DNA from: Streptomyces griseus | GTDB lineage: Bacteria > Actinomycetota > Actinomycetes > Nanopelagicales > Nanopelagicaceae | Assembly (NCBI GenBank): GCA_945865365.1 | Contig: CAMBDL010000004.1 | Location: 35,906 to 99,905 of the forward strand | DNA: 64,000 nucleotides | Reading direction: 5' to 3' | Shown: in pieces, positions 1 through 64,000 of the stretch | Position numbering within the stretch: position 1 is the first letter of the stretch | Layout of the letters: each line of letters starts with the position of its first letter | Program-made: the position numbers and the translations under genes | Notes under the pieces: generated by a model | Told to the model about the DNA's origin: nothing | The model's database searches: none | What the model saw: the letters and a program-made list of their open reading frames with translations, nothing else

Positions 1-39
1 TATGTGTAGCCAATGCACCGCAGGCTACGATTCCGATGC

Positions 40-2013
40 TCATACTGGGAAAGCTAGTCGATCTACAAACTTGTCATTAAAATCTGTGCGATCAGAGAGT
101 TCTACGTAGTCAATCTCCTCAAGAAGTGCGTTAGCACCATGTCGCTCTTGGGCAGATAACAAAACCATTTTTGCGCCTTCACCTGCGACGTTACCGGCAG
201 ACATAATGCGCATGACCGAGAGCTTTGGTACTAAGCCAATCTTTATTGCCGATGCAGGGGATAAGTAGGAGCCAAATGAGCCTGCGAGCAGTACCTGTTG
301 AATTTCAGACTCAGCAACACCAAACTCTTCAAGTAGTAAGGCCCAGCCTGTAGCAATAGCAGCTTTAGCAAATTGAAGTTCACGGACATCTCGCTGTGTT
401 AAAAAGACACAGTCGCTCAAATCGCCAACTTCCTTACTCCATGTGAGAACAAATACTCTTTCGCCCTCGCGCTCTAATAAGCGATCGGCCAAAGTTGGTG
501 CAACTTGTCGCGCAATCTCATCAGTGACAAAGCGCCCTGAGTGGTCGAGCAAACCAATACCTACAAGTGATGCACAGGCATCTACTAAGCCAGAACCACA
601 GATTCCAACGGCAGGAGCGTCATCAATGGTTCCGATAATTAATTGGCCATCGGTAATCTTGATGGTTTCAATTGCACCAGATGCCGCGCGCACACCACAT
701 TTAATACTCGCAGCCTCAAAAGCAGGACCTGCGGGTGCGGCGGTAGCTAGAATCTTTTCACCATCACCTAAGACGATTTCACAGTTTGTACCCACATCGA
801 TGAATAAGCGCAGGCGCTTGTCGCGATCCATACCTGATGCAAGGGCTCCAGCGATAATGTCTCCACCAACGTATGCACCGAGTGAGGGCAGAATGACTGC
901 TTTAGCTCGTGGGTGAATTTCGATACCAATCTCGGCGGCATTGACATCAGGAAAATCAGCAGAGGACATAATAAAAGGTGCAACACCTAAGGCTTCTGGA
1001 TCGATACCTAATAACAAATGATTCATCGTTGCATTTCCTGCGATTGCGATTTCATACACGTGCAGTGGGTCAATTCCAGCCTCAATACAGACTTCTTGGG
1101 TCAGTTGATTTAAGGTTTCCTGAGCGAGCGAGCTCAGTTTTTCAAGGGCATTGGGATCTAACATAGTTGCACTAATGCGAGTGATTACATCAGCGCCAAA
1201 TGGCTGCTGCTTATTGAGCATTGATTTAACGGCTAAAGGTGTGCCGGTATTGAGATCTAGAAGTGTTGCAACAACCGTAGTTGTTCCTAAGTCATAAGCG
1301 ATTCCATATCGAAATTCTGTGGTGTCTCCGGCTTCAATATCAATGAATTCTTGATCTACAAAGACTGCAGTCACTTTAAAGTTAGCGGCTCGCATAACTC
1401 GTGGAATGTTTCGCATGGCTGCAAGTGAAGCCGTGCCTTCGATATCATCGATAGCATCGAATAAGCGCACGATATCGGTACGTTGATCGTGCAACGTAGG
1501 CTCTTCAAGCTCTACATAGCGCTTTTGAACTGCAGGCCTCAAAATAACTTGGCGACCAACGCCAACGGTTGCAGCTTTTGGACGCGTAGTCAGTGGTGGA
1601 ACATCGATAGAGATATCGGTACTAGTGCGCACCAAACATGCCAGACGCCATCCTTGCTTGATTTCGGTCTCTGTAAAAGCTCTAAAATCTAACTTTGATG
1701 GCTCAACATTGCCATCGGTAATCTTCACTTTACATTTCTTGCATGTTCCATATCCGCCACACGTTGAATCAATTGCAATACCGTTCCATGATGCGGCATC
1801 AAATGCACTCACACCTGTAGGTACTGTAATTGTCTTCTCGGAGGCGACCGAGTTATCTTTTTCTAAAGATCTAAAGGCAAGCTTGACTCGTCCAGTGCCA
1901 TCGTGCTGGGGCACTAGAGACGGATCCAGCTCTTTTTTACTAATAGTTAGTTTCCTTGCGCAGCTTTTGCCGCTTCCATTGCTCGAAAGCGTGTAATCCA
2001 GTTTGATCCCCAT
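40..2013 (-). CDS. RACo-like corrinoid activation protein (N-terminal 2Fe-2S ferredoxin plus ASKHA/DUF4445 domain)
   Basis: Protein shows CGGYGTCKKCKV...C 2Fe-2S motif, then ASKHA motifs (YDLGTTTVVATLLDL, GNATMNHLLLG, DVGTNCEIVLGD, CGSGLVDACA). True start may be downstream of 2013. Confidence 0.85.
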   Translation of the reverse strand: MGIKLDYTLSSNGSGKSCARKLTISKKELDPSLVPQHDGTGRVKLAFRSLEKDNSVASEKTITVPTGVSAFDAASWNGIAIDSTCGGYGTCKKCKVKITDGNVEPSKLDFRAFTETEIKQGWRLACLVRTSTDISIDVPPLTTRPKAATVGVGRQVILRPAVQKRYVELEEPTLHDQRTDIVRLFDAIDDIEGTASLAAMRNIPRVMRAANFKVTAVFVDQEFIDIEAGDTTEFRYGIAYDLGTTTVVATLLDLNTGTPLAVKSMLNKQQPFGADVITRISATMLDPNALEKLSSLAQETLNQLTQEVCIEAGIDPLHVYEIAIAGNATMNHLLLGIDPEALGVAPFIMSSADFPDVNAAEIGIEIHPRAKAVILPSLGAYVGGDIIAGALASGMDRDKRLRLFIDVGTNCEIVLGDGEKILATAAPAGPAFEAASIKCGVRAASGAIETIKITDGQLIIGTIDDAPAVGICGSGLVDACASLVGIGLLDHSGRFVTDEIARQVAPTLADRLLEREGERVFVLTWSKEVGDLSDCVFLTQRDVRELQFAKAAIATGWALLLEEFGVAESEIQQVLLAGSFGSYLSPASAIKIGLVPKLSVMRIMSAGNVAGEGAKMVLLSAQERHGANALLEEIDYVELSDRTDFNDKFVDRLAFPV

Positions 2014-2816
2014 GGATCCAAGCCAAGTAACAAATCTGCGGCACGCACAGATTCAACAATGAGCGGTGTACGTGAATCCATAACCGCACATGTCAAACCA
2101 TGTGACATGGCAGCTGGCAAAAATGCAGCGTTCAGTGCATGTCGATAAGGAAGACCAAAGGAGATATTGGATGCACCCAGAGTCATATTCAGGCCCCATT
2201 TTTCACGGATGAGATAGATAGTTTCAAGCGTTATTTTCACTGCTTCTGGGTCGGCGCCTACTGTCATGGCTAGGGGATCAATTATTAAGTCCTCTAGTGG
2301 AATTCCATGTTTTTCTACAGCACGAACGATTTTCTCAGTGATAATCATTCGTTCGGCAGCCGTTGCCGGAATACCAGTCTCATCGTTAGGCAGTGCAATG
2401 ATGGCAGCCCCATGCTTTTTAATAAGCGGTAAAACCAATTCCATACGATCATCTTCGCCAGTAACACTGTTAACAAGTGCCTTGCCTTGGTATGTCTCAA
2501 GTCCAATTTGTAGCGCTTCAATAATCGAGGAGTCAATACAGATGGGTGTATCGGTGATGCTCTGGATTAAAGTAATTGCCTTGGCTAGCAGCGCTGGCTC
2601 ATCAGTAAGAGGAACGCCCATGTTGACGTCTAGAACATTAGCTCCGCCAGCAATCTGATCAGCTACATCTTTTTCAATTGCAGATAAGTCACCCTCACGA
2701 AGCTGTAGTTGAAACTTTTTGCGTCCCGTTGGGTTAATACGTTCACCAATAATACAAAATGGTTGATCATGACCGATTGTTACGGTCTGACCTGGTGAAG
2801 TGAGAACGGTATGCAT
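1947..2816 (-). CDS. Methyltetrahydrofolate:corrinoid methyltransferase (pterin-binding, DHPS-like fold; MtgA/AcsE-like)
   Basis: FCIIGERINPTGRKKF, DVNMGVPLTDEPALL, CIDSS, NSVTGEDD, IDPLAMTVGAD motifs typical of pterin-binding methyltransferases. Confidence 0.85.
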   Translation of the reverse strand: MHTVLTSPGQTVTIGHDQPFCIIGERINPTGRKKFQLQLREGDLSAIEKDVADQIAGGANVLDVNMGVPLTDEPALLAKAITLIQSITDTPICIDSSIIEALQIGLETYQGKALVNSVTGEDDRMELVLPLIKKHGAAIIALPNDETGIPATAAERMIITEKIVRAVEKHGIPLEDLIIDPLAMTVGADPEAVKITLETIYLIREKWGLNMTLGASNISFGLPYRHALNAAFLPAAMSHGLTCAVMDSRTPLIVESVRAADLLLGLDPWGSNWITRFRAMEAAKAAQGN

Positions 2817-2820
2817 TGTG

Positions 2821-3723
2821 TTACCCCTGTCGTTTCGGTGTACGGCCTAAGTCATTCATAAAAAGATCGAGCGTTTCATCATGTCTAAAATCAGTTATGT
2901 GTAGGCCTCGCACACCAGGAAGTGTTAAGGCATGCTGTGCGAGCTCCAGAGTTAAGTTGTAAACCTCTTGAGCGGGATCACTTGCACTGCTTGCTCGCGC
3001 TAATACGTCAGCAGGAACGTCGATACCGGGGACCTTGTCATTCATGAAGGCCAAACCTTTAGCACCTTTCATTAAAACGATGGTCGGTATAAGTTTTAAA
3101 TCAGGAGCAACTTCTGCAACGCCTTTGCAGAATGCTTCAAGGCGATCAGGGTGATAACAGATTTGTAGTTGTAGGAAACTTGCACCTGCGCGGTGCTTCT
3201 TTAGAGCCCGTTGAATTCGATAATCAAATGGGGGAGCGGCAGCATTTTCAACTGCACCGATATAAAAATCTGGAGCTGGGTTAATTTTTCGGCCCGATAA
3301 GTAGGTGCCTGTGGCCATAATTCGCGCCATATTGATGGCTTGGGCACTATCAACGTCAAAGACTCGACGTGCCTCTGGTTCATCTCCAGCCGTTACATCG
3401 TCTCCAGTTAATAACGAGAGGTTAGTAATTCCATGTAAAGATGCACCGATCATGTCGGCTTGAATAGCTATACGATTTTTGTCGCGGCAGACTATTTGCA
3501 TAATGGGCTCTAAGCCATGCATCTTCATCGCAATTGCAGTCGTTGTATTAGATGTATGGGCATGTGCTGCAGGGTTATCGGTTGCATTAACGGCATCAAA
3601 CCAAGGCGCTAAACGTGCGGCATTTTTAATCACGGAATCCATACCACCACCATCGATAGATGGAAATTCAGCGGTAAAAACAAGTTCAGAAGTATTCTCT
3701 AATTTTTCACGCAAGTTAGACAT
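2821..3723 (-). CDS. metF: 5,10-methylenetetrahydrofolate reductase
   Basis: MetF-like TIM barrel: FTAEFPS..., NATDNPAAHAHTSN, QIVCRDKNRIAIQADMIGA, NLSLLTGDD. Confidence 0.85.
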   Translation of the reverse strand: MSNLREKLENTSELVFTAEFPSIDGGGMDSVIKNAARLAPWFDAVNATDNPAAHAHTSNTTTAIAMKMHGLEPIMQIVCRDKNRIAIQADMIGASLHGITNLSLLTGDDVTAGDEPEARRVFDVDSAQAINMARIMATGTYLSGRKINPAPDFYIGAVENAAAPPFDYRIQRALKKHRAGASFLQLQICYHPDRLEAFCKGVAEVAPDLKLIPTIVLMKGAKGLAFMNDKVPGIDVPADVLARASSASDPAQEVYNLTLELAQHALTLPGVRGLHITDFRHDETLDLFMNDLGRTPKRQG

Positions 3724-4097
3724 CAGTGCTCACCAACTGACCAGCCAGCAGGAACCTGCTGATCGCGTTTTGTCACTAAATTGATCCAGGAAGATGTTCC
3801 CTGTAGTTGCATATCTACTGGTGGGCGCAGTTCGTTGTAGTGCTCTTTCCAAACTTTTGGCAACGGTAAAGAAACCGTTCGATCATATGCCTTAACCCAG
3901 ATGCATTGCATCTCAGGATTTACTTCACAATTTCCATTTTCACGAACTCCACCACAAGGTCCGTTTCGCAGCGTCTTGGGACATGTCATGGGACATGTCA
4001 TTCCTGTTGAATGCAGAACACACTGCCCGCACATGCGACAGTCCCATACAGGCTTCTTTACTGCATGCTCGACAAAGGGTAGAAGTTTCTTTAGCAT
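3723..4097 (-). CDS. MetV-like methylene-THF reductase C-terminal zinc-binding protein
   Basis: Cys-rich CRMCGQCVLHSTGMTCPMTCPKTLRNGPCGGVRENGNCEVNPEMQCIW, adjacent to metF (MetVF arrangement). Confidence 0.8.
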   Translation of the reverse strand: MLKKLLPFVEHAVKKPVWDCRMCGQCVLHSTGMTCPMTCPKTLRNGPCGGVRENGNCEVNPEMQCIWVKAYDRTVSLPLPKVWKEHYNELRPPVDMQLQGTSSWINLVTKRDQQVPAGWSVGEH

Positions 4098-4105
4098 GAT
4101 GGAGC

Positions 4106-4771
4106 TTACGCAGAGACCGATGCTCGTTTTTTAGATATTAAATCTTTAGCAATACGCACTGCGGTAGATGCATCGGCGGCAAAGCCATCGGCGCCTACAA
4201 CATCGGCATACTCCTGTGTTACAGGTGCCCCGCCCACCATGATGATTACTTGATCGCGAAGTCCAGCCTTAGTAATTTCATGGATATTAACTTTAAACAT
4301 CGGCATCGTTGTTGTTAAAAATGCTGACATACCCACGATATCTGGCTTATGTTCAATAATTGCAGCCACAAACTTCTCTGGAGCAACTTGAACACCAAGA
4401 TCAATCACCTCAAAACCTGCGCCTTCGAGCATGATATTAACGAGATTTTTGCCGATATCGTGAACATCGCCTTTTACTGTACCCATTAAGTAAGTTCCAA
4501 CAGTCTCAGCGCCAGTCTCAGCAAGTAATGGTCGCAAAACATTGAGCGCACCCGACATCGCTTTACCCGAGATGAGCATCTCTGGTACAAAGAAATCTCC
4601 GCGCTCAAAACGTGCGCCAACTTCTTCAAGAGCTGGGATTAAAGCATCAAAGAGGATCGCGCTAGGTGTCATGCCATCGGCAATGCCCTGATTAGTTAAC
4701 TCTAGTACGGCTGGAGCATTTCCAACTAAGGTCTCGTCAAAGAGCGCCTTGAGGATGTCGTCATGAGTCAT
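4106..4771 (-). CDS. Corrinoid (B12-binding) methyl-carrier protein, MtgC/MttC-like
   Basis: GDVHDIGKNLVNIMLEGAGFEVIDLG is the DxHxxG cobalamin-binding motif; helical cap domain N-terminal. Confidence 0.93.
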   Translation of the reverse strand: MTHDDILKALFDETLVGNAPAVLELTNQGIADGMTPSAILFDALIPALEEVGARFERGDFFVPEMLISGKAMSGALNVLRPLLAETGAETVGTYLMGTVKGDVHDIGKNLVNIMLEGAGFEVIDLGVQVAPEKFVAAIIEHKPDIVGMSAFLTTTMPMFKVNIHEITKAGLRDQVIIMVGGAPVTQEYADVVGADGFAADASTAVRIAKDLISKKRASVSA

Positions 4772-5529
4772 GCTGCACCTATCTTTCCTTCATTATTTGA
4801 CTGGAGCGTGTGGATCTCTTCGATGATTAGGTCACCGATCTTTGCTAAATCTTTTTGGGTCAATCGAGGTGACGGACCAGAGATTGAAATTGCTCCAACA
4901 ACGCGACCGTCATTCTCGCGAATAGGTGCCGCTACAGCAACTAAACCATCCTCTAGTTCATCAATAATTATTGCGTAGCCTTTTTTGCGAACACCTTCGA
5001 GTTCAACAAGTAAACGAGGTCTGGATGTAATTGTCTTAGAAGCTAGTTTTTCAAGTCGACCCATAGGTATTGTTGCAACACCGTAAGCCAACAGTATTTT
5101 ACCAAGAGCAGATGCATGGAATGGAATTCGCTTTCCTACCCAATTTGTTGCACCCAATAAGTAATGTCCATCGACTTGATCAACGAGCTTCATCTCACCA
5201 TTACTCGATACTGCCAGGTTTGCCGTTTCACCAGTAGTGTGAGCCAACTTTTCCAAAACTGTGTGCATACGTGCAACTAATACAGAGTCATGATTTTGCG
5301 AACGTGCAAAGGTTGATAAAACATCACCAGCAATATATGCACCATTGCGATCTCGGCGGATTAATCCTTGACGTTCAAGGGCGCTTAACATGCGCGATGT
5401 AGTGCTCTTGGGAATCTCATGCGAACGTGAGAGCTCTGATAAAAGTGGCGGAGTCGAACACTCCAAAATATGAATAAGAAGTGCGCTGGCGCGATCAATC
5501 GCCTGCGTGCCAGTAACTAACTCGCTCAT
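4768..5529 (-). CDS. IclR-family transcriptional regulator
   Basis: N-terminal HTH plus IclR effector domain (HASALGKILLA, AVAAPIREND..VVGAISISGP). Start placed at MSELVTGTQ (5529) inside the longer ORF. Confidence 0.9.
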   Translation of the reverse strand: MSELVTGTQAIDRASALLIHILECSTPPLLSELSRSHEIPKSTTSRMLSALERQGLIRRDRNGAYIAGDVLSTFARSQNHDSVLVARMHTVLEKLAHTTGETANLAVSSNGEMKLVDQVDGHYLLGATNWVGKRIPFHASALGKILLAYGVATIPMGRLEKLASKTITSRPRLLVELEGVRKKGYAIIIDELEDGLVAVAAPIRENDGRVVGAISISGPSPRLTQKDLAKIGDLIIEEIHTLQSNNEGKIGAA

Positions 5530-5548
5530 CACCGACGCCTTCCTGAGT

Positions 5549-5565
5549 GTTCCATAATATGGAAC
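5549..5565. promoter_or_regulatory. Candidate IclR operator: palindrome GTTCCATA-A-TATGGAAC, plus half-site GTTCCA at 5570-5575
   Basis: Perfect 8-bp inverted repeat around one base, in the divergent intergenic region between the iclR-type gene and the MttB-superfamily gene. Confidence 0.6.
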
Positions 5566-5631
5566 CACTGTTCCACTATCTAAGGGTATTCTCGTAGGTG
5601 TCCAAAGGTCAATAGGCGCAAGGAGTGTCAC

Positions 5632-7068
5632 ATGTTTGAAAATCGGATGCCTCGTTATGAAATCCTCAGTGAAGAGTCGATGGCAACACTGACACTTGGG
5701 TGGCGTCGAATCGTCTCTGAGATCGGCATTGAGTTCATGAGTCCTTGGGCCATCGATGTACTACGTGATGCTGGGCAGACGGTAGAAGGCGACAACGTCA
5801 AGTTTGATCCAGATTGGATCCTTAAGCAGGTAGCTCTTGCCCCTAGTGAGTTTAATCTTCGCGCACGAAATCCTAAGAACAATGTTCATATTGGTGGTAA
5901 TTCAATGGTCTTTGGTGGCGTCTATGGTCCACCCTTTGTTCGCGAAGGTGATGTTCGCCGCGATGCCACATTTAAGGATTATGAAAACTTTTGTAAGCTA
6001 GCTCAGTCTTATGACGCTCTCGATAGCGTTGGTGGAGTCGTCTGTGAACCAAATGATTTATCTCTAGATTCTCGACATTTAGATATGGCATATGCCGCGG
6101 CTACCCTGACCGATAAGTTCTTTATGGGCAACGTTGTAACTGCTGAAAATGCTAAAGATGTCATCAAGATGTCTGAAATTATTTTCGGCGGCCGTGCAGC
6201 GATTGAAGAAACACCAGCGCTCATCTCGCTTATCAACTGCAACTCTCCTTTACGCTGGGATGATCGCATGCTTGATTCTCTTCGCGAATATGTTTTGGCG
6301 GGGCAACCAGTTGTAGTCACACCATTCTTACTCATGGGAGCAATGAGCCCAGTAACCATTCCCGCAACTCTCGCACAACAAATCGCTGAAGCCTTAACTG
6401 GAATTGCGCTGGCACAAACACTCAACCCAGGATGCCCAATTGTATTTGGATCATTTCTATCCAATATCGATATGCAATCTGGTTCACCACAGTTCGGTAC
6501 ACCTGAATCAGGGATTGGCCTGTTGTGTACTGGTCAAATTGCGCGCAGTTTTAACCTGCCATTTCGTGGCGGTGGTGGTTTAAACTCATCACAAACCGTT
6601 GATGCACAGTCTGCTTACCAGACGATGATGACCATGATGCCAACATTTTTATCTGGCACTAACTGGGTCATGCACACTGCCGGTTGGTTAGAGGGCGGCC
6701 TGGTTTCCTGTTATGAAAAATTTATTCTCGATATCGAAATCCTGCAGTCGCTGATGACAGAGTTCACGCCCCTTGAATTCAACGTCGAATCTCTAGCCTT
6801 TGATGCCCACCTAGAAGTTGGCCATGGCGGTCACTTCTTAGGCGCAGCCCACACTATGGAGCGCTTCCGTGACTGTTTCTATCGGCCATTCCTGACAAAT
6901 AGTGATAACTACGAGCGTTGGATGCGCTTAGGAGCACGAGATACAAAGGATCGCGCAGCCGAGATTTATAAGAAGAAGTTAGAGGATTACGTAGCCCCTG
7001 AAATCGATGCATCGATGCTAAAAGAGCTCGATGAGTTTGTGGCAATGCGCAAAAGCCAACTAGATTAA
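5632..7068 (+). CDS. MttB/MtgB-superfamily methyltransferase (trimethylamine methyltransferase family, non-pyrrolysine); probable glycine betaine:corrinoid methyltransferase
   Basis: COG5598-like features (VYGPPFVREGDVRRDATFKDYENFCKL, PVTIPATLAQQIAEALTGIALAQ, GHGGHFLGAAHTMERFRDCFYRP); one uninterrupted 478-aa ORF. Confidence 0.87.
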   Translation: MFENRMPRYEILSEESMATLTLGWRRIVSEIGIEFMSPWAIDVLRDAGQTVEGDNVKFDPDWILKQVALAPSEFNLRARNPKNNVHIGGNSMVFGGVYGPPFVREGDVRRDATFKDYENFCKLAQSYDALDSVGGVVCEPNDLSLDSRHLDMAYAAATLTDKFFMGNVVTAENAKDVIKMSEIIFGGRAAIEETPALISLINCNSPLRWDDRMLDSLREYVLAGQPVVVTPFLLMGAMSPVTIPATLAQQIAEALTGIALAQTLNPGCPIVFGSFLSNIDMQSGSPQFGTPESGIGLLCTGQIARSFNLPFRGGGGLNSSQTVDAQSAYQTMMTMMPTFLSGTNWVMHTAGWLEGGLVSCYEKFILDIEILQSLMTEFTPLEFNVESLAFDAHLEVGHGGHFLGAAHTMERFRDCFYRPFLTNSDNYERWMRLGARDTKDRAAEIYKKKLEDYVAPEIDASMLKELDEFVAMRKSQLD

Positions 7069-7075
7069 AACCACT

Positions 7076-8554
7076 ATGGTCGCAACGCTATTTATCAACG
7101 GTCTCTGGAAGCAGGCAGCAGATGGTGGCGCTCACGATGTTCATAGTCCTCACGACCAACGTGTTGTGGCTACGGTATCACAAGCGACCAACACCGATGT
7201 TTTAGATGCAATCGCTGCTGCACGTGCATCATTTGATAGTGGTGTTTTTACTTCGTGGACATTTAAAGAGCGTAGCGCACTTGTTGCAAAGATTGCCGAC
7301 TTGCTTGAGCGCGATGCCGATTTAGTTGCACGCAAAGAAAGCGATGATACGGGCAAGCGATTTATAGAGGCCCAGTACGACATTGCCGATGTCATTGCAA
7401 CTTTTAGACATTTTGCAGCCCTTGGTACCAAAGAGCATGACCGAAGCGTTGACGTTGGTTTAGCCCATGTAACAAGTCGAATCGTGCATGAGCCATTAGG
7501 CGTTGCATCATTGATTGGACCTTGGAACTATCCCTTGCTCCAAATTGCATGGAAAGTCGCCCCAGCCTTAGTTGCAGGATGTTCTTTTATAGTTAAGCCC
7601 AGTGAACTAACGCCGCAGAGCGCAGTTGCATTAATGAAAATAATTGAAGAGGCCGGTACACCCAATGGTGTAGCTAATTTAATTCTTGGCCCAGGCTCTG
7701 TGGTAGGTACTCCGTTGATTAATGATCCTCGCGTTGACCTTGTCTCATTTACAGGTGGATTAACTACGGGGCAGACCATCATGACTGCGGCCGCTAAAAC
7801 AATTAAAAAGTTAGCCCTTGAACTCGGCGGCAAAAATCCACACATCATCTTTGCCGATGCCGATATTGATGCAGCAATCGATAACGCTGTTACTGCAGCA
7901 TTCCTACACTCAGGCCAAGTGTGTTCTGCCGGAACTCGCTTGCTTGTAGAGCGCTCGATTCACGATCGCGTAGTTACTGAAATTGTTCGACGCGCAGCTC
8001 AGATTCGCCTTGGCGGCCCTGATGATTTAACGGCTGAAACTGGCCCACTTATTAGTCAAAGCCATCTGCGCAGCGTTACCGAGTACGTTGAGAAAGGTAT
8101 CGCCGAAGGTGCAACGCTCTTAGTCGGTGGAAAACGTAGCGACTTACCTGAACATGCCAATGGTTGGTATTTTGTTCCGACCGTTTTAGATAACTGCCAC
8201 ACCCAGATGAGTTGCGTACAGGATGAGTCTTTCGGCCCCGTCATGACGGTCGAGGTTTTTGATACTGAAGCCGAAGCAATTGCGCTAGGCAATGACACAG
8301 TATTTGGTTTATCAGGGGGTCTCTGGAGTAGCGATAGCGCTAAAGCGGCTCGCGTTGCTAGCGCCCTTCGCCATGGCACGATCTGGGTTAATGACTTTGG
8401 CCCATATCGCCCGCAGGCTGAATGGGGCGGATACAAGCAATCTGGCATTGGCCGCGAATTAGGCGAGCATGGCTTGGGTGAGTACCTTGAAATCAAACAC
8501 ATTTGGACTAACAATTCACCTAGTCGATCTGGATGGTTTTCAGATCCCACATAA
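7076..8554 (+). CDS. betB: Betaine aldehyde dehydrogenase / NAD(P)-dependent aldehyde dehydrogenase
   Basis: ALDH motifs: [20 protein letters not shown] and catalytic [11 protein letters not shown]; betaine locus context. Confidence 0.88.
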
Positions 8555-8565
8555 GGGGAGAGTCA

Positions 8566-9594
8566 ATGAGTTCTGAAGCGCCGATGATCTCTGTGAAGAA
8601 TCTTTGGAAAGTCTTTGGTTCAAACTCGCAAAAAGTAATAGGTACACCACTAGCCGACTTAACTCGCGCCGAACTACGTGCCCAGACTGGCAACACCATT
8701 GCAGTGCGCGATGTTTCATTTGATGTAGCCCCTGGCGAAGTCTTTGTTGTCATGGGTCTGTCTGGTTCAGGTAAATCAACGCTAGTCCGATGCATGACCC
8801 GGTTGATAGAGCCTACGGCAGGATCCTTAACTTTCGAGGGTGAAGATATTTTACAAGTCGATAATGCTCGTTTACGTGAGCTTCGAAAGACACGATTCTC
8901 AATGGTGTTTCAACACTTTGGTTTATTGCCTCACCGAAATGTCATAGACAACATTGCCTACTCTTTAGAAATTAATGGAGTTAAAAAGACCGAACGTCAT
9001 GCGCGCGCTAATGAAGTGATTGAACTCGTTGGCTTGCAAGGATATTCACATGCCTATCCTGAGCAACTATCTGGTGGAATGCAGCAGCGCGTGGGCTTGG
9101 CGAGAGCACTTGCAGTAGATCCACAAGTACTATTTCTAGATGAGCCCTTTAGTGCGCTAGATCCACTTATCCGTCGCGATATGCAGCAAGAGGTTATTCG
9201 ACTGCATCACGAACTTGGTAAGACTATGGTTTTCATTACGCATGATCTCTCTGAAGCGGTAAAAGTGGGCGATCGAATTGCAATTATGCGAGATGGTGCA
9301 ATTGTTCAGATTGGAACTCCTGAGGATTTAGTTGCGCACCCTGCCGATGATTATGTGGCAAATTTCGTTCGAGATATTGCTAAGTCACACGTTCTCACAC
9401 TTCGCTACCTTGCAAGGCCAGCTAAGCCAGGAGAAGACACAAGCGGCCCCGAACTTTCGGCCGACATGATTATTAGGGATGCATGCAGTTTGATTCTTGA
9501 TGAGCAACGTCCAATACGGGTCAGCGATAAAGGAAAAGCATTAGGAGTCGTTTCAAGTGATGATGTTTTGCGAATCATCTCTGGGGTCGCTTAA
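8566..9594 (+). CDS. proV: Glycine betaine/proline ABC transporter ATP-binding protein
   Basis: Walker [10 protein letters not shown], signature [16 protein letters not shown], Walker [15 protein letters not shown]-terminal CBS-like tail. Start at MSSEAPM after a purine-rich RBS. Confidence 0.92.
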
Positions 9595-11522
9595 TGCGTA
9601 TTAGAAAGTCATACCTACTTCTAGCTTCGGTAGCCATATGGATTCTCTTGGGAAGGCTTTTGCACGGGAAAAATACCCTCCAGATAGATACGTATGAAAA
9701 CACTTCTTTCACCCGTTTTATCGGGGAAAAAGCCCTAGATCTTCGTGGAAATAGAACTGAGAGCCCAGCTTTTATTTATTTCTTTAATCCCATTCGCACT
9801 GTCATAGATGGATTTGTTCAATTTATTAGAAATCTCATCGCCGTTCCTGCGCCAAACTCGGTCATCCCAGTTATCGGTTGGCTAGGCGTAGTGGCAATCA
9901 TCGCATTTGTCGTCTTTGCCACCAGTGCGTTACGAACAGCGCTGCTATCTGTATCGCTGCTTTTAGGGTGCGGCGTACTTGGTATGTGGCAATTTACGAT
10001 GGATTCCATTGCAATGACGTTAGCGGCAGTACTGCTCTCACTATCCATTGGAATTCCACTTGGAATCTGGGCTGGTCTCTCTGATCGGGTATTAAAAATA
10101 CTGACTCCATTTTTAGATTTAGCTCAAATATTGCCCACGCTTGTCTACATGGCGCCTATCGCTCTGGTATTTATGATTGGTGCGGCATCGGCGACTATTG
10201 CAACGATGATTTATGCTATTCCAATTTGTATTCGCATAACTTCACATGCAATCAGAAACCTCAACCAGTCACCCATTGAAGCCTCAGAATCAATGGGTTC
10301 GACCCGTAAACAAACTTTGACCAAAGTTCAGATGCCGATGGCAAAACAGATGATCGTTCTTGGAATAAATCAAACAGTTATGGCTGCAGTCTCATTTGTC
10401 GTTGTCGCCGCTTTGATTGGTGCACCCGGGCTAGGCAAACCTGTGATTGATGCTTTGATCATTAGAAATGTGGGCCAAGGCTTCGTTGCCGGTTTTGCCG
10501 TGGTTTTTCTTGCAATTTTGATGGACCGAAGCACAAGCGCTGCAGCTAAACGCCAAGAATCTTTCGTTCCACCGACTGAAGCCCAGATTAAGCGTAAGCG
10601 ATTTATCTTAATGGGTGCTGCACTAGGGGCGATAATTTCTGTAGTTTTCTCACGCACAATGCTGTGGGCCGCGGTGTGGCCTAAGGAAGTTACGATTGCA
10701 CCACAAGTTGAAAAAGTTACAAATAATGCCACTGCGTGGGTATTAGATAACCTCTATATCTTCACCGTTGGATTTAAGGATCTAATTTCATATTCAATTC
10801 TTAATCCGCTAGAAACTCAACTTTCAGCCTCACCTTGGTATGTAACGGTTGCGATGATTGTTGCACTGGCTTCAATTATTGGTGGATTACGTACAGCGAT
10901 TCTTGCATTTTGTTTAGCAATGGCAATTGTTCTCTCAGGGCTTTGGTATGAAGCCATGCTTACCTTGACCCAAACTATTGTCGGTTGTTTATTGACAATG
11001 GTGATTGGAATTGCACTAGGTATTTGGACGGGGCGAAGTGATCGTGCAGAAAGAGTTTTACGGCCATTTCTAGATGCTGGTCAGACTCTTCCAGCCTTTG
11101 TTTACTTAGTCCCAATGCTGGGATTATTTGGGCCAACAAGATTTACCGCTATTGCTACGGGTATCGTGTATGCGATTCCAGTAGTTGTAAAGATTGTTTG
11201 TGAGGGTATTCGCGCAGTTCCACACTCACTTATCGAAGCCGCAACTGCAGCAGGTTCAACCACGCGTCAGATTATTACGAAAGTTCAATTACCTGCAGCC
11301 AAGAAAACAATTCTGCTGGCGACCAACCAAGGTCTCATCTATGTATTAGCTGTCGTTGTAATTGGTGGTTTTGTGGGTGCTGGTGGCCTTGGATATTTGG
11401 TCATCGTAGGAAACTCAAAGCCCGAGCTGCAAGGAAAGGGGCTCATCGCTGGAGCGGCGATTTTGCTACTTGGTGTTATTTTCGACCGAATTATGCAAGC
11501 CGGGGCCAAGCGTTCGGGATAA
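9594..11522 (+). CDS. proW: Glycine betaine/proline ABC transporter permease, two fused ProW-like modules
   Basis: Two similar permease cores: GIPLGIWAGLSDR...ASESMGSTRKQTLTKVQMP and GIALGIWTGRSDR...AATAAGSTTRQIITKVQLP. Confidence 0.9.
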   Translation: MRIRKSYLLLASVAIWILLGRLLHGKNTLQIDTYENTSFTRFIGEKALDLRGNRTESPAFIYFFNPIRTVIDGFVQFIRNLIAVPAPNSVIPVIGWLGVVAIIAFVVFATSALRTALLSVSLLLGCGVLGMWQFTMDSIAMTLAAVLLSLSIGIPLGIWAGLSDRVLKILTPFLDLAQILPTLVYMAPIALVFMIGAASATIATMIYAIPICIRITSHAIRNLNQSPIEASESMGSTRKQTLTKVQMPMAKQMIVLGINQTVMAAVSFVVVAALIGAPGLGKPVIDALIIRNVGQGFVAGFAVVFLAILMDRSTSAAAKRQESFVPPTEAQIKRKRFILMGAALGAIISVVFSRTMLWAAVWPKEVTIAPQVEKVTNNATAWVLDNLYIFTVGFKDLISYSILNPLETQLSASPWYVTVAMIVALASIIGGLRTAILAFCLAMAIVLSGLWYEAMLTLTQTIVGCLLTMVIGIALGIWTGRSDRAERVLRPFLDAGQTLPAFVYLVPMLGLFGPTRFTAIATGIVYAIPVVVKIVCEGIRAVPHSLIEAATAAGSTTRQIITKVQLPAAKKTILLATNQGLIYVLAVVVIGGFVGAGGLGYLVIVGNSKPELQGKGLIAGAAILLLGVIFDRIMQAGAKRSG

Positions 11523-11608
11523 ATAGTCGAATTAGCGCCTACAAGTACTAGTTTTAGCCCGATTCCCGCTCTAGGCTAAGGCAAAACTTACACTCTTTAG
11601 GAGGGTTA

Positions 11609-12571
11609 ATGAACTCACTATTTAATCGCCGTTCAGCGCTCGTTACCGTCGTGATTGCAGCAGCACTAGTTCTATCTGGCTGCAGCAAGGGCGTTAATGA
11701 TTCTGCAGGCGGGGCATCAGGAGATTGCGGTTCATGGTCAATTGCCATGCACGCATGGGGTGGTTACACAGCATCTGCACAAGTAGTCGCTGAAATTGCT
11801 AAGAAAGAATTAGGTTGCACAATCACACAGACAACTCTGGATGAAGGTCCAACTACATATGATGCAATGGAAGCTGGAACAATCGATGTAATAATCGAAG
11901 ATTGGGGCGGCGGACGTTGGTCAGAATGGGTAGATCGCGGCGCTGTCTTTGAAGCAGGAGAAAACGGCAACGTTGGATTAATCGGTATGTATGTTGCTCC
12001 ATGGATGGCTGCAAAGTATCCAGACATTACAGACTCAAAGAATCTAAATAAGTACGCAGATCTATTTAAGACTGCAGACTCAGGTGGCAAGGGCGCATGG
12101 TTTGAAGGCCCAGCTGGTTACACAACAATCGGTGAAAAAATGGTTTCAGCCAATAATTTGAACTTTAAAGTTATCTTCTCAGGTTCAGAGGCTGCATTAG
12201 TTGATGGCTTTACAAAAGCCGAAGCTAATAAGACCGCATTCATTGGTTATGCATGGCAACCATGGACTCTCTTTGCAAAGATTCCTAACCTTGAATCAGG
12301 TCATGTTAAATTCCCTGCAAATGATTGGTCTGATGCCGCAACAGCAAGCGGTCTCACTGATTACCCATCAACTCCACTCATTAAGTTAATTTCTAAGAAA
12401 CTCAATGATGCAAATGATCCATTTACTTCACTGGTTAATAACTTCAAGTGGACAAATGATGATCAAAATGGTGTAGCTGCCGATCTTGAAGGCGGAATGA
12501 CTGCAGAAGAGGCGGCCCAGAAATGGATCGATGCTCATGCTGACATTGTTGCTACCTGGCTTGGTAAGTAA
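11609..12571 (+). CDS. proX: Glycine betaine ABC transporter substrate-binding lipoprotein (ProX/OpuAC type)
   Basis: Lipoprotein signal (LVLSGCS), OpuAC-like SWSIAMHAWGGYTASAQVVAEIA...; follows the permease and has an AGGAGG RBS. Confidence 0.9.
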   Translation: MNSLFNRRSALVTVVIAAALVLSGCSKGVNDSAGGASGDCGSWSIAMHAWGGYTASAQVVAEIAKKELGCTITQTTLDEGPTTYDAMEAGTIDVIIEDWGGGRWSEWVDRGAVFEAGENGNVGLIGMYVAPWMAAKYPDITDSKNLNKYADLFKTADSGGKGAWFEGPAGYTTIGEKMVSANNLNFKVIFSGSEAALVDGFTKAEANKTAFIGYAWQPWTLFAKIPNLESGHVKFPANDWSDAATASGLTDYPSTPLIKLISKKLNDANDPFTSLVNNFKWTNDDQNGVAADLEGGMTAEEAAQKWIDAHADIVATWLGK

Positions 12572-12587
12572 CTAATAATCTATAGAG

Positions 12588-12635
12588 CAAGGCCTCTACT
12601 TGGTGAAAAATCATCGAGTAGAGGCCTTGTTTTAT
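12588..12635 (+). terminator. Rho-independent terminator after proX
   Basis: CAAGGCCTCTACT / AGTAGAGGCCTTG perfect 13-bp stem followed by TTTTATT. Confidence 0.85.
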
Positions 12636-12651
12636 TAGTACAGTTAGCCAT

Positions 12652-14298
12652 ATGAGCGAGCACTACGACTACATCATTGTTGGTGGTGGCTCGGCAGGCT
12701 GCGCCCTAGCCAATCGCTTAAGTGAAGATCCCAACCATAAAACCTTGGTCCTTGAGGCTGGTCGGCGTGACTATAAGTGGGATGTATTTATCCATATGCC
12801 GGCAGCGTTAGCTTTTCCAATTGGTAACAAACACTACGACTGGATGTATGAGTCTGAGCCAGAACCATTTATGAATAACCGTCGCATCTATCATGCACGT
12901 GGCAAGGTTTTAGGTGGCTCATCATCTATAAATGGGCAAATTTGGCAACGTGGTAATCCTTTAGATTATGAACGTTGGTCCCACGATGCTGGAATGAGTA
13001 GTTGGGACTACGCGCACTGTCTGCCGTACTTTAAAAAGATGGAAAACTGTTTAGCCGATCAAAGCAATACTTTTCGTGGCACCAGTGGCCCACTCAAATT
13101 AGAGCGCGGAGCCGTGAAAGGTCCGCTCTTTGCCGCATTCTTTAAAGCAACAGAGCAAGCCGGTTATCCACGTACTGATGATGTCAATGGTTATCGTCAA
13201 GAGGGATTTGCAGCCTTTGATCGCAACGTCTATCGAGGACGTCGCCTAAGTGCCGCACGCGCATATCTCTATCCCATAATGAAGCGCGCTAACTTAACAA
13301 TCAAGTTACGCGCACATGTGACAAAGGTTTTATTTGAGGGTACAACTGCTACAGGTGTTGAAGTAATGATTAAGGGAAAGAAGCATGTTTTTACATCGCG
13401 TGAAGTGATTTTATGTGGAGGGGCTATAAATACTCCCCAAATTCTACAACTCTCTGGCATTGGAAATGAAAAGGATTTAGCGCCACTTGGGATAAAAATG
13501 GTGCATCATTTACCCGGAGTCGGTGCTAACTTGCAAGATCACCTTGAAGTCTACGTTCAGTACAAATGCAAGCTGCCAGTAACCCAACAACCGATTACTC
13601 AGTTCTGGCGCCGCCCATTTATTGGTGCAGCATGGCTGTTCTTTCGCAAAGGCCCAGGTGCAACAAATCAATTTGAGGCAGGGGGCTTTACGCGCAGCAA
13701 TAACGATGTGGCCTACCCAAATTTGATGTTTCACTTTCTACCGCTTGCCATTCGTTATGACGGAACGGGGGATACGCGTGGGCACGGTTATCAAGTCCAC
13801 GTAGGTCCTATGTATTCAGATTCCCGCGGCCGGCTCACAATTAAGAGCGTCGATCCACGGGAAAAGCCTGCGATTTTGTTTAATTATTTATCTACAGATG
13901 AAGATCGCCGTGAGTGGGTTGAAGCGGTTAAAACTGCGCGAAATATTCTGACTCAGCCCGCAATGAATGATTTCAACGCAGGCGAATCATCTCCTGGTGC
14001 ATCGGTATCAACAGACGCTGAGATTTTAGAGTGGGTGCGCAAAGACGCCGAGACTGCTTTGCATCCTTCTTGCACCGCCAAGATGGGTACAGATGCAATG
14101 TCGGTTGTGGATCCAGAAACCATGAAAGTTCATGGAGTTAGCGGTTTGCGAGTATGCGATGCATCAGTATTTCCATATGTGACTAACGGCAATATCTATG
14201 CACCTGTAATGATGGTGGCAGAAAAGGCAGCGGATTTAATTCTAGGAAAATCACCACTACCTGCAGAAAAAATTGAGTTCTATCGCCATGCCAAGTAA
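12652..14298 (+). CDS. betA: Choline dehydrogenase (GMC oxidoreductase)
   Basis: [24 protein letters not shown] motif, [31 protein letters not shown]..., [28 protein letters not shown]. Confidence 0.93.
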
Positions 14299-15139
14299 CG
14301 AACTGACACCTTCTGCAATAGCTAAAGTGAAAGTACAGAAGACCGATTCAGATACACCGAGTTCGGATTCAGTAGTTGTAGAGGAGCCCCTTGAAATTCG
14401 CATTAAACGCGGTGGAAAAGATGAGCAGCTCGGAATAACTATGCGTACACCGGGTAATGATTTAGAGCTAGCTGCAGGATTCTTGTGGGGTGAGGGTTTT
14501 CTTCAAAACCCTAATGAATTAATAAGTGTAAAAGTCTGTGGAGATAAAGAGCTCTCGGCCCGCCAACGCGCCAATGTTGTTATCGCAGAGGTAACTGAAA
14601 ACTCTCAAGGCTCGGTACGAATCCTGGAACGCCGCTTCACAATAACAGCAGCTTGTGGCGTGTGCGGATCTACCAACATTGCTGATTTACATAAGCGTGG
14701 AGTAACTAAAGTTTCACACACGACACATACCGTTCAAGAACTTGCCGCGATGGTCTCACTTCTAGATGGCCGCCAACGTATCTTTGAGAAGACCGGAGGG
14801 CTTCACGCTGCAGCACTTGTTAATCCAGATGGAGTTGCAGTGTGGGTTCGCGAGGATGTTGGGCGCCATAACGCCGTCGATAAGGTAATTGGTGCAGGAC
14901 TCATGGCCGGTGTAATTCCCATGGCCAACTGGACATTAATTGTCTCAGGGCGCATTGGTTATGAACTTGTTCAGAAAGCTATCTGCGCCAGGGTTTCAGC
15001 CATCGTTGGGGTGAGTGCACCGTCGTCACTAGCTGTTGATTTAGCGGCTGAGTTTGGCTTAACTCTCTTAGCCTTTGCCCGCGGTGGAGTAGCAAAGCAT
15101 TACTTACCAAACCATAATATTTCCGAAAGTCAGGTGTGA
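14288..15139 (+). CDS. fdhD: Formate dehydrogenase accessory sulfurtransferase FdhD
   Basis: [17 protein letters not shown] (CxxC motif), [30 protein letters not shown]. Confidence 0.93.
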
Positions 15140-15140
15140 G

Positions 15141-17033
15141 ATGAGCGCATTCAATCACCCACTCGATCCGCTGAGTTATGCCGAACAAGAGTTAATCGTT
15201 GCTCATGCCCGATCTGCGTGGAAACTAGAAGAACACCACCTCTTTGCAATGCTTCAACTGCATGAACCAACCAAGGCGCAGTTAGCTTCGGGGACAAAGC
15301 TTGATCGCACAGCGCGTGTAACTATGTGGGATCGCAAAAAAGCGATTGTAACTGAAGGTTTGATTACTACTGAAGGTATTGCTAAAGAATATAAAGAAAT
15401 CCCTGGCGCTAAATCTCCCGTCAGCGTTATTGAATCTGCGATTGCCCTTGCAGTTGTTGCGAAAGATAAGTCGGTTATTGAGGCACTTGCTCGTCGCGGT
15501 ATCGATGACATAAGTACTGTGCATATGGAGACATGGCCAATCGGAGCCCAGATTCCTAAACACTTAGATGATGGCCGCCGACTTATCTGGACACCGATGT
15601 GGCATCAACCAACTCCAGATGCAAACTTTTACGCACACCCTATTCATGGCCTGCATGCAATTGTTGATATCGATGCAGAGGAAGTGGTTGGATTAGAAGA
15701 TAACGGCGACGTTCCTATCCCACAAACTCCTGGGCCATATCGAGAATCCCAGACTGGCGCACATATAAAACTTAAAGAGTTAATGATTCATCAGCCTGAT
15801 GGCGCATCCTTTGACGTTGAAGGATGGAGTATTAAATGGGAGCGATGGTCATTTCGCATCGGCTTTGATCAACGTGAAGGCTTAGTAATTCATGACGTGC
15901 ATTTCAATGATGAGGGCACTGCGCGAAAGATCGCCCATCGCTTATCAATCGCAGAGTTAGTTATTCCATACGGTGATCCGGCACAAGGGGCATATCGCAA
16001 AAATGCCTTCGATACAGGTGAATTTGGCTTAGGAAACTTCACGAATTCACTCACTTTAGGCTGTGATTGCCTAGGTGAGATTGTTTATCTCGATGCAGCA
16101 GTAACTGAAGGCGATGGCCGAGTTCGAACAATTAAGAATGCAATCTGTATGCATGAAGAAGACTTTGGAATTCTGTGGAAGCACGTGGATGTAGATGGGC
16201 ATACCGAAGTTCGCCGTGGTCGTAGATTTGTTGCTTCATCAATTGTTACGGTCAATAACTATGAATATGGTTATTTCTGGTACTTCTACCAAGATGGATC
16301 AATTGAATTTGAAGCAAAGTTAACTGGAATTGTTCTGACCTTGGCCGATACGCCAGGTAAGGACCATCCATCGGCAACTGAAATAGAGCCTGGTCTATGG
16401 GCGCCTTATCATCAGCATATTTTGTGTGCCCGTATGGATATGGATATTGATGGCACCGATAACAGTGTTGTTGAAGTCGAGTCATTTGCCCATCCAATTG
16501 GCGAGAAGAATCCTTATGGTGGGGCCTATGAAACTCGCGAAACTATATTAAGTAGTGAGAAAAAAGCTCAACGTTTAATCGATCCTTTGAAGAGCCGCTT
16601 CTGGAAAATTGTCAATCCACAACGAAAGAATCATGTGGGAAATAGCGTGGGTTACAAGTTAATTCCCGGACATACTACTTTTCCTTTAGCTCATGAAGAG
16701 TCAATACTAGGTATGCGCGCAGGGTTTATGTACAAGCACCTATGGGTTACACCTCATACTGAAAGTGAGCGTTACCCAGCAGGTGACTATCCATTCCAGC
16801 ATGAAGGCGGCGCTGGACTTCCAGAATGGACCAAGGGCGATCGTTCTACCGAAAATACAGATGTAGTTCTTTGGCATGTCTTTGGAACTAATCACATTCC
16901 ACGCACCGAAGATTGGCCGGTTATGCCGGTTGAACGCACAGGTTTTCATTTAAAACCATCGGGATTCTTTAGACGCAGCCCGGCTATGGATGTTGCATCA
17001 TCTGAGGCTGTAGAAACTAGTTGCGATTGTTAA
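15141..17033 (+). CDS. Copper-containing primary amine oxidase (topaquinone type)
   Basis: TPQ precursor motif VNNYEYGYFWYFYQDGSIEFEAKLTG; copper His motif QHILCARMDMDIDG; conserved C-terminal W..GTNHIPRTEDWPVMP. Confidence 0.93.
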   Translation: MSAFNHPLDPLSYAEQELIVAHARSAWKLEEHHLFAMLQLHEPTKAQLASGTKLDRTARVTMWDRKKAIVTEGLITTEGIAKEYKEIPGAKSPVSVIESAIALAVVAKDKSVIEALARRGIDDISTVHMETWPIGAQIPKHLDDGRRLIWTPMWHQPTPDANFYAHPIHGLHAIVDIDAEEVVGLEDNGDVPIPQTPGPYRESQTGAHIKLKELMIHQPDGASFDVEGWSIKWERWSFRIGFDQREGLVIHDVHFNDEGTARKIAHRLSIAELVIPYGDPAQGAYRKNAFDTGEFGLGNFTNSLTLGCDCLGEIVYLDAAVTEGDGRVRTIKNAICMHEEDFGILWKHVDVDGHTEVRRGRRFVASSIVTVNNYEYGYFWYFYQDGSIEFEAKLTGIVLTLADTPGKDHPSATEIEPGLWAPYHQHILCARMDMDIDGTDNSVVEVESFAHPIGEKNPYGGAYETRETILSSEKKAQRLIDPLKSRFWKIVNPQRKNHVGNSVGYKLIPGHTTFPLAHEESILGMRAGFMYKHLWVTPHTESERYPAGDYPFQHEGGAGLPEWTKGDRSTENTDVVLWHVFGTNHIPRTEDWPVMPVERTGFHLKPSGFFRRSPAMDVASSEAVETSCDC

Positions 17034-18514
17034 AAGTACGAGCGTTCTTAAAGGCTGCGCACTTTGGCCCCACAATGCTGATTACTGCAATCTCATTCTT
17101 TCTTGCAACCCGCTTATGGTGGGAAGGCCCAGCATATGTAATCGCATTCACTGTTTTCTTAGGCCAACTGTTAATTGGTTGGAGCAATGATATTTATGAT
17201 TATGCAGATGATGTAAAGCATGATCGGCTAAATAAACCCTTAGTTGCCGGCAGTATTTCAGTGCAAAAACTTCGTACTGCCACATTTATTCTCTTGCCGA
17301 TTGCAGTTATCGCTAATCTAATAGGGCCACTGGGAATAAAAGGCGGCTCTGTTTATTTACTTGGGGTTGGCTGCGGAATCGCCTATAACTTCTACTTCAA
17401 GTTCTCCCCACTTTCGCCTTTGCCGTATGCAGTGGCGTGTGCAGCGTTGCCCGCCTCAATTTTCTACGCTACTGATCGCACACCGACATTAGCGGTATTG
17501 GCAGTTGGCTCAATGCTAGGTGTGGCGTTTCATTTTCTTAATGTACTGAAAGATTTATCTCAAGACAGGGCGAGCCAGATCGGTGGCCTTCCACAGCGCC
17601 TGGGTAAAAACACTTCTTCAGTGATAGCTCTAGTTCTAGCTATTGCTTCGGTACTAGTTTTTACTACTGGCCAAGTAGGTCAGAGCCTAACTTCACAGGA
17701 AGGGATTAATCTTCTAACATCGTCTACTTTCACAGTCGGTGGAGATAGACCTACTTTCGTAACCGTGCCAACAGGCTACTCACATAGCAGCCCGGCACCA
17801 TTAATCATTGATTTACATGGATACATGAGTAACAGCCTTGCCCACGAAAGATTCGCCATGATGGATTCGGCTGCACACAAGCGTGGCGTTATTTATGCCG
17901 CCGCCGATGGATTGAAAGATTCGCAGGGGTATCAATTCTGGAATGCATCTAAGGCCTGCTGTAATTTCAATAATAATCCAGTTGATGACGCAGCCTTTAT
18001 TCAGTCTCTTATTGATGAGATCTCTAGCAAGTTCTCAGTCGATCCCAAGCGCATCTATGTCTTCGGCCATTCAAATGGGCATTTCATGACTTATGCATTT
18101 GCCTGCACATATCCGCACACTGTTGCAGCTATCGCAGGATTAGCCGGAGCCATGGATGTTGATTCTGAGTCTTGTGGTGCTACTTCGCCCGTGAACGTTT
18201 TGCACATTCATGGAACTAGTGATGAAGTGATTACGTACGAGGGTGGATCAATAGTGAGTAATTTTTATACAAGCGCCAAGCAGAGCGCTCAGCGGTGGTC
18301 TGATATTGATAAGTGTTCTTTACCTGCAGTTACAGGTGAAGCATTTGATTTAGTGACATCTCTTGAAGGGGCCGAAACTGTTCCTTCAATTTATTCCTGC
18401 CCTCAATCAACTGTAGAGTTATGGAGTATTAATGGGGGAGCACATGGCCCAGTCATGGATTCTAGCTTCGGCTTGAAGGTAATGGATTGGTTACTCGCAC
18501 ACCCTAAGAAGTAA
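17021..18514 (+). CDS. Fusion protein: UbiA-type prenyltransferase (N-terminal) and PHB-depolymerase/feruloyl-esterase-like hydrolase (C-terminal)
   Basis: UbiA motifs NDIYDYADDVKHDRLNKP and LKDLSQDRASQIGG; then LIIDLHGYMSN...GHSNG...HIHGTSDEVITYEGG alpha/beta-hydrolase motifs. TTG start. Confidence 0.8.
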   Translation: MRLLKVRAFLKAAHFGPTMLITAISFFLATRLWWEGPAYVIAFTVFLGQLLIGWSNDIYDYADDVKHDRLNKPLVAGSISVQKLRTATFILLPIAVIANLIGPLGIKGGSVYLLGVGCGIAYNFYFKFSPLSPLPYAVACAALPASIFYATDRTPTLAVLAVGSMLGVAFHFLNVLKDLSQDRASQIGGLPQRLGKNTSSVIALVLAIASVLVFTTGQVGQSLTSQEGINLLTSSTFTVGGDRPTFVTVPTGYSHSSPAPLIIDLHGYMSNSLAHERFAMMDSAAHKRGVIYAAADGLKDSQGYQFWNASKACCNFNNNPVDDAAFIQSLIDEISSKFSVDPKRIYVFGHSNGHFMTYAFACTYPHTVAAIAGLAGAMDVDSESCGATSPVNVLHIHGTSDEVITYEGGSIVSNFYTSAKQSAQRWSDIDKCSLPAVTGEAFDLVTSLEGAETVPSIYSCPQSTVELWSINGGAHGPVMDSSFGLKVMDWLLAHPKK

Positions 18515-19313
18515 CAGTCAGTTGAATTTCAAATACATCACTGCCGTGAGTTACATGCAGAGTAGTAGTGCCAACCTTGAGTGCCTTTACCGCAGGATTG
18601 GTTGTGTATGTTCCTTGATCTCCACCAGGTATAAATACAGCGATATCCATATCTACTAAGGTCACACTCCACTTGTCTGGATCAGTAACGGTAAAGACCA
18701 CTGAATTTCCAAGGCGTACTGATACTTCTGAAGTCATCGCCGGATCGATCATCACTGGGGGTAGAGCTTGTGGCATCTTGCCGCTGGCAGTAACAGTCTT
18801 AAGAGACTTTGCGACTGTCAACAACTGCGCATATGTAATCCCGCCAATGGCCTGCACCTGAATCTCAGTTCGCTTTAAATTCTTTGCAGCTTTATTGGTA
18901 AAGATTAAGTAGCCACCCAGGCGTCCAATATCTTCAGTTCCGCACCTTTTATAAGAAGCAGGTTTGCTCGGATCACAGTAGACATATAACTTTGCCTTGA
19001 CGCCATTTATTGGCAGTGTTTTCAGGTACTTCGACAAACCAGGGTCAGAGCATTTAACTCCCGCCATTGTCTGCATAATCTCTAAGTAACGTTTAGTACC
19101 GCCGTACTTAACATAAATCCACTGCTCGCTGCCCATGCCGCAAGTAATCAGTTGGAACTTACTGGCTGTTAAACCCAATGTATAACTTGGCTTATAGACC
19201 GTATAAGTAACTCCAGTTTGAGCATTAGAGAACTTATCGCCTGAGCCCATGGCAATTGCCGTTAACGGAGAAAGAAATATTGCACAGAGGGCTGCAGCAA
19301 TGGCTTTTCTCAT
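18504..19313 (-). CDS. Secreted protein of unknown function with signal peptide
   Basis: Start at MRKAIAAALCAIFLSPLTAIA (19313) gives a clean signal peptide; several paired Cys; C-terminal beta-rich, chagasin-like-looking domain (weak). Confidence 0.7.
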   Translation of the reverse strand: MRKAIAAALCAIFLSPLTAIAMGSGDKFSNAQTGVTYTVYKPSYTLGLTASKFQLITCGMGSEQWIYVKYGGTKRYLEIMQTMAGVKCSDPGLSKYLKTLPINGVKAKLYVYCDPSKPASYKRCGTEDIGRLGGYLIFTNKAAKNLKRTEIQVQAIGGITYAQLLTVAKSLKTVTASGKMPQALPPVMIDPAMTSEVSVRLGNSVVFTVTDPDKWSVTLVDMDIAVFIPGGDQGTYTTNPAVKALKVGTTTLHVTHGSDVFEIQLTVTS

Positions 19314-19359
19314 GCCCACATCATAACTGAGGCGCACAGATAGGTAGACTCCATGCATT

Positions 19360-20544
19360 ATGAGTGCAATTAAGGCTGGAATTAAAAGAGTTATCACGCT
19401 CTTTACTGCGCGTCGAGCATGGGTCAGACAGATAGCTGTTGCTGGATTAGCCGGTGCTACAGCGTGGGCAGTGGGCGATCAATTAGTAGTCAATGGTGGC
19501 GTTGTTGCAGCCATTGTCTGCACCTTGAGTATTCGGATATCGCTGCATAAATCCCTTCGTGAAGGCTTTGGACAGATAGTTGGTACCGCGATTGGTGCAT
19601 CGGTTGCCCTCACTGCAGTCTCTCTTTTTGATTTTGGATTTATATCGGTTGGCATCACGATTATTATGTGCGCAGTTGTAGGACGCGCACTTCATTTGGG
19701 TGAAGTCGCTTCCATCAATGTACAAGTAACGGCACTGATTGTCATCAGCCCTGGTCTATCAGAAAGCACAGCGTTACATAGATTAGCTTCTACGCTGATT
19801 GGTGCAGCGATTGCAATTTTCTTCTCATATTTTTCTCACCACAAAACGCCAGTTGGTCGCTCACTTGATCAGATTCAAAGAGTTAGCGTAAAGGCAGCGA
19901 CTTTACTTGCAACAATGTCTGAAGGTGTTGCAATAGGGTATACGCAAAAAGAAGCTGGGAACTGGTTAGCTAAGGCACGACTTCTAAATGAGGAAATTCC
20001 AATTATCCGTGCGCAATCTGTTGAAGCCCGTGGACATGCGCGCTGGTTTCCAACGGCTCGAAAAGATGAGGCCGAAGAGATTTACATACAAGGCATTGCA
20101 CTAGAACATACAGTTGTGGAAATTCGAACAATCGCACGAACCTTATTTGATTCAGCAGTGAGCGGAGGAATTGCAGATTCAACACAAAAAGCTATCGCCG
20201 TTGCTTTATCTGCAGCTAGTTATGCAATCTCATCTAAGTTTGAAGACGTTGGTCCAAGTTCGGATGATTCGCATCAAAGCGCTACTACTGATGCGCGTGA
20301 GGCCAGTGCGGCATTAACTGAAACTTTAATGGGTGATGCTAAAGATGCCGATCAAACACAAATTGTGCGTGGGATATCGATGGCGGCAAATATCGAACTT
20401 ATCGCTGATTCACTAGATCGGAATTCACCGGCTTTGCGTGAAGTAATGACACCTGATGAACCGGCTGAGGCTAAGGTCTTGCGTATCTCAGTTCCTGCGC
20501 CGATTCGGAAGCTGGGAAAAGCTATCTTCAGGCGTAACCGTTAG
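19360..20544 (+). CDS. FUSC-family (aromatic acid exporter-like) membrane protein
   Basis: N-terminal TM bundle RISLHKSLREGFGQIVGTAIGASVAL, typical of the FUSC/ArAE family. Confidence 0.75.
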   Translation: MSAIKAGIKRVITLFTARRAWVRQIAVAGLAGATAWAVGDQLVVNGGVVAAIVCTLSIRISLHKSLREGFGQIVGTAIGASVALTAVSLFDFGFISVGITIIMCAVVGRALHLGEVASINVQVTALIVISPGLSESTALHRLASTLIGAAIAIFFSYFSHHKTPVGRSLDQIQRVSVKAATLLATMSEGVAIGYTQKEAGNWLAKARLLNEEIPIIRAQSVEARGHARWFPTARKDEAEEIYIQGIALEHTVVEIRTIARTLFDSAVSGGIADSTQKAIAVALSAASYAISSKFEDVGPSSDDSHQSATTDAREASAALTETLMGDAKDADQTQIVRGISMAANIELIADSLDRNSPALREVMTPDEPAEAKVLRISVPAPIRKLGKAIFRRNR

Positions 20545-20571
20545 ATGTGGAGGCACTGCAACCGACAGTCA

Positions 20572-21930
20572 TTAAATAGCGTCTAATAGTTCCAGGTCCG
20601 TATGAATAATGTGGGCAATTAAACCTCCAAAAAGTGAATTACACCAAGCAAACCAGGGCCTTGTGTAGTCCTCAATCTCATCTACATTAAATGATTCATG
20701 AAGTAATCCAGTGCCAGCACTTGAATCTATAAGAGTCCTTAGACAATCAAGTTTTTCATTCTTATCTGTTGCGGTAGCAGCTTGCATGATCAAGGCGATA
20801 GGCCAGAGCATATTCCTACTTGTATGTGATGAACCAACGCCCTTACCAAATTTGCCAGAGAAGAAATTTTCATTTGCTGAAGAGAGAATTAACTTTCGCG
20901 TTGCTTGATACTTCACATCAGAAACCTCAAGGGCTCCAAGAAAAGGTAGCGAAAGCAGGCTGGGAGCATTTGCATCATCTAGCAAAAGTTTATTCCCCAG
21001 GCCATCTACTTCATAAGCAAAGACTTCACCTAATTCTGGATGCTCAACCGTTGAATGTTTCTCAAGCCCAGAAGCCAGGCTCTCAATTATTTGCTTGATC
21101 TCATTAACAGGCTCAAAAAACTCCAGCTCTTCAATTAATCCGAGTATCTTTTTCAAAATATGCAGAGCATAGATATTTCCTGGAATATTGAATGGATATT
21201 TACAAGCATCATCTGATGGACGAAAACTTGAAGCGATTAATCCGGTAGGGGCATAGGCAGGGCCAATTCCCGAATTCGACAGAGTATCTGCGGGATTATC
21301 AGTTACGCGATCAAAATAATATGCTCCATGCCCGTGCATTCGGCGCTGAGTTAGAAGAGTTTTCACAGTGAGTGAGATTGAAAGCCTCCAAGTTCTATCA
21401 AATGGAGTCGTATCGGCGGTATGAGCCCAATAACTGAGTGCCAGATCCATCGGATATATCAAGGAGTCAAGCTCCCATTTACGTTCATGGACTCCTGGAA
21501 GCATGTGCGTCAAATCTTTGGCATGGACTCCAAATTTCTCGATCTCATAGAAAGCATTTGCATAAGGGTCCTTAAGAATGCACTCTGCATGACTTCTTAT
21601 TAGGCCTCTAAATAGAGTAGTTAACTTGGGTGATTTACTTATCAAAGGTAAGTAATGCTGCACTTGTGCACTCGAGTCTCTTAACCACATAGCTTGAATA
21701 TCCCCTGTAATAATATGGGTATATGGCGCACCGCTCCTTGTAAAAACATATGCAGTTGTGTCTAAAGTATTAGAGAATGTATTTATATACAGCCTTCTAA
21801 GATCATCAGATTTTATTAATGTTGACGTCTGATCAAGGTATTCATCTAGAGTTGGAGAATAAAAAGCGCGATTTCTTGGTAGCGGTCTTTCCCAATTATC
21901 AAACTTGGTATAGTGCTTAAAAACCTCCAT
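20572..21930 (-). CDS. Glycoside hydrolase family 125 (exo-alpha-1,6-mannosidase-like, DUF1237)
   Basis: THIITGDIQAMWLRDSSAQVQHYLPL, LDSLIYPMDLALSYW, ASSFRPSDDACKYPFNIPGN, SSHTSRNMLWPIALIMQA motifs. Confidence 0.88.
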   Translation of the reverse strand: MEVFKHYTKFDNWERPLPRNRAFYSPTLDEYLDQTSTLIKSDDLRRLYINTFSNTLDTTAYVFTRSGAPYTHIITGDIQAMWLRDSSAQVQHYLPLISKSPKLTTLFRGLIRSHAECILKDPYANAFYEIEKFGVHAKDLTHMLPGVHERKWELDSLIYPMDLALSYWAHTADTTPFDRTWRLSISLTVKTLLTQRRMHGHGAYYFDRVTDNPADTLSNSGIGPAYAPTGLIASSFRPSDDACKYPFNIPGNIYALHILKKILGLIEELEFFEPVNEIKQIIESLASGLEKHSTVEHPELGEVFAYEVDGLGNKLLLDDANAPSLLSLPFLGALEVSDVKYQATRKLILSSANENFFSGKFGKGVGSSHTSRNMLWPIALIMQAATATDKNEKLDCLRTLIDSSAGTGLLHESFNVDEIEDYTRPWFAWCNSLFGGLIAHIIHTDLELLDAI

Positions 21931-21932
21931 GA

Positions 21933-23567
21933 TTAAATCTCTTCGAATAATAGAATAAGAGAAGTATTTTCAGCTAATACATTAATAAAAATAAATATTC
22001 CTTGATGTGATTCACAAAGAACTTCACCATTTCTGGCATTTATGATCTTATAGTGAGCCAAAGAGCTAGGAGGAGTATATTCAATCGTATGTAAAAGATT
22101 CTTGTGATCAAGTTGATAAATAATAACTATGGGGTTAAAAGCATCGGCTTCAATGGCGAAAGCGATACTTCTACACCCTTGTGAATAAAGTTCAGGTTGA
22201 GGCGTAAGGTGTTTCACGAAGGCATTAGATTGAAATCTAGGTCTGAACTCTTCTTTATAGATCGAGACATATTCCTGCAAAATGATTTGCTTGCCTATTG
22301 AGAAATCTGGCAATCGCGCACTTATTCCGAATCCACCAAGGAGTGCAATGGAGAGTGCAAACTCAAGATCAGAATCTGAAGATTCGATTGCGTTAAAGCT
22401 TTGGTTGGGATGCTCTCCACGCCATTGGCTATCACACCAACCCAGGAGTTTTTCAACTGGAAAGAAGAGAGAGGATGCCCAAAAACATGACAGGGCGTGC
22501 TCTGGCCAATCAGTATCACTTGAAAATCCAAAATCTACGTGCTGGGCCATTGCTAAATCCCATCGAAGGCCACCCGAACTGCAGTTTTCAACTATGAGAT
22601 CAGGATTTTTCAACTTTATAGAGTCCAATAATTGATAGAGAGCTAGGAGATGATTATTTAATCCCAGCAAGCTCGGGTGCCCATGGTCATTACGATTACA
22701 GCCGGGGCCTGGATCAATATTGAAATCCATCTTAATCCATGCAGCGTTGCACTCTTCGATAAGATTTTGGGATACGTTTTCTGCCCACGTTAAGGCTTTA
22801 GGATTTGCAAGGCATAGATATCCCAGATCACTTCCATCGTACTGCGCCATGAAATCTGGATGCTCGATCAGAATCTCTGCTTTTTTCCCAATAGCTTCAA
22901 TCTCCAGCCAGATTCCAAACTCCATGCCAAGATCTCTTATGTTCTGGGCAATATGGCTAAGTCCACTTGGAAAACGCTCCGTGTTTCTCTGGCCCCAATC
23001 TCCACGAACATCATGCCAGTGTGATTCGATTTGTGATGGACCAAACCAACCGGCATCTAGAAGTGCAACTTCTATCCCAGCTTTTTTAGCAATTACAGCA
23101 TTGGATACAAAGACATCCTCATTGATCTCTATATCTTCATATGGCCACCAAGAGTTCCACTCAGTCAGTAGCTTTGGTTTACCAGATGAATTAATGCTAC
23201 GAAATTTGCTAATGAAATCCTTCGTACACTCATCTATGCCCCCGGACTCGACAAATGAAGTGATAACTTGCAGGTCATTGCAATCGCTGTCAACGTGGAT
23301 TTCCAAGGTTTTTGAGCCGCAGATTGTAGTTATTCGCCAATTACCCGACCATGCCACTGCAAGAAAGTAAGCACGTTCACCATCTTCTACAATAATATAT
23401 GGGTGATATCCCTTACTCGACCTTCCAGAAGTAACTGCTATCTCCACATTTGAAGTGGCGTTCACACAATGAGGCTGCCATTCGCTACCCCAGTCAGAAC
23501 TCCAGTAATGGATGCGCGTTAAAGATAGATTATTAAAATGGGAGAGTGAACTTTCAAATCCGTTCAC
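21933..23567 (-). CDS. GH36/GH27-like alpha-galactosidase
   Basis: EWNSWWPYEDIEI, VALLDAGWFG, WIKMDFNIDPGPG, NCSSGGLRWDLAMAQHVDFGFSSDTDWPE: clan GH-D catalytic motifs. Confidence 0.82.
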   Translation of the reverse strand: MNGFESSLSHFNNLSLTRIHYWSSDWGSEWQPHCVNATSNVEIAVTSGRSSKGYHPYIIVEDGERAYFLAVAWSGNWRITTICGSKTLEIHVDSDCNDLQVITSFVESGGIDECTKDFISKFRSINSSGKPKLLTEWNSWWPYEDIEINEDVFVSNAVIAKKAGIEVALLDAGWFGPSQIESHWHDVRGDWGQRNTERFPSGLSHIAQNIRDLGMEFGIWLEIEAIGKKAEILIEHPDFMAQYDGSDLGYLCLANPKALTWAENVSQNLIEECNAAWIKMDFNIDPGPGCNRNDHGHPSLLGLNNHLLALYQLLDSIKLKNPDLIVENCSSGGLRWDLAMAQHVDFGFSSDTDWPEHALSCFWASSLFFPVEKLLGWCDSQWRGEHPNQSFNAIESSDSDLEFALSIALLGGFGISARLPDFSIGKQIILQEYVSIYKEEFRPRFQSNAFVKHLTPQPELYSQGCRSIAFAIEADAFNPIVIIYQLDHKNLLHTIEYTPPSSLAHYKIINARNGEVLCESHQGIFIFINVLAENTSLILLFEEI

Positions 23568-24394
23568 GAATTACCTATTCCTGTAGAGACCCCACGGACG
23601 AGGTATTTGGAGCTCATGGCAAGGAGAATAAGCGTTGGTGCGGCAGTTATACAGAGCGCTGCGGCAACCAGGGGTTGGTTTGTTGTATAGCGCCCGCCAA
23701 TACTGGCTAATGCTGGGGTCAGCAAGCGCTGGCTTTGATCAGGCAGAATTAGATAGGCATAGAGAAGTTCGTTCCACATACCCAGGAACTGAAGAACGGC
23801 AAGGGTGGTGATGCCCGCGGCAGCATTAGGGACGGCAATCTTGAAAAAAGATTTGAAGAATCCTGCACCATCAATTCGTGCCGCATCCAATATCGTATCT
23901 GGCACGGCACTAAAGACAGACTTTAGGAAAAATACTCCAAAAGGAATATTCGTACCGATATAGACAAACATTAATCCATGTAAATGACCCACTAATTCAA
24001 ACTTAGAAAGTAAGAGATAAATAGGAATTATGAGAATCTGACTTGGAAGGAGCATTACCGCGATAAAGGACCAATTCATCGCCTTACTACCAGGGAAGTC
24101 ATATTTCGCTAATGCAAAGCCGGCAAAGGAGGAGAATATAATTGCGGTTAGTAAGCTGATTCCAACCACCGTTACTGTATTACGAGCTGCAGTGCCAAGT
24201 GAATAATTTTCTATCAAAATTCGAAAACTATCTAAGGTGAAAAATTTAGGAATCCCATAGGCATTCTTATTATAATCTTCAAGTGTTCGCGCCGATGTCA
24301 TAGCAACATAAAACAGGGGATACAAGGTAGTTATTGCCGCACTTAATAGAGCTAAGAAAATTAACAGGTTGGTCCGCAAGCTAAATTTACGCAT
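23564..24394 (-). CDS. Carbohydrate ABC transporter permease (MalG-like)
   Basis: DAARIDGAGFFKSFFKIAVPNAAAGI (EAA loop), six TM pattern. Confidence 0.9.
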   Translation of the reverse strand: MRKFSLRTNLLIFLALLSAAITTLYPLFYVAMTSARTLEDYNKNAYGIPKFFTLDSFRILIENYSLGTAARNTVTVVGISLLTAIIFSSFAGFALAKYDFPGSKAMNWSFIAVMLLPSQILIIPIYLLLSKFELVGHLHGLMFVYIGTNIPFGVFFLKSVFSAVPDTILDAARIDGAGFFKSFFKIAVPNAAAGITTLAVLQFLGMWNELLYAYLILPDQSQRLLTPALASIGGRYTTNQPLVAAALCITAAPTLILLAMSSKYLVRGVSTGIGNS

Positions 24395-24396
24395 CT

Positions 24397-25344
24397 CTAC
24401 CTACCTGCGTCATTCTTGAGATGTTTGCTCTGTGCAATTGTCAAAAGTGCGATAACACCAAACATAATGATTGCAAGGGCTGAACCTTCACCCATATCAA
24501 AGGCAGAGAACGCTTTTTGATACACAAGGTAATCTAAAGTTGTTGTCGAATACATCGGTCCGCCAGCAGTCATGACAAAGATAAAGCCGAATAAAGAGGT
24601 GAAGGTGTACAGGGTATTTATGATGGAGACAAAGGCAAGTTGTTGTTTCACGCTTGGAATAATGATGTAACGAAACTTTTGCCACCAACCAGCACCATCT
24701 ACTTCTGCTGCGGCAAAGAGATCTGTATCTATACTCATGAGACCACTGAGCAGAATCATCATTGAATAACCAAAGCCAGCCCAAATAAGCGCTAGAACTA
24801 CCACGAAAATCGCCATATTTGCCCGCGCAAAGAAGTTGATGGGTTCAAAACCAAACTGTATCAAGGCGGTATTTATAGGGCCATTGAGCGTAAAGGCTGA
24901 TCTAAACATGAGGCCGATAACAGATGTTGATAGAACTGAGGGTAAGAAAAAGATGATTCGAAAGAAACGCCACCCCCAAATTTCTTGATAGAGGAGTACG
25001 GCCGTAAATAAGCCGAGAAAAATCACCACAGGAATAGCGATAAGAAACTTTAAATTAGTCACAAAGACTTCATGAACTAATGGTTCTGTAAAGATATTGG
25101 CATAGTTTGAAAGACCAATAAATTTGGAAGTCACGCCATCGGTCTTTAAGAAGGATATCCAGACTGCATAGCCGATCGGATAGAAAAGCAGGGAAGTGAC
25201 AACGAGAAAGGCAGGCAGTGCTGCAAAGAGACCTATTCTCTGTTTTTGTTGGGTCAGAGTGGCGCCCCTAATGTGACCTTGAACTCTGCCTGCGAAGGTT
25301 GGCCCCTTGTCGGGGCCAACCTCCAACAGAGCAGGTAAGGTCAT
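24397..25344 (-). CDS. Carbohydrate ABC transporter permease (MalF-like)
   Basis: AAEVDGAGWWQKFRYIIIPSVKQQ EAA loop; adjacent to the MalG-like gene. Confidence 0.9.
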   Translation of the reverse strand: MTLPALLEVGPDKGPTFAGRVQGHIRGATLTQQKQRIGLFAALPAFLVVTSLLFYPIGYAVWISFLKTDGVTSKFIGLSNYANIFTEPLVHEVFVTNLKFLIAIPVVIFLGLFTAVLLYQEIWGWRFFRIIFFLPSVLSTSVIGLMFRSAFTLNGPINTALIQFGFEPINFFARANMAIFVVVLALIWAGFGYSMMILLSGLMSIDTDLFAAAEVDGAGWWQKFRYIIIPSVKQQLAFVSIINTLYTFTSLFGFIFVMTAGGPMYSTTTLDYLVYQKAFSAFDMGEGSALAIIMFGVIALLTIAQSKHLKNDAGR

Positions 25345-25352
25345 TCTCTCTT

Positions 25353-26666
25353 TTACTTATTCTCAGCTAATGAAGCTTGCAACTGTTTGACGGCATCGGC
25401 AGGTGTTGTCTGACCGAGTGCCACAGAGGCGTTTAACTTGTAGAACAAGTCATTGGTTGGTCCAGGCATAATGTTGTCAAAAGGATAAACCTGTGGATTT
25501 TTTGCAACATCTCTTGCTTGAGCTTTTAGTAAAGGGTTGACAATGACAGTTGCATCAGCGTTAACGTGATTTGATGGTTCGGTCTGTGTGATCTTTACAT
25601 ATGTGTCGATGGTCTTAGCTTGCATCAAGTACTTAAGGAACTTAATGGCTTCGACCTTATTCTTGCTGTACTTAGTCACTGCTACTGCCACATTTGTTCC
25701 ACCGGCAAGAATCTTTGGATATTTAGAGCCAGCTAACTGTGGAATTGCAAAAGTACCTGCATTAGAACCCATTGCTTTAAAAATTGGGTCATTGTCCCAG
25801 CCGCCATCAATGATCATCGCACCCTTGCCTGCAAGGAAGCCATTGAGACGATCACCTTGTCCGGCAGTAGTTGCATCAGCGTTAGTGACACCTGATGTGT
25901 AGAGTTTTTGGTAACCCTCGTAGGCTTTTACCATCGCCGCCGAATTGACCTTTGTCTTTCCGGTATACATATCGAAAAATGCATTTGGACCAAGTTGGCC
26001 GCCAACGAGTGATGCAATTACCCATGCACCGGTGTAACCCTCAAGATTTGTCTCCCAGATTGGTGTATCGACACCAGAGGCCTTAAGAGTGTTAGCTAAA
26101 TCTAGGAATGCTTCCCATGTCTTAGGTGGTGTACTCATATCTATATTGTGCGAAGCCATAATACGCTTGTCATAGAAGACATAGAAGTATGAACCTGCAC
26201 CGTATGGCATAGCCAATAGTGGACCAGTTGGGTTGTAGCCTTCTCTAACAGTTCCCGTTCCTTTTATAAGAGCAAGCTCTGCTTTAGTAAAGTGCTTATC
26301 TAATGGCTCCAGGAATGCTGCGAAGGAAAGTGTATTTCCACCAGCAAAACCAATTTTGATATCTGGACCATTCTTGGCAATTGATGCAGCTTTAAACTGT
26401 GTGTCAGAAACACCGCCATCAATCTCTGATATAGCAATTGTGACGTGGGGATTCAATTTCTCATAGGCAACTTTTGCCTTATAGATAAATGATGTCTTTG
26501 TATCAAGGGCACCATTTGTTAAGTGACCCATTAAACCCGGATCCCATACTTTTAGCGTTACTTTCTTTGTTGCTGCATTTGCATGTGTTACAAGCCCACT
26601 AATCGCAAATACTAAGGCTACAGCAGTAATAATACTGAACGCCTTACCCATTCTGCCTTTTATCAT
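25353..26666 (-). CDS. Extracellular solute-binding protein (sugar ABC transporter, family 1)
   Basis: Signal peptide and SBP features; upstream of the two permeases. Confidence 0.9.
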   Translation of the reverse strand: MIKGRMGKAFSIITAVALVFAISGLVTHANAATKKVTLKVWDPGLMGHLTNGALDTKTSFIYKAKVAYEKLNPHVTIAISEIDGGVSDTQFKAASIAKNGPDIKIGFAGGNTLSFAAFLEPLDKHFTKAELALIKGTGTVREGYNPTGPLLAMPYGAGSYFYVFYDKRIMASHNIDMSTPPKTWEAFLDLANTLKASGVDTPIWETNLEGYTGAWVIASLVGGQLGPNAFFDMYTGKTKVNSAAMVKAYEGYQKLYTSGVTNADATTAGQGDRLNGFLAGKGAMIIDGGWDNDPIFKAMGSNAGTFAIPQLAGSKYPKILAGGTNVAVAVTKYSKNKVEAIKFLKYLMQAKTIDTYVKITQTEPSNHVNADATVIVNPLLKAQARDVAKNPQVYPFDNIMPGPTNDLFYKLNASVALGQTTPADAVKQLQASLAENK

Positions 26667-26709
26667 CGTCGACCTCTCCTATTAGATAGTATTACTTGGT
26701 TTAACTCAA

Positions 26710-28119
26710 TTACCACCGATTCCACATCTGTCGGTGATCTTGTGCCCATGCATATGCAGCTACCGTCCAGCCTTGAATCATTTGTGGAGGCTGAACAATT
26801 CGGTTGAAGCCACGTCCGAAGCCATCGGCCGCGCCTTCAATATCAATGACTTCAGAGCTGACCCAGCCATGTAATGGGGCATCGCTTCGAAGTAGTTCTG
26901 GAAAACCGCCGATTGAATCAATAGCTGCAACGGTTCTTCCAATGAGTGCTGTTGCTTGTGGCAAAAAGCCATGGCGCAAGAGGCCTCTGCCAGCAAAAAT
27001 TCCATCCATAGGCCAGGCGGATCCGGTGTGATAGCCACCTGGTCGATATGAGGGATGCGCGCTCGATAGCGTTCGCAAACCTGCAGGACCAAGTAACTGT
27101 GGATCGGTGAGCGCATGGGCAATTACCATTCGATACATATCCCAATCAGGGCCATCGAAAATCGCTGAATCCAAAAGGCGTCCTTGATTACTGGCTTGGG
27201 AATCTAAGGCACGCTGCTTTCCCTGCTTATCTCTCTCTGTGGCCATTGCGAATCTATCTCCGAGCCACATATGTTCAATCAACTTTAAACGAACGTGATG
27301 TGCTTTCTCAATGAGTTTTTCACCATTGAGAGGCCAATCTAAATATGGACGCAATAGATAAAGTTGCGCAGCACCCGTTAACGCGTCATAGACTTCCGCC
27401 GCTGTTTCAATCGATGCTAGAGATCCCTCACCTGCAATCGTGCCATCTGCATGGACATAAGAGTCACCTGAGTCTTTCCAAAACTGATTCTTTATTCCTT
27501 GTGGATTAGATCGCTTTGATTCTATTAACTCTGAAGGGGTTTCTAATCGAGAGAGAATCCACTTTGTTGCTAACACCGCGCGCTCTCCAAGAGTTTTATT
27601 TCCAAGTTGAATATCTAGCAAACCCGGCTCCTCGAGCGCCTCTTTTGATAAGGCTTTTAACCACAGTGGCGTGCTATCAACTGAACCGAAGTAGGGAAAT
27701 GACCAACCCTCCCTCTCCATAATTTCACGCGCACGTTCATCTCCAGCATCACGAATTTCATGCGCAATACGACCAGGTTCTTCCTCAGATTGAGTAACAA
27801 AACTCTCTCCTTGTGCCTCAGCTAATGCGCAGATGACTCCACGCCGAAGGCCAGGCACACGTGCGCCAAGAAAATCTGCAATTATTAAAGAGTCTCGGCC
27901 GAAGAGACATCTAAATAGATTTTGTTCACCAACGCCACGGTGATGATCAAATGGAATTGATGCATATGGAATAAGCCATGGACCCCGATATGCCAGCGTC
28001 CACGGAATTACAGTCTCTAACGGAGGTCTAAAACGTGGATCGAAAACCGGATCACTGGGGGAGAGGATTAAGCGTCGCGAAATTACACTTTCACCATCCT
28101 TGATGTCTGTATCTGCCAC
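26710..28119 (-). CDS. Amylo-alpha-1,6-glucosidase / glycogen-debranching-like (alpha/alpha)6 glycosidase
   Basis: GRDSLIIADFLG, FGSVDSTPLWLKAL, LDSQASNQGRLLDS, SAWPMDGIFAGRGLLRHG motifs. Confidence 0.75.
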   Translation of the reverse strand: MADTDIKDGESVISRRLILSPSDPVFDPRFRPPLETVIPWTLAYRGPWLIPYASIPFDHHRGVGEQNLFRCLFGRDSLIIADFLGARVPGLRRGVICALAEAQGESFVTQSEEEPGRIAHEIRDAGDERAREIMEREGWSFPYFGSVDSTPLWLKALSKEALEEPGLLDIQLGNKTLGERAVLATKWILSRLETPSELIESKRSNPQGIKNQFWKDSGDSYVHADGTIAGEGSLASIETAAEVYDALTGAAQLYLLRPYLDWPLNGEKLIEKAHHVRLKLIEHMWLGDRFAMATERDKQGKQRALDSQASNQGRLLDSAIFDGPDWDMYRMVIAHALTDPQLLGPAGLRTLSSAHPSYRPGGYHTGSAWPMDGIFAGRGLLRHGFLPQATALIGRTVAAIDSIGGFPELLRSDAPLHGWVSSEVIDIEGAADGFGRGFNRIVQPPQMIQGWTVAAYAWAQDHRQMWNRW

Positions 28120-28225
28120 GACACTCTCCTCACACCTGAGCCACTGGGAAGGCGGTTTTTATGAGTGTATTGATGTAAATTTTTCATTACAAGAACAGAA
28201 CGATATGTAATTATTTTGTTACATT

Positions 28226-29200
28226 CTATGTCGTTGAGCGTATGATTAACTCCGGCTCAAGTTCATGGCGCGTTATTTGGCCAAACTCTTCAGTTGAGCG
28301 CAGAATCTCAACAGAGCGTCGACCGCTTGCATCTAGATGTGTGCGAACGCTTGTGATGCCTAATATCTCAGCTGTGTCGGTGTCGCCGTATCCAATGAGG
28401 GAGCAATCTCCAGGAATCGAGATGGTCAATTCGCGGGCGAGAAAGATTACAGTCATTGCCAACAAGTCGCTATCGGCAAAGATGGCATCAGGTGGCTTCT
28501 TGGCTGTAAGAATCTTTCTAATCTCACTCACCGCCTCTACAGAGGTGGGATCAACAAGCAACTCTGCACTGGCCAACCTCTTCTTCGGATCTAAATGCTC
28601 TCTAAAAGATTGCAAGCGAATTCCAGGATGTAGATCTAAAGCTGTTGGTCGTGCGCCTAGCAAGAGAATTTTTGAGGATTTACTCTTATTGAAGAAGTCG
28701 GCCGCCAACTCACTTCCTTTTTTATCGGAAGTGAAGACGCGAGAAAAACGTGCATCATCGTTATCGATTAAGACTGATGGTATCTGAAAGCGCTTAAGGT
28801 ATATAGCAACCTCAGGAGCTACTGGAACGCCTGAGAAAATTACTCCTTCGATTCGCTTAGTTACAACTAATTTCTTCACATAATCGATTGAGGCTAAGGA
28901 ATCATCGACATCATAGAGAAGTAGTTCATGTGGCCAAGGACGAAGTGCATTTGAAATTCCGCGCAGTCTCTCTAACTCCCCATGACGATGAAATAATCGT
29001 GTAAAAACAGCTATACGTGCCATAGATAGGTTACGTTCTAAAATGCGAGGAGCTTTGTAGTGAAGAGCTACGGCAGCCTGACGAATTATTGCAATCGTTT
29101 CTGGCCTTACAAGAGTTGGATCTGAAAATGCTCGGGAGGCAGTTGCGATACTTACCCCAGCGTAAGCAGCCACTTGCGCAAGCGTGGCGCGTTTAGTCAT
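28226..29200 (-). CDS. LacI-family transcriptional regulator
   Basis: N-terminal HTH ATLAQVAAYAGVSIATASRAFSDPTLVRPET; periplasmic-binding-like effector domain. Confidence 0.92.
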   Translation of the reverse strand: MTKRATLAQVAAYAGVSIATASRAFSDPTLVRPETIAIIRQAAVALHYKAPRILERNLSMARIAVFTRLFHRHGELERLRGISNALRPWPHELLLYDVDDSLASIDYVKKLVVTKRIEGVIFSGVPVAPEVAIYLKRFQIPSVLIDNDDARFSRVFTSDKKGSELAADFFNKSKSSKILLLGARPTALDLHPGIRLQSFREHLDPKKRLASAELLVDPTSVEAVSEIRKILTAKKPPDAIFADSDLLAMTVIFLARELTISIPGDCSLIGYGDTDTAEILGITSVRTHLDASGRRSVEILRSTEEFGQITRHELEPELIIRSTT

Positions 29201-29327
29201 AGGTTCTCACGATTCGATCATAATTAAAGAGCGACTAGAAAGGAACAGGCTCAGGCTATGAATGCATCCCCGCCTAAGGTATCCTGCACCTATCTGCTTT
29301 GAAAACAAATGACTTGGAGCTCCACCC

Positions 29328-32300
29328 GTGAAGAAAATATCTCGTATCCTTGTGCTTGCCCTGTTGGCATCTCTGCTCACCACCGTTGCAACACTGGCCC
29401 CTGCGCAGGCCGCGCCCGGCACGCTGACTGAGAATTTTACAACTTCTTCGCTTTTTAACGCCAATAACTGGGTATCTACAAGTAGCGGAGATTTTGGTGC
29501 GCACCCATGCCTGAGCGCGCTGAACGATTCAAATCCAGCGATCACGCTATCGCTAGGTACAACGTTGCCAGGGTGTAGCAGCCGCCCAGATACAAGCGGG
29601 GCTGGTTCACTCTTCTTAACATCAAATGACAATCAGCAAGCCGGCACGATGCTTTATAACCAAGCTCTACCAACATCTGGCGGATTAGATATCTCTTTCT
29701 ATCAAGCACAGTACGGCGGAACTGGCGCTGATGGAATCTCATTCTTTGTTAAGGATGGATCAAAGACAGATCTAACCGTTGGCCAGCCAGGTGGAAACCT
29801 TGGATATAAGGGAATTCCTGGCGCACTCTTTGCTGTTGGTTTTGACTCATATGGAAACTGGATGAATCAAGGCTATGGGGATGGCGAGTGCACAAATAAT
29901 ATTTTAGGTGGAGTTCCTAAGGCACTCGCAGTTCGCGGCCCCGATACAAGCGACGGTAAAGATGGTACATCTGGTTTTTGTATTCTTCCAGGTGGATTTG
30001 TTGCGCCGAACGGTGCAATTGGCGCTGAATACTTCGGTACAGGATCAGATACCCGCGAATCGGCTGCACGACCTGTGAGAATTCTTGTAGATCCTTCAAC
30101 AAACAGTAATCCTAAGATTCGCGTATACATGTGGAAATCAGGATCATTAACCCAAGACGTAAACACTGCGCCAATTGCACTGACGGTAGATCAACCGGCA
30201 GATTATGTTCAGGCTGGTACTTTCAAATTTGGTTTCTCTTCATCTACGGGTGGAGCTAAAGATATACATGCAATCTGGGGTCTTGGAATTGCACCTCTTA
30301 TCGCCGAATCAGCACCTACTATTTATGTAGTACCTGATGATGTAACGGTAAGAGCTGGTGAAGCTGCGATTTACACATATAAGTTCTATTCCGATGCGGC
30401 AAAAACTATAGAAATAGCGGCTAATACCCTCTCTTATCCACAAAATATATGTGGCAGTGCCTACACTCTGAGCACCAATTATCCAGCCACGCTGCCGATC
30501 ACTTGTACTGGTGCAGTTGCGATGTACAACACCATCACAGCTGACAGAGCGATATTAACTGTTGTTCGCGGAACACCATCAATTGAACCTGCAATGAACA
30601 CAATCACAGGTTCTAGTGGCACACCTATTACTACAACGGCTGCTTATACTGCACGCAACTTCTTGAACATTCAAGATCTTAGATACACGATTTCACCTAC
30701 GCTACCTGCAGGACTTTCATTCGATGCGACCACGGGAGTTATCTCCGGAACTCCAATATCGCTCAGTGCAGGCACATATACGGTCACAGCAATATCTTCT
30801 ACTGAATCTGCAACAGCGAGCGTGATTATCAATATTGCAGCACCACTAACTTATGTCTACACAATCATGTATGACAAAGGAGCTGGTACTGCAGGTTTCT
30901 TGAACGCACAAAGAGGCACTGGTTCATCTGTAACGCTTTCAGCATTTAGTACCTCGACAATGGTGAAACCGGGATACACATTTCGTGATTGGTTGGGATC
31001 AGACTCCCTTACCTATGTAGATGCACAATCAATTACTATAAATGGCGCTCTAAATCTGACATTGACAGCCCAGTGGAGTACTAATCCATCTCGCACAGTT
31101 ACTTATAACGCCGGCGCCGGAACTGGCATAGTCCCAACTCAAGTTGATGTTCTACAAGGAGAGACATTCGTAGTTGCAGTAGGAACTGGATTAATTCAGC
31201 CGGGCTACACATTTGCCGGCTGGAAAGATCTAGCTGAAACTGCTTATGCTGCTGGTGCTTCTTACACAGCGGGTGTAAACAACGTCATCCTTACAGCCCA
31301 GTGGAGTGTTACCAGCCAGAACGTCACGTATGTAGCAAACGGTGGAACTGGCGTGGTTCCAACGCAAGCCAATGTGGCAACTGGCGCAACATTTACTGTC
31401 GCCGCTAACTCGGGTTTAACTAAGGCGGGCTACTCATTTATAGGTTGGAAAAATGCTGCAGATACAGCATATGCAGCTGGCGCAACTATCATCATGGGCG
31501 CAACAAATATCACTCTGACTGCTCAGTGGCTCATTAATTCCTATGTTTATGCAGTCGCATTTGAAGCAAATGGTGGAACAGGAACGATGTCAGGACTAAC
31601 CGGTTCTGGTTCTTCAGTCGCACTGTCGCCAAATACATTTACGCGCACAGGATATTCATTTTTAGGCTGGATGGATGATACATCCATGACCTACGTAGAT
31701 GGTCAGACTTTGATGTTAGTTTCTACAACAGCTCTGGCATTACATGCTCAGTGGTTACAAGATAAACCAGTAGAACCAGTGTTAACAGACAAGATCACTT
31801 CAATAGCTCCAGCAAAAGGCTTTGCGAATGATCAGATTGTTATAACCGGAGAATTTAACCACGTCATAAGCTCAATATCTATTGACGGTAAGTTGTTGCC
31901 AGCAAACTCATGGACACAAACTAAAACTACGGTCACCTTTATTGCTCCTACCCACGATGTTGGCAAAGTTGATATTAAGCTCATTAATGGCTTTACGCCT
32001 GAACTTGCTACACAGCAATTTGAGTACCTCAAACTGGATGACATCAAAATTGGCATCGATGATATTAAGTGCCTTGGCACATTTGATAAAGCATGTTCAC
32101 TAAAGCCTGGTGCAGTGCAACCTGTTTCTTTCCAACTTGCCTCAAATGTACTTTCTGCAAAAAGCATTAAGACACTCAAAGCGTGGAAGCTTCAAAATGC
32201 AAAGCAGGTCATTATTTATGGCTATGCATCACCAGAAGGATCAAAAGCGCTCAATGATAAGTTAACCAAGAAGCGGGCGGCTGAAGTTGGGGCATGGTTA

Positions 32301-32420
32301 AAGAAGACCTGGCCAAACCTATCTATCAAGACAATGGGCCTTGGCACCACCTTTAACCGCTTGTGCAAGCCCTTTAAAAACAGATGCGCAATGATCAAGA
32401 TTGTCTCTGTAAAAAAGTAG
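29328..32420 (+). CDS. Large secreted multidomain protein: signal peptide, L-type lectin-like domain, putative-Ig/cadherin-like module, several InlB/Flg_new repeats, IPT/TIG-like module, OmpA-like C-terminus
   Basis: Signal MKKISRILVLALLASLLTTVATLAPAQA; repeated GYTF..W.......Y..G......LTAQWS units; C-terminal IIYGYASPEGSKALNDKLTKKRAAEVGAWLKK. GTG start. Confidence 0.8.
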   Translation: MKKISRILVLALLASLLTTVATLAPAQAAPGTLTENFTTSSLFNANNWVSTSSGDFGAHPCLSALNDSNPAITLSLGTTLPGCSSRPDTSGAGSLFLTSNDNQQAGTMLYNQALPTSGGLDISFYQAQYGGTGADGISFFVKDGSKTDLTVGQPGGNLGYKGIPGALFAVGFDSYGNWMNQGYGDGECTNNILGGVPKALAVRGPDTSDGKDGTSGFCILPGGFVAPNGAIGAEYFGTGSDTRESAARPVRILVDPSTNSNPKIRVYMWKSGSLTQDVNTAPIALTVDQPADYVQAGTFKFGFSSSTGGAKDIHAIWGLGIAPLIAESAPTIYVVPDDVTVRAGEAAIYTYKFYSDAAKTIEIAANTLSYPQNICGSAYTLSTNYPATLPITCTGAVAMYNTITADRAILTVVRGTPSIEPAMNTITGSSGTPITTTAAYTARNFLNIQDLRYTISPTLPAGLSFDATTGVISGTPISLSAGTYTVTAISSTESATASVIINIAAPLTYVYTIMYDKGAGTAGFLNAQRGTGSSVTLSAFSTSTMVKPGYTFRDWLGSDSLTYVDAQSITINGALNLTLTAQWSTNPSRTVTYNAGAGTGIVPTQVDVLQGETFVVAVGTGLIQPGYTFAGWKDLAETAYAAGASYTAGVNNVILTAQWSVTSQNVTYVANGGTGVVPTQANVATGATFTVAANSGLTKAGYSFIGWKNAADTAYAAGATIIMGATNITLTAQWLINSYVYAVAFEANGGTGTMSGLTGSGSSVALSPNTFTRTGYSFLGWMDDTSMTYVDGQTLMLVSTTALALHAQWLQDKPVEPVLTDKITSIAPAKGFANDQIVITGEFNHVISSISIDGKLLPANSWTQTKTTVTFIAPTHDVGKVDIKLINGFTPELATQQFEYLKLDDIKIGIDDIKCLGTFDKACSLKPGAVQPVSFQLASNVLSAKSIKTLKAWKLQNAKQVIIYGYASPEGSKALNDKLTKKRAAEVGAWLKKTWPNLSIKTMGLGTTFNRLCKPFKNRCAMIKIVSVKK
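31050..31760 (+). repeat. InlB-type (Listeria-Bacteroides) tandem protein repeats
   Basis: Successive units ending in LTAQWS/LTAQWSV/LTAQWLI/LHAQWLQ within the 29328-32420 protein. Confidence 0.75.
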
Positions 32421-32516
32421 CATTTCTGCTTGTAAATAAGAGCGGGCCCAAGGCCTATTGACTTTACAAGCAATCAGACATCACTATTGTGACCACGACC
32501 AAAGGGTAGGTGAGTC

Positions 32517-32948
32517 ATGAAGATCAGCAGCATCATTGCAGGCAAGCGGGTTGAGACTATTTCAGCTGGCGCCAGTATTCATGATCTAGTTAGCGCCCTT
32601 AATACGCATCATGTAGGCGCACTAGTTGTATCCAGTGATGGAAAGAGTATCGATGGCATTGTCTCTGAACGAGATGTAGTGCGCTCCATGCCAGGCAAGT
32701 TAGATGAACTAATTGGAATGCATGTTCGCGACATCATGACCGCCGACGTTCATACATGCACCCCTGATACAACCGTTTCTGAGTTAATGATCATGATGAC
32801 CGAGCTCCGCATTCGCCATGTACCTGTTGTGGATGCCGCTGGCGATCTAATCTCTATCGTCTCAATTGGCGACGTTGTGAAGAATCATGTTAGCGAAATC
32901 GACTCAGAGCGCACGGCATTGCGCGATTATGTTGCAGGTAATGCTTAG
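32517..32948 (+). CDS. CBS-domain-pair protein
   Basis: Two CBS motifs: VSSDGKSIDGIVSERDVVRSMP and VVDAAGDLISIVSIGDVVKNHV. Confidence 0.88.
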   Translation: MKISSIIAGKRVETISAGASIHDLVSALNTHHVGALVVSSDGKSIDGIVSERDVVRSMPGKLDELIGMHVRDIMTADVHTCTPDTTVSELMIMMTELRIRHVPVVDAAGDLISIVSIGDVVKNHVSEIDSERTALRDYVAGNA

Positions 32949-32968
32949 TAAGAATTCTCGTACTCATA

Positions 32969-33004
32969 CAAAAGCCCCACAGAGATTATTCTGTAGGGCT
33001 TTTG
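32969..33004 (+). terminator. Rho-independent terminator after the CBS gene
   Basis: AAAAGCCC-C-ACAGA ... TCTGT-A-GGGCTTTT stem ending in T-run. Confidence 0.8.
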
Positions 33005-33020
33005 TTCTGTAACTCTTGGA

Positions 33021-33080
33021 AAGATCACTCTTTGACTAAGAGTTAGGTCGCGGGTTCGATCCCCGCCAGCGGTGCACACC
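33021..33080 (+). pseudogene. 3' half of a tRNA gene (relic); anticodon arm plus T-arm, no 5' half
   Basis: ACTCT-TTGACTA-AGAGT arm (apparent anticodon GAC), then GCGGG-TTCGATC-CCCGC T-arm and CAGCGGT; no complementary ACCGCTG acceptor or D-arm seen upstream. Confidence 0.55.
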
Positions 33081-33082
33081 AT

Positions 33083-33120
33083 AAGTAGCCCCTTAGTTAG
33101 TCGCGTGGGGCTACTTTTAT
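33083..33120 (+). terminator. Rho-independent terminator after the tRNA-like relic
   Basis: AAGTAGCCCC / GGGGCTACTTTTAT stem-loop. Confidence 0.75.
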
Positions 33121-33252
33121 TTTCACCTGGCAGACACACGCTCAACCCTGAATCTGACTGATGCGATTAATGGCGTGTTTGCAAGAAACTCTGCCGAGTT
33201 GGAGGAAACTTGTTAGCACAATCCTTTACTACTGCAACGGAGAGGCAGAACT

Positions 33253-33606
33253 ATGGATCACAATCTAGTCGCTAGAAGGTTTCACAATAACGAGATTGGA
33301 TTTAACACAACACGCATGACCTTTTTATTCGGAAATGCAGCCCTGCTTGCGATTAACTCATTTGCGGATCTAAGTAGCTCGTCGAAGCTCGCTTTATCAG
33401 CATTTGTTGTCATGCTCAATCTTGCAAGCCTTCTCGCATTTGATACAGAACTAAAGACTTTTGCAGCCCTTGCAAAAGATAACGCTGATGAAAATTCACA
33501 CTATGTCACTGAGGGCAAACAAACCCCATGGGGCGCTTTCAGAGTGTTTTGTTTACTGATCTGTATTGTTGCCGCGGTCACTCAAGTAATGGCCATCAAC
33601 GCCTAG
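33253..33606 (+). CDS. Small membrane protein, unknown function
   Basis: 117 aa, several predicted TM segments, RBS-like GAGAGG upstream. Confidence 0.65.
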   Translation: MDHNLVARRFHNNEIGFNTTRMTFLFGNAALLAINSFADLSSSSKLALSAFVVMLNLASLLAFDTELKTFAALAKDNADENSHYVTEGKQTPWGAFRVFCLLICIVAAVTQVMAINA

Positions 33607-33625
33607 TTCCAAACTTTAACTCGGT

Positions 33626-33664
33626 GATTGGGAATTACTCCGTTTAATGGATTAATTCCCAATC
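33626..33664. terminator. Bidirectional hairpin between convergent genes
   Basis: GATTGGGAATTA / TAATTCCCAATC perfect 12-bp inverted repeat between stops at 33606 (+) and 33693 (-). Confidence 0.6.
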
Positions 33665-33692
33665 AACCTTGTGAGATCTTAAATAGAAATAT

Positions 33693-34016
33693 TTAGATAC
33701 TTGCTATGTGATTAATTAACCCACCACCACGGAACTTTAATACAGGTGTCTTTTGCCAAACTTCCATGGCATCATCAAAACTTTTAGAGTTTGCAACGAA
33801 CTTATCTTGTGCTGCACCAAAATCTGCTGCACTTGCCCATTCAATTGCAAATAGCCACGCTCCGACAAATTCGCCGTATCCGCCTTCCCAAATGTTCACA
33901 TCTTTAGCACCCTCTGCAAGGAATTGTTTCTTCCATTCGCCAAGGCGTGCCATTTGCTGACGTCGAGTTGTACCCTCTACGCCTTCACAGATCCAGATTT
34001 CATTTGTTATTGCCAT
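33693..34016 (-). CDS. Small conserved-looking protein, unknown function (possibly dimeric alpha-beta barrel/NIPSNAP-like)
   Basis: 107 aa; RBS-like GGAGATAT upstream; no strong motif. Confidence 0.6.
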   Translation of the reverse strand: MAITNEIWICEGVEGTTRRQQMARLGEWKKQFLAEGAKDVNIWEGGYGEFVGAWLFAIEWASAADFGAAQDKFVANSKSFDDAMEVWQKTPVLKFRGGGLINHIASI

Positions 34017-34169
34017 AGTTATATCTCCTTCGTGCCGAGTTTCGGCTTTTTGTAACGAACTAGCATCGTCAGGTCATTACAATAGAAATGAAGAGTCATT
34101 ATTCAGCGTGCGCTTCTCTTGGGCTAAGAGCCAATGATCCTGAACTAGATCCGATCAACTAAGCAGGTG

Positions 34170-34859
34170 CTACTGGGGGAGCGCGATCGCCGAAGGCAAC
34201 ACAAACTCTGGCTTCTTTGGCTCATCCTCTGCTAAATCTTTTAAAACCTTTTCAACTGTGGATATCACACCCTCAAGGCCATTTTCAGCGGCATTAATTG
34301 CTTGCGCTAAGAATCTATTGAACTCTCGGCCAACGCTGACATCAAATAAAATCCCCGATGTTTTCTGGCGATTACTGACATTAAAAATATAATCACTCTC
34401 ATCATCGGATGTCGCCGCACCATTCCACTTAGCAAAGGCCCACTCTTTAGTGTTATACATGCCGTTAAACATAATGCGATCGGTAGAGAGAATTACATCG
34501 CCCACTTCTTTGTATGCCTGTATGGCATCACCTGGCACGAATGTTCCGCGCATAGCACCCACTCGATATCGAATTCCGGCAACAACGGGAATGCTTAACC
34601 CCTGAGTACCTCCTACATATTGGCCGGGAGCCCTGCCAGCTTCATGAAACTGTCCGCGGCCGCTCCAAATAACAATCTCGCCAGGTTTTTGCACAGCTAA
34701 ATTAGAGACCGCATCTTCACCTTTGATTGCGCTCTCAAATGCCCCCTTAATCTTGTTAAAGATCTCAATATCTCTCACCCACCTAGCGTGCCTACGTTGA
34801 TAGGTGCTCAATGTGATTGCGAACTCACGCTTGGCTCTTCTATCTGCCCAAAATCCCAT
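34170..34859 (-). CDS. Hypothetical protein, 229 aa
   Basis: Long ORF with coherent composition; no recognisable domain. Confidence 0.6.
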   Translation of the reverse strand: MGFWADRRAKREFAITLSTYQRRHARWVRDIEIFNKIKGAFESAIKGEDAVSNLAVQKPGEIVIWSGRGQFHEAGRAPGQYVGGTQGLSIPVVAGIRYRVGAMRGTFVPGDAIQAYKEVGDVILSTDRIMFNGMYNTKEWAFAKWNGAATSDDESDYIFNVSNRQKTSGILFDVSVGREFNRFLAQAINAAENGLEGVISTVEKVLKDLAEDEPKKPEFVLPSAIALPQ

Positions 34860-34877
34860 GGCCCTAGTCTGCCCCTA

Positions 34878-34895
34878 ACCACCGACATTGTCAGT
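34878..34895 (+). repeat. 18-bp direct repeat copy 1: ACCACCGACATTGTCAGT
   Basis: Identical to 35576-35593. Confidence 0.9.
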
Positions 34896-34908
34896 TACTC
34901 GCGTAAAG

Positions 34909-35181
34909 CTACTTCTTTTTTAAGTTACGGTAAAAGTTTTCATGCGGCCCGATAAGCAGAAGCTTGAGACTTCCCACAGAAACAAAGCGATAGGCCAGAA
35001 GCCACTCTTGACGGTTAATGATGAACTTATAGACGTAGATACCTTCTAGGTCAGCGGCTTTAGCATCTCCAAGAAGGGGATTTGCGACCAACTGATTCAA
35101 AGCCTTATCTAATGAAGCCTTTTGATTCTTATGAAGCTTCTTTACCTGGCGAGCAAAAGTCGGTGTAAGTAGTAACTCCAT
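34909..35181 (-). CDS. RelE/ParE-family (YafQ-like) toxin
   Basis: TPTFARQVKKLHKNQKASLDKALNQLVANP...KFIINRQEWLLAYRFVSVGSLKLLLIGPHENFYRNL fits the RelE/ParE fold; abuts the antitoxin. Confidence 0.8.
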   Translation of the reverse strand: MELLLTPTFARQVKKLHKNQKASLDKALNQLVANPLLGDAKAADLEGIYVYKFIINRQEWLLAYRFVSVGSLKLLLIGPHENFYRNLKKK

Positions 35182-35390
35182 TACCCGAATGCGTAGTGGC
35201 CAGCAGCGGTCTCAGCATCACTCTTTAAAATCTCTTTAATCAGAGCGAAGGAGAGATCAGGATTAGCCTCAGCGATGGCAGCGATTTTGAAATAGAACTC
35301 AATCTGCTTCGGAATCGATCTGTGCTCGATCGCAGCAATTCGTCCGGCCGCCTGAACAAGATCATCTGAGAGCTTTACATTTGTCGCCAT
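35181..35390 (-). CDS. ParD-like type II antitoxin
   Basis: MATNVKLSDDLVQAAGRIAAIEHRSIPKQIEFYFKIA is ribbon-helix-helix ParD_like; start at 35390 within a longer ORF. Confidence 0.78.
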   Translation of the reverse strand: MATNVKLSDDLVQAAGRIAAIEHRSIPKQIEFYFKIAAIAEANPDLSFALIKEILKSDAETAAGHYAFG

Positions 35391-35575
35391 GGTCAGAACC
35401 CCTTTGAGTATCCACACCATATCAGTAAAGGTATCTAAAAGTAACCTTTTGCCACCATAGCCCCAGCCCACTATATCCTTGATCTTCATCTATCCTCTTT
35501 TCACTTAGGCTCTGAATTTAATAATTAGGGACTGACAGAAAAGCAAACTAATCCACAGGTTTCAATAATTCGCGG

Positions 35576-35593
35576 ACCACCGACATTGTCAGT
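35576..35593 (+). repeat. 18-bp direct repeat copy 2: ACCACCGACATTGTCAGT
   Basis: Identical to 34878-34895; the pair brackets the TA module. Confidence 0.9.
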
Positions 35594-35614
35594 CGCCGAG
35601 AGTAGTTTTAAACC

Positions 35615-36010
35615 ATGTTCGAGACCATATTTTTCGCAACCCTGATCTTCCTCTTTCTAAACCGCAACAAAAAAAGGCGCAAACCACGTGGCCTCGATGC
35701 AGAGCTCAAAGAGCTCATTGAAAACTCCAACGATGCAACCGGTATTGGCCTTGAGATCAAACGCCTATTACTGGATGTAATCAACGATGATAAGAATGAT
35801 CTGGAGAAGTTCTCTGACGTGCGCCTTGCCCAAGCCCAGCGAATATTAGATAGAGCAGGTCCAGGAGCTTTGTATTGGATGAGTGAGATTGCAGGCCAAT
35901 TAGCCAGCCTGTCGGCTGCGCAGATAAATGGAGTTCCTACCAACGTCAACGCCGAACTGCGCGATGGTGCGACTCCAGAGGATATTGTGCGAATCGTTGT
36001 GAGGCCCTAA
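35615..36010 (+). CDS. Hypothetical protein with N-terminal TM segment
   Basis: 131 aa; hydrophobic N-terminus then charged region. Confidence 0.6.
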   Translation: MFETIFFATLIFLFLNRNKKRRKPRGLDAELKELIENSNDATGIGLEIKRLLLDVINDDKNDLEKFSDVRLAQAQRILDRAGPGALYWMSEIAGQLASLSAAQINGVPTNVNAELRDGATPEDIVRIVVRP

Positions 36011-36067
36011 AGTCCACATCTCGCCTTCAATGGCTCACGTGGGTAGGCTTAATCCAGCGCGAAGGAG

Positions 36068-36499
36068 ATGTTTATGCCGATATGGATGTGGTTAGTTGCC
36101 GGTGGCGCACTCCTTGTTGCCGAAATGCTCACTGTTGATCTTCTATTTGCCTCATTGGCTTTCTCGGCATTTATGGCTGCAGGGGTGCAATCACTCGGTT
36201 TCAACATGGCTGTGCAGGGTTTCACCTTCGGAGTAGCGGCAGTCATCTCTCTTTTTATTTTGCGTCCTATTGCGCTGAAAAATTTGAAAAAAACGACACC
36301 AGATTTTGCAACCAATGTTGATGCTTGGGTGGGTGCAGCTGCCTTCACAATTTCAGAGGTTACTGATCGTTCAGGCCAGATTAAACTCAACGGTGAAATC
36401 TGGAGCGCTCGCAGTGAATCTGAGATAATTCCAGAAGGCTCCAAGGTTCGTGTAGTTGCAATCGAAGGCGCCACCGCAGTGGTCAATCAGAAGGGTTAA
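36068..36499 (+). CDS. NfeD-family membrane protein
   Basis: N-terminal TM helices, C-terminal OB-fold-like region (NGEIWSARSESEIIPEGSKVRVVAIEGATAVV); directly upstream of an SPFH gene. Confidence 0.88.
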   Translation: MFMPIWMWLVAGGALLVAEMLTVDLLFASLAFSAFMAAGVQSLGFNMAVQGFTFGVAAVISLFILRPIALKNLKKTTPDFATNVDAWVGAAAFTISEVTDRSGQIKLNGEIWSARSESEIIPEGSKVRVVAIEGATAVVNQKG

Positions 36500-36502
36500 G
36501 CA

Positions 36503-37372
36503 ATGCTGTCATATTCTTTCGGAGTCCTCATACTGCTCGTTATTATCTTTGGAGTCATTCTTGCCAGATCCATCCGGATAATTCCACAGGCCAGTGCAGG
36601 ATTAGTCGAGCGCCTAGGCCGCTATCACCGCACCCTTGGGGCAGGGCTCACAATTATTATCCCTTTTGTCGATCGCCTACGTCCCCTGATTGATATGCGC
36701 GAGCGAGTTATATCCTTTCCACCTCAGCCAGTAATCACCGAGGACAACTTAGTTGTTTCAATTGATACGGTTATTTATTTTCAGGTGACAGATCCAAAAT
36801 CTGCTACCTATGAGATTGAAAATGTGATTCAAGGTATCGAGCAGTTGACAGTCACAACCTTACGTAACGTAGTGGGTGGTCTTGATCTAGAAGCGGCCTT
36901 AACTTCTCGTGACTCAATCAACGCCGCCCTTCGTGGGGTTTTAGATGAAGCCACTGGCAAGTGGGGAGTGCGCGTTAACCGTGTAGAACTCAAGGCGATT
37001 GATCCGCCTCCAAGTGTGCAAGAGTCGATGGAGAAGCAGATGCGCGCCGAGCGTGACAAGCGCGCGGCAATTTTGACCGCCGAAGGTGAAAAGCAGAGCC
37101 AAATTTTAACGGCAGAGGGTGCACGCCAAGCAGAGATTCTGCGAGCAGAGGGAGATGCACAAGCTGCAATTCTTCGCGCCGATGGTGAAGCCGCTGCAAT
37201 CAAAAAAGTTTTCGGTGCAGTCCATGATGCCAACCCTGATGAAAAAGTTTTGGCCTATCAATACCTTCAGCAACTACCTGCAATTGCCAATGGAAGTGCC
37301 AGTAAAATCTGGGTTATTCCAGCTGAACTCAGCGGTGCAGCAGAGCAGATCATGAAAGCCTTTAAAAAATAA
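36503..37372 (+). CDS. SPFH/band-7 (stomatin/QmcA-like) protein
   Basis: RIIPQASAGLVERLGRYHRTLGAGLTIIIPFVDRLRPLIDMRERV; tandem ILTAEGEKQ-like repeats. Confidence 0.93.
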   Translation: MLSYSFGVLILLVIIFGVILARSIRIIPQASAGLVERLGRYHRTLGAGLTIIIPFVDRLRPLIDMRERVISFPPQPVITEDNLVVSIDTVIYFQVTDPKSATYEIENVIQGIEQLTVTTLRNVVGGLDLEAALTSRDSINAALRGVLDEATGKWGVRVNRVELKAIDPPPSVQESMEKQMRAERDKRAAILTAEGEKQSQILTAEGARQAEILRAEGDAQAAILRADGEAAAIKKVFGAVHDANPDEKVLAYQYLQQLPAIANGSASKIWVIPAELSGAAEQIMKAFKK

Positions 37373-37468
37373 GATCAGAGGTGGCCACCAACAAGCTTTT
37401 GCGGCGCAATCTGACTAGTCGGCCTTAACAGGCAGGTTCACATAGTTGTAAGGCCTTATTGCCTCTTA

Positions 37469-38233
37469 TTATGTAGGAATCAGAGTGTTGGCAAAGATCT
37501 GCCAGGCAAGGGCTGATTTAGCGATCAAAGATAGCGTGATGTAGGTGCGCTCTCCACGGATGTAATCACTCCACTTTCCAACCTTCTTGTACTGCAACCA
37601 CTGCACAAGGGCAAATGAGTTAAAGAAGACAAAGATTGTAAAGACGATTCCATAAACAAATGCCGGCGCCGATGTATCACTGACCCCACCGATAGAAAAG
37701 ACATAAAACAAAAGAACAAGCCAAGGAACAAATCCGGCGATACAACCAAAGATAAATGGAAGCCATCCGCCATTACCCGGAGTCTCATATTTTTCCTGTA
37801 GCCAACCAAATAAAATCATCGATGCATTAACGCCAAAGATAGAGATAATCGATGAAATCTCGGCAACACCTGTCACCTGTGCGATTAATACAATCATCAC
37901 AGATGAGCTAATCGCATACTCGACCCAGCGGAAGTAGTTTCTCTGAGCAGCAATTCCTGCGCTATAGCGACCAAAGAACTGCGGACTTGCAACGATAAAG
38001 TGCGCTAGCGCCGATAAACCTAAGAAGATTGCAACAGTTAAACCGACGGGTGTGCTAAATAAAACCACCGGAGCTGAGAATGTAGAGCCTGGAGGTCCCG
38101 ACATATAGGTTGCAGTGATTGGTAGTGCAAAGTCATTACTCAATGCCAAAACGGCAATCATTTGCGCTAGATGCAGCGTTCCTGCCAGCACATTTGTTCT
38201 ACGAAGGCTCTGTGTTGTGATTGGTTTTCTCAT
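37469..38233 (-). CDS. Heliorhodopsin
   Basis: Heliorhodopsin pattern: NVLAGTLHLAQMIAVLALSNDFALPIT, RWVEYAISSSVMIVLIAQVTG, FGVNASMILFGWLQE, PFIFGCIAGFVPWL, WLQYKKVGKWSDYIRGE, retinal Lys in LIAKSALAWQ. Confidence 0.93.
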   Translation of the reverse strand: MRKPITTQSLRRTNVLAGTLHLAQMIAVLALSNDFALPITATYMSGPPGSTFSAPVVLFSTPVGLTVAIFLGLSALAHFIVASPQFFGRYSAGIAAQRNYFRWVEYAISSSVMIVLIAQVTGVAEISSIISIFGVNASMILFGWLQEKYETPGNGGWLPFIFGCIAGFVPWLVLLFYVFSIGGVSDTSAPAFVYGIVFTIFVFFNSFALVQWLQYKKVGKWSDYIRGERTYITLSLIAKSALAWQIFANTLIPT

Positions 38234-38323
38234 AGCGCAAGCCTAGCCGCCCCGCCATAAAAGCGCCCTAACACAAGCAAATTTCACCGAGAAAGTTCGT
38301 TTATCCTGCGCTAACTTTGCCCC

Positions 38324-38494
38324 ATGCTCGGTGGAATTAATAATGAACTATTTATCCAAGGCTTTGGTGGATTTATTGGAGTAGCCATTCTTATTCTCAT
38401 TCTTAAGTGGGCATTTCCTACCAAGAAAGATCCGGTAGCAAAAGCCGAGCGCAAAGCCGTGAAAGCATCGCTGCGCCAACTACGGCGCAAGTAA
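38324..38494 (+). CDS. Small 56-aa single-TM protein (absent from ORF track)
   Basis: ATG...TAA reads MLGGINNELFIQGFGGFIGVAILILILKWAFPTKKDPVAKAERKAVKASLRQLRRK: one TM helix plus basic tail. Confidence 0.6.
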   Translation: MLGGINNELFIQGFGGFIGVAILILILKWAFPTKKDPVAKAERKAVKASLRQLRRK

Positions 38495-38506
38495 GCAGGG
38501 CTCTCC

Positions 38507-39223
38507 ATGTCACTCGTCGTTATTACCGGTGGATCTCGCGGTCTAGGTTTTGAAACCGCTAAAGCGCTAAAAGCACAGGGCCATGACATCGTCTTAGTTG
38601 CTAAAGACAGCGCTCGCCTTGCCCAGGCTGCAGCCGAATTACACTGTGATTATCGCAGCGTTGATCTAGAAGATCTCGTCGCTGCCAAGAAATGCTTCGA
38701 TGAAATCTTAGAAACCTTTGGTACACCAGAGATAGTGATCCTCGCCCATGCAGTGATGAGTGCAAAGATGTCAAAGACTCTTAAGAGCGATAATGCAGAG
38801 TGGCGCAGAGTAATGGCGATTAATTTAGATTCAGTATTTTGTGCACTCAACATATTGGCCGCACCTATGGCAGCCGCGCGCAGTGGCCGAGTCATTGTCT
38901 TCTCTGCATGTTTAGGTCGCATGTCTGGACCAGGCAACACTGGGGGATTAGCGCCTTACAGAGTCAGTAAAGCTGGCGTGAACGCACTCGTTCGAAATCT
39001 GGCACATGAGACTGGATTAGGCAGCCGCGGATTCTTAATCGATGCGCTGTGTCCTAATCATTCACGCACCGATATGGGCGGCCCCGATGCGCCTTTATCT
39101 GCCGAAGAAGGTGCACAAACAGCAATCTGGCTAGCAACTCGCAAGTTCGATATTAACGGCGCAACAGATCAAGAGAAGGTAACGGGAGTTTTGTGGGAAG
39201 AGATGAAAGTCGTGCCCTGGTGA
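38507..39223 (+). CDS. SDR-family oxidoreductase
   Basis: TGGSRGLGFETAKAL Rossmann motif; PYRVSKAGVNALV YxxxK-type active site. Confidence 0.88.
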   Translation: MSLVVITGGSRGLGFETAKALKAQGHDIVLVAKDSARLAQAAAELHCDYRSVDLEDLVAAKKCFDEILETFGTPEIVILAHAVMSAKMSKTLKSDNAEWRRVMAINLDSVFCALNILAAPMAAARSGRVIVFSACLGRMSGPGNTGGLAPYRVSKAGVNALVRNLAHETGLGSRGFLIDALCPNHSRTDMGGPDAPLSAEEGAQTAIWLATRKFDINGATDQEKVTGVLWEEMKVVPW

Positions 39224-39308
39224 TTACGTGTTACCAGACCAAGGGGACTAAACACTACCTAAACGTGCGTTTCACGCATGCTGCTAAACAGTAGCTCTGT
39301 CAAAATAA

Positions 39309-40052
39309 TTAAAGCTCTTTAGAAGCGTTTTCGGAATCTATTTTTAGAGAACGAATGAGTTGTAAGGCTTTTCTACCCGTTACCTCTAACTTTCGATATA
39401 TAGCAACTGTCTCCTGTCTAATCAGTGATTCGCTATAACCAATTTCTAGCGCAATTTGTGCGTTATTAAATCCGCGCCCGAGTAAGTCAGCAATAACTAA
39501 CTGCCGATCACTCAATGGAAGTTGAGGTAAGTCAATCTTTTCCTTAATATCAACAGCAGCCAGGACAATCGGCTTTGGAAGATGACTTGAATAAAGCCCC
39601 AACAGTGAACCAATTGCAATATAGAAGACTTTCATCGCCTCGGTTAGCTCAAGTTTTTGCGTAGAGTAAAGAGCCATTCCACCATCTGGAGAAGCTGGAA
39701 TAGCTACCCCTGACACCCACGTACCTTCATAACTAGAGCCAGCCTCGAGGTGATATTCCTTTTCATATTCAGTTTCGTTCTGGGCAATGAAGACAGTGTT
39801 CTCACGGATCGCAGCGCTGAGAGGGATTTTCACTTGAATGGGCAGATCAAAAAATGATGCATATTCATCAGAACTCCAACCGTATCCGCCGAGTGGACAG
39901 ACAAAACCATTGTCTATGAGCTCACCTATATAGAGGTAGAAGCATTTCTCTTCACTAAATGTGTTCATGACTAGGAATTTTGAGATTTCGTTAAAAGTTT
40001 CCGGTGAGGCCGCAAGGAAGTCAGAGAAGGCAAGAATCTTCTTAGAGTGCAT
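39309..40052 (-). CDS. LuxR-type HTH transcriptional regulator
   Basis: C-terminal LSDRQLVIADLLGRGFNNAQIALEIGYSESLIRQETVAIYRKLEVTGR. Confidence 0.78.
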   Translation of the reverse strand: MHSKKILAFSDFLAASPETFNEISKFLVMNTFSEEKCFYLYIGELIDNGFVCPLGGYGWSSDEYASFFDLPIQVKIPLSAAIRENTVFIAQNETEYEKEYHLEAGSSYEGTWVSGVAIPASPDGGMALYSTQKLELTEAMKVFYIAIGSLLGLYSSHLPKPIVLAAVDIKEKIDLPQLPLSDRQLVIADLLGRGFNNAQIALEIGYSESLIRQETVAIYRKLEVTGRKALQLIRSLKIDSENASKEL

Positions 40053-40291
40053 AAGCCCCCCTTGCTAATCCTTTGGTGAATAAGTATTTTGTTGGCCGAT
40101 TTGAGGGTACTCCTACTATGTGATTATGGGCAGATAAGACTTTTAAATCTCACATGTGTGGCTGGCCATGTCTGGACTTTACCAATCCTGCCTCATGCCT
40201 CTAGGGCTACTTTGCGAACTCAGGCGCATCTGATGCGTTATGAAACCAAGAGGCAACAGCGCTCAACCACGCTCGAACAGGAGGTAAGTCA

Positions 40292-40621
40292 GTGAAGCAG
40301 ATTCGAATCGTAGATGAAGAGGGGAAACCGACTCGTTACGCCTACCTTGAGCATGAGAACCTTAAGTTTGAGTTTGAGTTCTACGCTCACGAAGAGGGTG
40401 AAGGTGACTATGAAATCATTCAAACTGTATCGCCGGAAGAATTTGAATTTATCGCCACTATGTTCGGACTAGATCCGAGGCAAGACATACTTTCCCTAGT
40501 CCAAGAGATTTCAGACTCGGGCAGAGGCGGAGATCTCATCAACGCCCTTAACAGTAAGGAGATAAAGAATGAGCTCCATAAATGGGGGAGCTACATAAGT
40601 TTTAGAGACTCAGATCGTTAA
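40292..40621 (+). CDS. Hypothetical acidic protein, 109 aa
   Basis: GTG start preceded by AGGAGG; coherent ORF. Confidence 0.6.
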   Translation: MKQIRIVDEEGKPTRYAYLEHENLKFEFEFYAHEEGEGDYEIIQTVSPEEFEFIATMFGLDPRQDILSLVQEISDSGRGGDLINALNSKEIKNELHKWGSYISFRDSDR

Positions 40622-40653
40622 GAGATATCAATCTTCCAGAGTAGGCTTGATGT

Positions 40654-41184
40654 ATGACTAAACAGCAAGAGTTCACAGTCCTGCAAACCTATAAGGATTT
40701 TGAGCTTCGCGAATATCTTCCATGCGTCATCGCAGAGGTCAAAGTCTCTGCCAATTATTCAACGGCATCAAGTGCTGCATTCTCTTCATTATTTAAATAC
40801 ATCTCACAGGGCAATAAGTCCTCACAAAAGATCGCAATGACTGCCCCAGTAATTGCCGCCCAAAGAGCAGATAAGCCCAATACTGATGAGTGGTATGTAT
40901 CTTTTGTAATGCCAGCCGGCAGCAGCTTTGCCGATATGCCAGATCCAAATGATTCACGAGTGACCTTGCGTGACTTAGGTGCGCAGACCTGTATCGCTAC
41001 TTCATTTCGAGGCAAAGCAACGGAGGAGCTCTCTGCTAAGAAAGCGGCCCAACTGCGGGCAGCAGCCGTTAAGGAAAATATTGCGCTCTCTGATGAAACG
41101 CGAATCTGCCGTTTTGATCCACCAGTAAAGCCCGGCTTCTTGCAGTACAACGAAATTGTGATCCCTGTTTACACTGGGAAGTAG
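40654..41184 (+). CDS. SOUL heme-binding family protein
   Basis: FTVLQTYKDFELREYLPCVIAEV, FKYISQGNKSSQKIAMTAPVI, PGFLQYNEIVIPV. Confidence 0.9.
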   Translation: MTKQQEFTVLQTYKDFELREYLPCVIAEVKVSANYSTASSAAFSSLFKYISQGNKSSQKIAMTAPVIAAQRADKPNTDEWYVSFVMPAGSSFADMPDPNDSRVTLRDLGAQTCIATSFRGKATEELSAKKAAQLRAAAVKENIALSDETRICRFDPPVKPGFLQYNEIVIPVYTGK

Positions 41185-41207
41185 ACGTTGGCAGGGGAGC
41201 TCGGTGA

Positions 41208-41477
41208 TTAAGAGTTAACGGACACCCAATAGACACTCCCGCTATCCCTCTCCAAGATCCCGTACTCAATCATGTGCCGTCTAATGGCTGCGGTGTCGGG
41301 GTGGAAGGTTGCGATTATTTCATTGAGAGCTTTTTCGGGGTAGCGCACATCGGGGGATAGCCTCTCGGCGATGCGATGGAGAACGGCAATCTTCTTGGTG
41401 GTATTCACGGCCCGGGCCTGTGTGACTACCGCACATTGGCCAGGTTTGAGTATGGTACTGTTTCTTGTACCACTCAT
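41208..41477 (-). CDS. DUF2087-domain protein
   Basis: RIAERLSPDVRYPEKALNEIIATFHPDTAAIRRHMIEYGILERDSGSVYWV. Confidence 0.75.
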   Translation of the reverse strand: MSGTRNSTILKPGQCAVVTQARAVNTTKKIAVLHRIAERLSPDVRYPEKALNEIIATFHPDTAAIRRHMIEYGILERDSGSVYWVSVNS

Positions 41478-41491
41478 GAAAGGCCTCCCTC

Positions 41492-41779
41492 ATGGCAATT
41501 ACCGCCTCACAAGCACGAGCTCAGTTATTTCCATTGATCGAGCAGGTTAATGCCGATATGAAGCCTGTTGTCATCACATCCAAGGCTGGAAACGCGGTTT
41601 TAATCTCAGTCAGCGAATATGAATCCATGATTGAAACTGCGTATCTGCTGTCTACACCTGCCAATCGTGAATGGTTGCTGGAGTCCTTGGCTCAAGCCGA
41701 TCGCGGAGAACTGCACACTGTGGAGTTTCCACTCACAACAGTTAGAGAGAAAAGCAGGGCCAAGAAAAAGAGTAAGTAA
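41492..41779 (+). CDS. YefM/Phd-family antitoxin
   Basis: MAITASQARAQLFPLIEQVNADMKPVVITSKAGNAVLISVSEYESMIETAYLL. Confidence 0.9.
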   Translation: MAITASQARAQLFPLIEQVNADMKPVVITSKAGNAVLISVSEYESMIETAYLLSTPANREWLLESLAQADRGELHTVEFPLTTVREKSRAKKKSK

Positions 41780-41787
41780 GTTCAGTT

Positions 41788-42069
41788 GTGCCTAAAAACA
41801 AATTAGACCAGATTGTCGCCACTCCTCGAGCCCTTGCAGATCTAGATTACTGGCGTAATAGTGGCAATCAAAAGAAACTAGATCGAATTAATGCATTAAT
41901 CGCTAATTCTTTGGAGTCGCCCTTTGTAGGGATCGGTGCGCCAGAGCGGCTGAGGTTTCAAGACCAAGATACCTATTCACGACGCATTGATAAAACACAT
42001 CGCTTGGTCTATCGCGTTGAGGGTAAAAAACTAGTAATTATTTCTGCACGCTTTCACTACCAGAAGTAG
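41788..42069 (+). CDS. YoeB/Txe-family toxin
   Basis: ALADLDYWRNSGNQKKLDRINALI...YSRRIDKTHRLVYRVEGKKLVIISARFHYQK. Confidence 0.92.
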   Translation: MPKNKLDQIVATPRALADLDYWRNSGNQKKLDRINALIANSLESPFVGIGAPERLRFQDQDTYSRRIDKTHRLVYRVEGKKLVIISARFHYQK

Positions 42070-42621
42070 CTATTTACAATTGGCCAGGCTTGCTTTGATA
42101 ACGGCCTGGATTAACGTGGCATCTACTTCCCAATCAATCGGAAGTTGAATAGTCTTTTTAAGGGCATTGCCCTCTTTAAATTTTGGAGCAAACTCTTTTA
42201 ATACCTTTGCATCCCAAGGGGCGATTAGCACATGCTTGGTAGATGCCGATGCACCGAAGATGTAATCCTTACCTAACTTCACCATGGGCTGGTTCCACGC
42301 TAAGACAAATTCCAACTCCGGGTATTTACTTTTAATCACTTTAAAGATCGCTTTGATTGTTTTTGCCTGAGGCGCGGGAATAGATGCGTAATACTCAGTC
42401 GGCGTTGAAAAGCGTTGAGAAGATTCAGAGCCTCGTGAATACATAACAAGTGCGTTGGCGTGGGCTTGCGAAAAGCCGTAGTTTTCTTTTAAGTGAGCAG
42501 TTTGTTCTGGATATTTCTTGCCTTCAAGTTTTGCCATGAGCTTAAACCAGTAGGCCATCTTTTCGCCGTACTTCTTTTCAATGGCGGGGAAGTGGGCTTC
42601 ACGGGAAGGATCTGTAGGCAT
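42070..42621 (-). CDS. DUF4287/DUF1801-type protein
   Basis: YWFKLMAKLEGKKYPEQTAHLKENYGFSQAHANALVMYSRG then DUF1801-like FVLAWNQPMVKLGKDYIFGASASTKHVLIAPWD. Confidence 0.75.
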   Translation of the reverse strand: MPTDPSREAHFPAIEKKYGEKMAYWFKLMAKLEGKKYPEQTAHLKENYGFSQAHANALVMYSRGSESSQRFSTPTEYYASIPAPQAKTIKAIFKVIKSKYPELEFVLAWNQPMVKLGKDYIFGASASTKHVLIAPWDAKVLKEFAPKFKEGNALKKTIQLPIDWEVDATLIQAVIKASLANCK

Positions 42622-42736
42622 GGCAAAAGAATAACCCCCGCAGCGATAGGGCCACGGAGGTCATGTCTCGTATCCATGCGCGAGAGTCTCTCGTCATATA
42701 AGGTTTCCTCCTCCGAGTTAAGAAATGAGAAATACC

Positions 42737-42886
42737 GTGGGCGCTTGTCAATGCGGTTACACCACAGATCCAGAGAAGAACTGCAACGGAACACATAAAG
42801 TTGTAAAAGCCGTGAAGGAAGATATGGCTGAGAAGCTTGCAGCTAATGGCTTTCCGCACGCTGCCGAGTATGTAAAGAACAACTAA
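42737..42886 (+). CDS. CDGSH-like iron-sulfur small protein, copy 1 (absent from ORF track)
   Basis: GTG start: MGACQCGYTTDPEKNCNGTHKVVKAVKEDMAEKLAANGFPHAAEYVKNN. In-frame ATG also at 42725. C-x-C...C-N-G-T-H resembles CDGSH ligands. Confidence 0.7.
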   Translation: MGACQCGYTTDPEKNCNGTHKVVKAVKEDMAEKLAANGFPHAAEYVKNN

Positions 42887-43154
42887 GCACTAGCTGTATG
42901 GGTGCGGGTAATGCAGGAACTACTCGCTTTAATGACTAGAGAATTTTGTCCTCATAAAGTTAGTCATACGTTGTTCAAAGTGAAGAGCGTAGACATCTAC
43001 TCATCGGTAGTTCCAGTTACTAGAGCTTAAAGAATTGCGTGTGAGAGTTCTTAGGCGATTCCATTGACATAGCTACCTGCGAGGCTTAGGTTAGCAACTC
43101 AATGTGATTCCCCGCACAACCAAGATTATAATGCTCACAAAAGGGCGTTTGCCA

Positions 43155-43370
43155 ATGGTTACGTCCTTGCAGAAAAAAACTGACTGGGGAAAAGTAAGGG
43201 GTTTCAATTATCAGCCCAGTTACACATCCAGCGGCTTAGAGACATGGCGTAATTTCGATCCAACAATATTTGAAACTGAACTGAGACGGGGAAAAAAATA
43301 CTTCCCCGGAATTAATACAGTGCGACTGTGGCTTTCGTGGGATGCCTATATCAGAGGCAACAATCTTTAA
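43155..43370 (+). pseudogene. Truncated N-terminal fragment of a glycoside hydrolase (cellulase/beta-glycosidase-like)
   Basis: KTDWGKVRGFNYQPSYTSSGLETWRNFDPTIFETELRRGKKYFPGINTVRLWLSWDAYIRGN, then stop; only the barrel start is present. Confidence 0.6.
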
Positions 43371-43444
43371 TGGGTCGTTGTGACCCATTTGTGCACTTAA
43401 GGCAGGCAATGGCGATATCGAGCATCTCCCGCTAGAATGAGAAC

Positions 43445-43570
43445 GTTGTTTCCGGGGTCGATGTAATTTCGAACCGGCGGTTATAGTCCGCGACCCGATG
43501 CCCACCAGGTATCGGTTGACTCAGTGAAACTCTGAGACCGACGGTTAAAGTCCGGATGAGAGGAACCAAC
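43445..43570 (+). promoter_or_regulatory. FMN riboswitch (RFN element)
   Basis: CGAACCGGCGGTTATAGTCCGCGACCCG ... GACCGACGGTTAAAGTCCGGATGAGAGGAACC conserved RFN core, upstream of ribD. Confidence 0.95.
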
Positions 43571-43571
43571 A

Positions 43572-43598
43572 AAAGGTAGGCATTGACCTACCCTTTTT
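43572..43598 (+). terminator. Riboswitch-linked intrinsic terminator
   Basis: AAAGGTAGG-CATTGA-CCTACCCTTTTT. Confidence 0.85.
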
Positions 43599-43648
43599 GT
43601 GCGCTCATGCACCCACCCCGGAAACTCGTATGTTGAGTGGGGGTAGAA

Positions 43649-44662
43649 ATGGATTACACAGTTGCTATGCAACGTGCCATTGCCCTGTCCGAAAAAGCAT
43701 TAGGTAAGTGCGCACCGAATCCAATTGTTGGAGCCGTGATTGTTGATACCAGTGGAAATATTGTCGGAGAAGGCTTCCACGATCGCATGTCCAGTAAGGA
43801 TCATGCAGAGGTTGTGGCGATAGCTAATGCGGGTGCCAATGCACAAGGGGCGACCATGGTTGTCACCCTCGAGCCGTGCAATCACACGGGAGCAACCGGC
43901 CCATGCGCGCAAGCGATTATTGATGCAGGAATTACATCGGTTGTTTATGCAGTTTCAGATCCCAACGCGCTAGCCGCAGGAGGAGCAGAGACATTGCGTG
44001 CTGCAGGTATCACGGTTGTTGCAGGGGTGCTAGAAACTGAAGCGGCGTTTTCAAACCGTGCGTGGTTAATGAAGATTCGCAAGAACCGACCATTTTTTAC
44101 CTGGAAAGTTGCGGCAACCCTTGATGGCAAAGTTGCAGCCGCTGATGGAACATCGAAGTGGATCACCAATGAAACCTCCCGCGCAGATGTGCAGGTATTG
44201 CGTCGCCAAGCAGATGCAATTGTGGTGGGCACTAATACCGTTATTGCAGATAACCCACATTTGATTCCACGCGGTGATTTTGCTGGATTTACACACAATC
44301 CCATTCGCGTTGTTTGTGGCGAACAAGAGCTGCCAAAGGATGCGCAGATCTTTGATGATGCTGCTCAAACAGTTGTTGTTAAAACTAAGGATCTAGATGT
44401 CTTGGTTGAAAAGCTTAATGAATTAGGTGTTAACCATGTCTTTGTCGAAGCTGGACCAACTCTGGGCAGTGCGATGTTGGATGGATGTTTGCTTGATGAG
44501 TTAATCATGTATCAAGCACCAACGCTTCTGGGCACTGGCAAAGAGTTCTTTGCCTTTGACTACCCAACAACCATTACCGATCAGATGCGAATGGATCACA
44601 TCAGCACCGACGTTCTCGATGGAGATGTTAAATCGGTGTACAGAATTAGGAACGGTGAGTGA
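43649..44662 (+). CDS. ribD: Bifunctional diaminohydroxyphosphoribosylaminopyrimidine deaminase / 5-amino-6-(5-phosphoribosylamino)uracil reductase
   Basis: [11 protein letters not shown] and [18 protein letters not shown] deaminase motifs; C-terminal reductase; riboflavin operon. Confidence 0.95.
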
Positions 44663-45267
44663 TGTTTACTGGACTCATTTCAGAGCTCGGCACTGTTAGC
44701 GCAATTACTAAAGGCGCAGATTCAGCGGTGTTTACCATCAATGCGCCCGCACTTAGTGCTGAGATAAAACTGGGGGATTCAGTTGCAGTCAACGGAGTGT
44801 GCCTGAGTGCAACATCAGTAACTGGCACAGAGTTCACGGCCGATGTCATGATTCAAACGTTGTCGCTGACTTCACTGGCGCACATAAGTGTGGGCAGTGC
44901 AGTAAACCTTGAGCTTGCCGCCCAGCTCAATGCGCGCATGGGCGGACATCTGGTTCAAGGTCACGTCGATGGAGTTGCCACTGTTATCGAATTAGCTCCG
45001 GGGGATAAGTGGGCCCAGTTAGATATTAAGGTGCCGGCAAAGTTGAGTAAATATATTGTCAATCAAGGCTCTATCTGCCTTGATGGGGTTTCACTCACCG
45101 TTGGACAGATCAATGACGAGAGCGATCTAGTGACGGTGTGGTTGATTCCCGAAACGCTAGAGCGCACTAACTTGTCGGGGAAGCAGCCAGGGGATTTAGT
45201 CAATGTTGAAGTTGATGTTCTCGCAAAGTATGTCGAGAGATTACTCATTAAAGGGGATAAGCCATGA
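44662..45267 (+). CDS. ribE: Riboflavin synthase alpha chain
   Basis: [50 protein letters not shown]. Confidence 0.95.
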   Translation: MFTGLISELGTVSAITKGADSAVFTINAPALSAEIKLGDSVAVNGVCLSATSVTGTEFTADVMIQTLSLTSLAHISVGSAVNLELAAQLNARMGGHLVQGHVDGVATVIELAPGDKWAQLDIKVPAKLSKYIVNQGSICLDGVSLTVGQINDESDLVTVWLIPETLERTNLSGKQPGDLVNVEVDVLAKYVERLLIKGDKP

Positions 45268-46457
45268 GTGATTTCGCAGCTGCGCTCGAGGATTTCAAGA
45301 GTGGAAAATTCCTGATTGTTACCGATGATTCAGATCGCGAAAATGAGGGCGATTTAATTCTGCTTGCTCAAATGGCAACGACTGAAAAAATAGGTTTTAT
45401 GGTGCGCCATACATCTGGCGTTATTTGTGGCGTTACTACCGAAGAGATTGCCAAGGGCTTAAAACTGCCGATGATGGTTGCGCGCAATGAAGATAGTCAT
45501 GAAACGGCATTTACAGTTTCAGTAGATGTGATTGAGGGGCGAACAACAGGAATCAGTGCCGAAGAGCGTGCGAACACGCTTCGCGCCTTAGCTAATCCAG
45601 ATGCCAAGGCTTCAGAGTTTTTACGCCCAGGACATATTTTTCCACTGGTAGCTGTTAATGGCGGTGTTCACGAGAGAGCCGGACATACTGAAGCCGGTAT
45701 TGCCTTATGTGAATTAACAGATTCATACCCAACCGCGGCTATCTCTGAGTTAGTTAACGATGATGGATCGATGATGCGTGGGCAGAGGTTAGAGGATTTT
45801 GCCGCTAAGAATTCGATTAAGAAAATCAGCATTGAAGAGATTAAGGCCCATAGTAAAAAAAGAGAGCGCAGCACTGCTGTTGATTTCCAGTGGGCGAAAC
45901 TGCCCATCGGTGATCACCAGTGGCGAATTACGACATTTACTTCACGGGGCGGGGCAGAACATGCCATCGTGGCACTGGGAGATTTAAATGATGCAAGCGT
46001 ATTGGCCAGGATTCACTCTGAATGTTTAACGGGCGATGCCTTTGGTTCTTTGCGCTGTGACTGCGGGCCACAGCTGATGCAGGCAATGAGTGAGATTGAA
46101 TCCCGTGGCTCTGGAGTCATTATCTATCTGCGCGATCACGAGGGCCGAGGAATTGGACTGAGCCAGAAGATTAGAGCTTATGCCTTGCAAGATAGTGGGC
46201 TAAATACACTGGAGGCAAATATTTCACTTGGCCATGGCGTAGATGAAAGATCCTATAGCGATGGCCTTGAAATCATTAAGGCGTTAGGCATTACAGATGT
46301 GGAGCTACTGACAAATAATCCAGATAAGTTAGCGATCTTCGCCGGATCTGGAATCAGTTATAAGGGACGCACACTTCAGATACAAGCAAATGAATTTAAC
46401 AGAGGTTATTTAGAGACGAAGCGTGATTTATTGAGTCATACGTTAGGGGAAATTTAA
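45264..46457 (+). CDS. ribBA: Bifunctional DHBP synthase / GTP cyclohydrolase II
   Basis: [35 protein letters not shown] (RibB) and [36 protein letters not shown] (RibA). Confidence 0.95.
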
Positions 46458-46922
46458 ATGGCCGGAGATGCACCAGAGATAGAGCTTAAGAAGTTTCCAG
46501 ATATAAAGGTCGCAGTCATCAGCGCATCGTGGCATCCAGAAATCTGTCAAGCACTCGTTGATGGCGCAGTCAGAGGCTTTGAGCAATCAGGTGTTTCATC
46601 CATTGAAGTGCGCCGAGTAGCTGGCTCATTCGAACTGCCACTTGCTGCTCAACTTGCATTTGATGCTGGTTTCGATGTTGCAGTAGTTGTTGGCCTCATT
46701 CTTCGTGGACAGACTCCGCATTTTGATTACGTCTGCCAAGGTGTTACTGCAGGCATCATGCAGGTCTCATTGAGTCGATCTAAACCAATTGGTTTTGGTG
46801 TTCTTATGTGCGACACACTTGAGCAGGCACAAGAGCGATCTGGCTTACCTGGCAGCTTTGAGGATAAAGGGTATGACAGCGCCATTGCTGCGCTCACACT
46901 TCTCGAGTTGGATAGTCAGTAA
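46458..46922 (+). CDS. ribH: 6,7-dimethyl-8-ribityllumazine synthase
   Basis: VAGSFELPLAAQLAFD, VVGLILRGQTPHFDYVCQGVTAGIMQVSL, GVLMCDTLEQAQERSG. Confidence 0.95.
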   Translation: MAGDAPEIELKKFPDIKVAVISASWHPEICQALVDGAVRGFEQSGVSSIEVRRVAGSFELPLAAQLAFDAGFDVAVVVGLILRGQTPHFDYVCQGVTAGIMQVSLSRSKPIGFGVLMCDTLEQAQERSGLPGSFEDKGYDSAIAALTLLELDSQ

Positions 46923-46962
46923 AGAGTAAGAAACTCACCGAAAGAGACGATGAGTTCTAACG

Positions 46963-48510
46963 CTACTTGGTTACAGTGAACTTTGTTACTGCAGAGACGG
47001 CGTAACTATCATCTGATAGATAGCGAAGCTCATATTGACCAGCTGGTAATGACCCACCGGTGTCGGCACTCGTGATAATTACTTGGCCATTCACAGTTGC
47101 CTTGGTGTAGTGAAAACTCGACTGCGTGTAGTAAATACCTGGCTCTGTCAGTGAGAAGATGGCGATCCAATCGAACTTTCTGGCGTAGGCATTTGTCCAC
47201 GTTGCAGTAATCGATTCACCTTGAGAATACGAAGCCTTGTCGGTATCAACCGATGGAACGGCGCCTTTGGCTACAACCCAAAAAGGCGTTAGCTGAACCA
47301 CTGCATCTTTAGAGATCAGTGCAGCCTCATACTTTCCAACGGCAAGTGTTTGAGTTCCGAATGTAAGTGCACCAAAGTAGCCAGCCTCTTGTGGTGGGCT
47401 CGATATGATCGCTTGAGTAAGAGGATTATCGCCAGCCTTTACGATTGCTATTAAATCCTCATCGCCCAGAGGTGCGTGATAGGCAACACCCAGCGAGTCA
47501 CCTTGTTCATAGCGCAGTTTGTTCACGGCGACATATGCCGGGGGTTCAACGGGATTTATCTCAATCTCCGAAACAACACCAAGGTGGTCAGATGGGAAAG
47601 GAGTTAGACCAAACGTAACATCGGCTCCGCCTGCCGGGCCAACGATTCCACTGGAGATTACCTTGGTACCTCGTGGAGCCCAGATAAAATCGATGCGATC
47701 TACAACTTCATCTGGCGCAATGCGTGGATATGGATAGCCAAGCGTCCATGTGATTCCCGGAACCTTCTTTGGATCAGGAAAGATTGCGCGATATGTGTCT
47801 ATCATTCCTAAATCTGCAACGGCCTTTGATACCGGCCATACAACTGGAAATTTATTGGCGTTGCGAATGCCAACGGTACTCTCGATCCAATCTAAGTGAC
47901 TTGGAGAGTTAAAGTCGCCAGTAATAACAAGTGGCATCTTCTCTTTTAATAAGCGCTTCCATGTTGGAAGAAATGTATTGATCGTTGGCATCCGTGTTGC
48001 TATTTCAGATTTCAGAACATCGTCAAGCCCCATATCCTCCATGATTTGATATGGACCATAAGGATCAGATGGCAAGTGAATATTTGACAGTGCAAAAACC
48101 TGCCCTGGTGCAATCTGAACATAGGTATACAGACCGCCACCATCACCTGGCTGAATCAAAGGATACTTGGAGATAATTTGCAAAGACTCGTCTACAAATG
48201 GCCAACCCAGCAGCGCGGCTATGCGCGGTGCATTTCCATCAGATTCCTGCAAGCCAACTACATCGGCGCCAGAGATCTTAATCGCTTCAATTACCTTATT
48301 AAAATCTACAACACTGCCACCGATCCAGATATTAAAACTCATCACCTTAACCTGTGTAGTACCAACAACCTCATGAATCGCATCGGCAGCATACGTTGTT
48401 CGATCAGGCTTAGATTGAATCATTAGTCCAGCGAAGCCTGCAAGTATCGTAATTGCCAGAATTATTGCGACGGAGGGCTTGATTCTATTTCTCATTGATA
48501 CAACCTTCAT
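46963..48510 (-). CDS. Secreted endonuclease/exonuclease/phosphatase-family protein with C-terminal beta domain
   Basis: VKVMSFNIWIGG, DVVGLQESDG, LVITGDFNSPSHLDW, PFPSDHLGVVSEI; N-terminal TM/signal. Confidence 0.88.
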   Translation of the reverse strand: MKVVSMRNRIKPSVAIILAITILAGFAGLMIQSKPDRTTYAADAIHEVVGTTQVKVMSFNIWIGGSVVDFNKVIEAIKISGADVVGLQESDGNAPRIAALLGWPFVDESLQIISKYPLIQPGDGGGLYTYVQIAPGQVFALSNIHLPSDPYGPYQIMEDMGLDDVLKSEIATRMPTINTFLPTWKRLLKEKMPLVITGDFNSPSHLDWIESTVGIRNANKFPVVWPVSKAVADLGMIDTYRAIFPDPKKVPGITWTLGYPYPRIAPDEVVDRIDFIWAPRGTKVISSGIVGPAGGADVTFGLTPFPSDHLGVVSEIEINPVEPPAYVAVNKLRYEQGDSLGVAYHAPLGDEDLIAIVKAGDNPLTQAIISSPPQEAGYFGALTFGTQTLAVGKYEAALISKDAVVQLTPFWVVAKGAVPSVDTDKASYSQGESITATWTNAYARKFDWIAIFSLTEPGIYYTQSSFHYTKATVNGQVIITSADTGGSLPAGQYELRYLSDDSYAVSAVTKFTVTK

Positions 48511-48552
48511 GGTTCATAGGTTTTCGTATGGCAAGCAACTCAAATCTACTGC

Positions 48553-48732
48553 TTAAGCGATACGGCGACTATGGTCTAGTACAACGTTTTGGCGAAGAAG
48601 CTCTTCGTCAAAGCGCTCAGTGGCACGACGGATGCGACTGATGCGGGAGTGCTGATCTAGCTCCAGATTGGTGTAATGATCTACTGGTTGACGATGCGTG
48701 TGAAAGTACAGTGTGATCTGCGATAGGTTCAT
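48553..48732 (-). CDS. Possible 59-aa cytosolic small protein (absent from ORF track)
   Basis: ATG at 48732 to TAA at 48553: MNLSQITLYFHTHRQPVDHYTNLELDQHSRISRIRRATERFDEELLRQNVVLDHSRRIA. Charged, helix-prone; no clear RBS. Confidence 0.35.
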   Translation of the reverse strand: MNLSQITLYFHTHRQPVDHYTNLELDQHSRISRIRRATERFDEELLRQNVVLDHSRRIA

Positions 48733-48923
48733 GGGTAGATGTTGACATTAGGACGTAACGACGATGGGAACTGAAGGTGAATGGCTGGTTGTTTTTAATC
48801 AAACTCTCATTTGATTAAAAACTGATGTCGTAGTTAGAGGTAGCGCCAGCTTTTAATGAAGTGTTCATAAGAAGTTTTCCAGGTATTTCCTTGGTGTAAA
48901 TGGTGCTTAGGAGAGATTGTCCC

Positions 48924-50579
48924 ATGAAAAAATTTCCATTAGCCCTCGTAACACTCTTCACTACCTCCGCACTTATTACCACTGGGCAACTTCCAGCACT
49001 GGCAAATGAAGCCACCGTTAAGGTCACCGAGATCGCATCGATTAGCTCTGGAGATGGTGAGGGCAGTAGCGAGATCGCCGCGTTCCACGCCAGCTCAAAG
49101 CGGATTTTTGCGACTAATGGTGTAAAGAACGCAATCGATATCTTTGATATTTCAGATGTAGCAAATCCAAAGAAAGTTGGCTCGGTTTCATTAACTCCTT
49201 ATGGAAATGATGTTACTAGCGTTGCTGCCGGCCGAGATGTTGTTGTAGCTGTTGTACCTGTTACTGAAACATTCTCAGCAAGTGGTGTACCTACAACTTC
49301 TAATGGAAAGATGGTTGTATTTGATACCAACGGAAAGGTCTTGAGTTCACCAGATATTTTAGGTGTATTACCTGACTCGGTAACTTTTGCACCAAACGGC
49401 ACAACGGCACTTGTCGCAATCGAGGCCCAGCCAGTCTGTGCAAAGGATAATCTGGCAACTGCTGAAAAGGAGAATTTAGATTACACAAAGGCTTCAGATC
49501 CAGTCGGTGGCGTATCAGTTGTTGATCTAAGTAATCCAGCTGCGCCAGTTATTAGATTTGCTGGCTTTGATCAATTCACTGTGGAGCAGATGAGAGCCAA
49601 GGGAATCGCGCTCTCCTCGGTTGTAAACAATGTATCTAAAGATTTTGAGCCAGAGTTTGTCACTGCAACAGATAACAACTATGCATATGTAACTATTCAA
49701 GAGGCCAATGCAATTGGCAAACTTAATATTAAATCTGCAACTTTTGAAGAAATCACACGTGCCTTTGAATCTAGAGTCGACAAGGTTGCTCGCGATACCA
49801 GTGATAAAGACTCTGGCGCAGGTCCCCGAACTTATCGAAATGTAGTTGGGGCCTCACAGCCGGATGCCATCGCCGGCTTCAAATGGGGCGCGGGACACTA
49901 CTTCTTGACGGCCAACGAGGGCGATGCGCGTGAGTACACGTGCCTAAACGATGATCTTCGTGCCGCCGCACTCAAAGTAGATACCAGACGTTTCCCTGAG
50001 TGGAGCACATGGTTAGGTACCGCTGCCCTAGGCCGCGCAAAGATCAATCCAAATATTGGCGATGTGGATGGCGATGGAGATATCGACACTATCCACTTAC
50101 GTGGTTCAAACTCAATGACTATGTATCGCAATGGATTAGTGATCTGGGATAGTGGCTCACTATTAGATCAGATTCAGACGCAGGCCTTTGGTGTTGCAAA
50201 TATCAATGGTTCACACTCTTACTCCTCTGATAAGAGCACGATGAACTATGTGGGTCAAGATCGCTCCGATGATAAGGGCGCAGAGCCAGAAGGTGTTGCA
50301 CTTGGAATGGTCGGTGATCGTCGAATTGCAATCCTTGGCCTAGAACGAATGACTGCTCTGGCCATCTTTGATATTACCCAGCCACGAACGCCAGTCTTTC
50401 AAGAGTGGCTTCAGATGCTGCCAACAAAGGCAACTCCAGCAAAGGATGTTAAGTACTGGTCACCAGAGGGAATCGTCTTCGTTCCTGCAGACAAGTCACC
50501 TTCTGGCAAAGCACTGATCATCACAAGCTATGAACTATCTGGCTCACTCTCGATTCATGAGATCGAGCCACGCAACTAA
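48924..50579 (+). CDS. Secreted choice-of-anchor-I-type beta-propeller protein
   Basis: Signal MKKFPLALVTLFTTSALITTGQLPALA; IFDISDVANPKKVGSVSL, YFLTANEGDAREY, GDVDGDGDIDTIHLRGSNSMTMY, DDKGAEPEGVALG. Confidence 0.82.
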   Translation: MKKFPLALVTLFTTSALITTGQLPALANEATVKVTEIASISSGDGEGSSEIAAFHASSKRIFATNGVKNAIDIFDISDVANPKKVGSVSLTPYGNDVTSVAAGRDVVVAVVPVTETFSASGVPTTSNGKMVVFDTNGKVLSSPDILGVLPDSVTFAPNGTTALVAIEAQPVCAKDNLATAEKENLDYTKASDPVGGVSVVDLSNPAAPVIRFAGFDQFTVEQMRAKGIALSSVVNNVSKDFEPEFVTATDNNYAYVTIQEANAIGKLNIKSATFEEITRAFESRVDKVARDTSDKDSGAGPRTYRNVVGASQPDAIAGFKWGAGHYFLTANEGDAREYTCLNDDLRAAALKVDTRRFPEWSTWLGTAALGRAKINPNIGDVDGDGDIDTIHLRGSNSMTMYRNGLVIWDSGSLLDQIQTQAFGVANINGSHSYSSDKSTMNYVGQDRSDDKGAEPEGVALGMVGDRRIAILGLERMTALAIFDITQPRTPVFQEWLQMLPTKATPAKDVKYWSPEGIVFVPADKSPSGKALIITSYELSGSLSIHEIEPRN

Positions 50580-50594
50580 ACTCTGAAACAATTA

Positions 50595-50628
50595 AAAGAC
50601 CACCCCAATGTAGCTGGGGTGGTCTTTA
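50595..50628 (+). terminator. Rho-independent terminator
   Basis: AAAGACCACCCCA / TGGGGTGGTCTTT stem. Confidence 0.85.
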
Positions 50629-50789
50629 CAGGGATCTTGACGAGCGTGCCATTGGGGGCAAAGAACTGGTCGATCTGTTGACTTATAGGGATAAGCATAA
50701 AGAAGAGTGTGTGCGTATAAGAGTTAAAAGGCCTAAATCTCTCTCGTCCTACATGATTTCCTACTCCATATTAAGAAATGAGATATTCC

Positions 50790-50939
50790 ATGGGCGCTTG
50801 CCAGTGTGGTTACACCACAGATCCAGAGAAAAACTGCAATGGAACACATAAAGTTGTAAAGGCAGTAAAGGAAGACCTGGCTGAGAAGCTTGCAGCTAAT
50901 GGCTTTCCACATGCTGCGGAGTATGTAAAGAACAACTAA
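50790..50939 (+). CDS. CDGSH-like iron-sulfur small protein, copy 2 (absent from ORF track)
   Basis: MGACQCGYTTDPEKNCNGTHKVVKAVKEDLAEKLAANGFPHAAEYVKNN; one residue (M to L) different from copy 1, with many synonymous changes. Confidence 0.75.
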   Translation: MGACQCGYTTDPEKNCNGTHKVVKAVKEDLAEKLAANGFPHAAEYVKNN

Positions 50940-50986
50940 ATACTCACTGTGCACGTGCGATAAATGGAGATAGAGTAACTCTTCCC

Positions 50987-51202
50987 ATGAAGCGCTTTCC
51001 ATTTATACGAGCCGGTCTGATCTTTGCTGTCTCACCACTTCTTCTTGCCTTGGTTACTTCAATCTTTCAAGGTGGATCTATGTGGAATGAGGCCAGTGGC
51101 ACAGGCGGCTATATCTGGTTCATGATGCTCACGCTGCCGGTTGGATTTGTGCTGGTTGTTATTGGTTTATTGAAGTTAATAATTGGCAGGTTGAATAAGT
51201 GA
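50987..51202 (+). CDS. Small two-TM membrane protein
   Basis: 71 aa, two hydrophobic segments. Confidence 0.55.
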   Translation: MKRFPFIRAGLIFAVSPLLLALVTSIFQGGSMWNEASGTGGYIWFMMLTLPVGFVLVVIGLLKLIIGRLNK

Positions 51203-51624
51203 TTCTTGTAAAGAAAGCTACGCAAGTGCTGCTTGGAGCAGCGTTGATGTATGCGGGAATAACGCACCTAACGACTAGTCGAATTGAGTTTCAAGCACAG
51301 GTTCCTTCTCTCTTGCAGTCACAGGCTGATTTTGTAGTTCTGGCATCGGGAGTTGTTGAGATTGTTCTTGGTCTATCTCTAGCGGCCTTAGGCAGATACC
51401 GCGCCCAGGTGGGCTTGATAACGGCAATCTTTTTTATTGCAATCTTTCCGGGAAATATCTCGCAGTATCTCAATCACACCGATGCATTTGGATTAGATAG
51501 TGATAAAGCCAGATTGGTACGTTTGTTTTTTCAGCCATTGTTGGTTGTGTGGGCGATTTGGTCTACTGGGGCGTGGGTTATCGTGAAGCAGATAAGGCGG
51601 CCTGGGCGAAGAGGTTCTTACTGA
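51199..51624 (+). CDS. DoxX-like membrane protein
   Basis: Four-TM pattern, GAALMYAGITHL...ASGVVEIVLGLSLAALGRYRAQVGLITAIFFIAIFPGNISQYLN. Confidence 0.7.
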   Translation: MILVKKATQVLLGAALMYAGITHLTTSRIEFQAQVPSLLQSQADFVVLASGVVEIVLGLSLAALGRYRAQVGLITAIFFIAIFPGNISQYLNHTDAFGLDSDKARLVRLFFQPLLVVWAIWSTGAWVIVKQIRRPGRRGSY

Positions 51625-51770
51625 TCTTTGCAGGCTATAGCAGCGCGATCGCAGCGGTAAGTGGTATTGAATGGGCGAGGCTGGTTTTCGGGGATAGGTT
51701 TGACAAAAAACCCTTGGAAAACCACTGTGCACTCTTGACAGCGATGGCTAAGAAGTAGATTCTTTCATTA

Positions 51771-51788
51771 CTGGAAACCTTTCCAGTT
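51771..51788. promoter_or_regulatory. Candidate LacI-type operator ACTGGAAA-CC-TTTCCAGT
   Basis: Perfect 8-bp arms around 2 bp, just upstream of the 51835 operon; resembles 62286-62307. Confidence 0.6.
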
Positions 51789-51834
51789 TCGAGCCAATCT
51801 CGGTGTGTGGCTCATAGGCCAAAGAGGGGTTCAT

Positions 51835-53172
51835 ATGAAAATTCGAAAAAAAGCATTTGCAGTGGGCTGCGCAGCTGCCGTGCTTGTAACTTCACTCAGT
51901 TTTACTGGGGCGACGGCATCAAACTCATTTAGCAGGGCATTTCCTACTAAGGCAGTGACTTTGACTATGTGGTGGTGGGGCGATCAAGAAGCACCTGGTG
52001 CAAAGCTCTGGGTTGAAGACACTGTCAAGGCGTATAAAAAGAAGCGCCCAAATGTAACTATCAAAACCGTTCTTCAAACAACTGAAGGATTAGTTCCCGC
52101 ATTTGCAGCTGCAGCTGCAGCGAAAAAGGGTCCAGATCTACAGTACTTCTGGGGTGGAATTTACGCCCAGCAACCTGGATGGGATGGCCAAATCGCGCCA
52201 GTATCAGATTACATTCCCGCCTCAGAGTTAAAGCATTACATCAATGCAACGACAGAGCTTTCATTTAAAGGAAAAATTTGGACAGCGCCATGGTATGTAA
52301 ATCCATCATTCCCAGTACTTGCGCGAACAGATGTCTTAAGTAAATACAACCTAAGCGTTCCAACAACATGGAAAGATTTGCTCAACGCGTGTGATGTCCT
52401 CAGCGCTGCAGGCGTGCCTGCATTAGCTGGTGGAGTAAAAGATGGCTGGTTCGGCGGTTGGTTGTATTCAATCATCGGTGGACAGTCTGTTTCATCAAGC
52501 AAAGATGTAGTAGCGGCAGTGGTTGGAACACAAAAATTCACTGATGCAAAGCATGCTGATTGGTGGACACGACTTCAGGAGACTCAAGAACACAAGTGTT
52601 GGAACTCAGACATCAACTCTCTTGAACTGTATCAAGCGCAGCAGTTATGGAAAGACGGAAAGGCGGCTATGACTGTAGTAGCAGGTCCTGATGCTCCAAA
52701 CTTCGCTAACGCAGTTGGCGCCTCAAAGGTTGTCGTTATGGCAATGCCAAAGTGGGGTAAGGGACCATTTGCTGGCAAGATGGGAAGTACGTCACAGACC
52801 ATCGGTATCACGCAGTGGAGCAAGAACAAAGAAGTTGCAGCCGACTTCTTGATGTTCTCTCACGAGAAGGCTCAACTCAATAACTGGTACAAGCGCACAG
52901 GATCTATGCCAGCTGATGACCGTTTCGATATGAACCAAGTCAAAGATCCAGTCAAGAAGGCTCTATTCCAAAGCGCACTTCCTGGTGGACCATACCTAGA
53001 GAACTTCATTCCTGCCCAACTAGATACTGATGCAGTATTTACCAATGTGCAGTTGGTCCTCAATGGAACTAAGACCGGTAAGGCAGCAGCTGCCGAAATG
53101 CAGACTCTCATGGAGAGGTTACGCAAGACTGATCGCAAGCTTGTCAGTAACTTCACCGAATGGAGTAAATGA
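51835..53172 (+). CDS. Sugar ABC transporter substrate-binding protein
   Basis: Signal peptide MKIRKKAFAVGCAAAVLVTSLSFTGATA; family-1 SBP features; followed by two permeases. Confidence 0.9.
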   Translation: MKIRKKAFAVGCAAAVLVTSLSFTGATASNSFSRAFPTKAVTLTMWWWGDQEAPGAKLWVEDTVKAYKKKRPNVTIKTVLQTTEGLVPAFAAAAAAKKGPDLQYFWGGIYAQQPGWDGQIAPVSDYIPASELKHYINATTELSFKGKIWTAPWYVNPSFPVLARTDVLSKYNLSVPTTWKDLLNACDVLSAAGVPALAGGVKDGWFGGWLYSIIGGQSVSSSKDVVAAVVGTQKFTDAKHADWWTRLQETQEHKCWNSDINSLELYQAQQLWKDGKAAMTVVAGPDAPNFANAVGASKVVVMAMPKWGKGPFAGKMGSTSQTIGITQWSKNKEVAADFLMFSHEKAQLNNWYKRTGSMPADDRFDMNQVKDPVKKALFQSALPGGPYLENFIPAQLDTDAVFTNVQLVLNGTKTGKAAAAEMQTLMERLRKTDRKLVSNFTEWSK

Positions 53173-54101
53173 TTAAATCCGTACCAACGGAACACCGCTT
53201 CACCGCCCCTAGAGACTTAGGGGCGGTGTTGGGCCGTTTAAGCACATCAGGACCATTTCTGTGGATTCTTCCAGCAGGAATATGTGTCCTGCTTATTTTT
53301 GGCTATTCAATTATTGACCTGGTCCAGCAAAGCTTTAAGTACCGTGGTGATTGGGTGGGATTTGAGAATTTCTCACTAGTTTTAACCGACCCGCTTTTTC
53401 GGATAGCAATATCCCACAACTTTTTACTTTTGTTTACGGTTCCCATTCTTGCTGTACTGAGTTTTATGTGCGCAGTCCTGCTATTTGAAACTAGAAAGGG
53501 AATGAAGTTTTATAGATCGGCAGTCTTCTTACCGTATATTCTTCCAATTCCTGTGATCGGTGTAGTTTTCGGACAACTATTGCAACTCAATGGTGCCCTC
53601 AACTCAGCCTTACGTGCAATGGGCTTTAACAACTTAGCCCTTGATTGGCTTGGAGAGCCAAGTCAGGCGTTATGGACTATGAGTGCGATCATTATTTGGA
53701 AAGAGGTCGGCTTTGGGACAATTTTGATTCTTGCACGCCTCATTTCGCTCCCACTTGAAACCTTAGAGGCAGCACGCATTGACGGTGCTGGATTTTTTAG
53801 ACTCCATTTGAAGGTGACACTTCCGCAGTTAAAACCGGTAATTCTTTTTTATCTAATCAATGAAGCTATAGTCATGGTTTCTTGGGTTTTTAACTATGTT
53901 TATGTAATGACCAATGGTCAAGGTGGCCCAGGAAATGCAACCGTGGTGTCAGAGCTCTATATTTATCGGAGCGCCTTCCAAAATAAATCTCCTGAATTGG
54001 CTGCAACAGCTGCGCTTCTTCTCCTTCTAGCCACACTTATTTTTATTATAGGTTTCTTTAAAGTTCAAAGAAATGCCAATCGGGGTCTCTTCAATGAGTA
54101 A
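53169..54101 (+). CDS. Sugar ABC transporter permease (MalF-like)
   Basis: LEAARIDGAGFFRLHLKVTLPQLKPVI EAA loop. Confidence 0.9.
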   Translation: MIKSVPTEHRFTAPRDLGAVLGRLSTSGPFLWILPAGICVLLIFGYSIIDLVQQSFKYRGDWVGFENFSLVLTDPLFRIAISHNFLLLFTVPILAVLSFMCAVLLFETRKGMKFYRSAVFLPYILPIPVIGVVFGQLLQLNGALNSALRAMGFNNLALDWLGEPSQALWTMSAIIIWKEVGFGTILILARLISLPLETLEAARIDGAGFFRLHLKVTLPQLKPVILFYLINEAIVMVSWVFNYVYVMTNGQGGPGNATVVSELYIYRSAFQNKSPELAATAALLLLLATLIFIIGFFKVQRNANRGLFNE

Positions 54102-54936
54102 GAAATACACACCGATTGAAAAAGTGGGAATCACGTCACGCCAATTGATACTTATTTTAATAACAGCTATGGCAGCTGTGCCTGGCTATCTCATGGTGAC
54201 TGGCTCTCTTAAAACACAGGCAGAATTTCTTAACTCACCTTGGTCGCTTCCAATGAATCCAAATTTCCAGGGATACTCGGCTGCGTGGAATGATCAATTT
54301 CCAACGTGGTTTAGAAATAGCCTCTTAGTTACTGTAACCGCGGTCTTCATCACGATTGTTATGGCCGCTTGCGCTGCATGGGGTTTTGCGCACTGGAAGT
54401 GGAAAGGTCGAGACACAGTGCTAGGGATACTCATCTCGTTGATGGTTGTACCCCCCGTTGTTTTACTCATTCCACTCTTCACATTGGGTGCAAAACTTGG
54501 ATGGATCTCTACTTTTCGAATGCTTATCCTTGTCTATATAGGCCTCATGTTGCCGTTTTCAATTTACCTGCTGACGAATTTTTTTAGAGCTATTCCAGCA
54601 AGCCTTACTGAGGCTGCAGAGATCGACGGAGCATCTAATTTTAGAACCTTCAGATCCGTAGTTCTTCCGCTTTCTGGTCCTCCGCTTATAACTCTCACGA
54701 TCGTTAATTTGCTCTGGGCTTGGAACGAACTTTTATTGGCTTTAGTGTTCTTGCAAAGCGATGAGCAAAAGACTCTTATGGTCGGTATCACCGGATTTCA
54801 GAGCCGATATTCCCTGTCGATCCCAACTATTATGGCTGGTATGACTATTGCAACGCTTCCATTATTTATTACATATGTTTTTGGTCAGCGCTACTTTATA
54901 ACTGGTTTGACCGCCGGTTCAGTTAAGGGGGAGTGA
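54094..54936 (+). CDS. Sugar ABC transporter permease (MalG-like)
   Basis: LTEAAEIDGASNFRTFRSVVLPLSGPPLITL EAA loop. Confidence 0.9.
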   Translation: MSKKYTPIEKVGITSRQLILILITAMAAVPGYLMVTGSLKTQAEFLNSPWSLPMNPNFQGYSAAWNDQFPTWFRNSLLVTVTAVFITIVMAACAAWGFAHWKWKGRDTVLGILISLMVVPPVVLLIPLFTLGAKLGWISTFRMLILVYIGLMLPFSIYLLTNFFRAIPASLTEAAEIDGASNFRTFRSVVLPLSGPPLITLTIVNLLWAWNELLLALVFLQSDEQKTLMVGITGFQSRYSLSIPTIMAGMTIATLPLFITYVFGQRYFITGLTAGSVKGE

Positions 54937-54938
54937 GA

Positions 54939-55223
54939 ATGGAGTTTTTAGTCTCGATAAATGTCGACGTACCTCAGGATTTTCCGGCCTCTAGCTTCGA
55001 ACAACTACTCATTAGAGAGCGATTGCGCGGAAAAGAGCTCAAGGCCCAAGGTTCAATTGAGCGCATATGGAGAGTCCCTGGGACGAGAAACAATGTAGGT
55101 ATTTGGAAAGCCGAGGATGCCAGCGAACTTCACTTACTCTTGAGCTCCTTGCCAATCTTTGCATTTATGAGAATTGAAATACTCCCGCTAGCAGTACACC
55201 CATTAGAAGAGGAAATGAAATGA
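54939..55223 (+). CDS. Muconolactone delta-isomerase-like protein
   Basis: MEFLVSINVDVP...LLIRERLRGKELKAQGSIERIWRVPGTRNNVGIWKAEDASELHLLLSSLPIFAFMRIEILPLAVHP matches the MIase fold pattern. Confidence 0.78.
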   Translation: MEFLVSINVDVPQDFPASSFEQLLIRERLRGKELKAQGSIERIWRVPGTRNNVGIWKAEDASELHLLLSSLPIFAFMRIEILPLAVHPLEEEMK

Positions 55224-56008
55224 AAAAACTTGATCAAAAGGTAGCTATTGTCACTGGGGCTGCTCAAGGAATCGGTCGTGCAATAGCTGATGAATTAGCG
55301 CGGGCGGGAGCGCATGTTGCTGTATTTGATTTAAATATAGAGAGTGCACAGATTGCCGCAGCAGAGATTTCTAAGTTGGGCGTTACCTCTCGAGGATATG
55401 CCGTGGATGTTTCACAGTCGAAAGTGGTTGATGATGCATTCGCACAAGTCGTTGCTGATTTTGGACGCTTAGATATATTAGTAAATAATGCGGGGGTTTC
55501 ATTCGTTGGCCCTCATATTAAAGATGTCACCGATGAAGTCTGGGATATTAGTCTGGGTGTTATGCAAAGTGGTGTGTTTTACTGCATGCGCGCTGCAATA
55601 AGATATTTTCTTCCTCAGAGATCTGGAAGCGTGGTCAATATTTCATCTATCCGAGGCTTTTCTTCCAACCCAGGAAGAATCGCATACTGTGCAACTAAAG
55701 CTGCAGTAATTATGATGACTCGCGTGGCCGCAGCCGAATGGGCACCATATGGCGTTCGAGCTAACGCAATCGCACCAGGAGTGCAACGAACTCCCATGTG
55801 GGATATCGATGTTGAACTCGGCGTCGTTGATGAAGAGCGTGTATTAAGAGTTACTCCTGCTGGACGCTTAGGTGATCCCAAGGAGATTGGAAAACTCACC
55901 GTCTTTCTCTGTTCCGATGATGCCGATTTCATCAATGGGGATTGCATCACTATAGATGGCGCACTTACAACGGTTCCGATCGATGGCGCGGTTACTCGCC
56001 CGAAATGA
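55220..56008 (+). CDS. SDR-family oxidoreductase
   Basis: VTGAAQGIGRAIADELARAGA; NNAGVSFVG; YCATKAAVIMMTR. Confidence 0.92.
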   Translation: MKKLDQKVAIVTGAAQGIGRAIADELARAGAHVAVFDLNIESAQIAAAEISKLGVTSRGYAVDVSQSKVVDDAFAQVVADFGRLDILVNNAGVSFVGPHIKDVTDEVWDISLGVMQSGVFYCMRAAIRYFLPQRSGSVVNISSIRGFSSNPGRIAYCATKAAVIMMTRVAAAEWAPYGVRANAIAPGVQRTPMWDIDVELGVVDEERVLRVTPAGRLGDPKEIGKLTVFLCSDDADFINGDCITIDGALTTVPIDGAVTRPK

Positions 56009-56886
56009 TGATTCACACCTTAGCTACTGAAGAGTTGAGTATTTCAGTCCTGCCAGAAAATGGTGGGGCTATTACTCATGCTGTTTTTCAGGGGCAAAAC
56101 TTTCTAGCTAAAGCCCCTCATCCCTCCGTAGAGCCAAAGTTTTTAGGCACAGAGCAAGACTGGGTGGCAGCCTGGAATGGTGGCTGGCAGCCGCTTCTAC
56201 CTAATGCCGGTAGCGAGTACCTACATGGCAAGTATCCTCAAGGTTTTCATGGCAATGCCTCTCAAGCAGCTTGGAGTATTTGCGAGAAAACTGCGCATTC
56301 CCTGTCTTTAGAATGGAGCGATGAAAATCTTAAGAGTCAACGCTCAATAACGATCAACGAAAGTGGGATAAGGCTTGCTGGATCTCTCGTTAATCGTGAC
56401 ACAGAGCCTCGACCTGTCATCGTTACTGAGCATTTGATTTTAGGATCTGATTTCTTAAAGACTGCAGTGCGATTGGAGCCAGTTGGTAATGCACAATTTA
56501 GAGAGTTAGCCTACGACGGCTCTGCTAACGGTGCTGAGTTTGGACCATGGGAAAGTTTTCACAACACAAATTGGTCAGTAGTTACATCTCAGACGCCGGC
56601 AAGAATGGGTGTCTTTTCAGATATTTCATGTATACGAGTAAGCAATGAGAATTATGAGATTGAAATTTCTTGGGATGCAGAAAATCTACCGTATCTTTGG
56701 ATTTGGGAGGAGATGGCATTCACGCAAGAACACCCTTGGAATGGAGAGTACGTGGCTCTTGGCATTGAACCCTCGAGTGCAGCTGATGGAGTTGGTTTAG
56801 GTGGTGGTTCAGTAAAAACTTTGGCAGTAGATGAAAAATTGAATTGGTCCGTACAGTTAAAAATCAAAAAGAGAGCGAGTAAATGA
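56005..56886 (+). CDS. Aldose-1-epimerase-like (galactose mutarotase-fold) protein
   Basis: ISVLPENGGAITHAVFQGQNFL, GGWQPLLPNAGSEYLHGKYPQGFHGNAS. Confidence 0.75.
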   Translation: MMIHTLATEELSISVLPENGGAITHAVFQGQNFLAKAPHPSVEPKFLGTEQDWVAAWNGGWQPLLPNAGSEYLHGKYPQGFHGNASQAAWSICEKTAHSLSLEWSDENLKSQRSITINESGIRLAGSLVNRDTEPRPVIVTEHLILGSDFLKTAVRLEPVGNAQFRELAYDGSANGAEFGPWESFHNTNWSVVTSQTPARMGVFSDISCIRVSNENYEIEISWDAENLPYLWIWEEMAFTQEHPWNGEYVALGIEPSSAADGVGLGGGSVKTLAVDEKLNWSVQLKIKKRASK

Positions 56887-56887
56887 G

Positions 56888-57373
56888 ATGGCAATTCGTG
56901 GCGCAGTCCAACATACGGGATTAACTGTGAGCAACCTAGAGAGATCTATTGATTTTTATGTGCGGATTCTCGGCTGCACACTCATTATGGCCCAGGAAAA
57001 AACGGGAGGTTATCTTGCAGAAATAGTCGGGTATCCCAATGCCAGCGTGAAGATGGCGCATTTAAGTGATCCGGCGGGCCACCATGTTATTGAATTATTT
57101 GAATATGTCACACCTGAAGTGCTGCCAACAGATCTTGAACCTCGACGAATAGGCAACGCGCACCTTTGTTTTATGGTTTCTGATCTAGACCGAGTTTATT
57201 CTGAGCTTCAAAATGAGGGAATTACTTTTATCTCCGGCCCTGTAGCAGTCGATACTGGAGCAAATGCTGGAGGTGCAGGACTTTACTTGCGAGATCCCGA
57301 TGGAATTACCATGGAGCTTTTTCAGCCCGCTCCAGGTACCGCCGCTTATAAACTATTACATGGTGAAAAATGA
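56888..57373 (+). CDS. VOC-family (glyoxalase-like) protein
   Basis: VQHTGLTVSNLERSIDFYVRILGCTL; AHLCFMVSDLDRVYSEL; YLRDPDGITMELFQP. Confidence 0.92.
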   Translation: MAIRGAVQHTGLTVSNLERSIDFYVRILGCTLIMAQEKTGGYLAEIVGYPNASVKMAHLSDPAGHHVIELFEYVTPEVLPTDLEPRRIGNAHLCFMVSDLDRVYSELQNEGITFISGPVAVDTGANAGGAGLYLRDPDGITMELFQPAPGTAAYKLLHGEK

Positions 57374-58113
57374 AAAACTTCACTGAGCAAGTTATCGTAG
57401 TCACTGGTGGCGCACATGGAATTGGGAAGGCGACAGCTGAATTATTCCTAGAACTCGGGGCTCGAGTAATTGTTTTCGACCGAGAGCAACCAGAGAAAAA
57501 AACAGAGATTGACAACCTCATAATTGATTTAGGCAACCTCTCTGATTTAGAGAGTGCAGTTGCAGATGTTGTTCAGAAGTATGGAAGAATCGATGTGCTC
57601 GTAAATGTCGCTGGAATTTCCGTACCAAATACAATTCTTGATCTTGAACTTGATAAATACTTCACAACTTTAGATGTAAATCTTCATGCTCCGCTATTTC
57701 TTATGAAACATGTCGGCAAGATCATGGTCAAACAATCATATGGACGAATCGTTAACTTAACGAGTATTCATGGAAAATTGAGTGAACCCACTTCCACTGC
57801 CTATGACGTTAGCAAGGCAGGCCTTGAAGCGGCTACACGAACCGTCGCCCTTGAGTTTGCAGAATGTGGCGTGCTAGTTAATGCAGTGGCTCCAGGCTTT
57901 GTTGCAACTCGGATGTCGATCGTTAATGGTCAGGATGAACTTGAAAGCGATTGGTTTAATGAGGTTTATATTAAAAATAAGCGGTTGCCAATCGCTCGTC
58001 CAGCTTTGCCTATTGAGATTGCTCACGTTATTGCATGGTTAGCAAGCTCTTCGAATACATATATGACGGGCCAAACTCTCACTGTTGACGGTGGATTGTC
58101 GGTAAGGTTCTAA
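57370..58113 (+). CDS. SDR-family oxidoreductase
   Basis: VTGGAHGIGKATAELFLELGA; YDVSKAGLEAATRT. Confidence 0.92.
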   Translation: MKNFTEQVIVVTGGAHGIGKATAELFLELGARVIVFDREQPEKKTEIDNLIIDLGNLSDLESAVADVVQKYGRIDVLVNVAGISVPNTILDLELDKYFTTLDVNLHAPLFLMKHVGKIMVKQSYGRIVNLTSIHGKLSEPTSTAYDVSKAGLEAATRTVALEFAECGVLVNAVAPGFVATRMSIVNGQDELESDWFNEVYIKNKRLPIARPALPIEIAHVIAWLASSSNTYMTGQTLTVDGGLSVRF

Positions 58114-58116
58114 ATT

Positions 58117-58965
58117 ATGAAGGCTGAGGTTACATTTAAAGGAGTTGCATTTCCCGAGTCTTTGCGTTGGCGCGGTGGCGACTTGTGGTTCTCTGATGTT
58201 CTAGCGGGAGTGGTGTACAGGGGCGACATTGCAACTGGGGAGTTACATACAGAAGCTGAAATCCCACCTCTAGTATCTGGTCTTGGGTGGTTGCACTCGG
58301 GTGAGTTATTGGTGGTGGATTGCGAAAAGAAAGCAGTTGTGCGACAAAAATTAAGTGGAGAGTTTGCGATTTATTCAGATTTCAGTTCTCATTGGAAATT
58401 TAGCGCTAATGACATGCTTGTTGACTCTGATGAGACTGTCTGGGTAGGAACCTACGGCTTTAATCCTGAAGGGGATTCGCCTGTACCAGCCGACCTAGCA
58501 CGAATCGCAAAGGGAGTAATTGACTTTCCAATCTCCGGACTAGTTTTTGCAAATGGAATTGCACGCATTGATGACAGCAGGATAGTAGTTGCGGAGACCT
58601 TTGCTGATCGAATTTCAATTATTCAAACCAGTGGTGAAGTTAAACTTCTTAAGCACATTCAATTACCAGGTAATGCAACCCCTGATGGACTCGTTGTCGA
58701 TAATCAGGGTTGTGCTTGGGTAGCATCGGCATATGGCGAGGCAGTTCTTCGAGTGGATCTTGAATCTGAAGAAGTGGTTCGAGCGATTGAAATTCCAGGT
58801 AGAGGTGTTTATGACTGCACTTTTGGAGGAGTGAATCTCGACAAACTTTATGTTGCAACATCGACGATCGATGAGACACATGTATTACGGGACTTACCCG
58901 GAGAAATTCTTTGTTTTGATTTAACGACAGATTATCCAGGTCTTCAAGGAATGGGGAATAAGTAA
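58117..58965 (+). CDS. SMP-30/gluconolactonase-family protein
   Basis: FPESLRWRGGDLWFSDVLAG, ANDMLVDSDETVWVGTYG, ATPDGLVVDNQGCAWVASAYG. Confidence 0.88.
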   Translation: MKAEVTFKGVAFPESLRWRGGDLWFSDVLAGVVYRGDIATGELHTEAEIPPLVSGLGWLHSGELLVVDCEKKAVVRQKLSGEFAIYSDFSSHWKFSANDMLVDSDETVWVGTYGFNPEGDSPVPADLARIAKGVIDFPISGLVFANGIARIDDSRIVVAETFADRISIIQTSGEVKLLKHIQLPGNATPDGLVVDNQGCAWVASAYGEAVLRVDLESEEVVRAIEIPGRGVYDCTFGGVNLDKLYVATSTIDETHVLRDLPGEILCFDLTTDYPGLQGMGNK

Positions 58966-59972
58966 TGGCACAGGTTAGATTCCGTCAGGCTATAGCTCTG
59001 GCCCTTGCAGATGAAATGCGTATAGACCCCGCAGTTATGGTCTTTGGTGAAGATGTTGCACAAGCAGAAGGGCCATTCAAAACATCTGAAGGTCTACTGG
59101 CTGAATTTGGTCCTCTTCGAGTTCGGGATACTCCAATTTCGGAAATGGCATTTACTGGCGCAGGAGTGGGCGCAGCCACAGCTGGAATGAAGCCTGTTAT
59201 TGAGATTATGTTCATGGAGTTTATGGGCGTTGCTCTCGATATGGTTGTAACAGAGGCTGCAAAGTTTCACTATTTAAGTGGAGGGCAGTTTAAAGTCCCT
59301 ATGGTTATACGCGCTTCAGTTGGAGCAGGTGGAGGGTTTGGTCTTCAACATTCGCAAACATTAGAGAATTGGTTGGTTGCAACGCCAGGACTCAAAGTTA
59401 TTGTTCCATCAGATATTCAATCGGCCTATGAGTTAACACGTGCAGCGATCCGTGATCCTGGTCCGGTCGCAGTTTTAGAGCCGCGTGCGCTCTATGGTGA
59501 CAGAGGCGCACTCGTTCAAAAAGAAGATGGACTCATGGAGATTGGTAAGGCGCGAATCATGCGAGAAGGCGCCTCACTGACCGTAGTTTCAATGGGTCAG
59601 TTAGTGGGTAAATCTCTTGAAGCTCTTGCGGGCATGGATGTCGAAGTCATCGATCTTTCTACTCTTGTACCGTGGGATCAAGATTGTGTTTCACAATCCA
59701 TCAAAAAAACTGGCAGACTCGTTATCGTGCAAGAAGCACCTATTAGTGGTGGTTGGGGACATGAGATTCTTTCACTGATGGTGAGTAAGCATTTCGCAGA
59801 TTTAAAAGCTCCTCCTTTTATTATTTCGCCCCCAAATGCGCCCGTTCCTTACGGAAAAGAGTTAGAAGAGTTATACATTCCGCAGCCGGGTTATATCAAA
59901 GAGCAGATTGCTCACTATCTAGTGACTAACCAAGTTCCGACCCCTTGGTGGATTCAGAGAGGGTTGCTCTAA
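58965..59972 (+). CDS. 2-oxoacid/acetoin dehydrogenase-type E1 beta subunit
   Basis: VFGEDVAQAEGPFKTSEGLLAEFGPLRVRDTPISEMAFTGAGVGAA; FMEFMGVALDMVVTEAAK. Confidence 0.92.
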   Translation: MAQVRFRQAIALALADEMRIDPAVMVFGEDVAQAEGPFKTSEGLLAEFGPLRVRDTPISEMAFTGAGVGAATAGMKPVIEIMFMEFMGVALDMVVTEAAKFHYLSGGQFKVPMVIRASVGAGGGFGLQHSQTLENWLVATPGLKVIVPSDIQSAYELTRAAIRDPGPVAVLEPRALYGDRGALVQKEDGLMEIGKARIMREGASLTVVSMGQLVGKSLEALAGMDVEVIDLSTLVPWDQDCVSQSIKKTGRLVIVQEAPISGGWGHEILSLMVSKHFADLKAPPFIISPPNAPVPYGKELEELYIPQPGYIKEQIAHYLVTNQVPTPWWIQRGLL

Positions 59973-60964
59973 TGACTACACAGAATGAAGTTCAAAGTAA
60001 GCGCCGAAGAGATCTAGCAGATCCAGTTGAACAGTTACGGCGAATGCTTGAGATTCGATATTTCGAAGAAGAGATAGTGGGATTATTCTCTGAAGGCCTC
60101 GTCCATGGAACCACTCACACATGTCAGGGTCAAGAAGCTCTCAATATTGGCTTAGCAGTAACACTTAATTCAGATGATTTTGTTGCTTGTACATACCGCA
60201 GTCACGGTTTCGCATTAGCTTTAGGCCTCACACCCGAAGCCGCACTAGGTGAAATTATGGGTCGTACAACTGGATGCATTGGCGGAGTCGGGGGCTCCAT
60301 GCATCTATCTGCACCAGAGTTAGGGCTTTTGCCAACCTTTGCAATTGTGGGTGCTGGTCTGCCTATTGCTGCAGGTGCTGCTCTTGCATTTCAAACTCGT
60401 GGAGAAAAACGTGTTGCAGTCGCAGTATTTGGCGATGGGGCGGCAAATATTGGGGCTTTTCATGAAGCTCTTAATTTGGCTTCTGTTTGGAAACTACCAG
60501 TCATCTTTGTCTGTGATAACAATTTATACGGTGAGTACAGTCGAATTGAAACAACAACGTCGGTTGTTGATATCGCACAGAGAGCGGCATCATATTCTAT
60601 GCCATCTGAAATAATCGATGGCATGAAAGTCGATGAGGTTATTTCTAGTTTGAATCGTGCAATTGATCGTGCACGTTCTGGTGGCGGTCCAACACTTATT
60701 GAAGCAAAGACTTATCGCTATGCAGGTCATTCAAGAGCTGATTTAGCAACCTATCGTCCTGTGGGTGAGCTCGAGTCGTGGCTCCCTCGTGATCCAATTC
60801 TCGTTCGACAAAATGAATTAGTTGCATCCGGTGTACTTACGTTAACTGAAGTTGCAAAAATATCAGAAGAAGAACGAGAAGCAATCGCGCGAGTAATTGA
60901 ATTCACCCGTAACGCTCCCTTCCCACAGCCAGATGCTATTTTCAAAAATATTTGGACAAGTTAA
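59972..60964 (+). CDS. 2-oxoacid/acetoin dehydrogenase-type E1 alpha subunit (TPP-dependent)
   Basis: MLEIRYFEEEIVGLFSEGLVHGTTHTCQGQEA; FGDGAANIGAFHEALNLASVWKLPVIFVCDNN TPP motif; YRYAGHSRAD. Confidence 0.94.
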   Translation: MTTQNEVQSKRRRDLADPVEQLRRMLEIRYFEEEIVGLFSEGLVHGTTHTCQGQEALNIGLAVTLNSDDFVACTYRSHGFALALGLTPEAALGEIMGRTTGCIGGVGGSMHLSAPELGLLPTFAIVGAGLPIAAGAALAFQTRGEKRVAVAVFGDGAANIGAFHEALNLASVWKLPVIFVCDNNLYGEYSRIETTTSVVDIAQRAASYSMPSEIIDGMKVDEVISSLNRAIDRARSGGGPTLIEAKTYRYAGHSRADLATYRPVGELESWLPRDPILVRQNELVASGVLTLTEVAKISEEEREAIARVIEFTRNAPFPQPDAIFKNIWTS

Positions 60965-60973
60965 GGGGTTCAT

Positions 60974-61213
60974 ATGAAGTCAACAGCAAAAATGCCAAAA
61001 GTAGCCGACAGCGTTGATGAGGTCTTTATTTCAGAAATTCTAGTTGCCCCAGGAAGTGTGGTTCAAGCTGGAGATCCACTGATGCTAGTAGAAACTGATA
61101 AAGCAAGCGTTGAGGTTCCATCTCCGGTCACTGGAACTGTTATTACAATCTTGGTCGAGATCGATCAAGAAGTAAGTACGGGAACTCCAATCGTTGAAAT
61201 TGAAACTAGCTAA
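60974..61213 (+). CDS. Stand-alone lipoyl-domain protein (E2 lipoyl domain only)
   Basis: 79 aa: MPKVADSVDEVFISEILVAPGSVVQAGDPLMLVETDKASVEVPSPVTGTVITILVEIDQEVSTGTPIVEIETS, with DKA lipoylation motif and no catalytic domain. Confidence 0.92.
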   Translation: MKSTAKMPKVADSVDEVFISEILVAPGSVVQAGDPLMLVETDKASVEVPSPVTGTVITILVEIDQEVSTGTPIVEIETS

Positions 61214-62268
61214 ATCTTCTTCTTATTTCGCACTCTATTAGTACTGCTCTCACGGATAATAAAGTGAGTATCAATCACTGTTTTACGGGGTTTAGCGCCA
61301 CGCATAATTTCAAGCAACAGGCGAGCCGACTCTCGGCCAAGCATCTCGGCATCGCGGTATACCGATGAAAGCTGCGGAAGGATAACGTCAAACATAGGCC
61401 ATTCGTCGATGGCTACAAAAGAGACATCAGTTCCTATAGTAAGACTAAGGGAGCGTAGGGCACGTATCGCACCCGCTGTAGCTCCAACTCCACCTGTGAG
61501 AATTGCCGTTGGAACGGTGGGAGAAGAAAAGAGCAGATACGTTTGACGTTCAGAGAATTCTTCTGTGAAATTACCAAGACGGATATTATTCTCATTTATA
61601 GGAAGATTATTTTCTGCAAAGGCTTTCTTGTAGCCCTTTAAACGTTCACGCGTAATCAGAACATCAGGCGTTCCTGTTACGAAAGCAATTTCCCTATGGC
61701 CTTGATTAATAAGGTGATTTACTGCATCTCTAGTTCCAGCAAAGTGATTTGCGGATACACTTCCGTATTCATATCCAGCAACCTGGCGATCTAGTAGCAC
61801 AAGTGGCGAACGAAGGCTTTGTAGAGAACTCTTAACAGTAGAAGATTTTTCGGAAACAAGCGACGCAATAATTCCATCGACCCTTCGCCTTCGCAGAACT
61901 GCAAAATTTTCAGACTCAGTAATGTCATCTCCATCTGAGCTCATGAGTATCATTGAGTAGCCCATCTTGCGCAACTCTTGTTCACAACTTTGAGCCACTT
62001 GAGCAAAAAGCGGATTAGAAATGTCAGTAATAATGAATCCAATTGTTCGGGTCTCACCGCTACGCATCGATTGCGCTAAAATATCGGGTTCATAACCTAA
62101 AAATCGTGTTGCCTCCTCAACTTTTTTTGCCATGCGTGCAGAGACATCTGGGTGCCCGGACAACACTCGCGAAACACTTGAGATTGCTACTCCTGCTCTC
62201 CGTGCTACATCTTCCATCGTTGCAACAGGCAGGGGAGTTACTCGATCTTCTGGCTTCCGTTGTGACAT
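61210..62268 (-). CDS. LacI-family transcriptional regulator
   Basis: ATMEDVARRAGVAISSVSRVLSGHPDVSARMAKKVEEATRFLGYEPD; start at MSQRKPED (62268). Confidence 0.94.
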   Translation of the reverse strand: MSQRKPEDRVTPLPVATMEDVARRAGVAISSVSRVLSGHPDVSARMAKKVEEATRFLGYEPDILAQSMRSGETRTIGFIITDISNPLFAQVAQSCEQELRKMGYSMILMSSDGDDITESENFAVLRRRRVDGIIASLVSEKSSTVKSSLQSLRSPLVLLDRQVAGYEYGSVSANHFAGTRDAVNHLINQGHREIAFVTGTPDVLITRERLKGYKKAFAENNLPINENNIRLGNFTEEFSERQTYLLFSSPTVPTAILTGGVGATAGAIRALRSLSLTIGTDVSFVAIDEWPMFDVILPQLSSVYRDAEMLGRESARLLLEIMRGAKPRKTVIDTHFIIRESSTNRVRNKKKI

Positions 62269-62285
62269 GCCCTCAGTGTATGATA

Positions 62286-62307
62286 TTTCTAGAATCGTTT
62301 CCAGAAA
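62286..62307. promoter_or_regulatory. Candidate LacI-type operator TTTCTAGAATCGTTTCCAGAAA
   Basis: CG-centred imperfect 22-bp palindrome in the LacI/dehydratase divergent intergenic region. Confidence 0.6.
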
Positions 62308-62329
62308 TTCCAGAAAGAGGGTTGCCGCC

Positions 62330-63451
62330 ATGAACTCGATTATGCGAATTGAAACTGAGCTCATCAGGGTGCCTTTAGCGCGCACATACAAGGGCTCGTT
62401 CTATCAGATGACACATAGATCAACCGTGCTTATGCGAGTCTTTACTGACGATGGAGCCATAGGAGAGGCATATGTTGGCGATGAAGATGCGGGACTGGGA
62501 GAGATTGATTCGATTATTCATGAGGAAATAGCACCTCGATTATTTGGTCAGGATGCTTTGGCGATTGAAAAGTGTTGGGAGATTGCTCGGCCGGCTACCT
62601 GGAATATTCTGCGAGATCGCAGATTAGGCCTTGTAGCAAGCGCCGCCTTTGACACAGCGTTGTGGGATCTTATGGGTCGCACATTAAATATTCCGTTGTG
62701 GAAATTATGGGGTGGGTATCGAAATTCAGTACCAGTGATAAGCATCGGTGGTTATTACAATAGTAATTTGACCATTGAAGATGAGATTACTTATTTGCAG
62801 GAAAAACAGTTTGCAGGGATAAAATTTAAAGTTGGAGGATTGTCTCCCGCAGAAGATGCCGCAAGAGTCCGCTTAGCTCGATCTGTTGCTGGAAAAGATT
62901 TTAAAATTGCAGTAGATGCTAATCAAGGTTGGGACATTGAATCAGCCGTAACTTTTGCACGACTCGTAGAAGATCAAGAGATTATGTGGTTCGAAGAGCC
63001 ATGTAATTGGGAAAATGACCGCAGAGCAATGAGAGATGTACGTTTTAGAAGTGGCATAGCAGTATGTGCCGGCCAAACAGAGATGTCGGCTGCTGGTTGT
63101 CGTGACTTGATGGAAATTGGCGCAATTGATTACTGCAACTTTGATTCATCGTGGTCGGGCGGACCAAGCGAATGGTTGCGTGCTGCGGCAGTAGCTACAA
63201 CGTATGGCGTGAAAATGGCTCATCATGAAGAAGCCCAAGTCTCTGCCCACTTAATAGCTTCTCAGCCACATGGCACATTTATTGAATTTTTCCATCCTGA
63301 TCGGGATCCAATTTGGCACAATGTAATCTCAAATGCGGCTCCGCTAGACAATGGCTATTTAACCCTTCCTACTGAGGCTGGACTTGGGTGGGTGCTCGAC
63401 CGTGAGTACATCGCCAAGTATCGAATAAGTGAGAGAACTACTAAGCGGTAA
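62330..63451 (+). CDS. Mandelate racemase/muconate-lactonizing enzyme family protein (probable sugar-acid dehydratase)
   Basis: IKFKVGG (KxK), IAVDANQGWDIESA, WFEEPCNWEND, AGQTEMS, VKMAHHEEAQVSAHL; start after AGAGGG RBS. Confidence 0.88.
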   Translation: MNSIMRIETELIRVPLARTYKGSFYQMTHRSTVLMRVFTDDGAIGEAYVGDEDAGLGEIDSIIHEEIAPRLFGQDALAIEKCWEIARPATWNILRDRRLGLVASAAFDTALWDLMGRTLNIPLWKLWGGYRNSVPVISIGGYYNSNLTIEDEITYLQEKQFAGIKFKVGGLSPAEDAARVRLARSVAGKDFKIAVDANQGWDIESAVTFARLVEDQEIMWFEEPCNWENDRRAMRDVRFRSGIAVCAGQTEMSAAGCRDLMEIGAIDYCNFDSSWSGGPSEWLRAAAVATTYGVKMAHHEEAQVSAHLIASQPHGTFIEFFHPDRDPIWHNVISNAAPLDNGYLTLPTEAGLGWVLDREYIAKYRISERTTKR

Positions 63452-63536
63452 AAGAGCTCCCCGGGTGGTTTCAGGATTGGTGCTTGCTGGCTTGGTTAGA
63501 CATGCAACAAGTGGCCGGCTCAGGTAGCGTTTTGGT

Positions 63537-64000
63537 ATGAGAAAGTTCCTAGCAGCCCTACTGGTACTTGTAGTTATTGGCAGTGGAGTTGCCCATGCTC
63601 ATCAACCTGTGGTTTTGTTAGATTCAGATACAACTGCTGCAAAGGGACCACTGCTAGTTGATGGGACGGTTTCTTTTGCGATAAGAGCTTCATTTACTAA
63701 GGCAGGGCAAAAGAAGGCTTTTCGTGCGCAATTTAATGCAGGCGATACCCTATCTGTCCAATACCTCATTGTTGATAAGAAGCCAGAGAATTCTTTGCGC
63801 ACAACTGCGCTACCCACTCTTCTCATTGCTCCTCCGACTGGCTCATCAGTAACTCTCAAATTTACAGAGCGTACAAAGTTCTATGAGCCCTATAGCAGGA
63901 CCGATTACTTATACCTTGCACGATATAGCGCAGTAGCTAAAGCGGGTGTATATAGATTTACCATTACCTCAAAGGGCCAAGCACAGATCACAGTTGCTGT
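63537..64000 (+). CDS. Secreted protein, C-terminally truncated by window edge (absent from ORF track)
   Basis: ATG at 63537 reads MRKFLAALLVLVVIGSGVAHAHQPVVLLDSDTTAAKGPLLVDGTVSFAIRASFTKAGQ... open to position 64000. Confidence 0.75.
   Translation, partial: MRKFLAALLVLVVIGSGVAHAHQPVVLLDSDTTAAKGPLLVDGTVSFAIRASFTKAGQKKAFRAQFNAGDTLSVQYLIVDKKPENSLRTTALPTLLIAPPTGSSVTLKFTERTKFYEPYSRTDYLYLARYSAVAKAGVYRFTITSKGQAQITVA

Follow-up and report, generated by a model that had tools for sequence, protein, structure and literature searches.

A free-standing lipoyl-domain protein conserved with the E1 subunits of a 2-oxoacid dehydrogenase in a putative actinobacterial sugar-acid operon

In the 2-oxoacid dehydrogenases, decarboxylation of a 2-oxo acid by E1 is coupled to reductive acylation of a lipoyl-lysine. 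The lipoyl domain of the textbook complexes is tethered to E2, channelling the intermediates. A fusion of E1 with a lipoyl-less E2 core (Kgd) is usual in actinobacteria. This OdhA/KGD type is a precedent for lipoyl groups supplied in trans (PMC10415282, PMC7568260). In actinobacteria a lipoyl domain can reach an E2 core in trans (PMC7568260); the way in which a single set of lipoyl domains supplies several catalytic sites has been named an open question (PMC10415282). OdhA already breaks the tethering rule; in the locus described here the opposite half, the lipoyl domain, became a separate gene. LbpA aside, no description of a free lipoyl protein paired with E1 was found in the open-licence literature searched, an absence that is not proof. 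We regard the locus as a new arrangement of known parts, in which E1 is paired with a free lipoyl carrier of its own but with no E2.

The window is a stretch of 64,000 nucleotides on contig C4 of a 1.41 Mb assembly that is 92% complete. On its forward strand, a sugar ABC transporter (binding protein and two permeases, 51835..54936, recognized by reading the sequence, with orthologues in the same order in L010) is followed by a 96-aa protein of the muconolactone isomerase (MIase) family (54933..55223; PF02426, 102 bits), a short-chain dehydrogenase (SDR1, 55220..56008; PF13561), an aldose-epimerase-like DUF4432 protein (55999..56886; PF14486, 40.6 bits), a VOC/glyoxalase-fold protein (56888..57373; PF00903, 58 bits), a second short-chain dehydrogenase (SDR2, 57370..58113; PF13561) and a putative sugar lactonase of the SMP-30/gluconolactonase family (58117..58965; PF08450, 105 bits). 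E1beta, E1alpha and the lipoyl gene come next. Beyond them stand a LacI-type regulator on the reverse strand (61210..62268, its start codon re-placed at 62268 by reading) and, again on the forward strand, an acid-sugar dehydratase of the enolase superfamily (MR_MLE, 62330..63451; PF13378, 170 bits). LacI homologues recur next to E1 or lipoyl genes in relatives, and VOC homologues adjoin E1 in L159-L161 and L185. The MIase-family protein, perhaps a mutarotase or lactone isomerase, recurs with VOC and E1 in L158-L161 and L185. At the other end of the window (40-14298) we read a corrinoid methyltransferase set (RACo-like protein, pterin methyltransferase, corrinoid protein and MttB-like protein) adjoining ProVWX and betaine-aldehyde and choline dehydrogenases. 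Demethylation of choline or glycine betaine in a streamlined actinobacterium is a possible role for this set.

The lipoyl gene (60974..61213, forward strand) is a complete open reading frame of 79 codons with an ATG start and a purine-rich AAGGGG-like ribosome site, and it lies 9 nt beyond the E1alpha stop. The initial annotation had read its product as a lipoyl domain alone. Consistent with this, Pfam Biotin_lipoyl (PF00364) spans residues 6-76 of the 79 (71.8 bits against a cut-off of 22.1), the reading frame stops where the domain stops, and AlphaFold2 returned an all-beta lipoyl-type fold (pLDDT 93). The closest relatives in the PDB are E2 lipoyl domains of pyruvate dehydrogenase, and Foldseek with the model retrieved E2 lipoyl and biotinyl domains with TM up to about 0.9. 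Lys43, the predicted lipoylation site within V-E-T-D-K-A, was unchanged across 22 of 22 diverse homologues. The protein thus has the DKA lysine of 2-oxoacid dehydrogenase lipoyl domains, in an ETDKA motif, and not the AMKM biotinylation motif of biotin carboxyl carrier protein. That the operon ends at this gene also held, as the LacI-type gene is convergent and the two stops overlap (61210/61213).

A resemblance to GcvH and to the lipoate-binding proteins of sulfur oxidation had been proposed as well, and it fared less well. Free lipoyl proteins of the LbpA kind are known (PMC6067878), and a carrier of the GcvH/LbpA type serving another pathway might stand in this operon by chance. However, the GCV_H score was only 20.7 bits, below the cut-off of 22.2, the protein scoring instead as an E2-type lipoyl domain; family scores likewise gave no support for a likeness to LbpA, which is GcvH-type. 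At 79 aa it lacks the length and the flanks of an H-protein, it was always found with E1 or CoA-ester genes, and no gcv or hdr genes were noticed in the loci read. We rejected a GcvH/LbpA identity on the score and the length, and consider a chance placement of such a carrier very improbable.

Both E1 subunits carry the thiamine diphosphate-binding and catalytic residues of a 2-oxoacid dehydrogenase. E1alpha (330 aa, 59972..60964, forward strand; PF00676, 235 bits) is a thiamine-diphosphate dehydrogenase of the E1_dh family that keeps the GDGAAN...N motif and the GHS histidine loop when compared with human PDH E1alpha. It scored below the PdhA equivalog cut-offs of NCBIfam (TIGR03182, 314 bits against 393.85). 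In E1beta (335 aa, 58965..59972, forward strand; PF02779/PF02780), Glu60 and His129 were invariant among the 36 sequences compared, and the protein ends in a clade-specific C-terminal tail (...TPWWIQRGLL).

Of 296 genomes covered by an order-wide search, 112 contain the E1alpha family, with about 49 matches above 50% identity, and 60 neighbourhoods were fetched around E1alpha matches. A lipoyl ORF of 77-96 aa adjoins E1 in 38 loci, 36 within the order and two (G565, G407) from other actinobacterial lineages. The two genes are usually 0-9 nt apart or share a 1- or 4-nt stop/start overlap; some of the negative spacings listed reflect over-long ORF starts. In the E1alpha tree the E1s of this free-lipoyl clade form a group with support 99. 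At five further loci of the clade (L158-L161, L179) E1 lacks an adjoining lipoyl gene. When the genomes of three of these were searched whole, each had a free lipoyl ORF elsewhere; the displaced ORFs scored 90-94 bits with the clade's own profile and grouped with the clade in the lipoyl tree.

Because a full E2 occupies the equivalent place in a cousin operon (L217), the lipoyl ORF might be taken for a 3'-truncated relic of an E2 gene. Against this, about 40 loci, other actinobacterial lineages included, keep it as a separate ORF whose length and end are the same. Comparison with the closest orthologue indicated strong purifying selection (pN 0.107, pS 0.82, a ratio of about 0.13 in which pS is saturated). 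Moreover, the free lipoyl domains form a group of their own apart from E2 domains (support 92/84), in a tree of 79 columns whose deep support is weak. Conservation, selection and the separate grouping rule the relic out for practical purposes, and we give it scarcely any credence.

The carrier is matched by a feature of its E1. The C-terminus of E1beta in the free-lipoyl clade is an extension of roughly 15 residues with an invariant Trp-Trp; the window protein ends ...VPTPWWIQRGLL, and AlphaFold2 placed the two tryptophans within a short helix (328-331). The WW tail was present in 43 of 43 E1beta sequences of the clade, G565, G407 and the five lipoyl-less loci included, and in none of 70 others, which stand with a full E2, with another free lipoyl protein or with no visible partner. 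The tail is also a mark of shared ancestry, so this correlation may represent one evolutionary event and not 43. A docking role is plausible, since the carboxy-terminal region of canonical E1beta lies close to the E2 subunit-binding site. These results establish the free lipoyl carrier as a real, selected protein co-inherited with the WW-tailed E1 clade, and very probably the window ORF is a functional free carrier that works with the adjoining E1.

No E2 core or E3 had been seen in the window, and this was borne out: profile matches to E2 cores and E3 in the whole genome fell only on C1 and C13. Three Biotin_lipoyl proteins were found in the genome, namely the 79-aa ORF, a housekeeping E2 of 526 aa and a 588-aa frame that we take, from its length and weaker score, to be biotin carboxylase. 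The housekeeping E2 lies on C1, has two lipoyl domains of its own and stands beside the genome's sole E3, a dihydrolipoamide dehydrogenase; by reading, LipB- and LipA-like genes are in the same stretch. The second E2 core belongs to a Kgd/OdhA-type E1+E2 fusion on C13 (1246 aa), which gave no lipoyl match. A search for a lipoyl-less E2 core and an E3, as the initial annotation advised, therefore returned both, the core as the Kgd fusion and the E3 beside a complete E2. The window E1 is a separate alpha/beta pair and not such a fusion, and the operon encodes no chain that combines lipoyl domain, subunit-binding domain and acyltransferase core. Profile searches of the whole genome (92% complete) found no E2 or E3 dedicated to this E1, and none was found in three single-contig relatives with the same E1 (G256, G257, G036), each of which likewise has just those two E2 cores and a single E3. 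At 92% completeness an absent gene is conceivable for the window genome, though the closed relatives agree. This leaves the shared enzymes as the sole candidates.

The original proposal of a mobile carrier loaded by E1, with release by another protein, is thereby partly supported: the carrier is a conserved separate ORF without dedicated E2 or E3. Contrary to the prediction, an intact E2 exists on C1, so that E1 may deliver to the housekeeping complex and not to a specialised release protein. E1 might even use the two lipoyl domains of the housekeeping E2 directly, leaving the free lipoyl protein an accessory (buffer, activator or redox partner). Absence of a local E2 is common, for many of the related actinobacterial E1 pairs in the E1alpha tree have no lipoyl gene or E2 nearby, and in C. 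glutamicum two different E1s have one E2 between them (PMC7568260). Yet a free lipoyl gene was present in every genome examined that has a WW-tailed E1 (38 adjacent; 3 of 3 non-adjacent by whole-genome search), and the invariance of Lys43 also argues against an accessory. Direct acylation of the housekeeping E2 with the carrier in a side role is in our view doubtful. Among the loci without a lipoyl gene or E2 nearby, L222-L229 are E1alpha/E1beta pairs from other actinobacterial lineages.

Cousin loci display other layouts of the same parts. The operon of G514 (L217) contains LacI, MR_MLE, full E2, E1beta, E1alpha and SDRs; its MR_MLE is 64% identical to that of the window, its E2 (413 aa) has lipoyl, E3_binding and 2-oxoacid_dh domains, and its E1alpha lies near the free-lipoyl clade in the E1alpha tree. 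The free carrier therefore occupies the place of the full E2 in this cousin. At G634 (L221:1-709), the protein after E1beta starts with E3_binding and has no lipoyl domain, the contig ending inside it. In G119, of the window's own family, separate genes (L170:8962-16774) encode E1a, E1b, a lipoyl protein of 79 aa, a bare E2 core of 229 aa and a ligase of the LplA/B type, so separation of lipoyl carrier and acyltransferase core exists in this lineage. L170 also encodes a GlpD-like protein, an FGGY kinase and a class II aldolase. It alone has both a separate E2 core and a lipoyl ligase; neither was found near WW-type loci. More free lipoyl proteins (78-92 aa) accompany E1 pairs without the WW tail at L171, L174, L175, L176, L181 and L185. 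Homologues of MIase, DUF4432, VOC, SMP-30 and SDR are common to L185, where a non-WW E1 occurs with a free lipoyl protein, and the window operon.

In relatives the carrier is also linked to enzymes of CoA esters. A class III CoA-transferase (CaiB family) is divergent to E1beta in most of the 28 CaiB-holding neighbourhoods, and in about nine neighbourhoods the gene after the lipoyl gene encodes a beta-hydroxyacyl-CoA lyase of the CitE type. In G136 and G155 the free lipoyl gene is the last of an operon MaoC-CaiB-CitE-MaoC-CaiB-lipoyl, and in G019 the gene before it, truncated by the contig edge, reads as CaiB. The constant company of E1 or CoA-ester enzymes suggests that the acyl group may end as a CoA thioester. 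A tight operon MaoC-CaiB-CitE-MaoC-CaiB ending with a free lipoyl gene was seen at L182:2909-7491 and L183:6875-11456; this enzyme set is reminiscent of the mesaconyl/citramalyl-CoA part of the 3-hydroxypropionate bicycle.

Such neighbours raise the alternative that no E2 core takes part in unloading the carrier: another pathway protein, a CoA-transferase (in relatives) or a hydrolase, would take the acyl group directly, the carrier acting like an acyl carrier protein. The CaiB neighbourhoods above, with CaiB in the lipoyl operon of G136 and G155, speak for it, as does the failure to find a dedicated E2 anywhere. However, class III CoA-transferases act on CoA esters, not lipoyl esters, a housekeeping E2 was present in all genomes searched, and in the cousin L217 a full E2 is used. 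No CoA_transf_3 match was obtained in the window genome, so a CoA-transferase route cannot be general, and the link to CoA-transferase and CitE is valid for relatives only. We consider direct release unlikely. As part of the window's own pathway, CoA-transferase and CitE lyase were both rejected; the genome's HpcH_HpaI match is weak and lies inside a 482-aa frame that is presumably pyruvate kinase.

MR_MLE dehydratases yield 2-keto-3-deoxy acids; from these, oxidative decarboxylation would lead to 3-hydroxyacyl thioesters, products that match the CitE lyase seen in relatives. To judge from these gene neighbourhoods, the CoA-transferase/CitE context would suit a diketo acid no better than a 4-hydroxy-2-oxo (2-keto-3-deoxy) acid. 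With a second SDR a 2,4-diketo acid, the kind of substrate put forward in the initial annotation, is possible.

Taken as a whole, the free carrier with shared E2 and E3 is reasonably likely to represent a 2-oxoacid dehydrogenase module in dissociated ('split') form, set in an operon for sugar-acid catabolism, and this is the reading that we prefer. E1alpha/beta would decarboxylate a 2-oxo acid made by the operon, and by the chemistry of the family the acyl group would pass to lipoyl-Lys43 of the separate 79-aa carrier, itself presumably lipoylated by LipB/LipA, for which genes are present. The carrier would then diffuse to an acyltransferase core encoded elsewhere, most likely that of the housekeeping E2 and possibly the lipoyl-less core of Kgd. 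With the swinging arm separate from E2, the acyl group is probably handed to the cell's one shared acyltransferase, whose core would move it to CoA, and the single E3 (Lpd) would re-oxidise the carrier. A point against a split carrier is that lipoyl domains usually make worse substrates when isolated than when tethered. More tentatively, and with a rather low probability, the WW tail of E1beta may dock a diffusible carrier that yields its acyl group to a non-E2 acceptor or to whichever shared E2 core fits, no complex being assembled. The split module, which we favour, points to an uncharacterised sugar-acid entry route into acyl-CoA metabolism. The carrier layout is kept in dozens of related genomes of an abundant freshwater actinobacterial lineage with reduced genomes, and at 330 + 335 + 79 residues it offers a minimal natural system for asking whether tethering is needed.

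Compared with complexes of the PDH, BCKDH and acetoin dehydrogenase type, the window module has the same E1alpha/beta with catalytic Glu and His, the same thiamine diphosphate motif and an E2-type lipoyl domain with ETDKA, and the same cofactor chemistry is expected. Unlike in these complexes, its lipoyl domain is a separate protein, its E1beta has the WW tail, and a peripheral-subunit-binding domain, an acyltransferase core and an E3 are all lacking from the module itself. With OdhA/KGD and its shared E2p it would have in common that lipoyl group and acyltransferase core are on different polypeptides that meet in trans, and that one E2 and one E3 serve several E1s; but in that system the lipoyl-less E2 core is part of the E1 chain, which depends on E2p for a lipoyl domain, whereas the window E1 has its own free lipoyl domain and no core. 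GcvH and LbpA are likewise small free lipoyl carriers, yet they have the sequence and length of the GcvH family and work with the P and T proteins or sHdr, while the window protein is an E2-type domain whose partner is E1. The split-E2 locus of G119 (L170) also combines E1a, E1b and a free 79-aa lipoyl protein in a sugar operon; it differs from the window in adding the bare 229-aa E2 core and the lipoyl ligase, and in an E1beta without the WW tail.
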